Assembly (NCBI GenBank): GCA_946610035.1
Contig: CAMOCC010000007.1
Span: 1 to 58,282 of the forward strand
DNA length: 58,282 nt
Reading direction: 5' to 3'
DNA from: an uncultured Verrucomicrobiota bacterium
Lineage (GTDB): Bacteria > Verrucomicrobiota > Kiritimatiellia > RFP12 > UBA1067
Shown here: piece by piece, positions 1 through 58,282 of the stretch
Layout: each line of letters opens with the position of its first letter
How positions within the stretch are numbered: position 1 is the first letter of the stretch
Translations under genes and position numbers: made by a program
Notes under the pieces: generated by a model
Databases searched by the model: none
What the model was told of the DNA's origin: nothing
Seen by the model: the letters and a program-made list of their open reading frames with translations, nothing else

Positions 1-107
1 TGGAAGCCGCGTCTCCAAGCCCCACGTGGACTGCCCCCCTCTGCACTTGACGCGGCTGGAAGCCGCGTCTCCAAACCCCACTCTTAACTTTAACTCTTAA
101 CTCTTAA
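1..107. repeat. REP-like hairpins plus heptamer repeat
   Basis: One partial (base 1) and one complete (49-69) copy of a hairpin with arms GACGCGGCT and AGCCGCGTC around a GGA loop. Each is followed by TCCAARCCCCAC and separated by an ACTGCCCCC motif. Bases 81-107 are a degenerate 7-bp tandem repeat of the ACTCTTA type, and the stop codon of the neighbouring GH51 gene lies inside it. No gene is visible here. Confidence 0.8.
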
Positions 108-2581
108 TATCCTCCCTTGATGCGGTAGACGGAGAGTGAGAACGGCGGGAGGGCGACGGACCAGTTGCGGCCGCCCGGACACTTCACCTCGCCTTCCACC
201 GTGGCGCACTTCTTCGGCTCTGCAATGGAGTTCTCGTCGTCGCGCCCGCCGCTCAGGCGCTGTAGGGCAACGCGCCCTGCTGGAACGGCCTTCGCAAAGC
301 GGAGGTCGACCTTCTTCTCCGCCTCCGACGTGTTGACGAGTTTCACCACGAGTTCGCCGGACTTCTCGTCACGACCGCACGTCTCGAACACCTCGGGCAC
401 CGCCGCCCTGGAGACGCGCGCCGTCGTTGCGACGGCGCCGTTCACCTTCGCAACGAGCAAGTCGCCCCTGAGCGAAACCGAGACATTGTACCACTCGCCC
501 GTTGCGAATCCTCCATCGACGCGCCGGGCGTCCGAAAGCCCGTAGCCCGTCGACTCGAAGGCGTGCGCCACGTTGCCCCAGCCGCCGAGGTTTGCGTGGA
601 CGCGCCTCGTGCCGTGCTCGCCGTCCACCAGCAGCGCGACGATCACGCCTTCCGCGCCGGCCGTGCGCCTGAACTTGAAGGACACTTTGACATCGCCCCA
701 CGAGTCGTCGCCGAATCGAAGGAGCGTATCCGTCTTGTCCGTCGCCACCTGACGGAGGACGCCGCCCTCCAGACGCCAGTCGCCGCCCGCGTCCCTTGCG
801 CACTTGGCCGGGTCGGGCAGTTCGGAGAGGAGCACCCTTCCCGACGCATCGACGACCTTGAGGTCCTTGATCTCGGCGGCGGTGTTCCACGTCTGCAACG
901 CGACGCGGCCCTTGAGAGGCCTCTCCGTCCCGTCGACAAGACTGGACGGGACGATGCGCGTCGGGAGGTTGCGGGAGAACATCTTCTGGACGTAGTAGTT
1001 TGGCGTGCCGAAGCTCTTTGCGTTGTCGAACCAGATGAGATCCGTCTTCCACTGCGTCCCGCCGATCTTGCAGAAGAGCGGCGCGTAGCTCGTCATCTCG
1101 ACGATGTCGGAGTTCCGTTCGAAGCCGGTCATCATCGCCGCTTCGCATAGCGCGGAGTAGAGGCTGTTGGCCCGGTTGGGCAGGTGGCATGCGTACTCGC
1201 CCGCGTAGACCTTCGGCTTGCGGCCGGACCTGTCGTAGCCGTCGTAGCGCTTGGTGGAGCCGAGCAGCCAGTCCGCACTGACGTAGTAGTGCTCGTCCAC
1301 GACGTCAGCAGTCTCGGTCGTGAGGCGGTTCCAAGCATAGTCGAATTCGCGTCCGCCGGGCCCCGCGCCGGACGAGGACACGATTCTGATCTCGGGGTGG
1401 AGGCGGCGCATCTCCTTGGCTACGGCCTCGAAGCGGTCGAGGTATTCGGGGCCCCAGTTCTCGTTGCCGATTCCGAGATACTTCATCTTGAACGGTGCGG
1501 GATGGCCCATCTTCGCGCGGACCGCGCCCCACTTCGTCGTCTTCGGGTCGCCGTTGGCGAACTCAACAAGGTCGCAGAAGTTCTTCACGAAGTAGTCCAT
1601 GTTTTCGAGCGGCGCGAGGTCCCACGGCTTCGCGAACTGGCACGTGAGGCCCGAGTTCATCACCGGAAGCGGCTCCGCGCCGATGTCCTCGCAGAAGCAG
1701 AAGTACTCGTAGTAGCCGAGTCCCATCGTCTGCCAGTACCCCCACGTGTTCCAGATGCAGCTCCGCGATTCGAGCGTGCCGTCGCCGACGGAGAGCTTCC
1801 AGTCGTACCACTGCGGCCAGTCGCGTCCCTCGGTCAGGCAGCCGCCGGGGAAGCGGACGATTCCGGGCTTAAGGTCCGCAAGTAGCTGCGCGAGGTCCCT
1901 GCGCAGTCCGTTTGCCCGTCCCCTGAACGTGTCCTTGGGATAGAGCGAGACCTGCTCGAACTCGACCGCGCCGGGCGAGTCGAGGAGGAGGCTGAACGTG
2001 ACGTTGCCTGATTCCCCGGGGACGAACACCGTCTTGTACTTCCTCCACTCCGGCAGCGGGAATACGCCGTTCTCGCGCTTCGGCCCGACCACGAGGTCGG
2101 AATTAGCAAGCTTGTACTCGCAAAGCGTCCTGCCGTCCTTTTCGAGCACGGCCCTCACTCCGCCCTTGTATCCGTCAAGCGCGCGCGCATAGAACGAAAG
2201 GTCGTACTTAGCGCCCGCCTCGACGTGAATGCCGTGGTACCCGCGATTTTGCACGCCGGTGCCTGTTCCCGCGCCGAACGCCTCGATGCGAAGGTGTCCG
2301 GCGGACGCTTCATGCACCGGTCGACCGAACTGGCGCGTTATGCGCGCCATGCCGCCGCCGCGGCAGTCGCGGTGCCAGCCGTCCGGCTCGGACGTCTTCC
2401 AGTCGAAGCCGCGGTTCTCCAGGAGCTCGGGGTAGAGTCCCCCGTCGGCGGAGAAGTTGATGTCCTCGAAGAAGATGCCGTACAGCGTCTTCGGGACCTC
2501 GTGCGACGTCCTGTCGTTCTCGATGTCGACCGTTACCGTGCCGGCTGCGACCGCCCCGGCGGCGAGAAGTAGACCTATCAT
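104..2581 (-). CDS. secreted alpha-L-arabinofuranosidase, GH51
   Basis: Predicted to release alpha-L-arabinofuranosyl residues from arabinan or arabinoxylan outside the cytoplasm. The 825-aa product starts with a short hydrophobic signal (MIGLLLAAGAVAAG). A jelly-roll region follows, then a clan GH-A barrel with the acid/base motif YLGIGNENWG and a likely nucleophile Glu in VYAGEYACH. A LamG-like beta-sandwich is inserted before the C-terminal beta domain that typifies GH51. The ORF track begins 18 codons further out, but I chose the ATG at 2581 because GGAGGA lies 6 nt upstream and the signal peptide then sits at the N-terminus. It appears monocistronic. The extra LamG-like module makes it longer than simple GH51 enzymes. 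The family call is firm; the exact substrate is inference. Confidence 0.92.
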   Translation of the reverse strand: MIGLLLAAGAVAAGTVTVDIENDRTSHEVPKTLYGIFFEDINFSADGGLYPELLENRGFDWKTSEPDGWHRDCRGGGMARITRQFGRPVHEASAGHLRIEAFGAGTGTGVQNRGYHGIHVEAGAKYDLSFYARALDGYKGGVRAVLEKDGRTLCEYKLANSDLVVGPKRENGVFPLPEWRKYKTVFVPGESGNVTFSLLLDSPGAVEFEQVSLYPKDTFRGRANGLRRDLAQLLADLKPGIVRFPGGCLTEGRDWPQWYDWKLSVGDGTLESRSCIWNTWGYWQTMGLGYYEYFCFCEDIGAEPLPVMNSGLTCQFAKPWDLAPLENMDYFVKNFCDLVEFANGDPKTTKWGAVRAKMGHPAPFKMKYLGIGNENWGPEYLDRFEAVAKEMRRLHPEIRIVSSSGAGPGGREFDYAWNRLTTETADVVDEHYYVSADWLLGSTKRYDGYDRSGRKPKVYAGEYACHLPNRANSLYSALCEAAMMTGFERNSDIVEMTSYAPLFCKIGGTQWKTDLIWFDNAKSFGTPNYYVQKMFSRNLPTRIVPSSLVDGTERPLKGRVALQTWNTAAEIKDLKVVDASGRVLLSELPDPAKCARDAGGDWRLEGGVLRQVATDKTDTLLRFGDDSWGDVKVSFKFRRTAGAEGVIVALLVDGEHGTRRVHANLGGWGNVAHAFESTGYGLSDARRVDGGFATGEWYNVSVSLRGDLLVAKVNGAVATTARVSRAAVPEVFETCGRDEKSGELVVKLVNTSEAEKKVDLRFAKAVPAGRVALQRLSGGRDDENSIAEPKKCATVEGEVKCPGGRNWSVALPPFSLSVYRIKGGY

Positions 2582-2607
2582 GCTCAATCCTCCTTTTTTT
2601 TGCGCTA

Positions 2608-2634
2608 GATAAAATCTTTGCCGATATTTTATCA
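2608..2634 (-). promoter_or_regulatory. GH51 promoter with inverted repeat
   Basis: On the minus strand TGATAAAAT (2626-2634) looks like an extended -10. It lies 44 nt before the ATG. Arms GATAAAAT (2608-2615) and ATTTTATC (2626-2633) form a perfect inverted repeat overlapping this -10, so a repressor could bind here. Operator function is inference. Confidence 0.45.
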
Positions 2635-2694
2635 AACTACCGCCCCGCCATCAACTACCCAAATGTGTGATGTGGGCCACGGCGTAATTGAAAT

Positions 2695-2703
2695 ATGCTA
2701 TAA
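2695..2703 (+). promoter_or_regulatory. extended -10 promoter of the MoxR operon
   Basis: TGCTATAAT ends at 2703, 24 nt before the first ATG of the MoxR gene. No convincing -35 element is visible, as for most TGnTATAAT promoters in this window. Confidence 0.65.
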
Positions 2704-2727
2704 TACCTCTTAAGCATCAATCCACAA

Positions 2728-3708
2728 ATGGAGCTACATGAAATGACTTTGCTGGACCCTACGGAAATTGAGCGCGTCAAGGCGGACCTCGACCGAGTCC
2801 TCTCTTCGCTCGACTCCATGCTGCTCGGGCGCCCCGAGCTGCACCGCCTCGTCCTCGCGGGCGTGCTCGCGCGCGGGCACATCCTCCTCGAAGGCCTCCC
2901 CGGGCTCGGCAAGACAGCCCTCGTCCGCGCCCTCGCCGAAATCCTCGAACTGGACGCCAAGCGCATCCAGTTCACGCCGGACCTCATGCCATCCGACATA
3001 CTCGGCGCCCACATCCTCGAAACGCGCGCGGACGGCGGCAAGGAGATGGCGTTCCGCCCCGGCCCCGTCTTCTGCAACCTCCTCCTCGCCGACGAGATAA
3101 ACCGCGCCTCGCCGAAGACGCAGTCCGCAATGCTCGAAACAATGCAGGAGCGCACCGTCACCCTCATGGGCGTGACGCGTCCCCTGCCGGACCCCTTCTT
3201 CGTCCTCGCAAGCCAGAACCCCATCGAACTCGAGGGCACCTACCCCCTTCCCGAGGCCCAGACGGACCGCTTCCTCTTCAAGCTCCCCGTCGCCTCGCCC
3301 GACGCCGCGACGCTCGCCTCCATCATCACGACCCGCTCTCACGGGACGATGCCCAAGCCCGGCTTCAAGCTCGGACGCGAGGCGTTGCTCAGGGCTATGG
3401 ACACGGTCGCCCGCGTTGTCCTGCCGGACGCCGTGGCGAGCTGGATCGGACACCTCGTGGCGGCGACGCACACCGTCCCCCACGTCACCTACGGCGCCTC
3501 CCCGCGCGCGGCGATCGCCATGGCCGAGGCCGCGCGCGCCGTCGCGCTCATGGCCGGCCGCCCGTCCGTCGGCTTCGACGACGTCCGCCAGGTCGCCTTC
3601 CCCGTCCTCAACCACCGCCTCATACTCGACTACCGCGCGAAGCTGGACAACGTCTCGCCCGCCAGGATAGTCGAAGACCTCCTCGCCTCAATCCCAATCG
3701 CGGAATGA
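2728..3708 (+). CDS. MoxR-family AAA+ ATPase
   Basis: Cytoplasmic AAA_3 ATPase of 326 aa thought to act as a chaperone for vWA-domain partners. Walker A is GLPGLGKTA (about residue 55), Walker B is LLADEINRA, and an arginine-finger region follows in PEAQTDRF; the C-terminal lid runs to the end. Length is normal for the family. It is the first gene of a six-gene plus-strand operon that also encodes a DUF58 protein and a triple-vWA protein, the usual partners of MoxR. Start choice is uncertain: GGAG at 2730-2733 would suit the ATG at 2743 (MTLLDPTE) better than the ATG at 2728. Confidence 0.93.
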   Translation: MELHEMTLLDPTEIERVKADLDRVLSSLDSMLLGRPELHRLVLAGVLARGHILLEGLPGLGKTALVRALAEILELDAKRIQFTPDLMPSDILGAHILETRADGGKEMAFRPGPVFCNLLLADEINRASPKTQSAMLETMQERTVTLMGVTRPLPDPFFVLASQNPIELEGTYPLPEAQTDRFLFKLPVASPDAATLASIITTRSHGTMPKPGFKLGREALLRAMDTVARVVLPDAVASWIGHLVAATHTVPHVTYGASPRAAIAMAEAARAVALMAGRPSVGFDDVRQVAFPVLNHRLILDYRAKLDNVSPARIVEDLLASIPIAE

Positions 3709-3712
3709 AAAA

Positions 3713-5536
3713 ATGAAGCTGTCGCACTTATTCATCCTCATCTCTTCAATCGCCCTCGCATACGAATGCGAATGCGCGACCGAAAGATCGGTGATGTCCG
3801 TAAGCCTCGACCTCCCGAAAACAAGCGGCAGAGGCGAAGGCCTCGACGTCGTGAACTGGACGGTCCTCCCCCCGCACACGGGGCACGGCACGGTCCTCTA
3901 CGACTTCACGATACGAAACCACCTCAACCGCGAACGCACAGTCCAGGCATCGGTCCGCATGCGCCGCTGCATGGAGTTCCAGCGCACGGTGAAGATCGGC
4001 CCCAACGGGTCCGCCCGCCTCAGGATGCCCGCGCCGCTGTGCATGGAAAGGAACAATAACTGGGATTCGCCCTTCGTAGAGCTAACGTCGGACAAGCAGT
4101 CGAATCCCTCGGAAAGAATCAAGCAATCCATTCCCCTGGCCTACGGCTCGGACTGGATCGACACCCGCGAAACGGCTCCCGAGAACTTGATCCCGCAGGT
4201 GCTGCTCTCCCGCGCGTTCTCGGCCGAGAAGTTCCACAAGTTCATACCGACGCCGTCGCGCAAATCAGGCGAGGCGGAGGAGGAGTGGATGGACATCCTC
4301 TCGCTCAAGGCCGCGCCCGACGAATGGCCGTCCGACTATCGCTCGTACTCGACCTTCGACGCAGTCGTCATGGAGAAGCCCCTATACGACGCACTCCCGG
4401 CGAAGACGAAGCGAGCCATCGAGGACTACAAGATCCTGGGCGGCGCAGTGTTCGTCGTGGACGGCGTGGCGGACGGCCTGCCGACGTCTTGCGGCGAAGC
4501 GGACAGGAAAAGGATGCGCGATGCGATCTTAAAATCAAACGAGCGGCTTTCCGGCGACCTCGACATCGCCGCATGGGGCAGCGGAAGCAATGTGCACGTC
4601 AGAAGAAGCGGACTTCTCTCGGAGAATATCGGCTTTCTCGGACTCGAGCTGCCCAGTCCAGTGCCGTCCGGACTTTTCGTCCTCATCCTCGCCGCCATGG
4701 TTCTCCTGGTCATGCCCATCACGGCGCGCCGCTGCGCAAAGGCGAACCGCAGGATGATGATGCTGGTCTTCCTCCCCGCGATATCCGTGGGCGCGGCAGT
4801 CCTCTTCTTCCTGATCGCCCTCTTCGACTTCGGCACAACCCCGTTCGCGTCGCAGCGCTCCATAACCCGACTCGACCAGACGGCCCGCCACGCCGTCACC
4901 CAAAGCGCCTTCGCGATTTACACTCCCGTTTCGGTGGACGGACAGCTCGCCTTCTCCAGCGAGGACGGCGTGAGGCTCCGCGACTTCAGGGAGTCGAGCC
5001 ACGACGGATACGTTTTTCGACACGGAGGCAGCGCCCACGACGACGAGCCTCATTCGCAGGGATTCGCATCGGGACGCGACTTCGTCCCACACGGCTGGGT
5101 GAGTCCGCTGGTAGCCACGTTCATCGATTCCGACTCGGCGTACGACAGGTCCGAAAGGCTGGACATCACCGAGGGACACGACGGCACGCTCAAGGTCGTC
5201 AACCTTCTCGGCGCGGACGTGAAGTCCGGTCGCATCGGCTACGGCGGCAAGGTGTACGTCCTCGGCGAACTGAAGGCCGGCGCGACGACGCAGGCGAGGT
5301 CCGACGGCAGGATGTACGCCGGTGGCGATGCGGACGCGACATACGCCTCGTTCTTCTCCAGGCGTTCCTCCTACGGACGCAACTGGAACGCCGTCCTCGA
5401 GAAGTTCGGGCAGACCACTTCCGTCGGCGATCGCGCATACGCCGTCCTCGTCGACGGCTCGCCCTTCGCATCCTCGCCGCTCGGGGACCGCAAAGTGAAG
5501 GGATCCGCCGAGTCGATAGTCGTCGGCAGCTTCTGA
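3713..5536 (+). CDS. membrane-anchored exported protein of MoxR/ABC operon
   Basis: A 607-aa protein I cannot name. It has an N-terminal signal sequence (MKLSHLFILISSIALA), an extracytoplasmic beta-rich region, then a segment (about 210-260) resembling a class-I amidotransferase-like fold (DAVVMEKPLYDAL...GGAVFVVDG). Two transmembrane segments follow near residues 322-378, then a second soluble domain. Comparable proteins accompany MoxR/DUF58/vWA operons, but the function is unknown. It starts 4 nt after the MoxR gene stop, so it is co-transcribed, and it is followed after 10 nt by the ABC ATPase. It may be an accessory component of the transporter. Assignment beyond 'membrane component of this operon' is inference. 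Confidence 0.8.
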   Translation: MKLSHLFILISSIALAYECECATERSVMSVSLDLPKTSGRGEGLDVVNWTVLPPHTGHGTVLYDFTIRNHLNRERTVQASVRMRRCMEFQRTVKIGPNGSARLRMPAPLCMERNNNWDSPFVELTSDKQSNPSERIKQSIPLAYGSDWIDTRETAPENLIPQVLLSRAFSAEKFHKFIPTPSRKSGEAEEEWMDILSLKAAPDEWPSDYRSYSTFDAVVMEKPLYDALPAKTKRAIEDYKILGGAVFVVDGVADGLPTSCGEADRKRMRDAILKSNERLSGDLDIAAWGSGSNVHVRRSGLLSENIGFLGLELPSPVPSGLFVLILAAMVLLVMPITARRCAKANRRMMMLVFLPAISVGAAVLFFLIALFDFGTTPFASQRSITRLDQTARHAVTQSAFAIYTPVSVDGQLAFSSEDGVRLRDFRESSHDGYVFRHGGSAHDDEPHSQGFASGRDFVPHGWVSPLVATFIDSDSAYDRSERLDITEGHDGTLKVVNLLGADVKSGRIGYGGKVYVLGELKAGATTQARSDGRMYAGGDADATYASFFSRRSSYGRNWNAVLEKFGQTTSVGDRAYAVLVDGSPFASSPLGDRKVKGSAESIVVGSF

Positions 5537-5546
5537 GGACTTCCAG

Positions 5547-6467
5547 ATGAAAATCGAAATCAAGAACATTGTAAAGTCGTTCCAGCGCGGCGTGAACGCC
5601 GTGGACGACCTCTCGTTCTCCTTCTCCAGCGGCGAGGTCGTCGGCTTCGTGGGGCCCAACGGAGCAGGCAAGACGACGACGATGCGCATCCTCGCGACGA
5701 TGGACATCCCCGACTCGGGCGACATCCTGCTGGACGGACACTCCGTCCTCGACGAGCCCGAGTTCGCCCACCGCTCGATCGGCTTCATGCCGGACGACCT
5801 GCCGTCCCTCGGCGACACGACGGTTGACGAATACCTGGACTTCTTCGGACGCGCCTACGGCCTGAGGGGCAAGGCGCTCAGGGACGCCGTCGAGGGCGTG
5901 GAGGAGTTCACCTCCCTCAACACCTTCAGGGACAAGACCCTGAGTGCGCTGTCAAAGGGCATGAAGCAGCGCGTTTCGCTCGCCCGTGCGCTCGTGCACG
6001 ATCCCGCAGTCCTCGTCATGGACGAACCGGCGAACGGACTCGACCCGCGCGCGCGCATCGAGCTGCGCGAGCTCGTGAAGGCCCTCGCCGAGAACGGCAA
6101 GGCAATACTCATCTCCTCCCACATCCTGTCGGAGCTGGAGGAGATGTGCACGACGAGCGTCATCATCGAACGCGGCGCGCGCGTGGACGTCGAGAAAGTC
6201 GCGAAATCGCTCGACGTCTGGGTGAAGATACGCATCTCCGGCATCGAGCCGGACGACGCAAGGCCGAAGCTCCTGGAGATTCCGGGCGTGAAGGAGGTGC
6301 AGTCCGGCGGTCGCTTCTGCCGCGCCAGGATAGAATCAGGCGACGGGCACATCGCCGCCCTCGCCTCGGCCCTCGTCGAACGGCGGCTGTTGGCCGTCCA
6401 CTTCGAGCCCGAGACGGGCAACCTCGAGGACATATTTATGCAAGTGACGAAAGGAAGCCTCGCATGA
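5547..6467 (+). CDS. ABC transporter ATP-binding protein
   Basis: Nucleotide-binding subunit (306 aa) of an ABC-2 type exporter. Walker A is GPNGAGKTTT (about 36-45), the signature is LSKGMKQRVSLA, and Walker B is VLVMDEPANGLDP, followed by an ISSH switch histidine. A C-terminal extension of about 80 aa is typical of the CcmA/NatA-like class. GAGGACTTCC precedes the ATG. The stop overlaps the ATG of the permease gene (ATGA), indicating coupled translation. The substrate is not evident from sequence. Confidence 0.95.
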   Translation: MKIEIKNIVKSFQRGVNAVDDLSFSFSSGEVVGFVGPNGAGKTTTMRILATMDIPDSGDILLDGHSVLDEPEFAHRSIGFMPDDLPSLGDTTVDEYLDFFGRAYGLRGKALRDAVEGVEEFTSLNTFRDKTLSALSKGMKQRVSLARALVHDPAVLVMDEPANGLDPRARIELRELVKALAENGKAILISSHILSELEEMCTTSVIIERGARVDVEKVAKSLDVWVKIRISGIEPDDARPKLLEIPGVKEVQSGGRFCRARIESGDGHIAALASALVERRLLAVHFEPETGNLEDIFMQVTKGSLA

Positions 6468-7873
6468 AGCATTTTACAATGAATCCGATCGCCCTCAGGG
6501 AGCTGCGCCAGCTCGTGCGGGCAAAGACTATACTCTTCGGCGTTGTGATATACCCCATGGTGCTGTTCTTTGCACTCTGGATGTCCTTGTCCGACGCACT
6601 GCAGGGGAAGAGCGCCGTGGAGCTCGTCGCCGGACCAGGCCTCGGCTCCGTTCCGTTCAGCACTATATCCATCGTGACTGGATTGATCATGGTCGTCGGG
6701 GTGCCGGGGTACTTCGCCGCGAAGACCATACGCGAAGCGAGCAAGGACGATTCGAGGCTGGAGTTCACGACGCTCATCTCGCCGACGCAATACATCACAG
6801 GCAAGCTTACGGCGGGATTCCTCCTCATGCTTGTCGCGCTCGCGCTGTCGCTCCCCTTCACGGCCGTCGCATACCTCCTGCGCGGGGTCGACCTTTCAAC
6901 GGCGCTTCTCACGCCTGCAATCCTGCTTGCGTATGCCGTTGTTTCGCTGTCTATCATCCTTATGATGGCGACTTCGACTCTCCACAAGTCGCTTAAGGGA
7001 ATCGCGATACTCATCCTCCTGCTAATAGTGCTTCCGATGACATTCACCAGCAGCGGCATATTTGCAGTAACCGAGTTAGGCTCCAGCGTCGAGGCAATCA
7101 TCGTCTTCTCCACCATGGCCGTGGTCGCCGCCACCGTCGCCAGAGCCTACGGCGCGAGCAACGTGGCGCCGCCGTACTCGCACAGGGTCGGCCCCCTCCG
7201 CCGGACCGAGCTCATCCTCCTTGCCGCAGATGCGCTTGTCATCGGAATCGGCAGTCAAATAGCTGTTCCACACAAATTTGACGACTATGGCTACTTGTGT
7301 ACTTCGATCGCAGCAATCCTTGCGACGATATGCTGCGGACGATCCGCCTTCGACCCGGAGATCGTCTCCAGGTCCTTCCGGCTGACCGCCAAGGCGCATC
7401 CGCGCACTCGCATACTCCGCCTTCTCACGGCCACCGGCAGCGCACCGGGCGTCCTCTTCTCCATGATGTACATGACGGTCGCCCTGGCCCTGCCCTTGGC
7501 CTTTCTCAAACTGGACAATGATTTCTACGCCGTCATCGCGACATTCTTCTTCGAGTTCGGCGGCGCGGCGGTCGTATTCGGTTCTGTCGCCCGCTCCGTC
7601 GCGCGTACCGCCAAGGGGCTCAAGGTCGGCTTCATGTTGTTCCTCGTCGCGATCTCGGCGTTAAACGCACTCGCCGTCTTCATGGCTGCAAGCGGAGGAT
7701 TCGGGGATTCTGAATCGGCGCTAGCGATGCCGCTTTGCATCGCCGGCATCGTGATCGACAAGACAAGATATGCACACTTCATCTGGGCGGCGATCACCGG
7801 ACTGAGTGCGTTACTAATCTCGTTGTCATCCCTGGAATCCTCATATCGTACAATCAAGCGCCAAGTCAAATGA
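6464..7873 (+). CDS. ABC-2 type transporter permease
   Basis: Polytopic membrane protein of 469 aa, partner of the preceding ATPase. It opens MKHFTMNPIALRELRQLVRAK, a pattern common to ABC-2 permeases (NP-x-RELR), and then has many hydrophobic segments, for example FGVVIYPMVLFFALWMSL and LLAYAVVSLSIILMMA. The ORF track's longer 575-aa frame begins inside the ATPase gene in a wrong frame; the ATGA overlap at 6464 is the logical start. Its own stop overlaps the DUF58 start in the same way. Substrate unknown; the operon context suggests cell-envelope function. Confidence 0.9.
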   Translation: MKHFTMNPIALRELRQLVRAKTILFGVVIYPMVLFFALWMSLSDALQGKSAVELVAGPGLGSVPFSTISIVTGLIMVVGVPGYFAAKTIREASKDDSRLEFTTLISPTQYITGKLTAGFLLMLVALALSLPFTAVAYLLRGVDLSTALLTPAILLAYAVVSLSIILMMATSTLHKSLKGIAILILLLIVLPMTFTSSGIFAVTELGSSVEAIIVFSTMAVVAATVARAYGASNVAPPYSHRVGPLRRTELILLAADALVIGIGSQIAVPHKFDDYGYLCTSIAAILATICCGRSAFDPEIVSRSFRLTAKAHPRTRILRLLTATGSAPGVLFSMMYMTVALALPLAFLKLDNDFYAVIATFFFEFGGAAVVFGSVARSVARTAKGLKVGFMLFLVAISALNALAVFMAASGGFGDSESALAMPLCIAGIVIDKTRYAHFIWAAITGLSALLISLSSLESSYRTIKRQVK

Positions 7874-8610
7874 GCACCGCACGAGAGGAGGGACTTCAAG
7901 CCGGACGCGCCCTGCGGCTCGTCATACCGAGACGAGCCCTGCGTGGCCACACGGGCAACGAGCTCGGTCCGCGCGGGGGCGAGTCGCTTGAGTTCCACGA
8001 CTACCGCGACTACACCCCCGGCGACGACCTCAGGAACCTAGACTGGAACGTGTACGCCCGCACAGAACGCGAGGTCGTGAAGATCCGCCGCGAGGAGATC
8101 GCCCCGGTGGTCGAGATTTTCCGCGACAGGTCGCCGTCGATGTCCGTCCCGCCGTCGAAGGACGACGCGGCGGAATTCCTCCTCGGGCTCCTCGCCGCCG
8201 CCGCCCCGACGTGCCGCGTCGTCGAACGCGACGAGCCGAAGACGCCGCGCGCGATGCGGATCGTCGTCTCGGACCTGATGACGGACAAAGACCCCGAAGC
8301 GGAGGCCGTCCGGCTCTCCCGCAACGCCGCCGCGTTAATCGTCGTCCGCATCCTCGCCCGCGACGAATCGGAGCCCCCCGCCTCCGGCGCCTTCGAGTTC
8401 ATCGACTCGGAGACGAACGAGGCGCGTGAAATCAACCTCTCGGGCCCGGCGCGCGACGAGTACCTAGCCGCCCTCGCCGCGCACACGGCACGCTGGCGCG
8501 CGGCGGTCCGGCGCGTGGGAGGCGCGTTTGCGGACCTCTCGTCCGACGCCCCGCGCACCGACGTCGTTTCGGCCCTCGCCGAGGCCGGGATAGTGGAGGC
8601 GAAGTCATGA
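7870..8610 (+). CDS. DUF58 (vWA-like) protein
   Basis: A 246-aa DUF58 protein, the usual companion of MoxR ATPases. It carries the conserved N-terminal block GNELGPRGGESLEFHDYR with DDLRNLDWNVYAR, and then a vWA-like metal-site motif DRSPSMS. The real start is the ATG overlapping the permease stop; the tracked 291-aa frame extends too far upstream. Length is slightly short for the family. Translation is coupled on both sides by ATGA overlaps. A role in assembling or activating envelope components with MoxR is known only in outline for such operons. Confidence 0.9.
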   Translation: MSTAREEGLQAGRALRLVIPRRALRGHTGNELGPRGGESLEFHDYRDYTPGDDLRNLDWNVYARTEREVVKIRREEIAPVVEIFRDRSPSMSVPPSKDDAAEFLLGLLAAAAPTCRVVERDEPKTPRAMRIVVSDLMTDKDPEAEAVRLSRNAAALIVVRILARDESEPPASGAFEFIDSETNEAREINLSGPARDEYLAALAAHTARWRAAVRRVGGAFADLSSDAPRTDVVSALAEAGIVEAKS

Positions 8611-11600
8611 TATTCTCCTCGCCCCTCGCCGCGCTTGGATTCCTCACCGCCGCCGGACTCGTCGCCGTCTACTGCTTCCGGCGCAGGAGTCCGCGGCGTC
8701 CCGTGGGCTCGCTCCTCCTCTGGCCGAAGCCGCAGGCGTCGTCCGTCTCCGCGCGGCGGCGCGACAGGCTGCACCTTCCAGTCAGCTTCTGGCTTGAGCT
8801 CCTCGCGCTCGTCGCCCTCGTCACGGCGGCGCTTTCCCCTCTCGCATGGCGGCGCTCCTCTGGCGTCATGCACGTCATAATGGACAGATCGCCGTCGATG
8901 TCCGTCCATGGCGCTTCGGCGCGGGCGGACGCCTTCCTCGCGCGCGAACGTGCCGCCGGGAGGAAGGACGACATCCGCGTCCGCGAAGTCGGGGACGCGC
9001 GCGAACTCGCACGCGAATACGCGGCGCTCTCCTCCGTGCTGCCGCCGGGCGACGAGCTGCTGGTCCTCACGGACGCCCCGCCGGACTTCGAGCTTCCCGC
9101 GCACGGCGTCCGCTGGGAGGCCTTCGGCAAGGCGGACGCTAACACGGCTATTGTCTCCGTACGCCGAAGACGAGTCGCACCCAGCCGCGACTCGATCTTC
9201 ACCGCCATCCGCCGCTTCGGCGACGGACCCTCCGCCGTCCGCCTAACCATCGAGGGCCTCGGCTCGGCCGACGTCGAACTCGACGCGCAAGGACGCGGAC
9301 TCTACTCGGCGACCATTGACGCCTCGCTTCCGGACCTCAAGGCGACGATCCCCGGCGACGTGTTCGCCGCGGACGACTCGGCCATCCTTGCGCGCCCCGA
9401 TGTTCCGTCCCTCGCCGTCGCGCTCGACCTGCACAACGACGCGCTGAGGTCCGCAATCGTCCGCGCCCTCGACGCGACGGGCTTCGTCGGACGCTTCGTG
9501 AAGGTCGGCGAATCGCCGGACATCACCGTGAGCGACAGGCGTTTCGCGCCGAACGCCGACACGGGATTCCTCCTCTCCTTTGCCCGCGCATCGAAGGAAC
9601 TGACGGCCGCCCCCGTCTGGTGCGACCAGTCGCATCCGCTCATGGACGGAGTGGACCTCTCGCTTGAGCCGACCGCGCCGGGCGAAACATGGCTCCCCGG
9701 GACGCCGATCGCCATAGCCGGCGAGCGCACACTCATATCGGCGAGCGACCGTTCGTGCTTCGTCGCGTTCGACAACCCCGCGCTGCCCTTCTTCCGCTCC
9801 CCCGCCTTCCCCGCCCTTGTGCAAAACACACTCTCCATCGCCCATTCCCTCAAAACAAACAATTCAGCAAAGCCGAACAATTCCTCCAATTCCTCACTTC
9901 TGGACGAATCGGAATCCGACCTGACCAAGCTCGCGACGGTTTCCCTCGGCTCGCACGCCGCCATCCCGGATCGCGCCGTCCTCGAACGCTCCATGGCGTG
10001 GATTCCCGCCCTCGTCGGCCTCCTCGCCATCCTCCTGCACCTCGCCATGTTCCGCAGACGCGCCATGATCGCCCCCGCCGTACTCGCCCTTCTCGCCATC
10101 GCGCGGCCCGTCCTGCCGATAGGGGACGATGCAGGTCTTGTCGTCGCGGTCGTGGACAGGTCCGCCTCTCTCGACGAAGCGGCGCGGAAGGAGCAGTCGA
10201 AGATCCTGAAGGCGCTCTCGGAGAGCCGTCCGTCGGACGCCAAGCTCGCCGTCGTCGCATTCGGCGCGGACAGCGCCATCGAACAGCTTCCGTCCGCCGC
10301 GCCCTTCGCCGGCTTCGAGCAGGAGGTCCGCGAGGACGGCTCCAACCTCACCGCGGCGCTCGCACGGGCGGATGCGCTTGCGGACACTTCGGACGATGCG
10401 CGCGTTGTCGTCGTTTCGGACGGACTGGTCGCCCTCGACGAGCGGCTCAGGCTCAAGCACGGCGTGGACACGTACCTCCAGTCGCGCGAATCGAAGGCGG
10501 ACCTTGCGATATCGCGCCTCGACGCGCCCTCGCCCGTCGCGAAGAGGTCCGTCGTCCCAATCACCGCGTGGGTCGAGACGGACGTCGCCTCCACAAATTC
10601 CTACATCCTCTACTCCTCCACCAACGTCGTCGCCTCCGGACGCGCCGTGTTCAAGCCCGGGCTCACGCCGCTTGCGTTCAGGGACACCGTGAAGAACGCC
10701 GGGCTCGTCCGCTACACTCTCCTGGTAACGCCCTCCGAAGGCGACATGCGTCCCGAGAACAACCGCGCGACGACCGTCGTCAAGGTCGATGGATCGCGCC
10801 CCCTCCTCTGGCTTTCGGACAAGACGCCGTCGAGTGCGGCGGCATCCGCGAGGGCGTCCGGACTGGACGTCAGGGAATTCAGGGCGGACACCTTCCCGCA
10901 GTCCCTCGCCGCGCTTCAGGACTACGCGGGCGTGATTCTCGAAAACGTGCCAGCCAAGCGCTTCGGCACGACCTTCCAGCGCGAACTCGCGTCGTATGTG
11001 GAGGATTTCGGACGCGGCCTCGCGATGACGGGCGGCGAGACGTCGTTCGGTCCGGGCGGCTGGTACAAGTCGCCCGTCGAAGACATACTCCCTGTCTCGC
11101 TGGAACTGCGCAACGACCACAGGAAGTACACGACGGCGATTGCGATAGTCATGGACCGCTCCGGCTCGATGGCCGCGCAGCTCTCGAACGGCAAGACGAA
11201 GATGGACATGGCGAACCTCGGCGCGGCGGGCGCAATCGACATGCTGACCGCGGCGGATGAAGTGTCCGTCATCGCAGTCGACTCGAAACCGCACCTCATA
11301 CTCGCCCTTACGGACGGCGAAAGCGCCAAGGCGCAGACCGAGAAGGTGCGCCGGATAGAGTCGATGGGCGGCGGCATATTCGTCGAGGAAGGATTGATGG
11401 CCGCACTTCGCGAACTGGACAAGTCGAAGTCACCGAACAAACACATAATGCTGTTCGCCGACGCAGCGGACGCCGAGGAGCCCGGCAACTACAGGAGCTA
11501 CCTATCCAAGGCGTTCGACGCCGGCATAACGGTAAGCGTGATCGCGCTCGGCAGCGAACGCGACTGCGACGCGGCGCTCCTCAAGGACATCGCATCCGTT

Positions 11601-12680
11601 GGCGGCGGGGAGTGCTTCTTCGAGTCGAACGCGAACGAGATTCCGCGCCTCTTCATGCAGGACACCTACCTGAGCCTCAAGGAGGCGATGGTCAAGGAGC
11701 CCGCGCCCATCGCCGTCACAAGCGCGATGAGGGGGCTGTCTGACAGCTTCCGCCCGTCGGAAAGGACTGTGGGCGGCTACGACCGCGTCTACATGCGAGA
11801 GGGCGCGGAATGCGCCATCCACACGACGGACGCTGAAGACGCGCCGATCCTCGCCTTCCACCGCGCGGGGCTGGGACGCACCCTCGCCTTCACCGGCGAG
11901 CTGTCCGGAGAGTACGCCTCGCCTCTCATGACCTCGGAATCCGGAGGGGAGCTTTTGGCCGCGATTGCACGCTGGACGCTAGGCGACGACGGAGTGGACA
12001 GGGGAGGATTCTTCTTCGAGCAGAAGTTCGTCTCGGGCGGCGTGAAGATATCGGACATTGCGGACGAGGAGAATCCCGACGCGGCGGTTTCGCGCTCGGG
12101 GCTCCAGCTCCTCCTGGTGCGTGAAAGCCCCTTGCGCGGCATAGTCCGCGAGATGACGACGCTGGAGTGGGAGGATTCGGACGCCCTTTCGTCCGTAATC
12201 CCGCTCTCCGGCGACGAAACGCTCTACGCCGTGGCGATCCTCGGCGACGGCTCGCCGTGCGTCCTCCCGCCGATATGCCTCCCCTACAGCGCGGAGCACC
12301 GCCGCATGCGCGATCCTCTCGCCGGCAAGCGGACGCTGGCGCGGCTTGCGGAGCGCACGGGCGGGCGCGTCCTGGAGGCCGCCGACGATCTCTGGAGCGA
12401 CTTCACCGGCTCAACGCGCCGCATCTATCTCGACACGCCTCTCTACCTCCTCGCAGCAACATTGCTTCTCCTGATTGTAGTTGCCCTGCGCCTTGGCATG
12501 CGCCTCTCCCTCCCGGTCAAACGCATCAACAATTCCCGCATCACCGCCCCAGTCAAGCAAGCAAACAATGTCCCCTCTCCCTTCGCCACACCGGACAAAC
12601 AATCAAACAATTCAAACTATTCAAGCAATTCCCCCTTGTCCGACGCCCTCGCCCGCGCTAAGCGCCGCGCCTCAAGGTAG
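8607..12680 (+). CDS. BatA-type membrane protein with three vWA MIDAS motifs
   Basis: A 1357-aa protein opening with the BatA/aerotolerance N-terminal membrane segment (MIFSSPLAALGFLTAAG) and a second helix near residues 60-80. DxSxS metal-site motifs occur at about residues 93 (DRSPS), 515 (DRSAS) and 848 (DRSGS). Further membrane segments lie near residues 465-510 and at about 1280-1300 near the C-terminus. Two Asn/Ser-rich stretches (about 415-435 and 1310-1345) are encoded by degenerate AACAATT/ATTCAA repeats and look like inserted low-complexity DNA. It resembles a BatA-like half fused to a second vWA protein. It starts at an ATGA overlap with the DUF58 gene. Its last 64 bp overlap the convergent lactonase gene. 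Confidence 0.88.
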   Translation: MIFSSPLAALGFLTAAGLVAVYCFRRRSPRRPVGSLLLWPKPQASSVSARRRDRLHLPVSFWLELLALVALVTAALSPLAWRRSSGVMHVIMDRSPSMSVHGASARADAFLARERAAGRKDDIRVREVGDARELAREYAALSSVLPPGDELLVLTDAPPDFELPAHGVRWEAFGKADANTAIVSVRRRRVAPSRDSIFTAIRRFGDGPSAVRLTIEGLGSADVELDAQGRGLYSATIDASLPDLKATIPGDVFAADDSAILARPDVPSLAVALDLHNDALRSAIVRALDATGFVGRFVKVGESPDITVSDRRFAPNADTGFLLSFARASKELTAAPVWCDQSHPLMDGVDLSLEPTAPGETWLPGTPIAIAGERTLISASDRSCFVAFDNPALPFFRSPAFPALVQNTLSIAHSLKTNNSAKPNNSSNSSLLDESESDLTKLATVSLGSHAAIPDRAVLERSMAWIPALVGLLAILLHLAMFRRRAMIAPAVLALLAIARPVLPIGDDAGLVVAVVDRSASLDEAARKEQSKILKALSESRPSDAKLAVVAFGADSAIEQLPSAAPFAGFEQEVREDGSNLTAALARADALADTSDDARVVVVSDGLVALDERLRLKHGVDTYLQSRESKADLAISRLDAPSPVAKRSVVPITAWVETDVASTNSYILYSSTNVVASGRAVFKPGLTPLAFRDTVKNAGLVRYTLLVTPSEGDMRPENNRATTVVKVDGSRPLLWLSDKTPSSAAASARASGLDVREFRADTFPQSLAALQDYAGVILENVPAKRFGTTFQRELASYVEDFGRGLAMTGGETSFGPGGWYKSPVEDILPVSLELRNDHRKYTTAIAIVMDRSGSMAAQLSNGKTKMDMANLGAAGAIDMLTAADEVSVIAVDSKPHLILALTDGESAKAQTEKVRRIESMGGGIFVEEGLMAALRELDKSKSPNKHIMLFADAADAEEPGNYRSYLSKAFDAGITVSVIALGSERDCDAALLKDIASVGGGECFFESNANEIPRLFMQDTYLSLKEAMVKEPAPIAVTSAMRGLSDSFRPSERTVGGYDRVYMREGAECAIHTTDAEDAPILAFHRAGLGRTLAFTGELSGEYASPLMTSESGGELLAAIARWTLGDDGVDRGGFFFEQKFVSGGVKISDIADEENPDAAVSRSGLQLLLVRESPLRGIVREMTTLEWEDSDALSSVIPLSGDETLYAVAILGDGSPCVLPPICLPYSAEHRRMRDPLAGKRTLARLAERTGGRVLEAADDLWSDFTGSTRRIYLDTPLYLLAATLLLLIVVALRLGMRLSLPVKRINNSRITAPVKQANNVPSPFATPDKQSNNSNYSSNSPLSDALARAKRRASR

Positions 12681-13777
12681 GGTGACTCGGATATGAACAT
12701 GAACTTGAAGCAGAGCGGACGCCAGCAGGGAATCGGATCGCCCGCGGGCTCGAGCGTGCACTTCGCGCGGTCGAAGGCGTAGACCTGTATCTCGTTGGAC
12801 ATCTTGTGCCCGACGATCATGAACTTCTCGCCCGGCATCAGCTCGAAGTCGCGCGGGAACCTGCCGCTAAGCTTCGCGATGTTCCTGAGCTTCAGCTTGC
12901 CGAGCGTACCGACCTCGTAGAACGCGATCGAGTCGTAGCCGCGGTTCGACGCCATCACGATCTTTCCGTCCGCCGTCGTCTTTATCGCCGCAGCCTTCGT
13001 GACAAGTTCCTCGCCGTCTTCCGCCCAGCGGTTGAAGCCATCAGGAAGCATCGACGTCTTGTCCATTAGCTTGAACGTCGCCCCGTCGAAGGCGTACTGC
13101 GAGACTGAACTCCCAAGTTCGTTGACGATGTAGAGTACCTTGTTGCCGCTTCGCGGAAGAAACAGCGCGTGGCGCGGTCCGTCGCCCTTGGCCGCCTTGA
13201 TGAAAAGGTCCTTCCGCCTTTCCATCGTGTTCGGATCGAAGAACCACACGCGGTCGCAGCCGAGGTCGACGACGCCCATCTCACCACGCCCCACTCCGTT
13301 CGGATCGAGGAAAAACGTCTGATGGGCGAACGCCTTCCTCTGGCGGACCTTGTTGTCGCCCATGTCGTCGTTCGGGAATACGAACGTCCTTAGGCCGCTC
13401 CCGTCGATCCCGACAGTACCGCAGGTCGCCGAGCCGTACGCGGCGAATGCGACGCGCTTCTCGTCGGGCGTGAGCGATACGTGGCACGGCGTCTCGCACG
13501 GAAGCTCCGCGAGCTTCGTCATCCCGCCGATGCGGTGTCCGTCGAGCGCGAACTTGACTATCGCGCCCTTCTTCCCCTCGCTGACCGCCGAGTAGAGGAA
13601 CTTTCTTTCCCTGTCGATCTGGAAGTACGTCGTGCCCTCGCAACCGTTAACCGACTGGACGATCTTCGCGACTCCCGTTTCGGTGTCGCATTCGAGGACC
13701 TTGAGCGCGTCCTTGTCGGGCGACCCTGTGTTGCATCCGACAATGCAGTACACCGTGGCGGCTATCATGGCATTCAT
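12617..13777 (-). CDS. lactonase-family beta-propeller, exported
   Basis: A 386-aa protein of the 6-phosphogluconolactonase-like seven-bladed propeller family (PF10282 type). Blade-like stretches include GTTYFQIDRERKFLYSA, CHVSLTPDEKRVAFAAYG, GPRHALFLPRSGNKVLYIVNE and FPRDFELMPGEKFMIVG. The N-terminus (MNAMIAATVYCIVGCNTG) is weakly hydrophobic, so export is possible but not clear. I chose the ATG at 13777, with AAAGGCG 7 nt upstream, over the TTG at 13783 used by the ORF track. The gene runs into the 3' end of the vWA gene on the opposite strand. Reaction in this organism unproven; many relatives act on sugar-acid lactones. Confidence 0.85.
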   Translation of the reverse strand: MNAMIAATVYCIVGCNTGSPDKDALKVLECDTETGVAKIVQSVNGCEGTTYFQIDRERKFLYSAVSEGKKGAIVKFALDGHRIGGMTKLAELPCETPCHVSLTPDEKRVAFAAYGSATCGTVGIDGSGLRTFVFPNDDMGDNKVRQRKAFAHQTFFLDPNGVGRGEMGVVDLGCDRVWFFDPNTMERRKDLFIKAAKGDGPRHALFLPRSGNKVLYIVNELGSSVSQYAFDGATFKLMDKTSMLPDGFNRWAEDGEELVTKAAAIKTTADGKIVMASNRGYDSIAFYEVGTLGKLKLRNIAKLSGRFPRDFELMPGEKFMIVGHKMSNEIQVYAFDRAKCTLEPAGDPIPCWRPLCFKFMFISESPYLEARRLARARASDKGELLE

Positions 13778-13814
13778 ATTCAATCGCCTTTCAAATTGTC
13801 TTTCGTGTTTTACA

Positions 13815-13823
13815 ATTATACCA
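13815..13823 (-). promoter_or_regulatory. extended -10 promoter of the lactonase gene
   Basis: Minus-strand TGGTATAAT with the hexamer at 13815-13820, 37 nt before the ATG. An AAAGGCG ribosome-binding site lies between, so this mRNA has an ordinary leader. Confidence 0.6.
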
Positions 13824-13907
13824 CAACCTGCGAAATGCGGTCAATCCACCGCGGCCAACCTGGAGTTTACCCATTTTTTGACCGGAGCGAAGGACCCACT
13901 GAGGCAG

Positions 13908-14020
13908 AGGGGGACAGTCCCCGTGGGGGTTTGGAGACGCGGCTTCCAGCCGCGTCAAGTACGCTAAAGTAGTTGCACACCAATCACTCGATTGACGCGG
14001 CTGGAAGCCGCGTCTCCAAA
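13908..14020. repeat. pair of facing REP-like hairpins
   Basis: Two complete hairpins (13936-13956 and 13994-14014) with arms GACGCGGCT and AGCCGCGTC lie in opposite orientation, flanked outward by TTTGGA/TCCAAA. They sit between the divergent lactonase and NfnA promoters. GGGGGACAGTCCCCGTGGGG next to the left copy is itself able to fold. The rest of 13860-14160 shows no gene. Confidence 0.8.
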
Positions 14021-14163
14021 TATTTCGCAACCCGCCTGAACATTGGTTCAAACTGCTCTTTTCAGAAACCAAAGTTGTAAAACAGGGTGAATTGCACCTC
14101 TGATATCGATTTAAATATCCCCTTTTTTAGGGAGATTTTTCCGCCCCAGTCGCGCACATAAAA

Positions 14164-14172
14164 TGATATAAT
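14164..14172 (+). promoter_or_regulatory. extended -10 promoter of nfnA, near-leaderless
   Basis: TGATATAAT with the hexamer at 14167-14172. Only 9 nt (ATCCGAATC) separate it from the ATG at 14182. With the usual 6-8 nt from -10 to +1, the transcript would start within a few bases of the start codon. No Shine-Dalgarno sequence fits in that space. Confidence 0.65.
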
Positions 14173-14181
14173 ATCCGAATC

Positions 14182-15036
14182 ATGAACAAAATAATCGAAA
14201 AGCGACAGCTCTCCGCGAACGTCTACCAGATGAAGTTCGAGGCGCCGCTCATTGCGCAGGAGCGCAAGGCGGGCCAGTTCATCATCCTCATGGTCGATTC
14301 CGAGTTCGGCGAGCGCATCCCTCTAACGATCGCAGACGCCGACCCCGTTGCGGGCTGGGTCATGATCATTTTCCAGACCGTCGGGGCCTCCACGATGAAG
14401 CTTTCGACCTTCAATGTCGGGGACTCCATTCCGGCGGTGCTGGGTCCGCTCGGCCGTCCCACCTCGATCCGCGGCGAAAACGGCGAGAAGCCCGGTCGCG
14501 TCGTCTGCGTCGGCGGCGGCATCGGCGTCGCCCCCATGCACCCTATCGCGCAGGCCCTCAAGGCGGCCGGCAACGAAGTGACGATCATCATGGGCGCGAG
14601 GAACGAAAGCCTCTTCGTAATGCTCGACGAGATGCGCGCCATCGCGGGCGACAGGCTGATTCTTATGACGGACGACGGCTCTTGCGGCAGGAAGGGTCTC
14701 GTCACCGATCCTCTCAAGGAGCTATGCGCCGAAGGCAAGGTGGACGAGGTGATCACGATCGGTCCGCCCATCATGATGAAGTTCTGCGCCCTCGCTACGA
14801 AGCCCTTCGGAGTGAAGACCATAGCCTCTCTCAACACCATCATGATCGACGGCACGGGAATGTGCGGCGGCTGCCGCGTCACCGTGGGCGGCGAGACGAA
14901 GTTCGTATGCGTTGACGGGCCCGAGTTCGACGCGCACCAGGTCGACTGGGACCTCATGCTGAAGCGCATGGGCGCGTTCAAGCCGCAGGAGGCCGCCGCC
15001 AAGGAACACGTCTGCAAGGCCGGCATCTTCAAATAA
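14182..15036 (+). CDS. nfnA: NADH-dependent ferredoxin:NADP oxidoreductase, alpha-type subunit
   Basis: A 284-aa FAD/NAD-binding electron-transfer subunit (sulfide dehydrogenase SudB / NfnA / DHOD-electron-transfer type). An N-terminal FAD barrel (RIPLTIAD) is followed by a nucleotide-binding half with CVGGGIGVAPMHPIA. A [2Fe-2S] cysteine cluster follows near the C-terminus in TGMCGGCRVTVGG and FVCVDGPEFD. The glutamate synthase small-chain-like NfnB lies 63 nt downstream, the arrangement seen for the electron-bifurcating NfnAB pair of anaerobes. Expected role: couple NADPH with ferredoxin and NAD. Biochemical bifurcation is inferred from family and gene order. Confidence 0.9.
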   Translation: MNKIIEKRQLSANVYQMKFEAPLIAQERKAGQFIILMVDSEFGERIPLTIADADPVAGWVMIIFQTVGASTMKLSTFNVGDSIPAVLGPLGRPTSIRGENGEKPGRVVCVGGGIGVAPMHPIAQALKAAGNEVTIIMGARNESLFVMLDEMRAIAGDRLILMTDDGSCGRKGLVTDPLKELCAEGKVDEVITIGPPIMMKFCALATKPFGVKTIASLNTIMIDGTGMCGGCRVTVGGETKFVCVDGPEFDAHQVDWDLMLKRMGAFKPQEAAAKEHVCKAGIFK

Positions 15037-15050
15037 AGGAATCCCCTTCC

Positions 15051-15092
15051 TTCATTTTCCATTCTTCATTTTACACTTTACATTCTTATAAT
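15051..15092 (+). promoter_or_regulatory. heptamer repeat ending in a leaderless promoter for nfnB
   Basis: Degenerate 7-bp repeats of the CATTTTA/CATTCTT type fill most of the nfnA-nfnB gap. They run into TATAAT at 15087-15092, followed by exactly 7 nt (CCCAACC) and the nfnB ATG. This would give a leaderless transcript starting at the gene, in addition to read-through from nfnA. A -35 is not clear. Confidence 0.5.
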
Positions 15093-15099
15093 CCCAACC

Positions 15100-16518
15100 A
15101 TGACACCTAAAGAGAAAATGGCGATACCGCAGCAGGCGATGCCCGAACAGGACGCCGCCGTGCGGGCGCACAACATGAACGAGGTGGCCCTGGGCTACTC
15201 CAAGGAGCAGGCCATGACCGAGGCGAGCCGCTGCCTGCAGTGTCCCACCAAGCCATGCATGCAGGGCTGCCCCGTCGCGATCAACATCCCCGGCTTCCTC
15301 GAAAAGGCCGCGGCGGGCGACTTCGCAGGCGCCCTTTCCGTCATCAAGGAGACGTCCCTCCTTCCCGCAGTGTGCGGACGCGTCTGCCCGCAGGAGAAGC
15401 AGTGCCAGAAGTTCTGCACGATGGGCAAGCTCATGAAGGACGTCGAGAAGTCCGTCGCCATCGGGCGAGTCGAGCGCTTCTGCGCTGACCTCGCGCGCAA
15501 CACGAACACAGAGCCTCCCGTGACCTGCGCGCCCAAGACGGGCAAGAAGGTCGCCGTCATCGGCTCCGGTCCCGCCTCCATCACCTGCGCGGCGGACTGC
15601 GCCAAGGCGGGTCACGACGTCACCGTCTTCGAGGCGTTCCACAAGTGCGGCGGCGTTCTCGTCTACGGCATCCCCGAATTCCGTCTTCCCAAGTCGATCG
15701 TCCAGCACGAGATCGACGGACTCAGGAATCTAGGCGTCAAGATCGAGACGAACTACTGCGTCGGCCGCACACGCAAGATCGCCGACCTCGTGAAGAAGGA
15801 CGGCTTCGACGCCGTCTTCGTAGGCACGGGCGCGGGCCTGCCCAAGTTCATGGGCATAGAGGGCGAGAACCTCACGGGCGTCTTCAGCGCCAACGAGTAC
15901 CTCACGCGCGCGAACCTCATGAAGGCGTACCGCGAGGACAAGGCGGACACACCCTTCTGGCACGGCAAGCGCGTCGCCGTCCTCGGCGGCGGCAACGTCG
16001 CGATGGACGCGAGCCGCATGGCCCTGCGCCTCGGCGCGGAGAAGGTCTACCTCATCTACCGCCGCTCCGAAGTCGAGATGCCCGCGCGTATCGAGGAGGT
16101 CCACCACGCGAAGCAGGAGGGCGTCGAGTTCCGCACCCTCCAGAACGCGAAGCGCATCCTCGGCGACGAGTCCGCCAAGGTCGTCGGAATCGAGTGCCTC
16201 AAGTACGAGCTCGGCGAGCCTGATGCGTCTGGTCGCCGCAGCCCTGTCGCGATCAAGGGAAGCGAGTTCACGCTCGACGTCGATACGGTCGTCGTCGCAG
16301 TCGGCAACGCGTCCAATCCGCTCATCCCCGCGACGACGGAGGGACTCGAGGTCAACAAGCGCGGCAACATCGTCGTCAACCCCGAGACGAACATGACATC
16401 CATCCCCGGCGTCTTCGCCGGCGGCGACATCGTCCTCGGCGCGGCCACCGTCATTCTCGCCATGGGCGAGGGCCGTCGCGCCGCAGCAGGCATCAACGCC
16501 TACCTCACGGCGAAGTAA
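15100..16518 (+). CDS. nfnB: NfnB / glutamate synthase small-chain-like oxidoreductase
   Basis: A 472-aa flavoprotein of the GltD/NfnB/SudA family. N-terminal [4Fe-4S] cysteines are seen in RCLQCPTKPCMQGCP and VCGRVCPQEKQC. A FAD dinucleotide fold starts at VAVIGSGPASITCA, an NADPH-binding fold at VAVLGGGNVAMDA, and the C-terminal FAD contact is GVFAGGDIVLGAATVI. Length matches the homotetrameric or NfnB forms. It pairs with the upstream NfnA, so a NADH/ferredoxin:NADP transhydrogenase is more likely than glutamate synthase; no large GOGAT subunit gene is present here. The start is at position +1 to +2 of a predicted leaderless promoter. Confidence 0.92.
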   Translation: MTPKEKMAIPQQAMPEQDAAVRAHNMNEVALGYSKEQAMTEASRCLQCPTKPCMQGCPVAINIPGFLEKAAAGDFAGALSVIKETSLLPAVCGRVCPQEKQCQKFCTMGKLMKDVEKSVAIGRVERFCADLARNTNTEPPVTCAPKTGKKVAVIGSGPASITCAADCAKAGHDVTVFEAFHKCGGVLVYGIPEFRLPKSIVQHEIDGLRNLGVKIETNYCVGRTRKIADLVKKDGFDAVFVGTGAGLPKFMGIEGENLTGVFSANEYLTRANLMKAYREDKADTPFWHGKRVAVLGGGNVAMDASRMALRLGAEKVYLIYRRSEVEMPARIEEVHHAKQEGVEFRTLQNAKRILGDESAKVVGIECLKYELGEPDASGRRSPVAIKGSEFTLDVDTVVVAVGNASNPLIPATTEGLEVNKRGNIVVNPETNMTSIPGVFAGGDIVLGAATVILAMGEGRRAAAGINAYLTAK

Positions 16519-16607
16519 GCTTCGCGAGCTTTGTTGCTTCCGCTGCCGGGAGTCGCGGAGTCTTGGAGATTTCCCAATCCTCCAAAGCTCCCTGCGGCGA
16601 AAGCAAA

Positions 16608-16657
16608 GCAAAAGAACAGTCCCCCTGCCTTTCACGACAGGGGGACTGTTCTTTTGC
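16608..16657. terminator. 20-bp perfect inverted repeat downstream of nfnB
   Basis: Arms GCAAAAGAACAGTCCCCCTG (16608-16627) and its exact reverse complement (16638-16657) surround a 10-nt loop. Just before it, 16530-16605 forms a second, imperfect inverted repeat (GAGTCTTGGAG / CTCCAAAGCTCC). The position between nfnB and the convergent purA end suits a bidirectional terminator, but the ACAGTCCCC core recurs in other repeats here, so it may be a repeat element instead. Confidence 0.6.
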
Positions 16658-16703
16658 CCGTCAGGGACGGCCCGTCCTCCTACCTTTACGCCGGAAGGCT
16701 CGA

Positions 16704-17981
16704 CTAGATTGAAATCCTCAGTGTCGTCTCGCGGGCGGGGCCGACGGAGAGAACGCCAAGCTTGCCGCCGATCAAATCAAGGATGCGATTGATGTACTTC
16801 TTGGCATTCTCGGGAAGCTCTGCGTAGTCGGTGATGTGCGAGGTCTCGCACTGCCAGCCGGGCATCTCCTCGTACACGGGCGTGCAACGGGCGAGCGCAT
16901 CGAGGTCCGCCGGGAACGTCGTGTAGACGAATCCGTCATCCCTCCTGTAGCCAGTGCAGATCTTGACGACTGGGAACGTATCCAGGACGTCCAGCTTCGT
17001 CATCGCCCAGTAGTCGACGCCGTTGACGCGCTGCGCATAGCGGCCGATGACCGCATCGAACCATCCGCAGCGACGCGGACGCCCCGTGGTCGCGCCGAAC
17101 TCGCCGCCGCGCTGGCGCAGAGTCTCGCCGTCAGCATCGAGGAGCTCCGTCGGGAACGGACCCTCGCCCACGCGCGTCGTGTAGAGCTTCAGCACGCCGA
17201 TGACGCGGTCGATGGAGCGCGGGGATATGCCTGAACCCGTGCAGGCGCCGCCGGCGGTCGGGTTCGAGGACGTCACGAAGGGATACGTTCCGAAGTCGAT
17301 GTCGAGCATCGTCGCCTGCGCGCCCTCGAAGAGGACGGACTTCTTGGTCTCAAGGCTTTCGTGCAGGAACTGGATGGTGTCCGTCACATACGGCATGAGC
17401 GCGGGGACCATGGGCGCGTAGAGGCGGACCATCTCCTCGGCGTCCAGCTCATGTGCGCCAAGGGCCTTGAGCGTACGATTGGCCTCCTCGACCTGGTCGC
17501 GGATGAGGTCCAGGAAGTTGGGCTTGAGGATGTCGCCGACGCGCATCCCGTAGCGACCAACCTTCGCCGCGTATGCGGGACCGATTCCGCGACCTGTGGT
17601 GCCGATCTTCTTCCCTTCGGGACGTGCGGCCTCCTCCGCCTTGTCGAGGGCGCGGTGCCACTGCATGACCATCTGCGCACGCTCGGAGATGTGGAAGCGC
17701 CCCTTCAGCTCGAAGCCCCAGCTCTCGACCTGCTCAAGCTCGCGCATTAGGTCGAACGGATCCATTACGACGCCGTTGCCGATCACGCAGTGCTTGCCGT
17801 TGTGCAGTACGCCGCTCGGAACGAGGTGAAGGACGTACTTCTTGTCGCCCACGACCACGGTGTGGCCCGCGTTGGAGCCACCCTGGAAACGTACCACTAC
17901 GTCCGCCTCCTCCGTCAGAAAATCGATGACCTTGCCCTTGCCTTCATCGCCCCACTGGGCGCCGACCAATACGGTGTTCAT
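16704..17981 (-). CDS. purA: adenylosuccinate synthetase
   Basis: A 425-aa cytoplasmic enzyme joining IMP and aspartate with GTP in AMP synthesis. The N-terminal P-loop-like motif GAQWGDEGKGKVID, the catalytic region GGSNAGHTVVV, GTTGRGIGPAYAAKVGR and SSNPTAGGACTGSGI are typical, and length is normal. I chose ATG 17981; the GTG at 18026 used by the ORF track directly abuts the -10 hexamer. A weak AAGGA lies about 10 nt upstream. The PHP phosphoesterase gene precedes it on the same strand and ends within the purA promoter. Confidence 0.97.
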   Translation of the reverse strand: MNTVLVGAQWGDEGKGKVIDFLTEEADVVVRFQGGSNAGHTVVVGDKKYVLHLVPSGVLHNGKHCVIGNGVVMDPFDLMRELEQVESWGFELKGRFHISERAQMVMQWHRALDKAEEAARPEGKKIGTTGRGIGPAYAAKVGRYGMRVGDILKPNFLDLIRDQVEEANRTLKALGAHELDAEEMVRLYAPMVPALMPYVTDTIQFLHESLETKKSVLFEGAQATMLDIDFGTYPFVTSSNPTAGGACTGSGISPRSIDRVIGVLKLYTTRVGEGPFPTELLDADGETLRQRGGEFGATTGRPRRCGWFDAVIGRYAQRVNGVDYWAMTKLDVLDTFPVVKICTGYRRDDGFVYTTFPADLDALARCTPVYEEMPGWQCETSHITDYAELPENAKKYINRILDLIGGKLGVLSVGPARETTLRISI

Positions 17982-18026
17982 AAGTTGTTTTTCCTTGAGT
18001 TCGTCCTTTGGTTTGAACGGATTCAC

Positions 18027-18035
18027 ATTATATCA
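18027..18035 (-). promoter_or_regulatory. purA promoter inside the upstream gene's last codons
   Basis: Minus-strand TGATATAAT, hexamer at 18027-18032, 45 nt before the purA ATG. The same bases encode the final Met-Ile-stop of the PHP gene, so the promoter and the stop codon overlap. Confidence 0.6.
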
Positions 18036-18888
18036 TATTTAGCGCTTCCATGAAAGGCGCGATGTAGGATTCCTCCACGTGCATGCCGAGGGATATGTTC
18101 GGCTTGTTGGCTCCGTGAAAATCGCTTCCCGCAGTCTTTAAGTAGCCTAATTTGTTGGAAATACGTACAAAACTGACGTTTTCCTCCATTGTATTCGCCT
18201 CATAGAGAGCCTCGACGCCGTCGAGTCCAGACTCCTTCAGTCGAGCGAGCTCGCGCTCGGCGTCCGCGTATTCGGGGCCCGTCTGACGCCATGCCCGCCG
18301 CCAGTACTTGGGGTGCGCCATGACGCACAGCCCGCCGGCGCGGTGGATTACGCCGAAGGCGTCCTCCTGCGAGGGGTGCCAGCGCTCCTCGTAGCAGCGC
18401 GTCTCGCGCGGTGAATCGGGGAGGAGGTACTTGTCAAAGGCGGACTTCACATCCTCGGCGTAGCCGTGCTTCGCCAGCCAAGCGGCGAAATGCGGACGCG
18501 CGAGGACGTCGCCGTGCGCGTACTGCGCAATGTCGTCCGCCGCTATTTCTATCCCGATTCTCGCAAAATTAGAGAGGATCCGCTCGTTGCGCGCGTTGCG
18601 TCCGTCAAGGACGCGCTTCAGAAACACCTTGAGTTCCTCGTTTTTCGGGTCGACGCCGAGTCCGAGCAGGTGGAACTTGTCGAACCCCTTCCCCGGCTCG
18701 ATCGACAGCTCTATCCCCGGAAGTGCCTTGAATGGGACGTCGCCTTCAAGCTCCGCAAAGCCGTCAACGTTGTCGTGGTCCGTAATCGCCATGGCGGCAA
18801 AGCCCTCACGCGCAGCGGTTTCGACAAGCTCGCGCGGCGAATACGTCCCGTCGCTGGCCGTCGAATGCACATGAAAGTCCACCGTCAT
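18028..18888 (-). CDS. PHP-domain metal-dependent phosphoesterase
   Basis: A 286-aa PHP-family hydrolase. Metal-binding motifs are visible in order: FHVHSTASDGTYSP at residue 5, AITDHDNVDGF, a Glu in LPGIELSIEPG, VMAHPKY, and a C-terminal GSDFHGANKP. This matches the YciV/RNase AM and 3',5'-nucleoside bisphosphate phosphatase subgroup. AGGAG 9 nt upstream supports the ATG at 18888. Cytoplasmic. The precise substrate (small RNA ends, oligonucleotides or pAp-like nucleotides) cannot be read from sequence. It lies between korBC and purA on the same strand. Confidence 0.9.
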   Translation of the reverse strand: MTVDFHVHSTASDGTYSPRELVETAAREGFAAMAITDHDNVDGFAELEGDVPFKALPGIELSIEPGKGFDKFHLLGLGVDPKNEELKVFLKRVLDGRNARNERILSNFARIGIEIAADDIAQYAHGDVLARPHFAAWLAKHGYAEDVKSAFDKYLLPDSPRETRCYEERWHPSQEDAFGVIHRAGGLCVMAHPKYWRRAWRQTGPEYADAERELARLKESGLDGVEALYEANTMEENVSFVRISNKLGYLKTAGSDFHGANKPNISLGMHVEESYIAPFMEALNMI

Positions 18889-18928
18889 GGCGCTTATCTC
18901 CTAACCTTCGGCAAAACCACCTTCACAA

Positions 18929-18984
18929 TTAACTCCTCACTCCTCACTCTTAACTCTTAACTCTTAACTCCTCACTCTTAACTT
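18929..18984. repeat. heptamer repeat (AACTCYT)n
   Basis: Eight consecutive 7-bp units such as AACTCCT, CACTCTT and AACTCTT fill the gap between the PHP and korBC genes. The TAA stop of korBC (18978-18980) is part of the array. Because 7 is not a multiple of 3, this unit offers stop codons in all frames of both strands. Confidence 0.85.
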
Positions 18985-20384
18985 ACATTCTCCCGCCCTT
19001 CCGCCTTGCGCAGAAGTTCACGGTTCTTCTCTCCGAGTTCCGGTTTCTTCTTGAAGCTCGCGACAAGGGCGGACTCCAGGTTCTCGCCCTTAAGTCCTGT
19101 GCAGTCGAACTTCTTGAGGGCGGCGAGCATCATCGTGTTCGCGGCCTTCGGTACGCCGAACTCCTCCGCCATGCGGATGGCGGGCCAGCGGACGAGCTTC
19201 ACGCCCTCCGGAGGCTGGACGTTGATCGGCACCGTCTCGTCGACGATAATAATGCCGCCCTTCGGGACGTCACCGACGAATCGCTCATAGGCGGGCTGGT
19301 TCATGCAGACGAGGACGTCCGGATGCTCCACGGTCGGAGAGCCGATGGCCGTGCCGGATACGACGACGGAGCAGTTGGCGCTGCCGCCGCGTTGTTCGGG
19401 TCCGTAGCTCGGGAACCACAGCGTGTGGCGCCCCTCAAGGCGCGCGGCCTCGGCGACGGTGAGGCCGAGGGAGAGGACGCCCTGCCCGCCGTATCCGGCG
19501 AACTTGAAGCGCTTCTCGGCGAAATCGGGGTCGTCGACCGCTGCCGGGATGACAGTCTTCTCTGCGAAAAGTTCGGCGCATGTCGCGCACTGGGGAATCG
19601 GACGGACGACGGGCCTCTCGGCGGAGGCGGAGTTGTCGCGGAAGACTCCGAGCGGGAACTCCTTCTCCATCTCCTCTGCGCAGAACTTCGCGGCCTTATC
19701 GGGGGTCATCTTGAAGTTCGTCGGACACGGCGAGAGGATTTCGAGGATGGCGTAGCCCTTCCCGTCCCTCTGTATCTCGAAGACCTTCCTGATAGCCTGC
19801 TTCGCCTGCATGATGCGGCGCGTGTCGGCGACGGAGACGCGGGCGATGTAGACGGGCGCCCTGAGCTGGTTGAAGACCTCGCAGACGTGGAGCGGATAGC
19901 CCGTGAGCGCGGGGTCGCGTCCGAAAGGAGTCGTGGTCGTCTTCTCCCCGTCCAACGTCGTGGGGGCCATCTGCCCGCCCGTCATGCCGTAGAGGGAGTT
20001 GTTGACGAAGATGCACGCGAACTTCTCGCCGCGGCTTGCGGCCTGGAAGGCGTTGTTGAAGCCGATTGCCCCGAGGTCGCCGTCGCCCTGGTAGGCGATC
20101 GTGACGGCGTCCGGGCGCGCGCGCGAGGCCCCCGTCGCAGCCGCGCTGGCGCGTCCGTGCGCGGCGGAGATGTGCGCCGCGTCCCAGTAGTAGTACGTGA
20201 AGACGCCGCAGCCGACGGGGTCGACGTAGATCGTGCGGTCCTGAAGCCCCAGTTCGGCGCAGGCCTCGGCGATCAGCTTGTTGATTATGCCGTGGCCGCA
20301 ACCGGGACAATAGTGTGTGAAACTGACGTTCTTCCCGCTACGCGGAAAGACCTTGTACATGCCCTTCTGTTCAATTGTGCTCAT
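18978..20384 (-). CDS. 2-oxoacid:ferredoxin oxidoreductase, fused beta and gamma subunits
   Basis: A 468-aa fusion. Residues 1 to about 280 are the thiamine-diphosphate-binding beta subunit (KorB/VorB type) with THYCPGCGHG, VDPVGCG, GDGDLGAIGF and NNSLYGMTGGQ. Residues about 290-460 are the gamma subunit, with FAGYGGQGVLSLGL and YGPEQRGGSANC. It would oxidise 2-oxoglutarate or branched 2-oxoacids, reducing ferredoxin. The alpha (pyrimidine-binding) subunit and a ferredoxin subunit are not encoded next to it, so they must be elsewhere. The last codons fall in a heptamer repeat. Subunit fusion is clear; substrate is not. Confidence 0.92.
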   Translation of the reverse strand: MSTIEQKGMYKVFPRSGKNVSFTHYCPGCGHGIINKLIAEACAELGLQDRTIYVDPVGCGVFTYYYWDAAHISAAHGRASAAATGASRARPDAVTIAYQGDGDLGAIGFNNAFQAASRGEKFACIFVNNSLYGMTGGQMAPTTLDGEKTTTTPFGRDPALTGYPLHVCEVFNQLRAPVYIARVSVADTRRIMQAKQAIRKVFEIQRDGKGYAILEILSPCPTNFKMTPDKAAKFCAEEMEKEFPLGVFRDNSASAERPVVRPIPQCATCAELFAEKTVIPAAVDDPDFAEKRFKFAGYGGQGVLSLGLTVAEAARLEGRHTLWFPSYGPEQRGGSANCSVVVSGTAIGSPTVEHPDVLVCMNQPAYERFVGDVPKGGIIIVDETVPINVQPPEGVKLVRWPAIRMAEEFGVPKAANTMMLAALKKFDCTGLKGENLESALVASFKKKPELGEKNRELLRKAEGRENVS

Positions 20385-20419
20385 GTCTGTATTTTTGCCT
20401 TACATGTCGATTGGTGAAT

Positions 20420-20428
20420 ATTATACCA
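20420..20428 (-). promoter_or_regulatory. extended -10 promoter of korBC
   Basis: Minus-strand TGGTATAAT with the hexamer at 20420-20425, 35 nt before the ATG of the fused oxidoreductase. The leader contains only a distant AAGG. Confidence 0.6.
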
Positions 20429-20469
20429 AATTTCGACGTACATGAGGCGGGCAAAATGCGGTTCATTTA

Positions 20470-20570
20470 AATGGGAACAGTCCCTATTTCTGAGGGATTA
20501 AATTGTTTGGAGACGCGGCTTCCAGCCGCGTCTCCAAAATCCCGCGGGCACTGCCCCCCTTGCCTCAAAG
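20470..20570. repeat. REP-like hairpin element
   Basis: A complete hairpin (20512-20532, arms GACGCGGCT/AGCCGCGTC, TCC loop) flanked by GGGAACAGTCCC on one side and TCCAAAATCCCGCGGGCACTGCCCCC-like sequence on the other. It lies upstream of the korBC promoter and downstream of the thioredoxin-like gene. The rest of 20385-20589 has no gene. Confidence 0.75.
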
Positions 20571-20589
20571 CCAGGCAACTTGTTTTTCA

Positions 20590-21735
20590 TCATTCTCCCC
20601 CCACTTTGAACGCCAAACCGCTGGAGACGGAATCCAGCCTTGAAGACACGAGGCTAGCATCGCCCTGAACAGCGACGTCCTTGGAGTCGAGGAACTTGTT
20701 CACGCCCGTTCCAAGCTTGGCGAGCTCCGCCTGAAGCTTCTTCACCTCGCCTTCATTCCTGCACCTAAAGTCGTCGGCCCCGTACTTGCGCACCTTGACG
20801 AGCGCCTTGCCCAGGACGTCCGCCGCCTTGTTCCTCTTCAACTGCTTTTCAAAGACGGCGATGTTCCGCCTGGCGGACGGCCAGTATCGGACAAGCTCGT
20901 CGACGTCCGCAAACGCCGACGCGGGGGACTTGTCGAGTTCGCACGCTATCCTGCACTCAAGGTCGCTTCGCGTACGCTCAAGCGCGTCGTACACGAGTTG
21001 TGCTGACTTGGCCTTCTCCTCGTCGTGTCCCTTGATGGCGGCGATGAGCTTCGGGTAGCACTTGTCGAGGGGCTTCCCGGTCGTATACGCCTTCAGGACA
21101 TCCGCAGGGATGGCATCCCTTTCAAGTGTGCCGAAGTAGGGCTTCCATCCCGGCGACTTGGACGCCGCCGTGATGAAGGCGTCCTTCGCCGACTTGTCCG
21201 TCTTCTCGGTGACGGCGCCCTTCCACAGCACTTCGGGGCCGTCTGGACCAACCACGTAGGCGAATACCGGCGCACCTCCGGCGGAAGGTGCGCCAGGAAA
21301 TGTCACGGCGTTGTATACAGGCGGGAACGACTGGTAGTAAATGTCGAAGCACTGCTGGAAATCGGCGTACTTGAGCGTCCTTACAGTCGCAGCGAACTCG
21401 ACGGCGTTCATCTTCCTCCCGGTGTTGACAAGAACGACGATGCAGTCGGACGGCAACTCGTAATCCATCCACGTTATCGAGAACGCCTTGAACATCGGCC
21501 TGGACGAAAGACGCGACAGGACCGTGAACGCCTCGCCGAACTTCTCGGCGTTGAACTCAACGATCATCACGGCCTTGCCGCGGAGGTCGCTCGCACAAAT
21601 CCTCCGTCCCGCGAGGTGGTTCGCGTCCGTCACGTTACGCCAGTCGACAAACCCCGGCGCGACCGGCGTATTCACGCCTGTCGCCATCACCACCCCGGCC
21701 AGCAACGCGGCTGCGGCACACAAAGACATTTTCAT
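20590..21735 (-). CDS. secreted thioredoxin-fold-like protein, unknown function
   Basis: A 381-aa protein with a signal peptide (MKMSLCAAAALLAGVVMATG). Residues about 45-200 look like a degenerate thioredoxin fold: DLRGKAVMIVEFNAE, then YNAVTFPGAPSAGGAPVFAYVVGPDG; the CxxC motif is absent. The second half is helical and charged. GGAGGTGG lies just upstream of the ATG, whose ATGA overlaps the stop of a 23-codon remnant ORF. A hairpin-forming stretch (GGCGCACCT...AGGTGCGCC, 21268-21293) encodes GAPSAGGAPV. I do not recognise a specific family beyond the fold-level resemblance. Confidence 0.75.
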   Translation of the reverse strand: MKMSLCAAAALLAGVVMATGVNTPVAPGFVDWRNVTDANHLAGRRICASDLRGKAVMIVEFNAEKFGEAFTVLSRLSSRPMFKAFSITWMDYELPSDCIVVLVNTGRKMNAVEFAATVRTLKYADFQQCFDIYYQSFPPVYNAVTFPGAPSAGGAPVFAYVVGPDGPEVLWKGAVTEKTDKSAKDAFITAASKSPGWKPYFGTLERDAIPADVLKAYTTGKPLDKCYPKLIAAIKGHDEEKAKSAQLVYDALERTRSDLECRIACELDKSPASAFADVDELVRYWPSARRNIAVFEKQLKRNKAADVLGKALVKVRKYGADDFRCRNEGEVKKLQAELAKLGTGVNKFLDSKDVAVQGDASLVSSRLDSVSSGLAFKVGGE

Positions 21736-21946
21736 TGTCCACCTCCCATTTCCTGAACAGCCGCGGCCGCTGCCGCCACTACGGCGACTATTAAAAACAG
21801 CATCCTAGGCCTACCACCTATGATGCTGCCAAGTCACTATTCCTTGGGATGGCGGCGGCGAAATTCGGCGGCGGCCCAGCGCTTGGCCTCGTCGCCGGAC
21901 ATGCCCTTTGACTCGGCCTCGCGGCGGAGGTCCATGATTTCGGCGC
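21732..21946 (-). pseudogene. duplicated esterase C-terminus plus truncated outer-membrane protein start
   Basis: Bases 21766-21946 match 32509-32689 over 181 bp without indels; I count four mismatches by eye. The segment carries the last codons of the SGNH esterase (..EFRRRHPKE stop) and the first codons of the outer-membrane barrel protein (MLFLIVAVVAAAA). The latter frame runs from ATG 21803 only to TGA 21732, where ATGA overlaps the thioredoxin-like gene start. Both genes are broken here; intact copies lie at 31.7-33.6 kb. Confidence 0.8.
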
Positions 21947-21950
21947 ACTT

Positions 21951-21995
21951 GACGCGGCTGGAAGCCGCGTCTCCAAACCCCACGGGGACTGCCCC
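21951..21995. repeat. REP-like hairpin at a mosaic junction
   Basis: A complete GACGCGGCT/AGCCGCGTC hairpin at 21951-21971, followed by TCCAAACCCCACGGGGACTG. It begins 4 nt after the end of the 181-bp duplicated segment, marking one breakpoint of the gene-end mosaic. Confidence 0.8.
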
Positions 21996-22061
21996 CTATG
22001 TGTTTGCGGCTGCTCCACGTCCTTATTGTGTGGCAGTTCCAAGGGGGCTTCATGCGACTGG

Positions 22062-22130
22062 CTACTCAATCGAAATCGGAACAGAGCCGACCTTCTTGAT
22101 GGTGGCCGTGCCGTATCCGACGCCATCGAC
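22062..22130 (-). pseudogene. C-terminal fragment of an InlB-type giant protein
   Basis: In one minus-strand frame 22130-22062 encodes VDGVGYGTATIKKVGSVPIS and ends IE-stop, nearly the same as the C-terminus of the giant protein at 50772. Only about 23 codons remain. It is fused out of frame to the GH20 remnant upstream. Confidence 0.75.
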
Positions 22131-22282
22131 TTGCTGTACAAATACCCGTCGGCGGGACATGCGCCAGTCTTCCATTCGACCTTCTGCGGAGCCGGCACGA
22201 GCGCCGGTCTTGCGGATTCCGGCGCGGCGACACTTGCCGTCTCCAGTGCAGCCGCCACGGCTGATACGATTAGACGATTCAT
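22131..22282 (-). pseudogene. truncated GH20 N-terminus
   Basis: ATG at 22282 overlaps the GH3 stop (ATGA), so an intact gene was once translationally coupled to GH3. About 50 codons remain: a signal peptide (MNRLIVSAVAAALETASVAA) and a stretch LVPAPQKVEWKTGACPADG typical of the N-terminus of GH20 beta-N-acetylhexosaminidases. The frame then enters the InlB-type fragment out of register. The GH20 assignment rests on this short motif. Confidence 0.6.
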
Positions 22283-24576
22283 TTCAAGCATAGCCTAACT
22301 CCGTTTACAGTCGTCGAATCCCCGCCGACGAAGATCGTGAAGTCACCCGGTTCGACGACGCGGTTGAGATTTGCATCGTAGATAGCGAAGGCGTCGGGAT
22401 GGAGCGTGAAGCGGACCTCCCGCTCCTCGCCAGGCGCGAGCACAACGGACGCGAACTCCTTCAGCTCCCTCTCGCGCGGGAGGACGGATGCCGCCTCGTC
22501 GCGCACGTAGAGCTGGATGATTTCGCGCCCTGAGACGCTCCCCGAATTCCGCACCTTGACGGACACCTCGACATCCTCCCCTACGGACGCCTCGTGCTTG
22601 CCGAGTTCGGGCTTCGCATACTCAAACTTCGTGTAGCTCAAACCGTATCCGAACGGGAAGAGCGGTGTCGAAGGGATGTCCGAATACGAACACGGGATGA
22701 ACGTGCGCTTCTCACGATATGAGAGCGGTATCTGCCCGACGTGCATCGGAATGGCCTGCGCCAACTTCCCTGAAGGGTTGGCCTTTCCGGAAAGGACTTC
22801 CGCAATCGCGTCTCCGCCCATCGCGCCCGGATACCACGCCATGACCACGGCGTCCGAAAGCCAGACGATTTCGTTCATGATGAACGGACGCCCCGCAAGG
22901 ACCACCGAGACGATCTTCTTACCCGCCCGTTTCAGGATGCGGAGGTTCTCAAGCTCCCCTTCCGGCAACTCAAGCGTGGCGCGTCCCTTGCGCTCGCCCG
23001 TGAAGTCCGGCGGCTCGCCGAGGACGAGCACCACGACGTCCGCATCGGGGAGTCCGTTCTCGCCCCTCGCAACGTTGGCGAGCGTGATGGGCTGGTAGCG
23101 GAGGTTGTCGCCCCAACGCCCGGACATCGCGTCCTTCACCGTCTTCGGATCGCCCTTGTGGAAATAGTACGCGCCGCCGTCGGCCTGCACCTCGTTCGGG
23201 TTGTCCTTGAAGAGTCCGCCCCTCAGCGCAACCGCGTCGTCCGCGAACGTACCCGTCAAGCCCACGGGCTCGGACGTCTTGAGCGGCAGGATGCCTCCGT
23301 CGTTCTTCAGAAGGACTAGGCACTCCCTCGTCAGCTCCAGGACATCCCGTTGATTGCGCTCCGAAAAGAGTTCCGCCTTCTCCTTCGCCTCGTCGCAATA
23401 CTTGTAGGGGTTGTCGAAAAGTCCCATGAGGTACTTGAGCGCCAACGACCTTACGACTGCGGCGTCCAGCGCCTTTTCGTCCACCTTCCCCTCGCGGACT
23501 AGCTTCGGCAGGCGGAGGAAGGCGTCGGCGATCATGTCCATGTCGACGCCCGCCTCAAGTCCGCGCTTCGCCGCATCGTCGAGGTCGGTCGCCGCCCCTT
23601 CATCCACGGAGAACTGCAAAGTCGTCCAGTCCGTTATGAGCTGACCTTTGAAGCCTAGTTCGCCGCGCAGAAGGTCCGTCAGCAAATACTTGCTGAAGTT
23701 GCACGGAAGCCCCTCGAAGGCGGTATACGCATTCATGACGGCGAGCGCGCCCGCGTCTATCGCCGCCTTGTGCGGCGGGAGATGCGTTTCGAGCAGTTCG
23801 CGACGCGAGAAGTCCATATGGCGATAGTCGCGTCCGCCCTGGAGCGACGAATAGCCGATGAAGTGCTTGACGCAGGCGATGACGTGCTCGCCGTCCTGAA
23901 GTTCGTCGAGGGTGCGGCCCTGGTCGCCGCGCACGCGCGCGGCGGCTATCCGCCCAGAGAGGTACGGATCCTCGCCGAGCGTCGCGCCGATGCGCCCCCA
24001 GCGAGGATCGTTCGAGACTTCGACCTGCGGTGAATACGTCATCTGAATGCCGATCGCCGCGGCCTCGCGTGCGGCTGCGGCCTCGGCCTTCTCTATTGCC
24101 GCCTCGTCCCAGCTGCACGCCATCGCGAGCTGCAGGGGGAGCGTTGTGGACCACCCGCGCGTGATGTCCTCGTGGATGACGAGCGGAATCCCGAGGCGAG
24201 AATGGGCGAGCTTGTACTCCTGCAGCTCGCGCGCAACACGTGCGCTCCTGACGCGCATGAGCGCGCCGATCTCGTTGCGGTCGACGTGACGCTCGTATAT
24301 CTTCCGCCTGTCGCGTCCGAAGTAGTTGTAGTCGTAGACCATCAGCTCCCCGGCCTTCTCCTCGAGCGTCATGCGCGAGACGAGTTCCCGCGCACGCGCC
24401 TCGGACGTACGAATGGAAAATGGAGAATGCAAAATGGAAAATTGCTGCGGCGTCCCATTTGTCATTCCGGCAACGCGATCACCGCCTGGCAGGGCCCGCT
24501 CGCCGAGCGGGCCGCCGAACGATGCGGCGGAGGACATGGCGACGACAACCGTGAATATCGACAACTTGATCTTCAT
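22279..24576 (-). CDS. GH3 beta-glucosidase/xylosidase-like enzyme
   Basis: Secreted glycoside hydrolase of 765 aa (BglX-like). Signal segment at 1-20; (beta/alpha)8 domain with ACVKHFIGYSSLQGG and the nucleophile Asp in QLITDWTTLQF; alpha/beta sandwich with LVLGEPPDFTGER and AWYPGAMGGDAIAEVL; C-terminal fibronectin-like domain (VSVKVRNSGSVSGRE). Between signal and catalytic domain lie two oddities: a palindrome coding for GERALPG and a 7-bp tandem repeat coding for FSILHSPFSI. AGGAGGTGA overlaps the stop of the upstream gene and best fits the second of two tandem ATGs. It is near the end of a five-gene operon. Substrate not determinable. Confidence 0.93.
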   Translation of the reverse strand: MKIKLSIFTVVVAMSSAASFGGPLGERALPGGDRVAGMTNGTPQQFSILHSPFSIRTSEARARELVSRMTLEEKAGELMVYDYNYFGRDRRKIYERHVDRNEIGALMRVRSARVARELQEYKLAHSRLGIPLVIHEDITRGWSTTLPLQLAMACSWDEAAIEKAEAAAAREAAAIGIQMTYSPQVEVSNDPRWGRIGATLGEDPYLSGRIAAARVRGDQGRTLDELQDGEHVIACVKHFIGYSSLQGGRDYRHMDFSRRELLETHLPPHKAAIDAGALAVMNAYTAFEGLPCNFSKYLLTDLLRGELGFKGQLITDWTTLQFSVDEGAATDLDDAAKRGLEAGVDMDMIADAFLRLPKLVREGKVDEKALDAAVVRSLALKYLMGLFDNPYKYCDEAKEKAELFSERNQRDVLELTRECLVLLKNDGGILPLKTSEPVGLTGTFADDAVALRGGLFKDNPNEVQADGGAYYFHKGDPKTVKDAMSGRWGDNLRYQPITLANVARGENGLPDADVVVLVLGEPPDFTGERKGRATLELPEGELENLRILKRAGKKIVSVVLAGRPFIMNEIVWLSDAVVMAWYPGAMGGDAIAEVLSGKANPSGKLAQAIPMHVGQIPLSYREKRTFIPCSYSDIPSTPLFPFGYGLSYTKFEYAKPELGKHEASVGEDVEVSVKVRNSGSVSGREIIQLYVRDEAASVLPRERELKEFASVVLAPGEEREVRFTLHPDAFAIYDANLNRVVEPGDFTIFVGGDSTTVNGVRLCLK
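24412..24443. repeat. in-frame heptamer repeat inside GH3 gene
   Basis: Units AATGGAA, AATGGAG, AATGCAA, AATGGAA follow one another at the signal-peptide/catalytic-domain boundary of the GH3 gene. This repeat unit has no stop codon in any frame on the coding strand, so it is tolerated within the gene. Confidence 0.85.
24488..24513. repeat. palindromic element inside GH3 gene
   Basis: GGCAGGG followed by a palindrome GGCCCGCTC-GCC-GAGCGGGCC (one shared G). It has the same prefix and layout as two palindromes in the giant gene (51079-51105 and 51386-51411). It encodes GPLGERALPG near the N-terminus of GH3. Confidence 0.7.
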
Positions 24577-24586
24577 CATTCACCTC

Positions 24587-27500
24587 CTATTTCCCGAGCA
24601 GGAACTGACACGTATCGCCTGCTTCGACATTGAGCGGCAGCACGCCGCCCTTCACCGGCTCGACTTTCCCCGTCTTGAGGTTCACGACCGTGCAGTCGAA
24701 CGGCAGACGGAAATCGTACGCGCCGGACCTGAGGCAGTGGACGGAGACGAAGTCGCCGTTCATATCCACCTGCGCGACGTCGGCTTCGAGCGGAACGCAT
24801 GCGCCTGCCTGTCGAGCGAGGAGATTGAATGCGCCCGGCGAAACCCCGCCCGCTTCGGTAAAGACTATCTGTCGCCCCGTCCTCTCATTATCCATTTTGC
24901 ATTTTGCATTTTCCGTTTCCGCGGCCGCCACCGCCCCGTCGTCCGCATAGCGTGCGAGCACCGTCATTCCCGGCTTCTCGATGATTGACGTCCTCGGCCA
25001 GTCGGCCATGTGCGCAGGCGGGAACTCAGCCTCGCCGCAGACGCGGAGCATGTCGTGGTACTGGAGGCCGTTCACCTCCACCGGGAAGCTCCCCTCCGCA
25101 GTGACGACGTGGCTGCCCTTCTTGTCGACATCGAGGGCAATTCCAACGGCTTCCTCGATTCCGCCAAGCTCGCCGCAGCGCGGCATGTGGACGAGCGTCT
25201 TCCCCTTCTTGGCGAGGCCCTTCACGAGGCGGACGCGCTCACGGTCGTATTTTCGCATCAAGCCGAAGACGATCATCTTGTACGGATCGAGCAGCGCTGG
25301 ATTCTCCATGACGTCCTGTGCGAGGTAGATGTCGAACGGAACGCCAGAGCGCGCAAGCAAGAGCAGTTGTGCATTGTAGCTGAATTCAAACGGTCTCTGC
25401 AGGAAGTTCTCGCCGCCCGGCCATCCGAATCCTCCCGCCTCGTCGACGACAATCGCGACGCCCGGCTTCCATGGCGACGGAACGGACGGCGCGGCGCGGC
25501 GGTACGCGGCGAGCGCCGTGCGGATGTCGTCCTTGATCTCCGGCGCCGAGAACCATCCGCCCACCATGTCGTAGAACCACCACCCCGCCCGCTGGGCGAC
25601 CATCGCGCCGGCGTCCTTGCGGAACATCGTCTGCCACATCGGAAGATCGTCCGCACGGCCAAGTCCCTTCGAAGCTGAAGGCGACAAGGTCCAAGGATTG
25701 ATCGCCGCGTAGGTGCGGAAGTCCATCTCCTCGAAGAACAGCTTGCCGTGGAGGTTGAACGAGGCCGTTGGCAGGCGGCTCGCGCCAGGCACCCCGGGGA
25801 TGCGGTTGACGTAGCTCGGCTGCGCGACGAGGATGTCCATCGCGTCGGAGCGAAGGAAGGCTCCGACGTTCCACGATGTCGCGCGACGTCCGCAATGCGG
25901 CGACTCGCACCACATGATGCCGATGACGTCCTTGCCCATGAGTCGCTTGAATTCGCGGACGAATTCCTCCTGCGCCCGCAGTCCCGTCTGCATCGCGAAG
26001 AACTCGTAGTTCGTCGAGGCGTGTCCCGCCTCCTTGAGGAATTCCTTGTACTCCGCCTTGGCGGATTCGGAGTAGTCCGGGAAAGGCAGAGTGAACTGTC
26101 CGTCGTGGTAGCCGAAGGTGTGGATGCCGACAATGCGCTTGTCGAGTCCCTGCGCCTTCAGTTCCGCCACGAGCTCGCGCAGGCACGCCTTCACGCCGTC
26201 GCGCCAGACGCGCGAGGAGTACGAGGGCCAAGTCCAAAGCTTCGCCTTGTCCGCCTCGCTCATGCAGTAGGTCGCAAGGCACGTCCCAGCCGTCCCCTTC
26301 ACGGCCGAGCCGTCCTTCCGGCGCATGGCCTCGGCGGGATGGACGCCGTCGACGAAGTCGCTGTAGGCGTTGCAGCCGACGGCGATGACGAACGGCGTAT
26401 CCGGGCACAGCCGCATCGAATTCTTGATTTCCGCGACCGCCCCCTTTGCGTCGAACCCATCCTTCGTCCAGTAGCCGCGCGTCCCAGGCGCCTTGCCGAG
26501 CCGGATGTCCTTAACGACAAGCGGGATCCCGCTTCCCTGGAGCGTTCCGCCAGCGAACTTCTCCGGCGGCGGAATCTCTTCGCCCGAGGCGTGCGGACCC
26601 TTGTAGGCGACGGGGTTGACTTTCTTCCCGTCGACATAAAGACAGCTTACGCCGTTCTCGCTGACAACCTTCGCCGTGTGCTGTATGTCCTTGGCGAGGC
26701 CGCGATCGTATTCCGCCTCGTCCATGCGCTCCTTCTCGCGCATCTTCGGGGCCGCAGGCTTGATCGACTCGCGCCATGCCTCCGTCTCGGCGCGCATATC
26801 CATCACGACCCATCTCCTCCAGATGCTGACGCTCGCGCCACCGGCGACGACGATTGCCGGGACGACGTATCCGTCCTTGTTCGCGTAGGCGCAATACTTG
26901 CGGTAGGTGCGGCCCTTCGGCGACTCGGGGAGTCCGTGGGACTGCGGGATGCCGCCGCCCGCGAAGTCGCGCTCGAACAGTTCGTCCGGTGCGTATGATT
27001 CGCGCCTGCCGTGCGCACGGACGAATCCGTGGCAGATGTCGCCGTTGGAACTCTCCACCTCAACGTCCGCCGCGAGACGAAGCCATTGATTCGTGGCCGT
27101 CTTGAACGCTGGCCCTTCAACAATGATGTCGCCGCGATCGTTCGTCTTGACGATCTCGATTACGCCGTCCCTGATCCTGACGGACCCGGTCGCGCCGCCC
27201 GTCCGGCGGACCTTGAAGTTCGAATCGTAGCATCCCTCCGAGGCCCACAATACTCCGGCGATGGGGAAATACGGCGCGTTTCGCGCCTCTGTTCCGTCAC
27301 CCCATGCAGCAGTGCGCGGCGTCTTCGCGAAGAGTAGGCATGATTCCGGCTTTCCGGCGCGGTGGACACGTTCGCCGTCCGCCCAGACCGTGAAGCCCGC
27401 GCCCTTCCCGTAGCGGGAACCGTGGCGATCCCAGTAGAAGGAAATCATCTTGTCCCTGAAGCGCACGTTCTCCAACTTGAAATAGTCCCATTCGTCCGGA

Positions 27501-28783
27501 ATTAGCGGCTTGAGCTCAAGCGTTCCGTCGAGCCTTGGCCTCAGCCCGCAAAGTCCCGATATCACGATGTCCGCAAAAGTCGAATGGTTGTAGTCCTCGC
27601 CGCGTTCGACCGTGGCGCCGCGCATCATGAGCATCTCCCGTGAAATCCACACGCCGGAGAAGGGATCGAAGTTCTCGTCCACCCATGGAATTACACGGCC
27701 GTCGGGAGTCCTGCGGACCTGCTGTGCGGCGTACTGGTGGAGGATACGGACGAAGTCGTCCTTCTGCACATCGCCCGAGCTGCCGTCCGCAATTGCGTTT
27801 GCAAGCGCCGTGAGCGCGACGGACGTCGCAAACGGCCAGGAGGGTCCGTTCCACTGGCACGGATGGCCTTGATAGGAAATGACGAAACCAGTTGCGCGGC
27901 GCTCGGGGAAGGTGAGTCCGTACGGCGCCGCGAACCCAGCCTCGTCGTTCAGCTGATTCCAGGCGACGCCGAACGGACCAGGCACAGGTACGCCGAAATA
28001 CCACGGCGCATAGCCGTGGAGCTCGCGCACAGCCTTGCGCTCGCCGGTTGTCGCCACCGTCGTGAAGAACCTGCGTTCGCCGTCCCACAACTTTTCGACG
28101 ATGCCCTTTGCGAGGACGTCCGCCTTCGCCCTGAAGCGTTCGGCGACGTCCTTGCGTCCGATGAAATCCGCAAGTTCCGCTATCGCCTTCGCCTCGCCGT
28201 ACATGGCCGAGTTGAAGAGCGGACGGTATCCGTCGCCGCTCAGGGAGAGTTCGCTGCCCTCGCGGTCGGCGAGCGAGGTGAACATCCCCTTCCCGTCGCC
28301 GCCCATGGGAAAGGCGCCCTTCCCCTCGAAATCGGTGTAGGGAATGGGATGCGATTCCCAGTTGTCAAAATAGGCGATCATCGAGTCGAGGAGCGACGAA
28401 ACCGGCTCGATGTCGCCAGAAACCCTTGCCGCGTCCAAACATCCGCCGACGATCCAGCTGGAATACTTGACGCGGTGCTGCGCGTTTGTCCCGAACCAGA
28501 AACGCGCGTAGTCCATGGCGACTGACTTGTCGTGCATCCACCTCGCCTCGCGCAGGTGGTGCCCCGCGGCGCAGACGATCGTGTTGTACTTCCCCGCCCA
28601 GCCGACCTGCGGCAGGAACTCCGTTATGACCTTGCCATCGGGCGTGTCGACTATGTGCCGCTGAAACGCCCGCCAGCGGTACTCGTATGTCCTGTTGATG
28701 TCGGTGTCGGGGCACTCGAATTTCGGGACGGCATCCGCCGGTGCCGCGGCGAGAACCGCGGCGAACATGAGGTTCGCTATCAT
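24587..28783 (-). CDS. two-catalytic-domain glycoside hydrolase (MGH1/GH63-like + GH42-like)
   Basis: A 1398-aa secreted protein. After a signal peptide (MIANLMFAAVLAAAPADA), residues 20-470 form an (alpha/alpha)6-type domain like the MGH1/GH63 group, with CQWNGPSWPFATSVAL and EDYNHSTFADIVISGL. Residues about 500-730 are beta-rich and LamG-like. From about 755 a TIM barrel follows with FVIAVGCNAYSDFVDG, GIMWCESPHCGRRA, LFFEEMDFRTY, then an amidotransferase-like trimerisation region (GVAIVVDEAGGFGW) as in GH42. A heptamer-repeat insert encodes ENAKCKMDN near residue 1290. The stop overlaps the SD of GH3; the SUMF1-like gene ends 18 nt upstream. Substrate unknown; domain calls are by motif and fold resemblance. 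Confidence 0.82.
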   Translation of the reverse strand: MIANLMFAAVLAAAPADAVPKFECPDTDINRTYEYRWRAFQRHIVDTPDGKVITEFLPQVGWAGKYNTIVCAAGHHLREARWMHDKSVAMDYARFWFGTNAQHRVKYSSWIVGGCLDAARVSGDIEPVSSLLDSMIAYFDNWESHPIPYTDFEGKGAFPMGGDGKGMFTSLADREGSELSLSGDGYRPLFNSAMYGEAKAIAELADFIGRKDVAERFRAKADVLAKGIVEKLWDGERRFFTTVATTGERKAVRELHGYAPWYFGVPVPGPFGVAWNQLNDEAGFAAPYGLTFPERRATGFVISYQGHPCQWNGPSWPFATSVALTALANAIADGSSGDVQKDDFVRILHQYAAQQVRRTPDGRVIPWVDENFDPFSGVWISREMLMMRGATVERGEDYNHSTFADIVISGLCGLRPRLDGTLELKPLIPDEWDYFKLENVRFRDKMISFYWDRHGSRYGKGAGFTVWADGERVHRAGKPESCLLFAKTPRTAAWGDGTEARNAPYFPIAGVLWASEGCYDSNFKVRRTGGATGSVRIRDGVIEIVKTNDRGDIIVEGPAFKTATNQWLRLAADVEVESSNGDICHGFVRAHGRRESYAPDELFERDFAGGGIPQSHGLPESPKGRTYRKYCAYANKDGYVVPAIVVAGGASVSIWRRWVVMDMRAETEAWRESIKPAAPKMREKERMDEAEYDRGLAKDIQHTAKVVSENGVSCLYVDGKKVNPVAYKGPHASGEEIPPPEKFAGGTLQGSGIPLVVKDIRLGKAPGTRGYWTKDGFDAKGAVAEIKNSMRLCPDTPFVIAVGCNAYSDFVDGVHPAEAMRRKDGSAVKGTAGTCLATYCMSEADKAKLWTWPSYSSRVWRDGVKACLRELVAELKAQGLDKRIVGIHTFGYHDGQFTLPFPDYSESAKAEYKEFLKEAGHASTNYEFFAMQTGLRAQEEFVREFKRLMGKDVIGIMWCESPHCGRRATSWNVGAFLRSDAMDILVAQPSYVNRIPGVPGASRLPTASFNLHGKLFFEEMDFRTYAAINPWTLSPSASKGLGRADDLPMWQTMFRKDAGAMVAQRAGWWFYDMVGGWFSAPEIKDDIRTALAAYRRAAPSVPSPWKPGVAIVVDEAGGFGWPGGENFLQRPFEFSYNAQLLLLARSGVPFDIYLAQDVMENPALLDPYKMIVFGLMRKYDRERVRLVKGLAKKGKTLVHMPRCGELGGIEEAVGIALDVDKKGSHVVTAEGSFPVEVNGLQYHDMLRVCGEAEFPPAHMADWPRTSIIEKPGMTVLARYADDGAVAAAETENAKCKMDNERTGRQIVFTEAGGVSPGAFNLLARQAGACVPLEADVAQVDMNGDFVSVHCLRSGAYDFRLPFDCTVVNLKTGKVEPVKGGVLPLNVEAGDTCQFLLGK
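24886..24918. repeat. in-frame heptamer repeat inside the GH fusion gene
   Basis: Units CATTATC, CATTTTG, CATTTTG, CATTTTC interrupt the C-terminal region of the 1398-aa glycoside hydrolase without breaking its frame. Confidence 0.8.
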
Positions 28784-28801
28784 AACGGAGGTCCTGTTTG
28801 C

Positions 28802-30100
28802 TTAATCGGCAGTGAAGGCGAGGCGGAAGCCGAAAGACTTGTCGTTGCCTGCGCTGCCGTTGCGTCCGGCCGAGGTCGTAAAGAAATTGCCGACTCCATA
28901 GTAGCCGCCGCGAATCGCCAATTTCCCGTCCGCGTCCGCCGTCGCAGGACCTGTCGGATCGGTGACCGCCGCCCCGTCGGAATATCCTGGCACACCTGCA
29001 TTCGCGGACCAGTTGTCGCAGCAGGCTTCGTAGACGTTGCCGATCATGTCGTACAAACCATAGGCATTGGGAACCTTGAGGCCAACTTCGTGCGTGTTGC
29101 CTCCAGAGTTGCCCGTCACCCAGCCGATAGCGTCAAGATTGGCGGTAGTGAGATCGAGTCCGGTATACAGTTCGCTCGTAGTGCCAGCACGGCAGGCGAA
29201 CTCCCACTGCGCCTCGGTAGGATAATTGAGAGAGAACGCACCGTTGAAGTTCAATGAGTTTTTTTCGGTTATCACGCGCTGGAAGACCGAGTATTGCGCG
29301 GCACCGACGGGAAGCGTTTCGCCGATTCCGGTAGTACCCTGCTGGACCCAACTGGAATGCGCGAGGCGGCGGTACTGTTCCTGCGTGAGCTCGAAGACGC
29401 CGATGTAGAAGTCCTTCTTCAGCGTGCAACTATGTTCGAACTTTGCGTTGTCACCGAGATTTCCGCCGTTTGCACCCATCGTGAACGTCTTGCCCGCCGC
29501 GGGGATCTTGCGCAGGACGAGCTTCGTCGTCTTCGCGCCGGGGTAGTTCGTCACGCCCGTCCAGATGAGTACGTCGGTGAGCGAAGTCGTGTAGCCGCTC
29601 CCGAGAGCGTTGAAGTCCGTCTCGATGGAACCGTACTTTCCGTTCAGGAGGTCGGCGCGCGTGACGTCCGTCACCGGGAACGGATGGCCGTCAGTGCTGG
29701 GGTCCGTCATGTCGATGATCTTGTAGAGGACTTCGGACGTTGAAGGATCGGCCTCGGTGACCGTCAGCTTCACCTTGAAGTTGGCAAGCGCGACGTGTTC
29801 CTGTCCGAACGCCTTGACGGGATCGATTATGATTTCGCCGATACCGTCCGCTGCGACGCCGTAGAGGTCGCCGCGAATGGACTCCGCGAGGCGCGAGGAG
29901 TCGAGCTGGACGCCGCCGTTGTACGCGGTTACGCCGATGTTGACGGGATGCTGGGGATCGACGCCGGACACCTTGTACTCGACCTTGACGTCGGTCGACC
30001 ACGGCCACTGCTGGCGGACGATCACCTGCTCAAGCGTTGCGTCGGCGCGGGCCGATGCCACTGCAAGAAGTGTAAGCGCGAATACGTTGAACTTGTTCAT
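28802..30100 (-). CDS. secreted SUMF1/FGE-fold protein lacking the active-site Cys
   Basis: A 432-aa exported protein. Signal peptide MNKFNVFALTLLAVASARA, then a beta domain (about 25-200), then a sulfatase-modifying-factor/C-type-lectin-like fold with TFTMGANGGN, VFELTQEQYRRL, YPTEAQWEFACRAGT, NAYGLYDMIGNVYEACCDNW and FGFRLAF. In true formylglycine-generating enzymes a catalytic cysteine follows the RGGSW-like motif; here the region reads IRGGYYGVGNFFTTSAGRNG and has no cysteine. A binding or structural role is therefore more likely than sulfatase maturation. AAGGAAAA precedes the ATG. It is third in the operon behind the sigma factor and anti-sigma-like genes. Confidence 0.85.
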   Translation of the reverse strand: MNKFNVFALTLLAVASARADATLEQVIVRQQWPWSTDVKVEYKVSGVDPQHPVNIGVTAYNGGVQLDSSRLAESIRGDLYGVAADGIGEIIIDPVKAFGQEHVALANFKVKLTVTEADPSTSEVLYKIIDMTDPSTDGHPFPVTDVTRADLLNGKYGSIETDFNALGSGYTTSLTDVLIWTGVTNYPGAKTTKLVLRKIPAAGKTFTMGANGGNLGDNAKFEHSCTLKKDFYIGVFELTQEQYRRLAHSSWVQQGTTGIGETLPVGAAQYSVFQRVITEKNSLNFNGAFSLNYPTEAQWEFACRAGTTSELYTGLDLTTANLDAIGWVTGNSGGNTHEVGLKVPNAYGLYDMIGNVYEACCDNWSANAGVPGYSDGAAVTDPTGPATADADGKLAIRGGYYGVGNFFTTSAGRNGSAGNDKSFGFRLAFTAD

Positions 30101-30136
30101 TTTGATTTTTCCTTTCTAAAGTATCTGAAATCACTT

Positions 30137-31108
30137 TTACCGGAGGATGACCAGTGTTCCACCGGCCCCTCCCACGAGTTCCGCCGTGTAGTTGATTTCG
30201 TTGGCTATGAGCGAGAGCGACACAGAGCTGCGTCCGGGTATCCTGATGGGATACCATCCCTGTGCGCCGTTCAGACCAGTTGGAGTCTCGGCACCGTTGA
30301 TTGTGAACGAGGTTGTTCCGTACGGTATCGGCAGGACGGCCTTGCCCTTCACCTTCGCCCAGACCTTCCCCTCCGCCGGGGCGATGCATCGCGTGACGCC
30401 CTCGCCGTCCGGCGAGAGCCCCTGGATGAGGCCGAGCTTCGCCCTTCTGACGGTGCTGTCGTCGAATGTGAGGGTGAGGTCGTAGACGTTCTCGGCCTCG
30501 GGGCTTGTAGGTTCCGGGAGCTCGAAGGTGTATGATGCCTCCGTTATGCCGTCATAGGTCCGTGAGTAGCCGAGTCCGACAACCTTCAACGAGGCGGACT
30601 TCGCGCCGGACGGGAAGTCTATCGGCACAGTCATGACGTTGTTCGTCGCCGTGTTCCAGAACGAACTCGTCTCCGGCCTGAGGAAGACGAATGTGGATTC
30701 ACTCATCAGTTCCGCAGCCGGTACCGACACGCTGAGCATGGCCGCGCCCACCAGGCCGGCCGCCTTTCTTGCAATCATTGTATTATCCTCCTCCTTGACG
30801 ATTCTGGTAATCGCCGCCGTCTCGGCGTCGACTGGTTGAGTTTCCTCAGAATCCGAATCTTCGAACACGATCCAAGACGCGAACAAGGCAAGTCCGACCA
30901 TAACAGAAAATCCTGCTGCGATACGCCTCAATCGCTCCGCGCGCCTCCTGCGGGCCTTCGCCCTTGCGACGGGGGCGGCGAGGTAGGCGCGGGCGGAATC
31001 CGCGAACGACGCGGGGGGACGCTTCCAGCCTGCAGGATCGTCGAGCGCGGCCATGAGGCTGAACTCGTCGATCATATCGTCGCTGCTCTGGATGTTGTTC
31101 TCGTTCAC
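30137..31108 (-). CDS. anti-sigma-like membrane protein fused to an exported protein
   Basis: The 323-aa ORF (GTG start, GGGGG upstream) has two parts. Residues 1-112 look like a short anti-sigma factor: acidic N-terminus, an Arg-rich stretch (ARAKARRRRAERLRR), and a single membrane helix (FSVMVGLALFASWIVF). Residue 112 onward opens a second classic signal peptide (MIARKAAGLVGAAMLSVSVPAA) followed by a beta-rich unknown domain. GGAGGAGG sits 8 nt before that internal ATG (30778), so the second part is probably also, or mainly, made on its own as a 214-aa protein. Upstream neighbour is an ECF sigma factor. A lost stop codon between two ancestral genes would explain the fusion. Confidence 0.7.
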   Translation of the reverse strand: MNENNIQSSDDMIDEFSLMAALDDPAGWKRPPASFADSARAYLAAPVARAKARRRRAERLRRIAAGFSVMVGLALFASWIVFEDSDSEETQPVDAETAAITRIVKEEDNTMIARKAAGLVGAAMLSVSVPAAELMSESTFVFLRPETSSFWNTATNNVMTVPIDFPSGAKSASLKVVGLGYSRTYDGITEASYTFELPEPTSPEAENVYDLTLTFDDSTVRRAKLGLIQGLSPDGEGVTRCIAPAEGKVWAKVKGKAVLPIPYGTTSFTINGAETPTGLNGAQGWYPIRIPGRSSVSLSLIANEINYTAELVGGAGGTLVILR

Positions 31109-31126
31109 GCTATTCCCCCTCTTGCA

Positions 31127-31678
31127 TTACCTTTGATGCTGGCTTGTGTGATATTCTTGGACTAATTTATTCTTAATCGCCTTCCGGGCCTCGTGGAGGC
31201 GGTAGTAGACCGTCCCCTCCGGCGCCCCGAGGCGCTCGGCGATCTCGCCGACGCCCATCCTGTCGAAGTAGAAGAGGACGACCGGGATGCGCAGCGAATC
31301 CGGAAGCGACTCGACGGCCTTGCGTATGCGCGCATGCTCGTCCGCCATCTCGACGCTCTCCGCCGGATTAGGCCTCGCGTCCTCCCCCTCCGTCTGCTCC
31401 TCCGAGAAAACGAGGGAGTTGGCGCCCTTCCTGCGTGCGTCCATCTTCATGAAGTTGATCATGATGGCGCAGAGCCATGTGAAGTACCGCGACTCGCCCT
31501 TGAAGGACGAATTGCGCTCGATAGCCCTGGCCATCGTCCTGAAGGCGAGGTCCTCGGCGTCCGCCTCGTTGAGGCAGAGGCGGTATGCAGTCGCATACAA
31601 GCGCTCGCCGTACTCCGCTAGAAGTGCTCGCGCGCCCTCTTCCGGGTCGTCGGCTATCAATTTGTAAATCTCTGGCAT
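31127..31678 (-). CDS. ECF-type RNA polymerase sigma factor
   Basis: A 183-aa sigma-70 family member. Region 2 spans LYATAYRLCLNEADAEDLAFRTMARAI to YFTWLCAIMINFMKMDARR. Region 4 is VVLFYFDRMGVGEIAERLGAPEGTVYYRLHEARKAIK, a typical helix-turn-helix. AAGGGG lies 6-7 nt before the ATG at 31678, favoured over the GTG at 31684. It heads a compact minus-strand set (anti-sigma-like, SUMF1-like, GH fusion, GH3), so it probably controls this sugar-degradation operon, with the next gene product holding it at the membrane. Confidence 0.93.
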   Translation of the reverse strand: MPEIYKLIADDPEEGARALLAEYGERLYATAYRLCLNEADAEDLAFRTMARAIERNSSFKGESRYFTWLCAIMINFMKMDARRKGANSLVFSEEQTEGEDARPNPAESVEMADEHARIRKAVESLPDSLRIPVVLFYFDRMGVGEIAERLGAPEGTVYYRLHEARKAIKNKLVQEYHTSQHQR

Positions 31679-31718
31679 TTGCACCCCTTGGATGCCATGA
31701 GAAGAAAAATCCTTGGCT

Positions 31719-32546
31719 TTAAAATGAGTATATCACACCTAATGTGTAATATGCAACGTCATTTCGGTATCCTTTCGCCGCATGGTACTTGCCTTGGGCC
31801 CTTGCTTCGTCCATTATCATGTCAAAAGTGTGGATTCCGGCGAAAATACGGCAATTCTCGAAAATCTCGCAGGAAAGCGTCAAATCGGCCCTCAAGTCGG
31901 CGGGGCCTGCGCGGTAGTCGCTTTTGCGCCAGGTGATCCGATGTCCATACCTATTCTGGTTCCATTCCTTGTTCCCGCCCTCCGAGCAAAGTTCCGCCGT
32001 GAGGGACAGCCCCCGTCCCAGGTCGAAGGTGCGGATGAAGCCGGACTTGAAGTACACTCCTTGATACGGACGCTCCCGGTAGTGGACGGCGGCGTAGAAG
32101 TTGACCCACGGCGTCACGAGCGTTTCGCGCGTATACCACTCGAAGGCAGTCTTGTCGTCGACGCCCCTGTACGGGGGCTTCAGGTTGCGGGCGAGGATCC
32201 AGAGTCCGCCGTTCCTGGTCCTGAGCGCCCAGCCGTCCGCCAGCTTGAAGTTGTAGGCATAGGCGACGAGGATGTCGTCCTCCATGAACAGGCGACGGCT
32301 TACGGAGTCGCGGATGGCGGTCAGGGAATGAGTGGGCGCATAGTAGAAGAGTACGTCCCCCCAGTCGCGCCAACCGACGTCCACCTCGAACTCCTGGAAG
32401 AGTATCGGCCTTGCGAACGGAACCTTGCCGCGCGAAACGTTCGCCGAGTAGTATATCGAATCTGCGAAACCGTGCAGTCGCAGACCGTCCGCCCCTTCCG
32501 AGGCCGAAGCCGCTGCCGCCACTACGGCGACTATTAAAAACAGCAT
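31719..32546 (-). CDS. outer-membrane beta-barrel-like protein
   Basis: A 275-aa protein with a signal peptide (MLFLIVAVVAAAASAS) and alternating aromatic strands (FEVDVGWRDWGDVLFYYAP, ILVAYAYNFKLADGWALRT, FYAAVHYRERPYQGVYF). It ends in an aromatic residue (GVIYSF), as outer-membrane barrels do. I do not recognise a named family. The ATG at 32546 is chosen because the duplicated copy at 21.8 kb lacks the upstream ATG (32555). It lies 33 nt behind the SGNH esterase gene and just ahead of the sigma factor, suggesting a role in substrate or product passage across the outer membrane; that is inference. Confidence 0.72.
   Translation of the reverse strand: MLFLIVAVVAAAASASEGADGLRLHGFADSIYYSANVSRGKVPFARPILFQEFEVDVGWRDWGDVLFYYAPTHSLTAIRDSVSRRLFMEDDILVAYAYNFKLADGWALRTRNGGLWILARNLKPPYRGVDDKTAFEWYTRETLVTPWVNFYAAVHYRERPYQGVYFKSGFIRTFDLGRGLSLTAELCSEGGNKEWNQNRYGHRITWRKSDYRAGPADLRADLTLSCEIFENCRIFAGIHTFDMIMDEARAQGKYHAAKGYRNDVAYYTLGVIYSF
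31727..31735 (-). promoter_or_regulatory. possible sigma-factor promoter with dyad
   Basis: Minus-strand TGATATACT resembles an extended -10, 48 nt before the ECF sigma ATG. ACACATTAGGTGT immediately upstream (31735-31747) is an inverted repeat (ACAC..GTGT). The bases also encode the C-terminus of the outer-membrane protein gene, so chance is possible. Confidence 0.35.
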
Positions 32547-32579
32547 CCTAGGCATACCACCTATGATGCCGCCAAGTCG

Positions 32580-33569
32580 CTATTCCTTGGGATGGCGGCG
32601 GCGAAATTCGGCGGCGGCCCAGCGCTTGGCCTCGTCGCCGGACATGCCCTTTGACTCGGCCTCGCGGCGGAGGTCCATGATCTCGGCGCGCCAGTCGCGG
32701 GCGGCCTCGCGGTTCGCGGCGGCCTCGTTGGCGTAGGCGATCTCATCCTTGGTGAAGTCGTCCTTCAGGACCGTCTTGGTGCCGGGTCCGTTGAACCCGA
32801 TGGGCACGAACTTGACCGTGGACGTCTTCTTGAAGAGCTTCGCGACGGGCAGCCTCTGCGCGAAGCACATGTCGACCGCCGCGCGGGCGAAGAAGTCCGC
32901 GCCCGTGTCGCGCGTGTGGCATCCGTCGCCCTTCCCGTTCGGGTGGTTCGCGTATTCGCCCGGCTGGATGCGCATGTAGAGCCTGAACGCCTTGTCGGCC
33001 CCCATCTTCTCGAACTCGCTGCAGGCGTACGCGTTGAGGTCGAGGACTGGTATCTTCATCTCGCCTCCGAGCGTGCGCGTCATGTCCACGTAGGGGCCGA
33101 TCCCCGCCGCGCTGCCGCGCACGTGCGTATTCCCCTCGTCGTCCACCGACACGCCGCCGGAGTGGGGGATCGACGTAGCGAAGATTATCGTCGCCTTTTT
33201 TGCGCGGACGTCCTCGGCGAAGCCCTTCATCAGGGCCTTGTAGTCCTCGGGCGTGGAGTAGCGCTCCTCCTTCGCCCTGTTGGCGTCGTTGTGTCCGAAG
33301 GCGACGATGACGAAGTCGCCGGGCTTGAGCGCGTCGACTATCGACTGCCAGCGACCCTCGGCCTTGTAGCTCTTCGCGCTCCTGCCGCCGATGGCCCAGT
33401 TGTGGAGCTGGTCGGGGTTCTTCATGTACTTCGCGAGGGCCTGTCCCCAGCCCTGCTGGGGGTACTGCCTGTCGGCGTAGTTGCACATTGTCGAGTCGCC
33501 CGCGAGGTAGAGGTCCGCGAACGATGTGACGGCGCAAAGCGCCCCGACTGCAAAAAGGATGCTTTTCAT
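32580..33569 (-). CDS. SGNH-type carbohydrate esterase (rhamnogalacturonan acetylesterase-like, CE12)
   Basis: A 329-aa secreted esterase predicted to remove acetyl groups from pectic polysaccharides. Signal peptide MKSILFAVGALCAVTSFA; block I AGDSTMCNYA with the nucleophile Ser; block II Gly in NWAIGGRSAKSY; block III Asn in VAFGHNDANR; block V GDGCHTRDTG with the Asp-x-x-His pair. After the catalytic domain is a charged helical tail (EAAANREAARDWRAEIMDLRR) of about 70 aa that is unusual. The ATG sits 7 nt after a TATAAT hexamer, implying a leaderless mRNA. The last 29 codons are duplicated at 21.8-21.9 kb. Confidence 0.9.
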   Translation of the reverse strand: MKSILFAVGALCAVTSFADLYLAGDSTMCNYADRQYPQQGWGQALAKYMKNPDQLHNWAIGGRSAKSYKAEGRWQSIVDALKPGDFVIVAFGHNDANRAKEERYSTPEDYKALMKGFAEDVRAKKATIIFATSIPHSGGVSVDDEGNTHVRGSAAGIGPYVDMTRTLGGEMKIPVLDLNAYACSEFEKMGADKAFRLYMRIQPGEYANHPNGKGDGCHTRDTGADFFARAAVDMCFAQRLPVAKLFKKTSTVKFVPIGFNGPGTKTVLKDDFTKDEIAYANEAAANREAARDWRAEIMDLRREAESKGMSGDEAKRWAAAEFRRRHPKE

Positions 33570-33576
33570 GTCCCGA

Positions 33577-33604
33577 ATTATACCACACGATCACGGCATC
33601 GCAA
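33577..33604 (-). promoter_or_regulatory. leaderless promoter of the SGNH esterase gene
   Basis: Minus-strand TGGTATAAT (hexamer 33577-33582) lies exactly 7 nt (TCGGGAC) before the ATG at 33569. A possible -35, TTGCGA, is 16 nt upstream. The predicted +1 falls at or within one base of the A of ATG. Confidence 0.65.
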
Positions 33605-33640
33605 ATACCCCGTTGGGTATGTGCAAGGGCTCGTCCTGTT

Positions 33641-33670
33641 TTGACACTGCAAGCGGACATTTGATATAAT
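33641..33670 (+). promoter_or_regulatory. canonical promoter of the DEAH helicase gene
   Basis: TTGACA (33641-33646), 18-nt spacer, then TGATATAAT with the hexamer at 33665-33670. It is the best two-element promoter in the window and lies 31 nt before the ATG at 33702. Confidence 0.75.
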
Positions 33671-33701
33671 TTTCGCCGTTTTATCAGCTTTGCGAAAGAA
33701 A

Positions 33702-36700
33702 ATGGATTGTAACAGGCCAATCGACTTCAACTATCCGCCCGATCTGCCGATATGCGGACATCGGGAGGAGATTCTTGCACTCCTCAGAAGCCACCAGGTC
33801 GTAATAGTGCGCGGCGATACGGGATCCGGAAAGACGACCCAGCTCCCGAAGATGGCGATGGAGCTCGGACGCGGCGCGGATGGCCGCCTGATCGCCTGCA
33901 CACAACCCCGCCGACTCGCCGCCGTCACCGTCGCCTCGCGCGTCGCGGAGGAGCTGAAGACTCCCGTCGGTTCACTCATAGGCTACCAGCACCGCTTCGA
34001 GCGGAGGGTTTCGGACGAGACGCGCGTCAAGTTCATGACGGACGGCGTGCTCCTCGCAGAGACAAGGTCCGATCCGCTCCTCCGCCGCTACGACACCATC
34101 ATCGTGGACGAGGCCCACGAACGGACTCTCAACGTCGACTTCCTGCTAGGAATCATCAAGCGGATACTGCCGCGCCGCCCAGACCTGAAGGTCGTCGTCT
34201 CCTCTGCGACGATGGACACCGAAAGCTTCTCGAAGTTCTTCGGCGGCGCGCCTGCGATATCCGTTCCCGGACGCCTCTACCCGATAGACGTCCGCTACCT
34301 TCCCCCGCCGGACGGCGATGCCGTCGACCTTCCGCACGACGTAGCCGCCGCGCTGCGTACCCTTCCGCACGACTACGACACACTCGTCTTCCTCCCGGGC
34401 GAGCGCGACATACGCGAGACGGCGGACCACCTCGGACGCACCCTCGACCTGCGCGGCGACGACATTATCCCCCTTCTCGCCTCCCTCCCCGCCGGCGAAC
34501 AGCAACGCGCCTTCAGGCCGTCCCCGCGACGCCGCATAATCCTCGCGACGAACGTCGCCGAAACCTCCGTCACAATCCCCGGCATCCGCGCCGTCGTCGA
34601 CTCCGGCCTCGCGCGAATCTCCCGCTACATCCACAGGACGCAGGTGCAGCGCCTCCAGATCGAGGCCGTCTCCCAGGCCTCGGCCCGCCAGCGCACGGGA
34701 AGGTGCGGACGCGTAGGCCCTGGTACGTGCATCCGCCTCTATTCGGAGGAGGACTTCCTCTCACGCGACGAGTACACCCCGCCCGAGATACTCCGCTCGT
34801 CCCTCGCCGGAGTCATCCTCACCATGCTCGACCTCCGCCTTGGCGACATAGCGGAATTCCCATTCATCGACCCTCCAACGCCGACGATGATCCGCGAGGG
34901 CCTTCGCGAACTCGTCGAACTGGGCGCAATCCACCACGAGGAGTTCGCACGGGAATCTGGCAAACACCGCCGGATCGCGCTCACGCAGACCGGGCGCTCG
35001 CTTGCGCGCATACCAGTCGAGCCGCGCCTCGCGCGAATGCTCCTCGCCGCCAGCGCGAAGGCGACGCTCCCGTCCGTCATCCCGCTCGTGGCCGCGATGA
35101 GCTGCGACGACCCGAAGAGGCGTCCAGTCGACGAGCGCGAAAAGGCGGACCAGGCGCACGCGCAGTTCCGCGTCAAGGGGTCCGACTTCCTCGGCACCCT
35201 CAAGCTGTGGCGCTGGTGGGAGGAGCAGTCGAAGACGCTTTCGCAGTCCCGGCTGAGGAAGCTCGCCATCAAGACATACCTCTCCTTCCCGAAGATGCGC
35301 GAGTGGCGTGACATCGTCCGCCAGCTTACCGACCTCTCGCGCCGCCTGAAGCTCGACGTCGAAAGCGACAACGGCGGAACGGACGCGCTGCACATGTCGC
35401 TGATGAGCGGGCTTCTCTCCCGTCTCGGACACTTCTTCCCGGAGGAATCGGAGTATCGCGGCGCACACGGCCTCCACTTCGCGATCCACCCGTCATCGGT
35501 CCTTGCCAAGGACTTGAAACGCCGCGCCAACCACCAGCCACCAACCGCCAACCACCACTCACCAACCACCAGCCACCAACCAACTGACTGGATCATGGCG
35601 GGCGAACTGGTGGACACCTCGCGCCTCTTCGCACGAAACGCCGCGGTGATCGACCCGCGCTGGATCGAGTCCGTAGCCGGCCCCGTCTGCAAGCACTCCT
35701 ACCGCGACCCATTCTGGGACGCCGAGCACGGCTTCGTCCGCGCGACGGAGCAGGTGACGCTGTACGGTCTCGTTATCGTCCCCTCGCGCCGTCGCGACTA
35801 CAGCAGGATCGACCCCGCGAAGGCAAGGGAGCTTTTCATCGTCCACGGGCTCGTCCTCGGCGAGTTCCCCCATGCGCCCGCTCCAGTAAAGGAGAACGCC
35901 GCTCTCATCGCCGAGATACGCAAGAGGTCCGAACAGCTCCGCCAGCACGACCTCTTCGACATGGATCGTCTCGCAGCCTTCTTCAACGAGGTCGTCCCCC
36001 CAGAAATCGTCTCGGCAGGCGAGCTGAGGAAGTGGCTCGCATCCGCCTCGCAGGAGGAGCGCGCACGCTTCAGGCTCAAGAGCAGCGAGTGGCTTCCCTC
36101 CGCCGCGAGGTCCTCCTCGGCGTTCCCCGAGTCGATTAGAGTCGAGAACGCGAAGATCGCGCTTTCCTACCGGCACACGCCGGACGAGCCGGAGACGGAC
36201 GGAATAACGGCGACACTCCGCAAGCCTGATGCGTCCGTCCTGCGACATTGGCGTTCGGACTGGCTCGTACCGGGCGTGCTGGGGCTCAAGGTGAACTTCA
36301 TCCTCGACTCGCTGCCGTCCGCATACAGGCGCGTCCTCGCGCCGATTGCGGACACAACGGCCGTAATCCTACCACTTCTCGACTCGTTCCGTTCGCTTCC
36401 GCTTGTGGACGCGATACGCAAGGTGCTTCTCATGCACAACGGAATCCGCATCCCCGCCGAGGCGTTCGACAAGATAGTCCTGCCGCCGCACTTGAAGGTC
36501 CGGTTCAGGATCAAGGACGAGGACGGCAAGATACTCGCCGAATCGCGCGACCTGGACGAGGCGCTTGAGAAGGCGGGCGTCGAGGTCAAGACAAAGGCGG
36601 AAGAGATCATAGAGAAGCTGCCGCCTCCCAAGCCAACGCGCGAGCAGAAGGAACTTGAGCGTCAGATAAGGGAGATTCTCCTTATGGCAAAGGCGCTTCC

Positions 36701-37073
36701 GGACGACATATACGACTCAATCGAGACGCAGGTCGCCTGGCTTACCTTTCCGGGATGGGAGAGGCTTCTTGCTCCCGAGCGGCTGGCGGAATATCCGCGC
36801 TTCCTGAGGGCGATCCGCAAGCGTATCGAGCGTGCCAAGACGAACCCGACGGGAGACCGCTCGAAGGACGCGCGTTTCGAGCCATGGTGGGAGCAGTATA
36901 CGGAACTGGTGTCGAATCCGAAGGCCATAATAGCGGACCGCGCGGCGCTCAGCGAATACCGCTGGTTGCTGGAGGAATACCGCATATCCCTCTTTGCGCA
37001 GGAACTGGGCACGCGCGTCCCGGCAAGTCCAAACCGCCTCGCCGCCCTCTGGGTGAAGGCGACGACGCGGTAG
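33702..37073 (+). CDS. hrpA: HrpA-type DEAH-box ATP-dependent RNA helicase
   Basis: A 1123-aa helicase. Motif I GDTGSGKTTQLPK, motif II DEAHERTLNVDF, motif III SSATMDTE, motif V TNVAETSVTIPG, motif VI QRTGRCGRVGPG, followed by HA2, OB-fold and the long DUF3418-type C-terminal region seen in HrpA. Likely roles are rRNA or mRNA remodelling. Around residue 610 a degenerate 7-bp repeat inserts about 19 residues (NHQPPTANHHSPTTSHQPT) just before the conserved WIMAGELVDTSRLFAR block. I chose the ATG at 33702; the TTG at 33690 used by the track has no ribosome-binding site. It is divergent from the esterase gene and ends 28 bp from the convergent epimerase gene. Confidence 0.93.
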   Translation: MDCNRPIDFNYPPDLPICGHREEILALLRSHQVVIVRGDTGSGKTTQLPKMAMELGRGADGRLIACTQPRRLAAVTVASRVAEELKTPVGSLIGYQHRFERRVSDETRVKFMTDGVLLAETRSDPLLRRYDTIIVDEAHERTLNVDFLLGIIKRILPRRPDLKVVVSSATMDTESFSKFFGGAPAISVPGRLYPIDVRYLPPPDGDAVDLPHDVAAALRTLPHDYDTLVFLPGERDIRETADHLGRTLDLRGDDIIPLLASLPAGEQQRAFRPSPRRRIILATNVAETSVTIPGIRAVVDSGLARISRYIHRTQVQRLQIEAVSQASARQRTGRCGRVGPGTCIRLYSEEDFLSRDEYTPPEILRSSLAGVILTMLDLRLGDIAEFPFIDPPTPTMIREGLRELVELGAIHHEEFARESGKHRRIALTQTGRSLARIPVEPRLARMLLAASAKATLPSVIPLVAAMSCDDPKRRPVDEREKADQAHAQFRVKGSDFLGTLKLWRWWEEQSKTLSQSRLRKLAIKTYLSFPKMREWRDIVRQLTDLSRRLKLDVESDNGGTDALHMSLMSGLLSRLGHFFPEESEYRGAHGLHFAIHPSSVLAKDLKRRANHQPPTANHHSPTTSHQPTDWIMAGELVDTSRLFARNAAVIDPRWIESVAGPVCKHSYRDPFWDAEHGFVRATEQVTLYGLVIVPSRRRDYSRIDPAKARELFIVHGLVLGEFPHAPAPVKENAALIAEIRKRSEQLRQHDLFDMDRLAAFFNEVVPPEIVSAGELRKWLASASQEERARFRLKSSEWLPSAARSSSAFPESIRVENAKIALSYRHTPDEPETDGITATLRKPDASVLRHWRSDWLVPGVLGLKVNFILDSLPSAYRRVLAPIADTTAVILPLLDSFRSLPLVDAIRKVLLMHNGIRIPAEAFDKIVLPPHLKVRFRIKDEDGKILAESRDLDEALEKAGVEVKTKAEEIIEKLPPPKPTREQKELERQIREILLMAKALPDDIYDSIETQVAWLTFPGWERLLAPERLAEYPRFLRAIRKRIERAKTNPTGDRSKDARFEPWWEQYTELVSNPKAIIADRAALSEYRWLLEEYRISLFAQELGTRVPASPNRLAALWVKATTR
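35527..35590. repeat. in-frame heptamer repeat inside the helicase gene
   Basis: Consecutive 7-bp units ACCAGCC, ACCAACC, GCCAACC, ACCACTC, ACCAACC, ACCAGCC, ACCAACC. They sit between the HrpA core and its WIMAGEL block and keep the frame open. Confidence 0.88.
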
Positions 37074-37101
37074 TGTGGTTGTTGGCGAAGTGAAGCTGAG
37101 A

Positions 37102-38022
37102 TTACGCCCGGCCCTTGGAGCGGAGGAATTCGATAGACGGAATCACCGCATCAAAGCTGTCGCAATGACGCTCGCACTCGACCACGTACCAGTCGACGCC
37201 GTCGGCGTCCGTAATCGGGAAGAGACGATCCCAGTCGACGCCGACAGCACCGGGCACTCCTGGCTTGCCGAGGATGGCGTCGAACTCCTTGACATTCGGA
37301 CCCATGCCGTTCTCCTTGGCGTGGAGTGTACGGGAGCGATGCGGATACTTGAGGTACTGCTCGCAGGGATCGAACCCGGCGCAGGTCGTCCAGCCGACGT
37401 CCTGCTCCATGAGGACGGACTTGTCCGTGTGCGAGAAGAAATAGTCCCAGTACGAGGTGCCGTCCTGCATCTTCACGAAGAACTCCCACTGGTGGTTGTG
37501 GAGTCCTACGGAGCATCCGTACTTCGCGCAGTTACCGGCCGCCTCGTTGTAGTAGTCGCACAGCTTCTTGATGAAGTCGTCGATCTCCTGGGAGGACTTC
37601 TGCTTTGGATCGTCCCAGCTGGCGCCCGGAGGCATGTTGCCGTTACCGGGGCAGATTATCGTGTTGTTGCCGTAGCCGAGCTCGAACTCGCAAGTTGCCG
37701 CGAACTTCTCCGGGCTGAAGCTGTCCCTGCCGACGTGCGTACCGCACGCGACGAGTCCGTTGTCGTCAAGCATCTTCTTGAGTTCGGCGGGCTTGAAGTC
37801 CCAATATCCCGCGAACTCGACACCCTCGTATCCGGCCTTAGCCACTTCGGCGAGCGACTTGGCTAGTCCGTTCTTCTTGATGTAGTCGCGAATAGAATAC
37901 AACTGCAGGGCGACGCGAGAGCGCCTGCAGAAGAGCGGCTTGATGCAGCAGCATCCGGAAACAGCGGCTATTGCACCGGTGGCGGCCAGTCCGCCGATGA
38001 AGTTTCTTCTTGATGTGTTCAT
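37102..38022 (-). CDS. Tat-exported sugar phosphate isomerase/epimerase-like protein
   Basis: A 306-aa xylose-isomerase-like TIM barrel (AP endonuclease family 2 fold). The N-terminus has a twin-arginine signal (SRRNFIGGLAATGAIAAVSG) followed by Cys-Cys-Cys that may include a lipobox. Core strands: VALQLYSIRDY, YEGVEFAGYW, CGTHVGRDSF, GLHNHQWEF (metal His/Glu region), MEQDVGWTTCAG, RTLHAKEN. Relatives are usually annotated as sugar isomerases or inosose-type epimerases; substrate unknown. GGAAT precedes the ATG. It lies 25 nt downstream of a second Tat-exported TIM-barrel gene, so both are co-transcribed. Confidence 0.88.
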   Translation of the reverse strand: MNTSRRNFIGGLAATGAIAAVSGCCCIKPLFCRRSRVALQLYSIRDYIKKNGLAKSLAEVAKAGYEGVEFAGYWDFKPAELKKMLDDNGLVACGTHVGRDSFSPEKFAATCEFELGYGNNTIICPGNGNMPPGASWDDPKQKSSQEIDDFIKKLCDYYNEAAGNCAKYGCSVGLHNHQWEFFVKMQDGTSYWDYFFSHTDKSVLMEQDVGWTTCAGFDPCEQYLKYPHRSRTLHAKENGMGPNVKEFDAILGKPGVPGAVGVDWDRLFPITDADGVDWYVVECERHCDSFDAVIPSIEFLRSKGRA

Positions 38023-38047
38023 TGCATTCCTTTCATTATGGTGGAGT

Positions 38048-39298
38048 TCAGGAAATGTCCTTCATGGTGACGACCGGGATGTCCTTGGCCTGTGTGACGA
38101 CCATAGGATCAGCCTTCATCTGCGTCGAGTCGAACGCATAGCCGTTCTCGCCGAGGGGCCAGACCTGCGGGGCGGTGTTGAGCACCGTCGCGCGGAATCC
38201 CTGTATCGTCGCGCCCATGTTGCCGGTGTGGGAGGAGTTCACGGCCTCGTTCTCGATGACAAACGGATACTTGTAGCCCTTCTTCATCAGCGTCTCGAAG
38301 AACCTGGACCAGTCGCACGAATCGCTGCCGCCGAAACCGGGGAGCCGCGGCTCGTAGTTGCAACGGGCCCATTCATTCGCCGCGATAGGCACGCCCGCGC
38401 GCTTTGCGAGTTCCGCATCGACGACCTGCTCGGGGAACAAGCGGCCCCAGTGCACGGCGTCCGCGCTCTTCGGGAAGTTGCGCGTTCCCTTGATGTGGAC
38501 GCGGCGGAGACGGTCGAAGTCCATGGCCTCGATGACGTCCGACGGGTCGATGTGCTGCCAGATGTCGTGCGAGGGGTCGTATGTCTCGGCGTGGGCCCTG
38601 GACGGGATGAGCGCGTACATGAGCTTCCTCGCCGCGAGGCAGCCGGGGAGGTTGTTGTAGCAGTCGGGCGCAGTCGCGGGCTGCCAGCCCTCCATCGGAC
38701 AGTTCTCGTAGCAGAGCGTGACACCGAGCGACTCGGCGTATTTCACGATCGGGGTGAAGACCTTGCGATACTTCTCGAGGTTCTTCTCGAAGCCGCGGTC
38801 GGTCCTGCCGAGCACATGATCGTAGCCGACGAACGTGCCGCACACGACGTCATTGCGGTCGCCGCCGAGAAGCGCCGCGATGCGGATGAGCTTCAGGATG
38901 TGGTTCTGGTTGTTGATCTGCTGCGCGGGGTCGCCGCCGATCAGGTTGTCGTACGCGCCGACGGACACGCGAAGCCCCTCCTCGTTGCAACGCGCAATCA
39001 CCTTCTTCGCGTCGTCGAGGGTGAAGTTCTCGTAGTCGAGGTGGGTGGCGGTGTGGTCCTTGCGGTCCGAATCGCGGCGGAACACGCACAGCTCAAGGCC
39101 CTGGGCGCCGACGGACTTGGCGCGCGCGAGAACCTGCTCGAACGTCTCGCCCGGAAAGGCGCTCGTCATCAGCCATATCGGATTGTTGCGATTCGCACCC
39201 TGCGTTCCGCCCAGAGCATCGCGCCCGGACAGCGCCCCTACCGCCGCAAGCGCAGCGGCGGCCTTGAAAAACTCCCTTCTGCTTGTCGTCTGTGACAT
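38048..39298 (-). CDS. Tat-exported TIM-barrel epimerase/isomerase-like protein
   Basis: A 416-aa protein beginning with a Tat signal (SRREFFKAAAALAAVGALSG). Barrel features include AQGLELCVFRRDSD, EEGLRVSVGAYDN, VTLCYENCPMEGW, HIDPSDVIEAMDFDRLRRVHIKG and YPFVIENEA, with candidate metal ligands Glu, Asp, His. It is longer than its neighbour. GGAGT lies 7 nt before the ATG at 39298. The tracked 506-aa frame adds about 90 residues that include an unrelated signal-peptide remnant, so I reject that start. Function presumably the isomerisation or epimerisation of a sugar or inositol derivative outside the cytoplasm. Confidence 0.88.
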   Translation of the reverse strand: MSQTTSRREFFKAAAALAAVGALSGRDALGGTQGANRNNPIWLMTSAFPGETFEQVLARAKSVGAQGLELCVFRRDSDRKDHTATHLDYENFTLDDAKKVIARCNEEGLRVSVGAYDNLIGGDPAQQINNQNHILKLIRIAALLGGDRNDVVCGTFVGYDHVLGRTDRGFEKNLEKYRKVFTPIVKYAESLGVTLCYENCPMEGWQPATAPDCYNNLPGCLAARKLMYALIPSRAHAETYDPSHDIWQHIDPSDVIEAMDFDRLRRVHIKGTRNFPKSADAVHWGRLFPEQVVDAELAKRAGVPIAANEWARCNYEPRLPGFGGSDSCDWSRFFETLMKKGYKYPFVIENEAVNSSHTGNMGATIQGFRATVLNTAPQVWPLGENGYAFDSTQMKADPMVVTQAKDIPVVTMKDIS

Positions 39299-39332
39299 TG
39301 TAGCACTCCTTATTTTTGATGAATTATCTATT

Positions 39333-39341
39333 ATTATATCA
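39333..39341 (-). promoter_or_regulatory. extended -10 promoter of the epimerase pair
   Basis: Minus-strand TGATATAAT, hexamer 39333-39338, 34 nt before the ATG at 39298. The surrounding 39310-39380 is AT-rich. Confidence 0.6.
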
Positions 39342-39389
39342 TATTTCACAATATAGCGCAGAAGAAAATTTAATATATTTCTTTGCCGC

Positions 39390-39568
39390 TGTAGCTGTAG
39401 CTTCCGGGGAAGACTTGTGTGGTGCAGAATCTGCGGCTCCGTGTTCGTCGCCGCAATCACAGCGGCTATCTCGCCGAACGCCACCACTTCCGGCGGAACG
39501 ATGAGACGAGGTGGGGCCCAAGCAGTGCAAGTCGCAAATACCAAAGCCGTCAACAATATGAAAGTCAT
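39390..39568 (-). pseudogene. remnant of a secreted-protein gene start
   Basis: ATG 39568 opens a credible signal peptide (MTFILLTALVFATCTAWA) followed by RLIVPPEVVAFGEIAAVIAA. It then degenerates into low-complexity sequence that stays open into the downstream epimerase gene. The sequence upstream resembles the promoter region of the transglutaminase-like gene at 50.4 kb. I read it as the 5' end of a gene whose body was lost. Confidence 0.45.
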
Positions 39569-39576
39569 GTTTCATG

Positions 39577-39620
39577 ATTTTTGTTTTAACCGTGTAGAAC
39601 GTGTAGAAACGTGTAGAACT
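39577..39620. repeat. CGTGTAGAA decamer repeat, copy A
   Basis: ATTTTTGTTTTAACCGTGTA continues into three near-identical 10-bp units (CGTGTAGAAC type). A second copy with two units is at 50463-50500, and both precede signal-peptide ORFs on the minus strand. CGTTACCAC follows both copies. Confidence 0.7.
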
Positions 39621-39770
39621 CTTAGGAAACTCCGAGAGTTGTGAAAATTGCTCCGTTACCACTTCGCATCAGCTTCGCGTCGCACAACCACGTTTATTGC
39701 CTGTGACTGGATTTTCTGTATCTGGGGGCGCAACGTTAGTGAAGCCCCTTTAGATATGGCAATAGCGCCC

Positions 39771-39867
39771 GAAGCGAAGAAAAGTTGGGTACTCGAAGAT
39801 AACTGGGGCGCTCGAAGTCGAAGCGAAGAAAAGTTGGCACTCGAAGATAACTGGGGCGCTCGAAGTC
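39771..39867. repeat. 49/48-bp tandem repeat
   Basis: Two adjacent copies of a unit running from GAAGCGAAGAAAAGTTGG to CTCGAAGTC (39771-39819 and 39820-39867), differing by one indel and one substitution, then a degraded third start. No conserved protein is recognisable in any frame of 39640-40020. Confidence 0.75.
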
Positions 39868-40039
39868 GAAGCGAAGTCCGAAGGACGAAGCGAAGACGAA
39901 AGAGCGCCCGAGCGGCAAGCTGCCGAGGCGAAGCTAAAAGAATTGGGGCGTGCCAGCGCCTATGGCCCTCCCCCGCCCAAACCCCTTCGCCGCAAATATC
40001 TCGCACTAAGTGCAGGAAGTCCACTAAGTTTCGGTTGGA

Positions 40040-40306
40040 AAGCGGCTGGGCCGCTCTCCAACCCCTTTCGTTCTATAGCACCTGGTCCGCGACCATGTCC
40101 TGTGCTCGGACCGTCAGGTCCGAGCCGCGCCTTCAAAGTGTGTGACAAGGTCGCCTCGGCCATGCTCTGCACCACCTTGCAAGGGCAAGGGCGCCCTTGC
40201 CACATCGCCTTGCCAATCCTGCTCCATGCCTTTCCTTGTTGCGTCGCGGAGCGACGCAACCTCCTGGTGATGAGGCATCAAGGGGTCCGTCGCGGAGCGA
40301 CGGACC
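40040..40306. repeat. cluster of five distinct hairpins
   Basis: Within 270 bp: TTGGAaAGCGGC-TGG-GCCGCTcTCCAA; GCTCGGACC-GTCA-GGTCCGAGC; the palindrome GGCAAGGGCGCCCTTGCC; GTTGCGTCGC-GGA-GCGACGCAAC; and GGTCCGTCGC-GGA-GCGACGGACC (40284-40306). The last directly follows the stop of the 56-aa minus-strand ORF and could end its transcript. No plus-strand gene is recognisable here. An unrecognised structured RNA is possible but unproven. Confidence 0.65.
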
Positions 40307-40307
40307 A

Positions 40308-40478
40308 TTAACAACACTCGCACAAAAACAAATAGTCGAACTTCTTCTTGGCAGTAATAGTGTATTTGCCAAGCGGCGTCATCTTGTCGCTCACCTCCGC
40401 GAAGTCGGACTTGGACTTTGCGCCGAGGGCGAAATTCACGAACTGCTGGAACTGTGTGTTTTCGATTGACACGCTCAT
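40308..40478 (-). CDS. 56-aa small protein, unknown
   Basis: Too short for the ORF track. ATG 40478 is preceded by AGGAGTGGAG at a good distance, and the frame runs 56 codons to TAA at 40308. The product starts MSVSIENTQFQQF, is soluble and charged (..GAKSKSDFAEVSDKM..), and ends YLFLCECC. A GGA-triloop hairpin follows 1 nt after the stop. It lies 152 nt downstream of mnmA on the same strand. I recognise no family. Codon usage and the ribosome-binding site argue that it is real. Confidence 0.6.
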   Translation of the reverse strand: MSVSIENTQFQQFVNFALGAKSKSDFAEVSDKMTPLGKYTITAKKKFDYLFLCECC

Positions 40479-40630
40479 GGCTTCTCCACTCCTGTTTTTG
40501 CATCCTGTATACGCACTGGCCGCGAATACGTTACACTAATTCCGGAAAATTTTCAACTGGCGGCCATCCCTTCGCCCCTGCGACGTCTACGACAGAGACC
40601 GTCGCCGACTCACCGTCCACACCGGCGTGG

Positions 40631-41680
40631 TCAGCGGATGATCCCGCCGCAGAGGAGCGCTTGGGACTGCGCATCGTAGAATACTGCGCTCTGTCCGGGC
40701 GCGACACCGGCGATGCCGGACGGGAACTCGGCCCGGCCGGCGGTCAGCGTCGCAGGGACGAGCTTCCCGGCGCTCCGAACCTTCACGCGGCATTGGATAG
40801 GCTCGTCTGTTGGCGCGATGGAGACCCAGTTGACGTTCTCGACATCAAGAGAGGTGCGGACCGCTTCATCCGCCCTTCCGACGACCACCTGGTTTCTGCA
40901 TGCGTTCAAGTCTATGACGTAGTACGGCTCGCCCGTTCCGCCGCCGATGCCTAGCCCCTTGCGCTGTCCGATCGTGTAGTGCCAGAAGCCCGTGTGGCGG
41001 CCGATGACCTTGCCGGACGAGTCGACGACGTCGCCGGGACGGTCCGGTTCGCCTATGAGCTCGTTCGCATCGCCCGAATAGAAGTCCTGCGAGTCGGGCT
41101 TCTCGGCCGCGGAGAGTCCGTGGGCGTGCGCCACGGCGCGGACCTCCGTCTTCTCCATCCCGCCCAGCGGGAATATCTGCCGCGCAAGCTGATCCTGCGT
41201 CAGGCGGTAGAGGAAGTAGCTCTGGTCCTTTGCAAGGTCCTTGGCGCGAAGTATCGCAAACCTTCCGCCGCGCTCCTCGACGCGCGCGTAGTGCCCCGTC
41301 GCAAACGCGTCGAAGGCGAGTCCCGACTCCGCCGCGAGGCGCGGGAGGAGGCCGAACTTCATCGTCGCATTGCAGAAGACGCACGGATTGGGCGTCCGCC
41401 CGGAAAGGTATGTTTCGCGGAAGTACCGGACGATGGTCCTGTCGTACTGGTCCGAAACGTCGAAGACGTGGTACGGGATGCCGATCTGGCGGGCGAAGGC
41501 CGTCGCCGTCTCGATGTCCTCCGCCTCGCCGGCGCCGAAGCAGGCGTCGCGCGGACCTCCCTTGTACTGTCCGCGCCAAAGTTTCATGGTGACGCCGACG
41601 ACGTCGTGTCCCTGCTCCTTGAGGAGCAGCGCCGCGACGCTGGAATCCACCCCACCGCTCAATCCAACAACTATTTTCAT
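40631..41680 (-). CDS. mnmA: tRNA-specific 2-thiouridylase
   Basis: A 349-aa cytoplasmic enzyme that thiolates U34 of Lys, Glu and Gln tRNAs. PP-loop GLSGGVDSSVAALLL near the N-terminus, catalytic Cys in TPNPCVFCNATMKF (and the partner Cys in the region SGDANELIGE is not obvious), GHYARV, and KDQSYFLYRLTQDQL. Note that the usual second catalytic cysteine motif (GICFI) is replaced by SQDFYSG at that place. The ATG is 9 nt from a TATAAT hexamer, so its mRNA should be almost leaderless. It is divergent from the membrane protein gene at 41735. Confidence 0.95.
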   Translation of the reverse strand: MKIVVGLSGGVDSSVAALLLKEQGHDVVGVTMKLWRGQYKGGPRDACFGAGEAEDIETATAFARQIGIPYHVFDVSDQYDRTIVRYFRETYLSGRTPNPCVFCNATMKFGLLPRLAAESGLAFDAFATGHYARVEERGGRFAILRAKDLAKDQSYFLYRLTQDQLARQIFPLGGMEKTEVRAVAHAHGLSAAEKPDSQDFYSGDANELIGEPDRPGDVVDSSGKVIGRHTGFWHYTIGQRKGLGIGGGTGEPYYVIDLNACRNQVVVGRADEAVRTSLDVENVNWVSIAPTDEPIQCRVKVRSAGKLVPATLTAGRAEFPSGIAGVAPGQSAVFYDAQSQALLCGGIIR

Positions 41681-41689
41681 TTGGCCAGT

Positions 41690-41698
41690 ATTATACCA
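41690..41698 (-). promoter_or_regulatory. near-leaderless promoter of mnmA
   Basis: Minus-strand TGGTATAAT, hexamer 41690-41695, with 9 nt (ACTGGCCAA) before the ATG at 41680. No -35 is evident. Confidence 0.6.
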
Positions 41699-41718
41699 AA
41701 TCCACGCGGAGCGGGATA

Positions 41719-41727
41719 TGGTATAAT
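41719..41727 (+). promoter_or_regulatory. leaderless promoter of the 41735 gene
   Basis: TGGTATAAT, hexamer 41722-41727, exactly 7 nt (ATTGGAA) before the ATG at 41735. It is back to back with the mnmA promoter, the two hexamers being 26 nt apart. Confidence 0.65.
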
Positions 41728-41734
41728 ATTGGAA

Positions 41735-42880
41735 ATGACAAAGGGAATAGTAGAAACCGTAAGACTGGCGTACCTAAAGCCCCTTCTCGTGCGCGGCGCC
41801 CTCGCCGGGTTCACTGCCGGGGCGCTCGCCGCCGCCGCGCTTGTCCTCCTCGCCCGGGCATTCGTCTGGCCGGACCTCCTGCGCACCGCCGCACCGTCCG
41901 CCATGCTCCTCCTCTCCACCGCCGCCGGAGCGCTTCTCGCCCTTCGCGGACTCCCCTCGCGAAGCGCCGCGCTCGCGCAGGCGGACGACTCCTCGCGCGC
42001 AGGCGGACTCTTCCTCGTCTCGAACATGGAGGGCGCCGACGCCTGGGCGAAGCCGCGCGCGGTCGCGCCGCACGTCCCCTACGCCGCTGCCCCCTACGTG
42101 AAGCGCGCGCTCCTGTCCCTGGCCGCACTCGCCATCGCGGCTGCAGTCCCGAAGGGATGGTTCGCCTCCTCCGCTCTTCCGCGCCGACTCCCCTTCCCCG
42201 ACGTCACGGCGGAACTGCGCGACGAACTGGACCAGCTTCGCAACGAGGAGAAGCTCGCGCCAGAGGAAATCGCCGCGCTGGAGGAGGAGATTGCCAGAAT
42301 CGAGGAGAACGCCGATCCGTCCTCGCCGGGTGAGACTCTGGACGCCGTGGACCTGGTGCGCGGACACATGGAGCAGCTTCTGAAGCTCGACGAAGCGAAT
42401 CTCATGAAGCTTGTCGAAGGCGGCGCTCCATCCGCATGTGTGGCGTCCATCCCGTCCGATACCGCGCAACAGCTCAGGGACATGCTCCAGCAGAGCGGTG
42501 CCGGCGGGACGAACGGGGAGGAGTCGCCAGGGGACGGCGAAGGCGACGGAGAGGGAGATGGCGAAGGCGAAGGGAAATCGGTCGGAAGCGGTGCGCCTGA
42601 GCGCGGACCCGGAGACGCAGAGATGACGTGGAAGGAGCAGTCGACAATGGGCGACGCCGAGTTCAAGGACAAGGCGTCAGGCGATGCGAACCGCACTGAA
42701 AAGGAACTCAAGGTTGGCGAATCCAAGACCGGGAAAGGTCCGGACGAGGCAACCGCCGCGGCTGGCCTCTCGACCGCCGTCGGTGGTGCGCAGTCCGGCA
42801 TTGGCGTCACGCGTCGCGTATCGCCCCGACACCGCGGCACGGTAAGGCGCTTCTTTGAAAAGCAAAACGACGCGCCTTGA
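41735..42880 (+). CDS. membrane-anchored coiled-coil protein with acidic repeat
   Basis: A 381-aa protein, unnamed. Two or three membrane helices (about 20-45, 47-65, 125-145) are followed by a charged predicted coiled coil (TAELRDELDQLRNEEKLAPEE, EEEIARIEENAD). A Gly-Glu-Asp repeat (GDGEGDGEGDGEGEG) and a basic C-terminus follow (VSPRHRGTVRRFFEK). Proteins of this layout occur with MoxR/DUF58/vWA genes in related bacteria, so it may serve the 2.7-12.7 kb operon, but that is inference. The track's 633-aa frame starts far inside mnmA; ATG 41735 follows a -10 hexamer by 7 nt. Its 3' end overlaps the tRNA-Arg terminator. Confidence 0.75.
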   Translation: MTKGIVETVRLAYLKPLLVRGALAGFTAGALAAAALVLLARAFVWPDLLRTAAPSAMLLLSTAAGALLALRGLPSRSAALAQADDSSRAGGLFLVSNMEGADAWAKPRAVAPHVPYAAAPYVKRALLSLAALAIAAAVPKGWFASSALPRRLPFPDVTAELRDELDQLRNEEKLAPEEIAALEEEIARIEENADPSSPGETLDAVDLVRGHMEQLLKLDEANLMKLVEGGAPSACVASIPSDTAQQLRDMLQQSGAGGTNGEESPGDGEGDGEGDGEGEGKSVGSGAPERGPGDAEMTWKEQSTMGDAEFKDKASGDANRTEKELKVGESKTGKGPDEATAAAGLSTAVGGAQSGIGVTRRVSPRHRGTVRRFFEKQNDAP

Positions 42881-42893
42881 ACTCGCGCGTCGT
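42856..42893 (-). terminator. intrinsic terminator of tRNA-Arg
   Basis: On the minus strand ACGACGCG-CGAGTTCAAGG-CGCGTCGT is followed by TTTTGCTTTTC, starting 4 nt after the tRNA CCA end. It lies antisense within the last codons of the 41735 gene. Confidence 0.7.
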
Positions 42894-42897
42894 CAAC

Positions 42898-42974
42898 TGG
42901 TGGGACCGCCGGGAATCGAACCCGGAACCTACGGTTTAGGAAACCGTCGCTCTGTCCAGTTGAGCTACGATCCC
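42898..42974 (-). tRNA. tRNA-Arg (anticodon CCT)
   Basis: A 77-nt cloverleaf with encoded CCA. Acceptor GGGATCG pairs with CGGTCCC, followed by A73 and CCA. The anticodon stem ACGGT/ACCGT encloses loop TTCCTAA, anticodon CCT (reads AGG). The T-arm is CCGGGTTCGATTCCCGG, and the D-arm contains AGCTCAACTGGACAGAGC. Confidence 0.97.
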
Positions 42975-43052
42975 ACGTATCCATTGGGCTTTGTCAAACT
43001 ATGTGCAGAAGGTTGTGCATTTCAACTTTCTGCCTTTGATTTGACGGCACAT

Positions 43053-43082
43053 ATTATAGCACAGTTTTCTCTCTGGAGTCAA
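43053..43082 (-). promoter_or_regulatory. promoter of tRNA-Arg
   Basis: Minus-strand TTGACT (43077-43082), 18-nt spacer, TGCTATAAT with hexamer 43053-43058. It lies about 78 nt before the mature tRNA, giving a 5' leader of roughly 70 nt. Confidence 0.7.
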
Positions 43083-43191
43083 CCGCGTAGCGCTACTCTT
43101 GCAAGTTTCCCGTCCGTGCCTACTACGACTGCAAGAGATGCCATGCTGTTTGCTCCACCATGCTTTTGGCCGTCATGCGGACGGATGCCGG

Positions 43192-44553
43192 CTATTTCAT
43201 CAAGCTGCCGCACTTGCGCAGGAGGACCGCATGGCGATCGTTGACGGACTTGAGCAGCTGCTTGCAACGGCGCGCGTACACCATGTGGTCGATCCCGAGG
43301 CAGGTGCCTTCGTGGCGCTTGAGGGCGACCGCCGCGTCGGGATCCTCGTTCTCGAGCTGGCCGAGGTTGTCGCGGACATCGTGGTATGCGTCGCGCCAGG
43401 GCGTGCCGGCGGCGACCTTGCGCAGCGCTACATCCGTCGCGAAGACCCCGGGCGTGAACGCCGCGCGGCACTTCTCTGCATCGACCTTGAGTCCCGCCGC
43501 AACCTTCGCGAGGATGCGGAGCGTCGTCCGCGTTATGTCGAGGCCCTTCATGTAGAGCCACTTGCAGTCCTGAAGGTCGCGGTTGTACCCGCCGGGCATC
43601 GCATGGAGAAGCGAGAGTGACGCAGTCTGGAGCCCGAGGACCTGCGCCGCCTTGGAGCGGACGAGTTCCAGGACGTCGGGATTGAACTTCTGCGGCATGA
43701 TGGAGGACCCCGTGCAATACTCGCGCGGAAGCTTGAAGTAGGCGAACTCGGGCATCGAGAAGAGGATCATGTCCTCCGCGAGCCTGGAGAGGACGGCCAT
43801 CAGCTGCGCGAGCGCGGATAGAAGCGCCGCCTCGCATTCGCCGCGGGCCATCGATGCGCCGAAGCAGTTGTGGATCGTCCGGGAGAATCCGAGAAGCTCC
43901 GTCGTGCGGGCGCGGTCGAGGGGCAGCGGGACGCCGTATCCGGCGGCGCTCCCGAGCGGATTGGCGTCCGCAAGGCGGTACGCCGCCTCCAGGTTCTCGA
44001 TCTGGTCGAGGATCATCTCCCCGTGACCAGTCGCCCACATCTCGACGGTGGACGGCATGGCGGGCTGGAGATGGGTGCGCCCGACGAGCGGAATCGCCCC
44101 GGAGTCCTTTCCGAGCTTGAAGAGCGTTCCGGCGAGCGCGAGCGTCTCGGATTCCGCTCGGAGGATCTCGTCCTTCATGTGAAGGCGCACGTCAACTGCG
44201 ACCTGGTCGTTCCTGGAGCGTCCTGTGTGTATCTTCTTGCCGAGGTCCCCAAGCTCCTCCGTGAGCATGCGCTCGACGGCCATGTGGACGTCCTGGTCGT
44301 CCACGCGAATCTCGAACTTCCCCTCCTCTGCTAGCTTCACGATTGCGCCAAGGGCCTGGCGGACCTTCTTCGCCTCCGCCTTGGTGACGACGGGCTTCTT
44401 CAGCTTCATCTCGGACAGCATCGTAACGTGGGCGGCGGTGCCCATCGCATCCCACCGCGCGAGCGCGAGGTCGAGCACCGGGTCGTCACCCACCGTGTAG
44501 GCGAGGATGTCGGGGTCTACCGTGTTGTCCGTTATCGTCTTCTTCGTCTTCAT
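43192..44553 (-). CDS. argH: argininosuccinate lyase
   Basis: A 453-aa cytoplasmic enzyme for the last step of arginine synthesis, splitting argininosuccinate to arginine and fumarate. The family signature GSSIMPQKFNPD (about residue 275) is present, with HTGRSRNDQVAVDVRL and VGRTHLQPAMPS. Length is normal. AAGGGAA lies 6 nt before the ATG. It is the last gene of a six-gene minus-strand operon, with tRNA-Arg following on the same strand. No other arg gene is nearby. Confidence 0.96.
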   Translation of the reverse strand: MKTKKTITDNTVDPDILAYTVGDDPVLDLALARWDAMGTAAHVTMLSEMKLKKPVVTKAEAKKVRQALGAIVKLAEEGKFEIRVDDQDVHMAVERMLTEELGDLGKKIHTGRSRNDQVAVDVRLHMKDEILRAESETLALAGTLFKLGKDSGAIPLVGRTHLQPAMPSTVEMWATGHGEMILDQIENLEAAYRLADANPLGSAAGYGVPLPLDRARTTELLGFSRTIHNCFGASMARGECEAALLSALAQLMAVLSRLAEDMILFSMPEFAYFKLPREYCTGSSIMPQKFNPDVLELVRSKAAQVLGLQTASLSLLHAMPGGYNRDLQDCKWLYMKGLDITRTTLRILAKVAAGLKVDAEKCRAAFTPGVFATDVALRKVAAGTPWRDAYHDVRDNLGQLENEDPDAAVALKRHEGTCLGIDHMVYARRCKQLLKSVNDRHAVLLRKCGSLMK

Positions 44554-44581
44554 GTCGTATTCCCTTCGTTCTTGTAGATCT

Positions 44582-45514
44582 TCACTCTGCGCGCTTCACC
44601 CTGCACTCTTCAAGCGCGATGTTGAACTTTATGTCGGCGTCCTCGAGGAGGTTCTTCAGCTCCTCCTCCGAAATCCTGTTGCTTGCGAGCTCCAGGAGGA
44701 ACTTCGAGTACGCCTCGGCCGCCGCATTGAGCGACTCTCCGCGTCCGCCGCCGTAGAGCACCACCTGCGGGGCCTTCAGATACGCGACAAGGCGGATGCG
44801 CGGATCCACCTCGCGAAGCGCGATCGCCTCCTTGAACGAGCAGCTGTGGTACTTCCCGCAGAACGGACGGTCGTAGGTCTCCGGATACAGCCTGAGGCGG
44901 CTTCCGAACCTGAGGACGTCCGACTCCCTCGCGACTCCCGGCACAAGCACAGACCTGCACAGCTTCAGCATCTCCTCGTCGTCCCTGTCCACGCTCTCGC
45001 CGTTCAGCCAGCGGTCTATCATGTCGTATTCGTAGTCCGCCTTCAGCTCGGGATCCGCCGCGCGTATCGCCTCCAGCGCCCGGGCGTCGTCGATGTCCTC
45101 GCCCTTCACGGCGCGGAAGAAGGCGCGGACCGTCTCGACGCGCAGCCTTGCGACGTCCGTATAGCCCGGCGCGGGGAGGAACAGCCGCGTGATGAGAGGC
45201 GAGCCTTCGCCCTTCCCGCGCGTCGCCGGACGCACCACCACGCTCGCATCGTTCGTCCTCACGTCCCCGAGGTACACGATTATCCCCGGCTCCTTGAACA
45301 CGTCCGGCTGCCTGCGCTCCGCCGCATACAGCCTGTTGCAGACGTCCGCGACGAAGTTGGCGACGGGCGACTGGTACTCGCTGCGCATGTCCGAGGGACA
45401 GTCCGCAATGACCTGCACGAGGCCCTTCACCTTCGTGAGCGGCACGGCCCTGAACCGGTCGATTATCTCCGCGCGCGTCAGCGTCGCGGCGAGGACTGCG
45501 GCGAGTATCGTCAT
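44582..45514 (-). CDS. exported protein of unknown function
   Basis: A 310-aa protein beginning with a short signal sequence (MTILAAVLAATLTRA). The body is mixed alpha/beta with DMRSEYQSPVANFVADVCNRLY, GIIVYLGDVRTND and TRLFLPAPGYTDVARLR. I do not recognise a family. The start codon is 1 nt after the mraY stop, so translation is coupled; argH follows after 28 nt. Its place after mraY hints at an envelope role, but nothing in the sequence proves it. Confidence 0.7.
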   Translation of the reverse strand: MTILAAVLAATLTRAEIIDRFRAVPLTKVKGLVQVIADCPSDMRSEYQSPVANFVADVCNRLYAAERRQPDVFKEPGIIVYLGDVRTNDASVVVRPATRGKGEGSPLITRLFLPAPGYTDVARLRVETVRAFFRAVKGEDIDDARALEAIRAADPELKADYEYDMIDRWLNGESVDRDDEEMLKLCRSVLVPGVARESDVLRFGSRLRLYPETYDRPFCGKYHSCSFKEAIALREVDPRIRLVAYLKAPQVVLYGGGRGESLNAAAEAYSKFLLELASNRISEEELKNLLEDADIKFNIALEECRVKRAE

Positions 45515-45515
45515 C

Positions 45516-46604
45516 TCAGCGCACCTTTATGATGATGATGAGGAGAATCGGCATCACCACGAGCTGGAGGAGGATGAAGCGCATCAGCACCTGGGCATTG
45601 GACCAGCCGAGCTTCTTCTTGCAGTGGTCGTGCAGCGGGAAGCGGATGCGGCGTATGACGTTGTCCTCGCCTATCTCCATCCCCACCTTCTTCGCGACGC
45701 GAAGGAGGACGAGCTTGCCGAGTCCGCCCCCGCCGTTCACGAGGACTACGGGCGAGAGCGCGAGTATGACGAAAGGATTGCCCGTCATGAGCGCCGCCGT
45801 CGCCACGAGGACGCCGAGGAAGCGCGACCCCGCATCGCCCATCAGTATCCTGGACGGTTCCGCATTGAACCAGAGGTATCCGCCGAATGCGCCGGCGACG
45901 ATCATGACCACTATCGCCCAACGCGCCGCCTCGGAGTAGCAGGGAATGAGGAAGTAGTGCGCCACCGGGCGGTAGCCTACGACAACGTACAGCATCACCG
46001 CGAGCATCACGAGCGTCACGAGCGTTAGCGATCCAGCAAGCCCGTCCACGCCGTCCGAGCAGTTCGTGGCGTTCATCGTGAACCAAAGGACGAACGCCGC
46101 GCACGGGATGTACACCCAGGCGTTGACGTGCCAGAGCGAGGTGGTGAACGGAACCCACACGAGCATGCTCCCCTCGTCCGCATGTCCGAGGAACAGCGCC
46201 CCGGCGATGAAGAACGCCACAACCGCGTCGAGGAGCCCCTTCTTCAGCTCGCCCCACGGCACCGCCGAGCGGTCGTCGAGGTAGCCGAAGACCATTGCGA
46301 AGTAGATTCCCAGCAACGCCGCCGCATCCCATATCGCAAGCGGTGCGAAGAGCATTATCACGGGAAACGCGACAAGAGTCACGATGAACCCGGCGCCGGT
46401 GGGCTTGCCGGCGGACTTCATGCCGTCCTTGCCGAGTATGGCCTTGCCGTGGTCGTGCGGCAGCCTGTTCCACAGCTTCGGCAGGAGGACGAGCGTCAGC
46501 AGCGCCGCGAGGAACGTGCCGCCCGCAAGCAGCAGAAGGTTCGACCCGAGGAGGCGGAACGGCCCCCAGTATTGCGTCAGATATGGTGCGATGTAGTATA
46601 GCAT
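45516..46604 (-). CDS. mraY: phospho-N-acetylmuramoyl-pentapeptide-transferase (MraY), divergent
   Basis: A 362-aa, roughly ten-helix membrane enzyme that makes lipid I in peptidoglycan synthesis. Family blocks are present: MKSAGKPTGAGFIVTL, MVFGYLDDRS, NCSDGVDGLAGSL with catalytic Asp residues, and MGDAGSRFLGVLV. The C-terminal loop reads PLHDHCKKKLGW where most MraY have a HHH triad, so here it is HDH. It is isolated from the usual mur/fts cluster. No Shine-Dalgarno sequence is visible; its 80-nt leader is heptamer repeat DNA. Other polyprenyl-phosphate GlcNAc/MurNAc transferases are an alternative, but length and motifs favour MraY. Confidence 0.88.
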   Translation of the reverse strand: MLYYIAPYLTQYWGPFRLLGSNLLLLAGGTFLAALLTLVLLPKLWNRLPHDHGKAILGKDGMKSAGKPTGAGFIVTLVAFPVIMLFAPLAIWDAAALLGIYFAMVFGYLDDRSAVPWGELKKGLLDAVVAFFIAGALFLGHADEGSMLVWVPFTTSLWHVNAWVYIPCAAFVLWFTMNATNCSDGVDGLAGSLTLVTLVMLAVMLYVVVGYRPVAHYFLIPCYSEAARWAIVVMIVAGAFGGYLWFNAEPSRILMGDAGSRFLGVLVATAALMTGNPFVILALSPVVLVNGGGGLGKLVLLRVAKKVGMEIGEDNVIRRIRFPLHDHCKKKLGWSNAQVLMRFILLQLVVMPILLIIIIKVR

Positions 46605-46687
46605 TTAAGAGTTAGGAGTTGAGAGTTAATAGTTGGGAGTTAAGAGTTAAGAAAACTATCATCCTTCATTTTACATTTTACATTTTA
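46605..46687. repeat. heptamer repeat spacer between truA and mraY
   Basis: Two 7-bp families in a row: GAGTTAA/GAGTTAG/GAGTTGA-like units (46610-46650) and CATTTTA units (46665-46688). They fill the whole gap, and the TAA stop of truA (46685-46687) lies within the second family. Confidence 0.85.
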
Positions 46688-47434
46688 CATTCGATAATAC
46701 ACTTTCCAGAGGAAGAGTCCGCGCGCGGGGGCGGTCTCGACCCTGGCCGTGCGCGGGGTCGCCGCCTCCAGGAGCTCCGTCACCGCCTCGGGCTTCTCGT
46801 TGCCCTTGCCGATGGAGATGAGGAAGCCGACCATGGAGCGGACCTGCTTGTACAGGAATCCGTCGCCCCTCACGATGAACGTGTACCTCGGACCCGCCTT
46901 CTTCACCTCGAAGCTGAAGATGTTCCTGACGGTCGTCTCCAGTTCGCGGTTCGGATTCGCCGCGAAGGAGACGAAGTCGTGCCTGCCGACGAAGCGCGCG
47001 GCGCCGTCGCGCATTGCGTCGAGGTTCAGCGGACGGTGGCAGAACGTCCAGTACGGGACCATGGTGGGCGGCTCGATGTCCGCCTGGTAGAGCTGGTAGC
47101 GGTACTCCTTGCCCTTCGCCGAGAGCCTGGCGTCGAAGTCCTCCTTCGCATACGCGGCCCTGAGGATGCGTATCGCCTCTGGGAGGCGCGAGTTCATCGC
47201 GCGGACGAGGTTCTTCGGCGGTATGGGCTTCGTGAGATGGAAGTGCGCGACGAAGCCGTTCGCGTGTACGCCCGCGTCCGTGCGCGACGAGCCGTAGACG
47301 CGGACGTGTCCGCCCTCAAGGTATGCGAGCGCCTCCTCGACGACCTGCTGTATGCCGACGGCGTTCTCCTGGTACTGCCAGCCCGAGTACGCCGTACCGT
47401 CGTAGGCGATGACGACTTTGTATTTACGTTTCAA
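46685..47434 (-). CDS. truA: tRNA pseudouridine(38-40) synthase
   Basis: A 249-aa enzyme converting U38-40 of tRNA anticodon arms. The catalytic Asp motif SSRTDAGVHA is at about residue 50, with GWQYQENAVGIQQVVE before it and KGKEYRYQLY and FLYKQVRSMVGFLISIG after it, as in TruA. Length is normal. Its stop codon lies in a CATTTTA heptamer array. The manC-like gene ends 7 nt upstream. Confidence 0.96.
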   Translation of the reverse strand: MKRKYKVVIAYDGTAYSGWQYQENAVGIQQVVEEALAYLEGGHVRVYGSSRTDAGVHANGFVAHFHLTKPIPPKNLVRAMNSRLPEAIRILRAAYAKEDFDARLSAKGKEYRYQLYQADIEPPTMVPYWTFCHRPLNLDAMRDGAARFVGRHDFVSFAANPNRELETTVRNIFSFEVKKAGPRYTFIVRGDGFLYKQVRSMVGFLISIGKGNEKPEAVTELLEAATPRTARVETAPARGLFLWKVYYRM

Positions 47435-47441
47435 CTGACGC

Positions 47442-48437
47442 TCAATTCCTCTTGAAAAGCTTCTTCATCTCGGAGATGCGCGACTTGTCCGCGACAAGCA
47501 CCGAGTCCGGCGTCGTGACGACGACGAGGTTCTTCACCCCGAGGAGCGATATGCGCGCCGAGCGCGCGACGCAGATGTTGGAGTCGGACTCCACGACGGT
47601 GCACGGACCCTCCCGGACGTTTCCGCGCGAATCGTGGGGGAAGTACGTGTCGAACGCGGCGAAGCTGCCGACGTCGTCCCATCCGAAGTCGCCCGGAACG
47701 ACATCCACCCCGCCGCACTTCTCCATCACGGCGAAGTCGAAGGAAATCTTCGGCAGCGCCTCGTAGACGTCGCGGAGTTCTGCGGAGAACCTGCCTGAGG
47801 CGAGCGGCACGAGGTCCGGCGCGTGCGCTGCAAGTGCGGACCGGAACGTCCCCGCCTTGGCGATGAACATTCCGGCGTTCCAGAGATAGCCCTTCTTCAG
47901 GTACGCCTTCGCCTTCTTCGCGTCCGGCTTCTCGACGAACGACCCCGTCTTCGGATCGACGTAGCCGAAGCCCGTCGCCGGGAAAGTGGGCTTGATTCCG
48001 AGCGTCACGATGCGCCGGCCCCTGGAGGCGATGGAGACCGCCTTCTTCACCGACGCGCGGAAGCGCCTGGGGTCCGCGACCATCTGGTCGCTCGGGAAGA
48101 AGCCGACCACCGTCCGGTCGTCGCTCCCCGCCTCGCCTACTCCGAGCGCGACAGCCGCTCCGGTGTCGCGGCGCATGGGTTCGCCGATGACGTTGTCGGA
48201 CGGAAGCTCCGGGAGTTCGCGACGCGTCGCCGCGACAAGTTCCTTCGATGTTACGACGTACACGTCCTCGAACCGGACGAGCCCGAGAAGGCGCATCACG
48301 CTCTGGCGTATGAGGCTCTCGCCTCCGAAGACGCGCAGGAACTGCTTCGGACGCTCCGGTGTCGAGAGCGGCCAGAAGCGTTCGCCGCATCCCCCGGCGA
48401 GTATCACCGCCTTGAAATCAATAGAGTTTCTTGCCAT
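47442..48437 (-). CDS. mannose-1-phosphate guanylyltransferase
   Basis: A 331-aa nucleotidyltransferase that makes GDP-mannose from GTP and mannose-1-phosphate. The N-terminal motif is VILAGGCGERFWPLSTPERPKQF; further blocks are VIGEPMRRDTGAA, FFPSDQMVAD, FVEKPDAKKAK, WNAGMFIAK and FGWDDVGSF, typical of ManC/AlgA-like enzymes without the isomerase half. The start overlaps the end of the transglutaminase-like gene by 20 bp, indicating coupling. The product feeds surface polysaccharide or glycoprotein synthesis. Confidence 0.93.
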   Translation of the reverse strand: MARNSIDFKAVILAGGCGERFWPLSTPERPKQFLRVFGGESLIRQSVMRLLGLVRFEDVYVVTSKELVAATRRELPELPSDNVIGEPMRRDTGAAVALGVGEAGSDDRTVVGFFPSDQMVADPRRFRASVKKAVSIASRGRRIVTLGIKPTFPATGFGYVDPKTGSFVEKPDAKKAKAYLKKGYLWNAGMFIAKAGTFRSALAAHAPDLVPLASGRFSAELRDVYEALPKISFDFAVMEKCGGVDVVPGDFGWDDVGSFAAFDTYFPHDSRGNVREGPCTVVESDSNICVARSARISLLGVKNLVVVTTPDSVLVADKSRISEMKKLFKRN

Positions 48438-50445
48438 ATACAAGTATCTTGCGTAGATGAAAGAATTCTTCCTTCGCGTCTGGCGCGCGACCGACCTTTA
48501 TGTACTTCGCCTTGACGGGCTTCTTGAACTGACACTTCCATTCGAGTTCGTTCGACTCCGATGCGAAGACCTCCGTGAACTCCCCTCCGTCGTCGCTGGT
48601 CCACACCCTGATCGGGACCTGCCGCGACGAGTTCTGCCCCGGGACGTTCACTATCGTCACACCCGTTATGTCGCTGGAGCCCGGAAGGACGACCATGCCC
48701 CAGGGCGCCTTCTCCTTCGCCGTGTGGAAGGCGTTTCCGGAGTCGAAGTCCGCCGCCGTCAGCCCCGAGCGGTAGGTGACCGGATTCTCCCAGCTGCTCG
48801 TACCGGACGTCTGGAGGAGCCCGTCCGGCGAAAGAAGCGTCCCTCCGTACGCCTCCGTCGGCCAGGGCTTCCCCTTCGCCTTCGGCTCCTCGCCTGGCGA
48901 GAGCTTGGACATTAGCGAGTAGACCTGGCGGAACATCGTTATGTCGCCGCTCTGGGACGCCTTCAGCACCATCCCCTTGTAGTCGAGCTTCTCCCCGGTC
49001 TTCTCGGCGCTCTTCCCGACGACTGCGAGGAACGTCTTGGACGCCGCCGCGTCCGCCATCAGCCTCTCGGCGCCCCACGTGATCGTCTGCCTGTAGAACG
49101 TCGTCGTTCCGGCCTGTCCGTCGAGGGCGGACTGGAAGACCTCCCACATGGCCTTGTCGTCTTTCGGAAAGAGCTTGTCGAGCGGCTTGAGCGCCATGTC
49201 CGCCCAGTAGGGCGCTTCAACAGTCGGCGCCTTGTTCTCCTTCATCGCGGCAAGAGCGAGCTTCGCCGCCGAAAGGCGCGCATCGCGTCCCTTGATGCGC
49301 CCGAGGTAGGGGAGATAGAGCTGCCAGCCCTGGGACGGAGCCTCCGCAAACGTGTCGCGCACGGCGGCCGCCCAGGCGTCCCATTCCGCTGCGGAGGCGG
49401 ATCGCCTCTCGAGGTCGCAGTACCATGCGACGGCGGCGGACCAGTTGCCGGGACAAAGCCTCATCGACTTCTCCCACTCGCCCTTCCAGCGCAGATACTC
49501 CGCGTCCATCCTCTTCGGACTCCTGTAGTAGCGGTCCTGCTCCTCCAGCGCCGCGAAGTCGTGTCCGCCCAGCGTGTTGTGCGGCGCGGTGTGGCCCGTC
49601 ACCGAGTACGCCGTCCCCCAGCGATCGTCGTCGCGGTTCCATACGAGGTACGCGCAGTGCCCGGGCTGGCCCGCCGTGAAGGACCTCACGCCGTGCGAAG
49701 CCGCGCCGTGGGAGCCGAACTTGGATAGCGCCCCGCACACGCCGCCTATCCTGTACCTGAGCTCCTGCGTGTTCCAGCGGTGCTCCCATGGCGCGTAGTA
49801 TTGCGGACCATGCACGCTCGCGCCGAAGCAGTTGAAGGTTCGATAGTGGCACTGCCAGCAAAGCCCCGGATAGCGCTCGGACGGGACGTTGGCGAAGTCG
49901 TGTATCCACTCCAGGCATTCGACGGGAAGATTGGCGTTCTGCCCGAAGCCCAGCACCTCGCGCCACTGGCGGACGTCGTACTTCTTCGAGTCGACGTGCA
50001 GCGTCCCGTCCCCGGCCCATTCGCGGTAGAGTTCCATGACGCGCACGAGCTTCTCTCCGTCCCAGTCGTGTCCGTGGCTCAGCGCAAGCGCCGTCGCGAT
50101 GTTGCGCCCGATCGTCGTGGATATGAAGTCGCCCTCGTCGTTCCAGACCAGAAGGTCCAGCGCTTCAAGCGCCTTCGCCGCGAGCTCGTTGTTCTCCTTG
50201 AGCCCCTTGTAGGGATCGATGCTCCACGGACCGGACCCGGCGAACTGCTCCATCCACCTCTGGTCCGCAAAGAACCGCTTGAGAAACGCCCCGCCCCCTT
50301 CGCGTCCCTGAATCGCCTTTATCGCAGCCTCGCCAACGCACGACCGAATGTAGTTGCGTACGACCGCCGCATCCCGCTTCACCGCCTGGGCGAAGGAGAT
50401 CAAGGCCGTCAAGACGCAAGCGATCAACAGTGATATCCGAGTCAT
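48418..50445 (-). CDS. secreted transglutaminase-like protein with discoidin-type C-terminus
   Basis: A 675-aa exported protein. Signal peptide MTRISLLIACVLTALISFAQA; a helical region; a transglutaminase-like core (about 215-320) with a candidate Cys in RIGGVCGALSKF and His in GQPGHCAYLVW; another helical region; and a C-terminal F5/8 (CBM32)-like domain (about 545-675) with SSWENPVTYRSG and RVWTSDDGGEF. Such proteins may cross-link or cut peptide bonds at the cell surface; activity unknown. The track's start adds 26 codons crossing the promoter. ATG 50445 lies 7 nt after TATAAT. First gene of the six-gene operon ending with argH. Confidence 0.82.
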   Translation of the reverse strand: MTRISLLIACVLTALISFAQAVKRDAAVVRNYIRSCVGEAAIKAIQGREGGGAFLKRFFADQRWMEQFAGSGPWSIDPYKGLKENNELAAKALEALDLLVWNDEGDFISTTIGRNIATALALSHGHDWDGEKLVRVMELYREWAGDGTLHVDSKKYDVRQWREVLGFGQNANLPVECLEWIHDFANVPSERYPGLCWQCHYRTFNCFGASVHGPQYYAPWEHRWNTQELRYRIGGVCGALSKFGSHGAASHGVRSFTAGQPGHCAYLVWNRDDDRWGTAYSVTGHTAPHNTLGGHDFAALEEQDRYYRSPKRMDAEYLRWKGEWEKSMRLCPGNWSAAVAWYCDLERRSASAAEWDAWAAAVRDTFAEAPSQGWQLYLPYLGRIKGRDARLSAAKLALAAMKENKAPTVEAPYWADMALKPLDKLFPKDDKAMWEVFQSALDGQAGTTTFYRQTITWGAERLMADAAASKTFLAVVGKSAEKTGEKLDYKGMVLKASQSGDITMFRQVYSLMSKLSPGEEPKAKGKPWPTEAYGGTLLSPDGLLQTSGTSSWENPVTYRSGLTAADFDSGNAFHTAKEKAPWGMVVLPGSSDITGVTIVNVPGQNSSRQVPIRVWTSDDGGEFTEVFASESNELEWKCQFKKPVKAKYIKVGRAPDAKEEFFHLRKILVYGKKLY

Positions 50446-50452
50446 GGAATAT

Positions 50453-50461
50453 ATTATACCA
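50453..50461 (-). promoter_or_regulatory. leaderless promoter of the six-gene operon
   Basis: Minus-strand TGGTATAAT, hexamer 50453-50458, exactly 7 nt (ATATTCC) before the ATG at 50445. The predicted +1 is at or next to the start codon. Confidence 0.65.
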
Positions 50462-50462
50462 T

Positions 50463-50504
50463 ATTTTTGCTTTAGCCGTGTAGAACGTGTAGAAACGTTA
50501 CCAC
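50463..50504. repeat. CGTGTAGAA decamer repeat, copy B
   Basis: ATTTTTGCTTTAGCCGTGTA continues into two 10-bp units and CGTTACCAC. It is homologous to 39577-39662 minus an internal stretch, and lies directly upstream of the operon promoter. Confidence 0.7.
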
Positions 50505-50518
50505 ATTCGCCCGCCTCC

Positions 50519-50716
50519 GCCACTCACAGGGGGTCCGTCGCTCCGCGACGGACATCGTCGTCGCCGCGCCCCTACACTCCAATCCTCTTCCGACCCTAAC
50601 CGACCCTAATTGACCGTCTCAGCCACTCACAGGGGGTCCGTCGCTCCGCGACGGACATCGTCGTCGCCGCGCCCCTACACTCCAATCCTCTTCCGACCCT
50701 AACCGACCCTAATCGA
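50519..50716. repeat. 103-bp tandem duplication with triloop hairpin
   Basis: Two near-identical copies start at 50519 and 50622. Each carries a hairpin GGTCCGTCGC-TCC-GCGACGGAC, the same arms as at 40284-40306, and CCGACCCTAA decamers. No gene is seen in 50505-50771. Confidence 0.85.
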
Positions 50717-50771
50717 CCCTAATCTGCCTCTATAGGCCCGTCGCTGACCCAGACCTTGACTTCCTCCGACC

Positions 50772-53700
50772 TTACTCAATCGAAATCGGCACCGAGCCGA
50801 CCTTCTTGACCGTGGCCGTGCCATAGCCGACGCCGTCGACTACAACGCCAGCGACGTTGACCGTCACGGCTTTCGGCTTGCCGTTAACGAGCGAGTACGC
50901 CTTGAACGAGCCTTTGAACGAACCGTCCTTCGCCTTGTACGTCAGCTTCAGTGCGGCTGGATTCCCGCCGAGCTTCGCCTCGTCGACAGTTCCGTCTTTC
51001 GCCATCTGCACCTTCCCGGCTTTCGGCAGCGTCCAGCGCGTACCGTTTGCCGTCACCGCAACACCGTCCGGCATATACGGTAGGGCGCGCTGTCCCCAGC
51101 GCGCCGAAAACTCCTCGGCGTCAATGCGGAACCTCGCGCCCGCCTTGAGTGCGCCAGCCTTGCCGACGACCACGTCGCCCGGCAGCCCCTCGACAACCGC
51201 CGCGCCACCGCCGACCGGCAGCCAAAGCGTAAACGCAAGATTCATCTTCTTCGTCACTACGACTGGCACGCACAGCCATTCCTCGCCGACGAGCAGCTGG
51301 GTGTTCACCATGGCCTTCGTGCCGTTCGCGAGCGTAACGTACACCTTCGCCTTGCCCTTCTTGCCAATCGTCACAGACAGCATCTGGTAGGGTGCGCTCG
51401 CCGAGCGCGCCGCACCATCCTCACGCCACGCTACATTGATGACGCCGAGCCACTTCGAAAGAATCGCATTCGCCGCGTTCTGCTCGCCCTTGTCCTTCGA
51501 CGTGAAGAAGTTCCGCGCGCCGTCGATGAAGTACGAGCCGTAGGCGCCCTCCAGCCCTTCCGCGCCAAGCGTCACTTCGCAAGGTTCACCGCCGACAAGC
51601 CGAATCGTCGTCGGGCCGTCCACGGCAATCGCCGCCTTGCCCTTGTCGGCACCCTTGAGGGACTTCTTCTTGCCATCCAACCCGACGACCGTCGCCTTCA
51701 CCGCGGCAAGCCCAGTCTTCGCGTTCGCCTTCCCGATCTTCACCTGTATTGTGCCCTTCACAGCACCGCTCTTCTCGTCGTACAAGTAGCCGTTGTACTC
51801 GCTCGCCGCAGCCGTCGGCGCAACACCTTCTACACCATCAGGCCACAGCTCGTTTTGCGTCTTCTCCCAGACGGCGTAGAGCGTAACGACGTCGCCTGCC
51901 GTCGCCGTCAGGTTGTTCACAGACTGCTTGTCTGCGTATACAACAGCACCATCAGGAGTCAACGACCATCCAGCAAAGGCGTACATCTTGCGCGTGAACG
52001 CATTCGCGGAGAGCTTCTGCGCCGTGCCGTACACGAACGCCTGGTCGGCCATCGTGCCCACGCCGCCGTTGGCGTTAAAGCGTACCTTGTACGGATTAGC
52101 CGTCCAATTGGCGTACAGCGAGAACTCTCCTGTCGGCACGATTGCCATCGGCGTGGCTTTTGTTCCTGTGCCATTCTCGCCCGTGTACCATGCATCGAAG
52201 GTGTAGCCCGTGCGCTTTTCGGTTGGCGTCGGCAGTTCGCCGAACGGCTCGCCTGCAATCAGCATGAGATTCGTCGTCACGCCGTCAATCTCAAGTGAAA
52301 CATCATGGAACCGCGCGACAGTATTCCACCAGAACGGATCAGTTTCAATCGGCGCGTTGTAGTCGAACACTATTGTCGCACTATTGGTTATCACGACATT
52401 CTTCGGCGCGTCGTCCCGCACCTTGATGCGATAGCTGATGTGCCCTTCGCCGCAATGCGTCTCGGGATCGTTCGGCGGAAGGAACCCGGCGTACGGATCG
52501 GCGGGCCACGTCGTCTCATCTGAATTATCGACGATGCGCAAATACCAATGCGCAACACCCTGCATAGCGACGGCGCCATCGCCGTCAACTCCACCGCCAA
52601 GCGTCGTCCTCACATTGAAGTTCGTGCCGTTCATCTGCACTTCGCTTGCGCCACCGTTCGATCCGCTCAAGCCAAGGTCGATCTGGTTGCCGAACGACAC
52701 CTCGCCCATCTCGAACGTCGACCAGTCAAGCCACTCGCTAAGCGGGTTCGTGACGAACACCTCCTGCGCCGCCGCCGTCGCATTCGTCTTGTTCTCGAAG
52801 TAGATGGTGTAAGTCACCCACCCGCCCGGCTGCACATACCGCGCCTCGCCAGTTCCCTCCGGCCCCACCATCTCGTTGGGATCGCAGGACTTGGGAACTT
52901 TTGGTTTCTTCTGATCTTCTAGTTTCTTGTTCTTGTCTTCTTCGTTGCATTTACATTTAGAACCTGGCTTTCGTAATGCAGGATCAGATTGACTAGAAGC
53001 GGGGCAACGACACATTTTCTCGGAAACCAATGAGAAAATTTCCCTAAAGAGATAGGCATTCATATCATTACAACTCTCTATCTCATAACGTATAGCATCC
53101 ATAAGTCGACCCCATTCTGCAAGGGTAGAATCCGTACCAATGGCTTCTAACTTCAAAATGAACGCAGCCGCTTTTCCTATTGAATCAATAAGCGGCCTGG
53201 CTGGGCCTAGGGCTTTATCTCCATCCACAATACGCTTCGCCAATGCCCCTAATGTAGTGTTGGGGCTCGTCATGGCAACCTTGTTTGCCAAGCCCACGGC
53301 CTTATCGTATGCATCAACACTAGAGCTCACCATCCTGAGCACTTCCTTGACACCTTCAATACCATTCAATTCCATGCTTGAAAAACGATCCAAACTTTCC
53401 CGTAATTGACTTATGTCCTTTATCATATCATTGACACCCGTAATCGCATTGGCCGTTGCTGTCCCTACATCCTGCCCGTTTCTTACGTTCTCAAGAAAAG
53501 AGATTGAATCGCTCACAATGGAATCAATACCATTTATGAATTGTGCGCGAGTCGTACCAAAATTCTTGAATTCCATCATCTTTGCCATTGCCGAGAAAAA
53601 GTCAGAACCAGCGCCCATTATATTGCTAAGAAGATCAGAATTAACTCCAGCATCAGCCTTGGCCACTGCCCGTTCTAGGCAATGTATCTCATCAAGATAT

Positions 53701-56700
53701 TGTTGTAAATTGAATCGCAGACGTTCCACTAATTCATGGTCGTCTTTAGTAATGCATGCAGTACATGCACTTAGGAAGAGCTTACTATTTTCCTCATACA
53801 TCTCAAAATTTTTCTTATACAATTCTCTATGATTTTTGATTGCGGTCTTACCATTCTTTACCGCATTAATGTTATCGATCAAATCTGACCAAAACGAACC
53901 CTTCAGTACGGCACTTTTCCTTCTTCCATTTCTCTCATTCCCTTCAGACTCATTGAGAATACTTTTATTGCCGACGCACTTCTCGAACACCATATTTGGC
54001 GAAGAACCAGGAACCAAGGTCAAATTCGTAACACAATAGCGCGCTTCGTCGCCCATGACCGTAATCAGCGTGTAGTCTCCTGGCACGACGTCGGATACCG
54101 AGAATCCCCCTTCAACATCGAGACCTTCAAAAAACACATGACCATCGGGGCAAAACACTAGAACTCCTCCACGTTCATTCTCCGCAAAATCGACAAAATA
54201 CCCGTTGAAAGAACAAGCGTCATGCAGTTCCACATCAATAACATCACCTTCCAATTTCGGCAATGATACGGCCATTCTACAAAGTCTTCCCAGAGACGAC
54301 CGAACTTCAAGCGTATACATACCTTCGGGAAGACCGCGGAACTGCACATAGCCATCAGTAATCATCACAGATCCGTACACAGTATCGTCCGATTCTTTCA
54401 CAGCTGTCGCACTGATGGTTTCTCCCTCGTTCAGATTTGTGATAGCCACATAGAAAGACAGACTATTTTCGACAACAATCATTTTGCCGCCAATATCACT
54501 GTTCATTACTACAAATTCATCTACACCGTCCACAATAACGGAATCAGCTGATTCAAATCTGTAAACACCATTGGTTATGCCAGTCATATAAAAGAATCCA
54601 TTCCTGTCCGTAACAGCACTGGAGAAGATGCCTTCCGCGCTTTCACTGGCAACAATATGCACACCAACACCATCGCATGGTTCACCATAAGTGTTTACTG
54701 CAAATCCGGTGACAATTAATGTATCAGGATTCTGCGACACCAACTGTGCTATGTTCCCCACAATAGAATAGTCCGTGGCATCCACCCCTAAGCGGGACAA
54801 TCTTCTCACAGTCTTGCGCACCAGAACTGTGTCACAATCTTTAATACCGTAAGTCTGCCCATCTCCCATACGCAGGCGGACATTGTTTGTAGCCCCAGCT
54901 TTCATAAGGAACTCAAAGCGCCGCACCTCGCCAGGCAACAACATATCCGCGTTTTCACTACCACCGACGCCGAAGAATCGCAATACCTCACGCCAAGTCT
55001 CGTCTCCCGTATATCGCAGTTTACACGGCTCATCAGCAATCACTTCGAATATCGGCAATGTACCGCTCTTATCCCCTGAGTTTCCATATTCCACATAGCA
55101 GGCCACCACTCGACCTTCCCGAACAGAATCAGGTACAATTAGCCGCGCCCATATGTTTTCCTTTCTTCCACCAGAAGAAACAAGGACCTTCCCCACCACT
55201 ACACTATCAATGGAAATCTGCATCTCCGAGCCAGCGACAAGCCCCTCGCCATCAACTTCAATAACAACCCTCTCCTTCGAAGTATAGGATACTCTTGTAG
55301 GAATAGACCCGCCAGAATCCAAGGACATCACAATATTCGCAACATTATCGAGACCTATACCATCAAGCGTTATAGATACAATTTCATCGGGCGGAATCGC
55401 ATTCGGCGATACGGAGAGGATCGCCAGGTCGCCGCTCTCGAATGACACAGAATAGTTCTGCCCGTCGGACTGCGCGGCGTCCATCACGAGATAGACCTCG
55501 GCCGTTCCTGCGGGGACATGGAAAATCGCCTCGCCCTTCTCCGTCGCCGTCATCGTACCGGACGCATAAGCACCCTGCGGCACGAAGCCAAGTCCATACG
55601 AAACCGACAAACCGGCAGGGACGCTCACGCGGGCGATCTGTCCCGTCGTTCCTGCGGGGAACGTGAACTTCACGACTGTGCTGCTTCCGGCGGAGAGAGT
55701 ACCCGATGCGCCGTCGGCATACGGCGTCGCCGCCACGGAGATTGCAACGCCCTGCACAGACGTCAAGACATTGTTCGTCGTGTTCAGCCCCTCCGGCACG
55801 TCGGAGCGGCGGTTGTTCGTGTTCACGCGCGCATACCACGTTCCTTCGGAAAGCGCGGGAATCGTAAACGTTCTGTTGACGTTCATGCTCATCTTGCGCT
55901 TGAGCGTGTAGGTGGTGAGAACCTCGCCCAGCTCGACGCTCTGCCCTGACGTCGAAATGAGGCTTACGGCATCATGCCATCCGCCGACGACATCTTCCGT
56001 TCCGAGGTTCTGGATAGTCCACGAGACCTTGACCTTGTCACCAACCTTGGCCTTTGTCTTGTCAACCGAAACGGCGGTCGGCACGATGTCGTACGGAGAC
56101 TCGTCCTCATCCCACAGCACTTCGTGTATGCCTATGTCTGGACAATTCCCATTCGCACTTGGCACACCGCTGTCCGTCACCTTACCCACATCGCGCCGCT
56201 CCAAGCCATAGTAGTCCTTCTCCGGCGCAACTGTTCCATCGCCCGCATCCACGCACGGCGAATTGGCGGCAATACGAAAATCGCCGTTAGCAGGATTGAC
56301 GAAAAGCGGATTCGCGTAGAAATTACCATCCTTACCGACTTTCGCAGCCGCGCGGTCACCTGTTCCTTCCGGATTCCAGAAACAGCAATTGGAGAACTTA
56401 CTGGACAACGTAGCCGAATAGAACTTAGTGTCGATTATATCTTGTGCAACATCAGCGAAGATACAGTTAGCAAATGTACCATTCCCCCACCGAACAGCAG
56501 TAGTAAGAGAACAGAACACGCAGTTGACAAAAGTCGATTTACCGCTTTGTGGCGCTGCTCCCATGGAGGCATCGGTGAATACAGAATTTTCTGCGATAAA
56601 GATACCGCCCGCGCCTCTCATGCAGTCGTACTGGCAATGCGCGACAGTAGAGTTCTTAAACCGCATGGTTCCTGCACATGGATATAACGCACCTTGATTG

Positions 56701-58280
56701 TTCACCGCGCTGCAATACAACACCTTGGCATATTCTATATTTGCAGTTCCATTGTTTTTAATCTGATGCCAATCGCCAGCCTGCGGCTCCGTCGCAATTC
56801 CGTCTCCGTTTGTGTCGCCGCCGTTGGCGTCATCCTTAATGGAAGTGAAGACGATGGGCAGCGCACGCGTGCCGACAGCCTGCAATGTGCCACCGCTGTT
56901 GACTGTAAGCGATTTTCCAGCGGCAAACTTCACGATCACGCCTGGCTCAATCGTAAGCGCCGCGCCATTAGAAATCGTAAGGTTATCCCGAACCACATAC
57001 AAGTCACCCGTGCGCCATGTTGCACTGGCGGAAACAGCACCGCTTACATAGTTCGTCTGAGCTGGGCGAATCTCCCAATGGGCATAAAGTGTAGCTGGCG
57101 AATCTGGAACTTTTGACGTCTCTGTGACGACATTTCCACCGTCCGCATCCGTAAACCATCCTGTGAAATTGTAGTATGGCCGCAACGGCGTCACTGGCAA
57201 TGTTCCGTATGTTCCACCCTTCTCAAAGTAATCAGCTGCAACTACATTGTCCTCCGACATAAACGATACCAATGTCGACGGCACGACAACGAACGCAACC
57301 GAATTCGAGTTGTTGGCATAGTTCGTCTCTCGAATCAGACGCGGCTCGTTAAGAACCCAAGTGGCGGTATATTCACCAGGAGCGAGATTCTGGAGGTTGG
57401 ACGGAAGCTTCGATTCGCTTGCCATGGCACGGTTCACAGCATGCTGTCCCGCGCCCCAACCTTCCGTCCATGTTTCCGGCACACCGCTGACATACAACGT
57501 ATTTGTATTGCATTCGATTGCAAGATCGCACCACTCTTCAAAACTTCCGTACGTGGAATAAATAGGTCTACCTGCTATGAAACGGGCACAGGCGTTCGTC
57601 GCGTTCATCTTATCCGCCAAGAAGAAAGCGGATTCCCAATTGCCTTTCTTGTAAAACACCAAATCATACGGCGCATCGGCATCTGCCGTAATCTCGCTTG
57701 CCGGCTTCACGGCATAACCGCGCCATGTTTCCGACCATTCGTCGTTATCGTCCGCGCGATAGATTATGGCGGCGGATTTCATCTTGTTGAAGGCATTGTT
57801 GCCAACAGTAGTCGGCGGATCGCCACGGAAATTCAGATAACGCAGACAAGGACAATTGCCAAATGCATAAGCGCCTATGCTCGCAATCCTATTTCCGAAT
57901 GTCACGCTGCCAAGCAGTGAAGACCCGTAGAAACACTGAACACCAATCGAGGTTACGGTATCTGGGAATACGAGCCTGGAGACTGCACACCGTGTGAAGC
58001 TCTGGTTGCCAATGCTACGAAGCGAGGAGCCGAACACGATGTTCGTCAGCGACACGCATCCCGCGAACGCCCCGTACTGCTCGTAGCCGTTGTCCCCGCT
58101 CGTGTCCGTGCTGTCGTTGCCGTGCCCGCCAATCCCGGTCAGCCCGTCCCCGAGCACAACCTCCCCGAGTGACGTGCAGAACGTGAACGACCCGCCGCCA
58201 ATCACTGACACTGAGTCGGGGATGACGACGCGCTTCAGCGACGAGCACGACTGGAACGCATACGGGTTAAAGCCCCTCAC
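50772..58280 (-). CDS. giant multidomain secreted protein (partial, N-terminus outside window)
   Basis: At least 2502 aa, open at the window edge. In order: LRR_5/BspA-like repeats (1-165; SIGAYAFGNCPCL); CARDB-like; InlB B-repeat (about 370-402; FTGWFTDADGG, LYAHW); right-handed beta-helix (405-720); CARDB (735-860); a pre-peptidase-like domain; TIG/IPT (about 960-1040; ILSVSPNAIPPDEIVSITLDG); Cna-B-like modules (1200-1460); a long helical region (about 1480-1780); a Cys-rich Lys/Glu linker; a DUF11-like domain (SCDPNEMVGPEG); two InlB repeats; and a C-terminal beta domain ending VKKVGSVPISIE. DNA for about 960-1790 is much more AT-rich than the rest. Likely a surface or exported adhesin. 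Two palindromes lie in the C-terminal coding region. Confidence 0.88.
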   Translation of the reverse strand: MRGFNPYAFQSCSSLKRVVIPDSVSVIGGGSFTFCTSLGEVVLGDGLTGIGGHGNDSTDTSGDNGYEQYGAFAGCVSLTNIVFGSSLRSIGNQSFTRCAVSRLVFPDTVTSIGVQCFYGSSLLGSVTFGNRIASIGAYAFGNCPCLRYLNFRGDPPTTVGNNAFNKMKSAAIIYRADDNDEWSETWRGYAVKPASEITADADAPYDLVFYKKGNWESAFFLADKMNATNACARFIAGRPIYSTYGSFEEWCDLAIECNTNTLYVSGVPETWTEGWGAGQHAVNRAMASESKLPSNLQNLAPGEYTATWVLNEPRLIRETNYANNSNSVAFVVVPSTLVSFMSEDNVVAADYFEKGGTYGTLPVTPLRPYYNFTGWFTDADGGNVVTETSKVPDSPATLYAHWEIRPAQTNYVSGAVSASATWRTGDLYVVRDNLTISNGAALTIEPGVIVKFAAGKSLTVNSGGTLQAVGTRALPIVFTSIKDDANGGDTNGDGIATEPQAGDWHQIKNNGTANIEYAKVLYCSAVNNQGALYPCAGTMRFKNSTVAHCQYDCMRGAGGIFIAENSVFTDASMGAAPQSGKSTFVNCVFCSLTTAVRWGNGTFANCIFADVAQDIIDTKFYSATLSSKFSNCCFWNPEGTGDRAAAKVGKDGNFYANPLFVNPANGDFRIAANSPCVDAGDGTVAPEKDYYGLERRDVGKVTDSGVPSANGNCPDIGIHEVLWDEDESPYDIVPTAVSVDKTKAKVGDKVKVSWTIQNLGTEDVVGGWHDAVSLISTSGQSVELGEVLTTYTLKRKMSMNVNRTFTIPALSEGTWYARVNTNNRRSDVPEGLNTTNNVLTSVQGVAISVAATPYADGASGTLSAGSSTVVKFTFPAGTTGQIARVSVPAGLSVSYGLGFVPQGAYASGTMTATEKGEAIFHVPAGTAEVYLVMDAAQSDGQNYSVSFESGDLAILSVSPNAIPPDEIVSITLDGIGLDNVANIVMSLDSGGSIPTRVSYTSKERVVIEVDGEGLVAGSEMQISIDSVVVGKVLVSSGGRKENIWARLIVPDSVREGRVVACYVEYGNSGDKSGTLPIFEVIADEPCKLRYTGDETWREVLRFFGVGGSENADMLLPGEVRRFEFLMKAGATNNVRLRMGDGQTYGIKDCDTVLVRKTVRRLSRLGVDATDYSIVGNIAQLVSQNPDTLIVTGFAVNTYGEPCDGVGVHIVASESAEGIFSSAVTDRNGFFYMTGITNGVYRFESADSVIVDGVDEFVVMNSDIGGKMIVVENSLSFYVAITNLNEGETISATAVKESDDTVYGSVMITDGYVQFRGLPEGMYTLEVRSSLGRLCRMAVSLPKLEGDVIDVELHDACSFNGYFVDFAENERGGVLVFCPDGHVFFEGLDVEGGFSVSDVVPGDYTLITVMGDEARYCVTNLTLVPGSSPNMVFEKCVGNKSILNESEGNERNGRRKSAVLKGSFWSDLIDNINAVKNGKTAIKNHRELYKKNFEMYEENSKLFLSACTACITKDDHELVERLRFNLQQYLDEIHCLERAVAKADAGVNSDLLSNIMGAGSDFFSAMAKMMEFKNFGTTRAQFINGIDSIVSDSISFLENVRNGQDVGTATANAITGVNDMIKDISQLRESLDRFSSMELNGIEGVKEVLRMVSSSVDAYDKAVGLANKVAMTSPNTTLGALAKRIVDGDKALGPARPLIDSIGKAAAFILKLEAIGTDSTLAEWGRLMDAIRYEIESCNDMNAYLFREIFSLVSEKMCRCPASSQSDPALRKPGSKCKCNEEDKNKKLEDQKKPKVPKSCDPNEMVGPEGTGEARYVQPGGWVTYTIYFENKTNATAAAQEVFVTNPLSEWLDWSTFEMGEVSFGNQIDLGLSGSNGGASEVQMNGTNFNVRTTLGGGVDGDGAVAMQGVAHWYLRIVDNSDETTWPADPYAGFLPPNDPETHCGEGHISYRIKVRDDAPKNVVITNSATIVFDYNAPIETDPFWWNTVARFHDVSLEIDGVTTNLMLIAGEPFGELPTPTEKRTGYTFDAWYTGENGTGTKATPMAIVPTGEFSLYANWTANPYKVRFNANGGVGTMADQAFVYGTAQKLSANAFTRKMYAFAGWSLTPDGAVVYADKQSVNNLTATAGDVVTLYAVWEKTQNELWPDGVEGVAPTAAASEYNGYLYDEKSGAVKGTIQVKIGKANAKTGLAAVKATVVGLDGKKKSLKGADKGKAAIAVDGPTTIRLVGGEPCEVTLGAEGLEGAYGSYFIDGARNFFTSKDKGEQNAANAILSKWLGVINVAWREDGAARSASAPYQMLSVTIGKKGKAKVYVTLANGTKAMVNTQLLVGEEWLCVPVVVTKKMNLAFTLWLPVGGGAAVVEGLPGDVVVGKAGALKAGARFRIDAEEFSARWGQRALPYMPDGVAVTANGTRWTLPKAGKVQMAKDGTVDEAKLGGNPAALKLTYKAKDGSFKGSFKAYSLVNGKPKAVTVNVAGVVVDGVGYGTATVKKVGSVPISIE
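51079..51105. repeat. palindromic element inside the giant gene (1)
   Basis: GGTAGGG overlapping the palindrome GGCGCGCT-GTCCCC-AGCGCGCC. On the coding strand it reads ARWGQRALPY, close to the GERALPG insert of the GH3 gene. Confidence 0.7.
51386..51411. repeat. palindromic element inside the giant gene (2)
   Basis: GGTAGGG overlapping GGTGCGCTC-GCC-GAGCGCGCC, with one G-T wobble. It uses the same CTCGCCGAG centre as the GH3 palindrome and encodes AARSASAPYQ. Confidence 0.65.
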
Positions 58281-58282
58281 AG

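Follow-up and report, generated by a model that had tools for sequence, protein, structure and literature searches.

Layout of the region behind the GH3 gene

The window, meaning the whole stretch of DNA that was analysed (58,282 nucleotides), is contig C7 of a 3.03-Mb MAG in 191 contigs that is 88% complete. On its minus strand it carries a row of sugar-degradation genes, and this row ends, behind a GH3 glycoside hydrolase gene, at a mosaic of gene ends. Read along the minus strand from GH3 onward, the mosaic has a GH20-like gene start, an InlB-type tail, 57 bp of other DNA, a REP-type element and a block that joins the end of an esterase gene to the start of an outer-membrane-protein-like (OMP-like) gene; the gene at 20590-21735 follows. 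The row opens with an esterase gene (32580-33569) and an OMP-like gene (31719-32555). The further features of the row, the mosaic and the adjoining region are:

31127-31684, minus strand: ECF sigma factor, sugar-degradation row
30137-31108, minus strand: 323-aa gene, sugar-degradation row
28802-30100, minus strand: FGE-type gene, sugar-degradation row
24587-28783, minus strand: MGH1-like GH, sugar-degradation row
22279-24579, minus strand: GH3 glycoside hydrolase gene (Pfam PF00933, PF01915, PF14310), with 70-72% orthologues in G004, G014 and G030
22137-22282, minus strand: GH20-like 5' fragment of about 48 codons, unique in the genome
22058-22137, minus strand: orphan 3' end of an InlB/Listeria-Bacteroides-repeat gene, stop codon at 22064-22062
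22001-22057, minus strand: 57-bp stretch with no match in its own genome, relatives, plasmids or phages
21943-22000, minus strand: REP-type element with two hairpins, GGGGGCAGTCCCC and GACGCGGCTTCCAGCCGCGTC, breaking off in the linker AAGTGCGCC
21766-21946, minus strand: copied block of an esterase 3' end (last 32 codons), an intergenic hairpin and an OMP 5' end
21798-21828, minus strand: terminator-like hairpin followed by TTTTTAAT, within the copied block
20590-21735, minus strand: gene for a secreted protein of 381 aa, next after the mosaic, with its own RBS GGAGGTGG
20504-20540, no strand assigned: second REP palindrome, downstream of gene 20590-21735, which thus has REPs on both sides

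The gene ends and the REP hairpin named in the original prediction are all present on the minus strand in the order it gave, and it was right to see in them a rearrangement product built of gene ends. Two amendments are needed: the esterase end and the OMP start are a single continuous block, and the 57 bp are extra. A plasmid or phage origin was rejected, neither search having given a match.

Gene 20590-21735 has its own ATG and a GGAGG site, and the copied block stops about 30 bp short of this ATG. Relatives of its protein occur in 18 of 58 genomes, and for the relatives within the genus no other window gene was found in the surrounding stretch that was fetched. Three related Kiritimatiellae, G004, G014 and G030, have GH3 orthologues (about 71%) with other genes behind them and without the mosaic, but the genes that follow differ and no exact empty site was found; none of the relatives holds the assembled mosaic. 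Judged by the GH3 protein, the nearest named relatives (71-72%) are gut or rumen MAGs labelled Kiritimatiellae or Verrucomicrobia, so that the genome is most likely a gut Kiritimatiellae MAG. An ancestral arrangement with the esterase beside IorA (POR/TPP-type, 18978-20384), one that would expose an empty site, was also considered and set aside; G020 alone shows these neighbours, and there their order differs.

Origins of the pieces

The GH20-like start is coupled to GH3 much as predicted, the expected 50 or so codons being about 48. Its ATG at 22282 overlaps the GH3 stop codon as ATGA, and the frame runs to about 22137 through a signal-peptide-like stretch and then a VPAPQKVEW motif. The GH20 assignment is the weakest call made here: the frame matches the N-terminal part of a GH20 protein of 508 aa in G006 with 38% identity (E = 0.007), and a Pfam search of the frame gave no match. 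In the searched part of the genome this start has no intact counterpart, and it is the sole mosaic piece that resembles a true truncation, of a gene that probably lost its body. That a GH20 body formerly stood at the site and has since been lost is plausible, because G004 keeps a full GH20 gene two genes downstream of GH3, but not proven. A GH20 gene directly after GH3 was not confirmed in the relatives: the two are separated in G004, and in G014 and G030 GH3 is followed by other genes.

The InlB-type tail (22131-22063) and the esterase/OMP block have intact counterparts in the same window:

50772-58280, minus strand: intact InlB-type giant protein gene (Flg_new and LRR_5), whose C-terminus matches the orphan tail
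32580-33569, minus strand: intact SGNH/GDSL esterase gene (Pfam PF13472), source of the copied 3' end, with a 70% orthologue in G009
31719-32555, minus strand: small outer-membrane-like gene, intact, from which the copied 5' end was taken, with a 72% orthologue in G030

The tail comprises the last 23 codons of such a gene, in another frame than the GH20-like piece. With the final 69 coding nucleotides of the 2502-aa ORF at 50772-58280, an ORF that contains Listeria-Bacteroides repeats (Flg_new) and BspA-type LRRs, it shares 90% identity, and in all it matches three longer genes, at C7:50773-50841, C54:13908-13976 and C86:297-363, with 90-91% identity (blastn E = 4e-20 to 8e-20, beyond chance). 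A second orphan InlB 3' end lies at C18:10115-10232, where the last 26 nt and about 90 nt of downstream DNA are 89% identical; it directly adjoins a REP composite of the same REP type as that in the mosaic. REP sites may therefore be recurrent junction points, and in this weak form the suggestion of a site where junction fragments collect can be kept. The broader proposal, that REP-like elements in this Kiritimatiellae lineage mark sites which recurrently capture copies of gene termini and, in a process still under way, build new 3' regions with ready-made terminators for the operons beside them, we regard as highly doubtful. Another match concerns the giant genes themselves: the end of the InlB-type gene and the DNA downstream of it are 99% identical between 50560-51000 of the window and C54:13696-14135. 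This match across two contigs reads as a duplication or conversion event of recent date among the genes for giant surface proteins.

The block at 21766-21946 matches 32509-32689, at the intact esterase/OMP junction 10.7 kb upstream of the mosaic, with 4 differences in 181 bp (97.8% identity; blastn gives 95% identity across 198 bp with E = 1e-85, again beyond chance). Are these the remnants of two genes or one copied piece? The block is continuous and copied from one junction, so two separate esterase and OMP remnants were rejected, and the 4 differences mark it as a resident paralogous piece. The esterase C-terminus is conserved in the G009 orthologue, which argues that the direction of copying was from 32.6 kb to 21.9 kb. 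In G030 the orthologue of the OMP-like gene sits between the MGH1-like GH and GH3. Integration of a circle, or an event of Campbell type, was considered and rejected, since of the two copies one has its native flanks on both sides and the other on neither. The other comparable duplications inside the window are only REP copies, InlB paralogues and a single tandem repeat of 105 bp.

The copied block includes the hairpin at 21798-21828, which folds at -21.3 kcal/mol (z = -4.1 against shuffles); the source copy has -25.1 kcal/mol (z = -3.9). A stricter consensus terminator scan did not report the hairpin at 21798-21828. This candidate hairpin with its U-tract could, as a secondary effect of the rearrangement, end GH3 transcription. 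At the source locus, a strong hairpin with a U-tract (32540-32580, z = -3.9) lies just after the esterase stop codon and overlaps the OMP-like start region, and is a candidate terminator or translational control element.

The REP element and other repeats

The REP family of the mosaic has more than 100 blastn matches in the 3.03-Mb genome, and its core has 93 matches in the fetched loci, both strands of the palindrome being counted. It is a short imperfect extragenic palindrome in high copy that forms, at many loci, opposed pairs with a defined spacing (H2-linker-H2'), of which the mosaic keeps the left half only. GTAG is found within the linker and CGTC within the stem, and neither is a clear unpaired tag. 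On present evidence the REP counts as a component of the mosaic and not as its cause.

Elsewhere, at 13899-14025 of the window and in loci L061-L080, the REP composite consists of a GGGGACAGTCCCC hairpin, a GACGCGGCTTCCAGCCGCGTC hairpin, a linker AAGTGCGCTAAAGTAGTCGC...CACTCGATT and an inverted second hairpin. Such composites cluster, often at contig ends. A literature search on REPs in Kiritimatiellae found nothing, and the composite is possibly an undescribed REPIN-like family of this group.

Other repeats are also present. A second palindromic repeat family, GTCCGTCGCGGAGCGACGGACCCCCTGT, occurs at 50630-50720 of the window and at about 40 sites in the genome. The gene for adenylosuccinate synthetase has on its 3' side a long near-perfect palindrome, AAAAGAACAGTCCCCCTG...CAGGGGGACTGTTCTTTT (16608-16657), which belongs to another palindromic family with the motif CAGTCCCC in common. 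Irregular short tandem repeats of AACTCTTAACTC/AACTCCTAACTC lie between genes at 18915-18985 and 46605-46652 of the window and at L061:9040-9114.

Formation of the mosaic and comparison with known systems

Microhomology was measured at the join between the REP and the esterase piece, the only join for which both parents are known. This join falls inside the REP linker at AAGTGCGCC and has an overlap of 4-5 nt, GCGC[C]. Among random joins of window DNA, an overlap of at least 5 nt was seen in 0.75% and of at least 4 nt in 2.2%. The overlap suits microhomology-guided joining or template switching, and the inserted esterase/OMP block and InlB tail are both copies of DNA that is still present elsewhere. 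We consider it likely that the mosaic is a lineage-specific scar, left next to a REP by template switching or by joining at microhomology.

The order of events that we infer, with its enzymology and the former presence of a GH20 body, would run as follows. A GH20-like gene behind GH3 would have been broken after about 48 codons, and the gap filled from elsewhere in the genome with the InlB 3' end, further DNA together with the REP, and the 181-bp esterase/OMP copy. The joins would have been made at a few shared bases, whether by microhomology-mediated joining, by replication template switching, or by tandem duplication and then deletion; in this last case the 10.7-kb block would have been duplicated in tandem, with REP/esterase as the junction, and the loss of its second copy by deletion would produce an identical scar. 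The REP may have acted as a fragile or pausing site, and the one observation that points this way is the second orphan InlB tail, adjoining a REP composite on C18.

Could the assembly of the MAG have joined unrelated contigs through REPs or other short repeats? Repeats evidently disturb this assembly, many of its 191 contigs ending in REP clusters. The REP/esterase join, however, shares 4-5 nt, far under any assembly k-mer, and the esterase source has no REP, so that a k-mer misjoin cannot make this join; the InlB tail is likewise joined without a long shared repeat. An artefact would be marked by shared sequence of k-mer length at the joins and by identical copies, whereas between the copied block and its source 4 of 181 sites differ. 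We consider a chimeric assembly improbable.

Serial deletion at the mosaic site of a former row GH3-GH20-InlB-esterase-OMP, the explanation given in the original prediction, also fares poorly. The pieces do share one orientation, and the GH20 piece is without an intact copy in the genome. But the esterase/OMP block is near-identical to an intact junction nearby, the InlB tail has intact close copies, and such a gene row is found in no relative. The idea that gene bodies were deleted thus fits the GH20 start and finds no support in the esterase/OMP and InlB pieces, which are copies with intact sources; as an account of the whole mosaic it is unlikely. Duplication in tandem with a later deletion would unite this idea with that of copying, and it forms part of the preferred explanation.

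It is very unlikely that a process driven by the REPs, such as RAYT-type transposition or REP recombination, captured adjacent gene ends and moved them. There is a REP in the mosaic and another beyond the next gene, the second orphan InlB tail adjoins a REP, and the genome has two Y1_Tnp (TnpA/RAYT-like) hits, but the REP core is absent from the fetched flanks of both hits, one of which contains a stop codon. REP-REP recombination was rejected as the origin of the esterase piece, there being no REP at the source. Selection of the mosaic, either as a regulatory 3' region of the GH operon with terminator or mRNA-stabilising hairpins or as a new chimeric secreted ORF of 157 aa, is extremely improbable: the hairpin and U-tract fold better than shuffles, a G-to-A change in the stem keeps the pairing, and ORF 21818-22291 is open across all the pieces and coupled to GH3, but the terminator scan does not list the hairpin, long open frames are common in this window of 61% GC (175 ORFs of at least 100 aa), and the 157-aa frame, for which Pfam gave no match, does not keep the reading frames of the InlB and esterase pieces.

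The scar left by joining or template switching, which remains our preferred reading, is real but fairly ordinary, a product of repair or rearrangement of a known general kind and not a new genetic system. The mosaic alone is a single site in a single genome. If real, it illustrates cleanly and on a small scale how an intergenic region can be assembled from copied gene ends, the source being known and the join measurable, and it means that not every gene fragment in a MAG has to be an assembly error or a remnant of deletion.

How does the region compare with known systems? GTAG repeats have been reported in the PVC superphylum and are highly enriched in O. terrae (PMC3733652). The REP of the mosaic resembles the GTAG- and CGTC-tagged REP/BIME families (PMC3733652) in being short, palindromic and extragenic, in having more than 100 genomic matches and in often occurring as opposed pairs and clusters. 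It differs from them in that CGTC is in a paired stem and is not an unpaired tag, in having the second hairpin GGGGACAGTCCCC, and in that no RAYT gene was found beside the REP core. The mosaic is also like the remnant of a tandem duplication, the direct copies at 21766-21946 and 32509-32689 bracketing the OMP-sigma factor-FGE-GH-GH3 block; unlike such a remnant, it is accompanied by no second copy of the 10.7-kb block in the window, and a simple insertion of 181 bp is therefore equally possible. The remaining comparison is with microhomology or template-switch (templated-insertion) junctions, on which a literature search returned almost only eukaryotic papers. As in those junctions, short copies of distant DNA stand at a break, the source is intact and 4-5 nt are shared, a likeness that extends as far as the one junction here at which both parents are known.

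What the first reader, a model, noticed from the sequence alone, without database searches (positions are those of the whole stretch)
52900..55400. AT-rich module inside the GC-rich giant gene, including a helical insert in a beta-protein
One 60-base line at 53041 has 22 G/C (37 %) while one at 51061 has 41 (68 %). The AT-rich part (about residues 960-1790) encodes TIG and Cna-B-like domains plus some 300 residues of helical sequence, unusual in an adhesin otherwise made of beta modules. The reading frame is unbroken across both borders. This suggests an in-frame acquisition of a large domain block from another genome.
Basis: partly seen in the sequence, partly recalled or inferred. Interest (0 to 1): 0.6.

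Follow-up and report, generated by a model that had tools for sequence, protein, structure and literature searches.

The report
Swapped AT-rich cassette in giant protein
A giant, probably secreted surface protein of an uncultured bacterium carries an AT-rich middle section that starts and stops exactly where a related gene from another family switches to unrelated sequence, so it looks like an exchangeable cassette held between conserved ends, and the version here ends in a helical domain with no detectable relatives.

Summary
The AT-rich block is real and sharply bounded. GC is 44.8% over 52881-55403, against 62% in a 590-kb sample of the same genome, where 5 of 2065 other 2.5-kb windows fall below 46%. 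The steps lie at codons ~960 and ~1796 of an open 2502-codon gene. At those two points DNA homology to a giant gene of another family (L126) stops and restarts: 78.5% DNA identity up to codon ~959, none across the block, 76% from codon ~1791. The block (TIG scaffold, carboxypeptidase-regulatory-like repeats, ~350 helical residues) fills a variable slot found in 35 genes of six families. In those genes the slot holds helical, PKD/beta, RHS or lipase-like sequence, always before a conserved DUF7619 domain. In 14 of 21 genes with a strong GC3 step it falls within 7 codons of the DUF7619 start. At one syntenic locus two sister species carry different cassettes between ~95%-identical flanks. In-frame acquisition is therefore partly supported: it is recurrent cassette replacement, seen within one class, with no outside donor found. 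The window's helical domain has no detectable relative, not even among the other helical cassettes. This is a new variant of known mosaic ("segmentally variable") surface genes.

The parts
50772..58280 (-). Giant surface-protein gene, 2502 codons, 5' end cut by the contig end
   Evidence: open frame; the window is the whole contig C7
57777..58280 (-). LRR_5 (BspA-type leucine-rich repeats), codons 1-168
   Evidence: Pfam PF13306 E 2e-29
56136..57053 (-). DUF5123 / choice-of-anchor-Q-like stretch, probably a beta-helix, codons ~410-715
   Evidence: Pfam/NCBIfam weak hits; GC3 ~0.5
55404..56072 (-). CARDB-like and PPC-like conserved 5' flank of the cassette, codons ~737-959
   Evidence: 82% aa identity to L126 of another family over codons 735-959; CARDB weak hit; PPC is my reading
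55400..55406 (-). Left joint: composition step and end of DNA homology to L126, codon ~959/960
   Evidence: change-point; blastn ends at gene nt 2878; codon-window identity 0.69 -> 0.49 nt
52896..55403 (-). AT-rich exchangeable cassette, codons 960-1795
   Evidence: GC 44.8%; no DNA homology to L126 across it
54759..55436 (-). TIG-scaffold segment, HMM codons 949-1174
   Evidence: HMM found in 34 related genes with intact architecture
53991..54713 (-). Carboxypeptidase-regulatory-like (prealbumin-like) repeats, codons ~1190-1430
   Evidence: PF13620 E 1.3e-11
52911..53960 (-). Orphan helix-rich domain, codons 1441-1790
   Evidence: AlphaFold2 all-helix, low confidence; no relative in 346 class genomes, phages or PDB
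52881..52910 (-). Right joint: GC3 step at codon 1796 and restart of homology at 'PKSCDPNEM'
   Evidence: change-point; homology to L126 restarts at codon ~1791
52308..52883 (-). DUF7619 conserved domain, codons 1800-1991
   Evidence: PF24595 E 3.5e-18; present in 28 of 115 family genomes
51861..52289 (-). Listeria-Bacteroides (Flg_new) repeats, codons ~1998-2140
   Evidence: PF09479
50775..51848 (-). Conserved C-terminal part, 96% DNA-identical to another gene of the same genome (C54), inferred surface-anchoring or sorting region
   Evidence: C54 ORF of 1450 aa

Best explanation
The block is an exchangeable cassette inside a giant surface protein. Shown: a conserved 5' scaffold (CARDB/PPC-like) and a conserved 3' scaffold (DUF7619 plus C-terminal repeats) flank a slot of 500-1130 residues that differs between relatives, and the composition steps of this gene sit on the joints. 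Inferred: homologous recombination or gene conversion in the conserved flanks, between tandem paralogues and between related genomes, swaps the TIG-plus-slot segment as one in-frame unit. Inferred: the protein is secreted through Sec (signal peptides in full-length relatives), the scaffolds hold it at the cell surface, and the slot is the business end (binding, lipase-like or toxin-like), here an orphan helical domain on an Ig-like stalk. Inferred: the low GC reflects an AT-rich source pool of cassettes, perhaps AT-rich members of the same order, kept from ameliorating by frequent turnover.
For: Composition steps at codons 960 and 1796 coincide with loss and return of DNA homology to L126 of another family: 78.5% DNA over 929 bp ending at codon ~959, none inside, 75.8% from codon ~1794 and codon-level ~1791. 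G131 versus G140 at one syntenic locus: 94% DNA over codons 3-789 and 96% from codon 1956, with an unrelated TIG-plus-slot between; the G131 cassette matches the tandem paralogue of G140. L043 versus L044 from different genera: DUF7619 91%, TIG 92%, slot 29% identical, while argH DNA is 71%. Other pairs: L094/L101, L051/L093 and L131/L131b have 89-98% identical DUF7619 and 21-28% identical slots. GC3 change-points lie within 7 codons of the DUF7619 start in 14 of 21 genes with a strong step (binomial p ~5e-17 if genes were independent). Slot contents include RHS and lipase by Pfam. An AT-rich relative (G454, slot GC3 0.23) carries a lipase-like cassette 40% identical over its length to that of GC-rich G023. 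Signal-peptide-like N-termini in G131/G140 genes (read by eye).
Against: No near-identical donor copy of this cassette was found, so the exchange is not seen directly for the window gene. In about a third of the genes the slot has the same GC3 as the flanks. The genes are related, so the binomial test overstates significance. AT-rich composition can also arise by relaxed selection in fast-evolving sequence. Function of the slot in this gene is not shown. All genomes are draft assemblies.
Confidence: 0.75

Rival explanations
1. Ancient vertical architecture: the slot was always there and simply evolves much faster; low GC comes from relaxed selection and AT-biased mutation, without module exchange.
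For: The architecture is shared across six families. Low-GC slots recur in many genera. Slots are not markedly richer in GC3 than their flanks. The dinucleotide distance of the block (0.143) is high, yet one of 31 other low-GC windows of the genome reaches it.
Against: Sister loci G131/G140 with ~95% identical flanks carry unrelated cassettes, and the G131 cassette matches a paralogue. L043/L044 show the same abruptness. Fast drift does not give RHS, lipase and helical domains in one slot. The left and right edges are abrupt at single-codon scale.
Confidence: 0.12
2. Single in-frame insertion of a foreign AT-rich block into a GC-rich adhesin from a distant genome.
For: Strong composition contrast and open frame; the helical domain has no relative in 346 class genomes.
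Against: The TIG and carboxypeptidase-regulatory-like parts of the block have homologues in the same position in relatives. The slot is filled in all 35 genes, so it is replacement, not insertion. No hit in phage, plasmid or viral collections.
Confidence: 0.08
3. Assembly chimera: the block was joined to the gene by misassembly or mis-binning.
For: Draft genome of 191 contigs, 88% complete; repeated scaffold DNA in the genome.
Against: The frame is unbroken through both joints and the same layout occurs in independent assemblies. Flanks on both sides of the block match one single gene of another genome in order.
Confidence: 0.05

Closest known systems
Segmentally variable genes (Zheng, Roberts and Kasif 2004, PMC387263)
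   Same: Variable regions of at least 70 residues bounded by the same conserved portions; cell-envelope genes are over-represented; a binding function is proposed for the variable part.
   Different: That paper reports no general GC difference between variable and conserved regions and argues against insertion of different sequences; here the variable part steps sharply in GC and different domains occupy the slot.
Polymorphic toxin systems (Zhang et al. 2012, PMC3482391), RHS toxins in particular
   Same: Conserved trafficking part with exchangeable effector modules; some relatives carry RHS repeats with variable ends in this very slot.
   Different: The cassette is internal, followed by a conserved C-terminal half, not a C-terminal tip; no immunity gene was looked for; the window cassette is not a known toxin.
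Giant surface proteins Giant1-5 of Apilactobacillus kunkeei (PMC12863079)
   Same: Proteins of thousands of residues; sequence exchange of one domain between genera; recombination tracts inside the genes.
   Different: Gram-positive, different domains; a bounded composition-marked replacement cassette is not described in the passages I read.
BspA-like / internalin-type surface proteins (LRR_5 and Listeria-Bacteroides repeats)
   Same: Same repeat domains at both ends of the protein.
   Different: The DUF7619-bounded slot and C-terminal part are not features of internalins; no LPXTG-type anchor seen by eye.

Membership tests
Segmentally variable gene | Variable segment of at least 70 aa bounded by the same conserved segments in relatives | tested here: met
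   Slot 500-1130 aa between TIG scaffold/5' flank and DUF7619 in 35 genes
Segmentally variable gene | No general GC difference between variable and conserved segments (reported property, not definition) | tested here: not met
   GC3 0.39 -> 0.73 at the border; paper statement
Polymorphic toxin | Variable toxin domain at the C-terminus after a conserved trafficking part | tested here: not met
   Cassette is internal; DUF7619 and ~500 further residues follow
Polymorphic toxin | Recognisable toxin or nuclease fold in the variable part | tested here: not met
   No Pfam or PDB match for the helical domain
Polymorphic toxin | Adjacent immunity gene | not tested
   The next downstream gene (48418-50523) has no NCBIfam match; not examined further
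LRR/BspA-type surface protein | LRR_5 and Listeria-Bacteroides repeats above Pfam cut-offs | tested here: met
   PF13306 2e-29, PF09479 1e-27
LRR/BspA-type surface protein | Signal peptide and surface location | not testable with these tools
   N-terminus lies off the contig; signal-like N-termini in relatives G131/G140
Foreign insertion (HGT island in a gene) | Close relative with an uninterrupted empty site | tested here: not met
   Every intact relative has a filled slot; split RHS genes instead have two ORFs

The most novel reading that the evidence does not exclude
A family of giant surface proteins in one bacterial class uses a fixed slot, with a recombination joint at the DPNE(M) start of DUF7619 and another at the TIG start, to exchange effector cassettes (helical, PKD/beta, RHS, lipase) between tandem paralogues and between genera, with AT-rich relatives as a source pool; the window's helical domain is a new effector class.
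Probability: 0.35. Interest if true: 0.7.

Novelty: new variant of a known kind. Interest (0 to 1): 0.5.

Why it matters
Composition steps inside a gene are usually only suggestive of transfer. Here they coincide with homology breakpoints, so the joints of a domain-exchange system in giant surface proteins of uncultured bacteria can be mapped to within a few codons. It gives a ready list of cassettes (helical, lipase-like, RHS, PKD) whose functions can be tested on a common scaffold, and a natural experiment (G131/G140) on how such genes recombine.

Tried and rejected
(1) Homology of the window's helical domain to the helical cassettes of L043-L047, L128, L131b and L134: rejected. Leave-one-out profiles find each of those eight (E 1e-6 to 1e-16) but the window's scores no better than its shuffles; an early alignment and the profile hit in G203 had suggested otherwise because the other members are related. 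(2) Fold identification: the window model is too poor (pLDDT 44). The model of the eight-member helical family is moderate (pLDDT 60, pTM 0.43), and its best PDB matches are generic helical bundles with E above 0.007 and TM below 0.35, not usable. (3) Donor search in phages, plasmids, viral contigs and GTDB contigs: nothing; the second GTDB scan, made with the C-terminal half, also failed, so no organism names were obtained. (4) GC3 survey by ORF: spoiled by wrong-frame ORFs, replaced by a frame-free GC scan. (5) Orthologous locus in closer relatives of the window genome: downstream flank genes gave no syntenic match among the loci fetched.

Full report
Observation. The finding lies in an open reading frame of 2502 codons on the minus strand (58280-50772), whose 5' end runs off the contig; the window is the whole contig C7 of a draft genome of 3.03 Mb in 191 contigs. 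The quoted line counts are exact. GC is 44.8% over 52881-55403; in 590 kb sampled from the same genome the mean of 2.5-kb windows is 62.1% (s.d. 4.0), and 5 of 2065 other windows are below 46%. GC3 is ~0.42 in codons 961-1790, 0.75 just before and 0.85 just after. The likelihood change-points are codon 960 on the left (11 codons after the TIG model start) and codon 1796 on the right (4 codons before the DUF7619 model start). The dinucleotide signature of the block is also unusual: 0.143 against a genome median of 0.071, 0.6% of windows as far.

Anatomy. From the N-terminus: LRR_5 repeats, a Listeria-Bacteroides repeat, a DUF5123/choice-of-anchor-Q-like stretch, a CARDB-like domain, a PPC-like domain (my reading), then the block: a TIG-like scaffold segment (my reading, modelled here), carboxypeptidase-regulatory-like repeats and ~350 helix-rich residues; then DUF7619, more Listeria-Bacteroides repeats and a C-terminal part. 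The C-terminal 354 codons are 96% DNA-identical to another gene of the same genome (C54), which points to homogenisation among paralogues.

The slot. Profiles of the TIG scaffold and of DUF7619, built from six genes, find both in order in 35 genes (window gene included) from six families of the class, separated by a slot of about 500-1130 residues. The slot contents differ: a homologous helical family in eight genes; PKD/prealbumin-like beta domains in many; RHS repeats (L132 in one ORF; L062, L103, L104, L105 as a TIG-RHS ORF followed by a separate ORF that begins with a signal-like peptide and DUF7619); lipase-like domains in L097 and L129 (40% identical to each other). The helical domain of the window gene is not a detectable member of the helical family of the other eight and has no relative in 346 genomes of the class, in phages or in the PDB.

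Composition step equals joint. Of 21 genes with a strong GC3 step near the DUF7619 border, 14 have it within 7 codons of the DUF7619 start (chance ~5e-17 if independent, which they are not). In pairwise DNA comparisons homology also begins there, 2 to 15 codons before DUF7619.

Direct evidence for exchange. (1) Window gene versus L126 (G451, another family): codons 735-959 are 82% identical in protein and 78.5% in DNA over 929 bp, the block has no DNA similarity, and similarity returns at codon ~1791; PurA is only 60% identical in protein between the two genomes. (2) G131 and G140, sister species with matching flanks of the locus: G140 has two tandem genes with different cassettes and 98%-identical DUF7619; G131 has a single gene whose 5' and 3' parts are those of the second G140 gene (94% and 96% DNA), while its TIG-plus-slot is that of the first. 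This is cassette replacement seen directly, and the unit is the same as the AT-rich block of the window gene. (3) L043 and L044, different genera: 84% and 88% DNA identity on either side of ~600 codons with none; their argH genes are 71% identical in DNA.

Interpretation. The block is best read as a cassette that occupies an exchange slot in a giant surface protein. The direction is open, because the GC-rich flanks are themselves more similar between families than housekeeping genes. Why cassettes tend to be AT-rich is not shown; an AT-rich pool within the order is plausible, since G454 (slot GC3 0.23) carries a lipase-like cassette related to that of GC-rich G023, but relaxed selection may add to it.

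Function. Secretion and surface location are inferred from repeat domains and from signal-like N-termini of relatives. That the slot is the working end is inferred from its contents in relatives (RHS, lipase). For the window's helical domain only the secondary structure is suggested, at low confidence.

Known parallels. Segmentally variable genes (PMC387263) describe the pattern of conserved and variable segments but report no general GC difference. Polymorphic toxins exchange C-terminal tips, which is not the layout here. Giant proteins of A. kunkeei also exchange a domain between genera (PMC12863079).

Noticed in passing
56120-58010 (codons ~91-720): A second, milder low-GC stretch (GC3 ~0.52) in the same gene; codons 505-655 are also poorly conserved against L126, suggesting another variable segment in the probable beta-helix.
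   Followed up: partly
50772-51833 and G000:C54:13907-14968: The last 354 codons are 96% DNA-identical to the end of another giant gene in the same genome, with further copies at 91-92% at the ends of contigs C86 and C8: gene conversion, and contigs breaking in these repeats.
   Followed up: partly
L062, L103, L104, L105: TIG-RHS genes followed by a separate gene that starts with a signal-like peptide and DUF7619: a split version of the window gene, broken at the same joint.
   Followed up: partly
50521-50770: A direct repeat of about 110 bases just downstream of the giant gene ('cactcacagggggtccgtcgctccgcgacggac...'), read by eye.
   Followed up: no
L146 around 1751-4250 (G000:C16): The only other 2.5-kb stretch below 46% GC in the 590-kb genome sample; not identified.
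   Followed up: no
L097 slot (G023) and L129 slot (G454): Lipase-like alpha/beta-hydrolase cassettes with a GHSHGG motif in L129, 40% identical to each other, in giant surface proteins of two families.
   Followed up: partly
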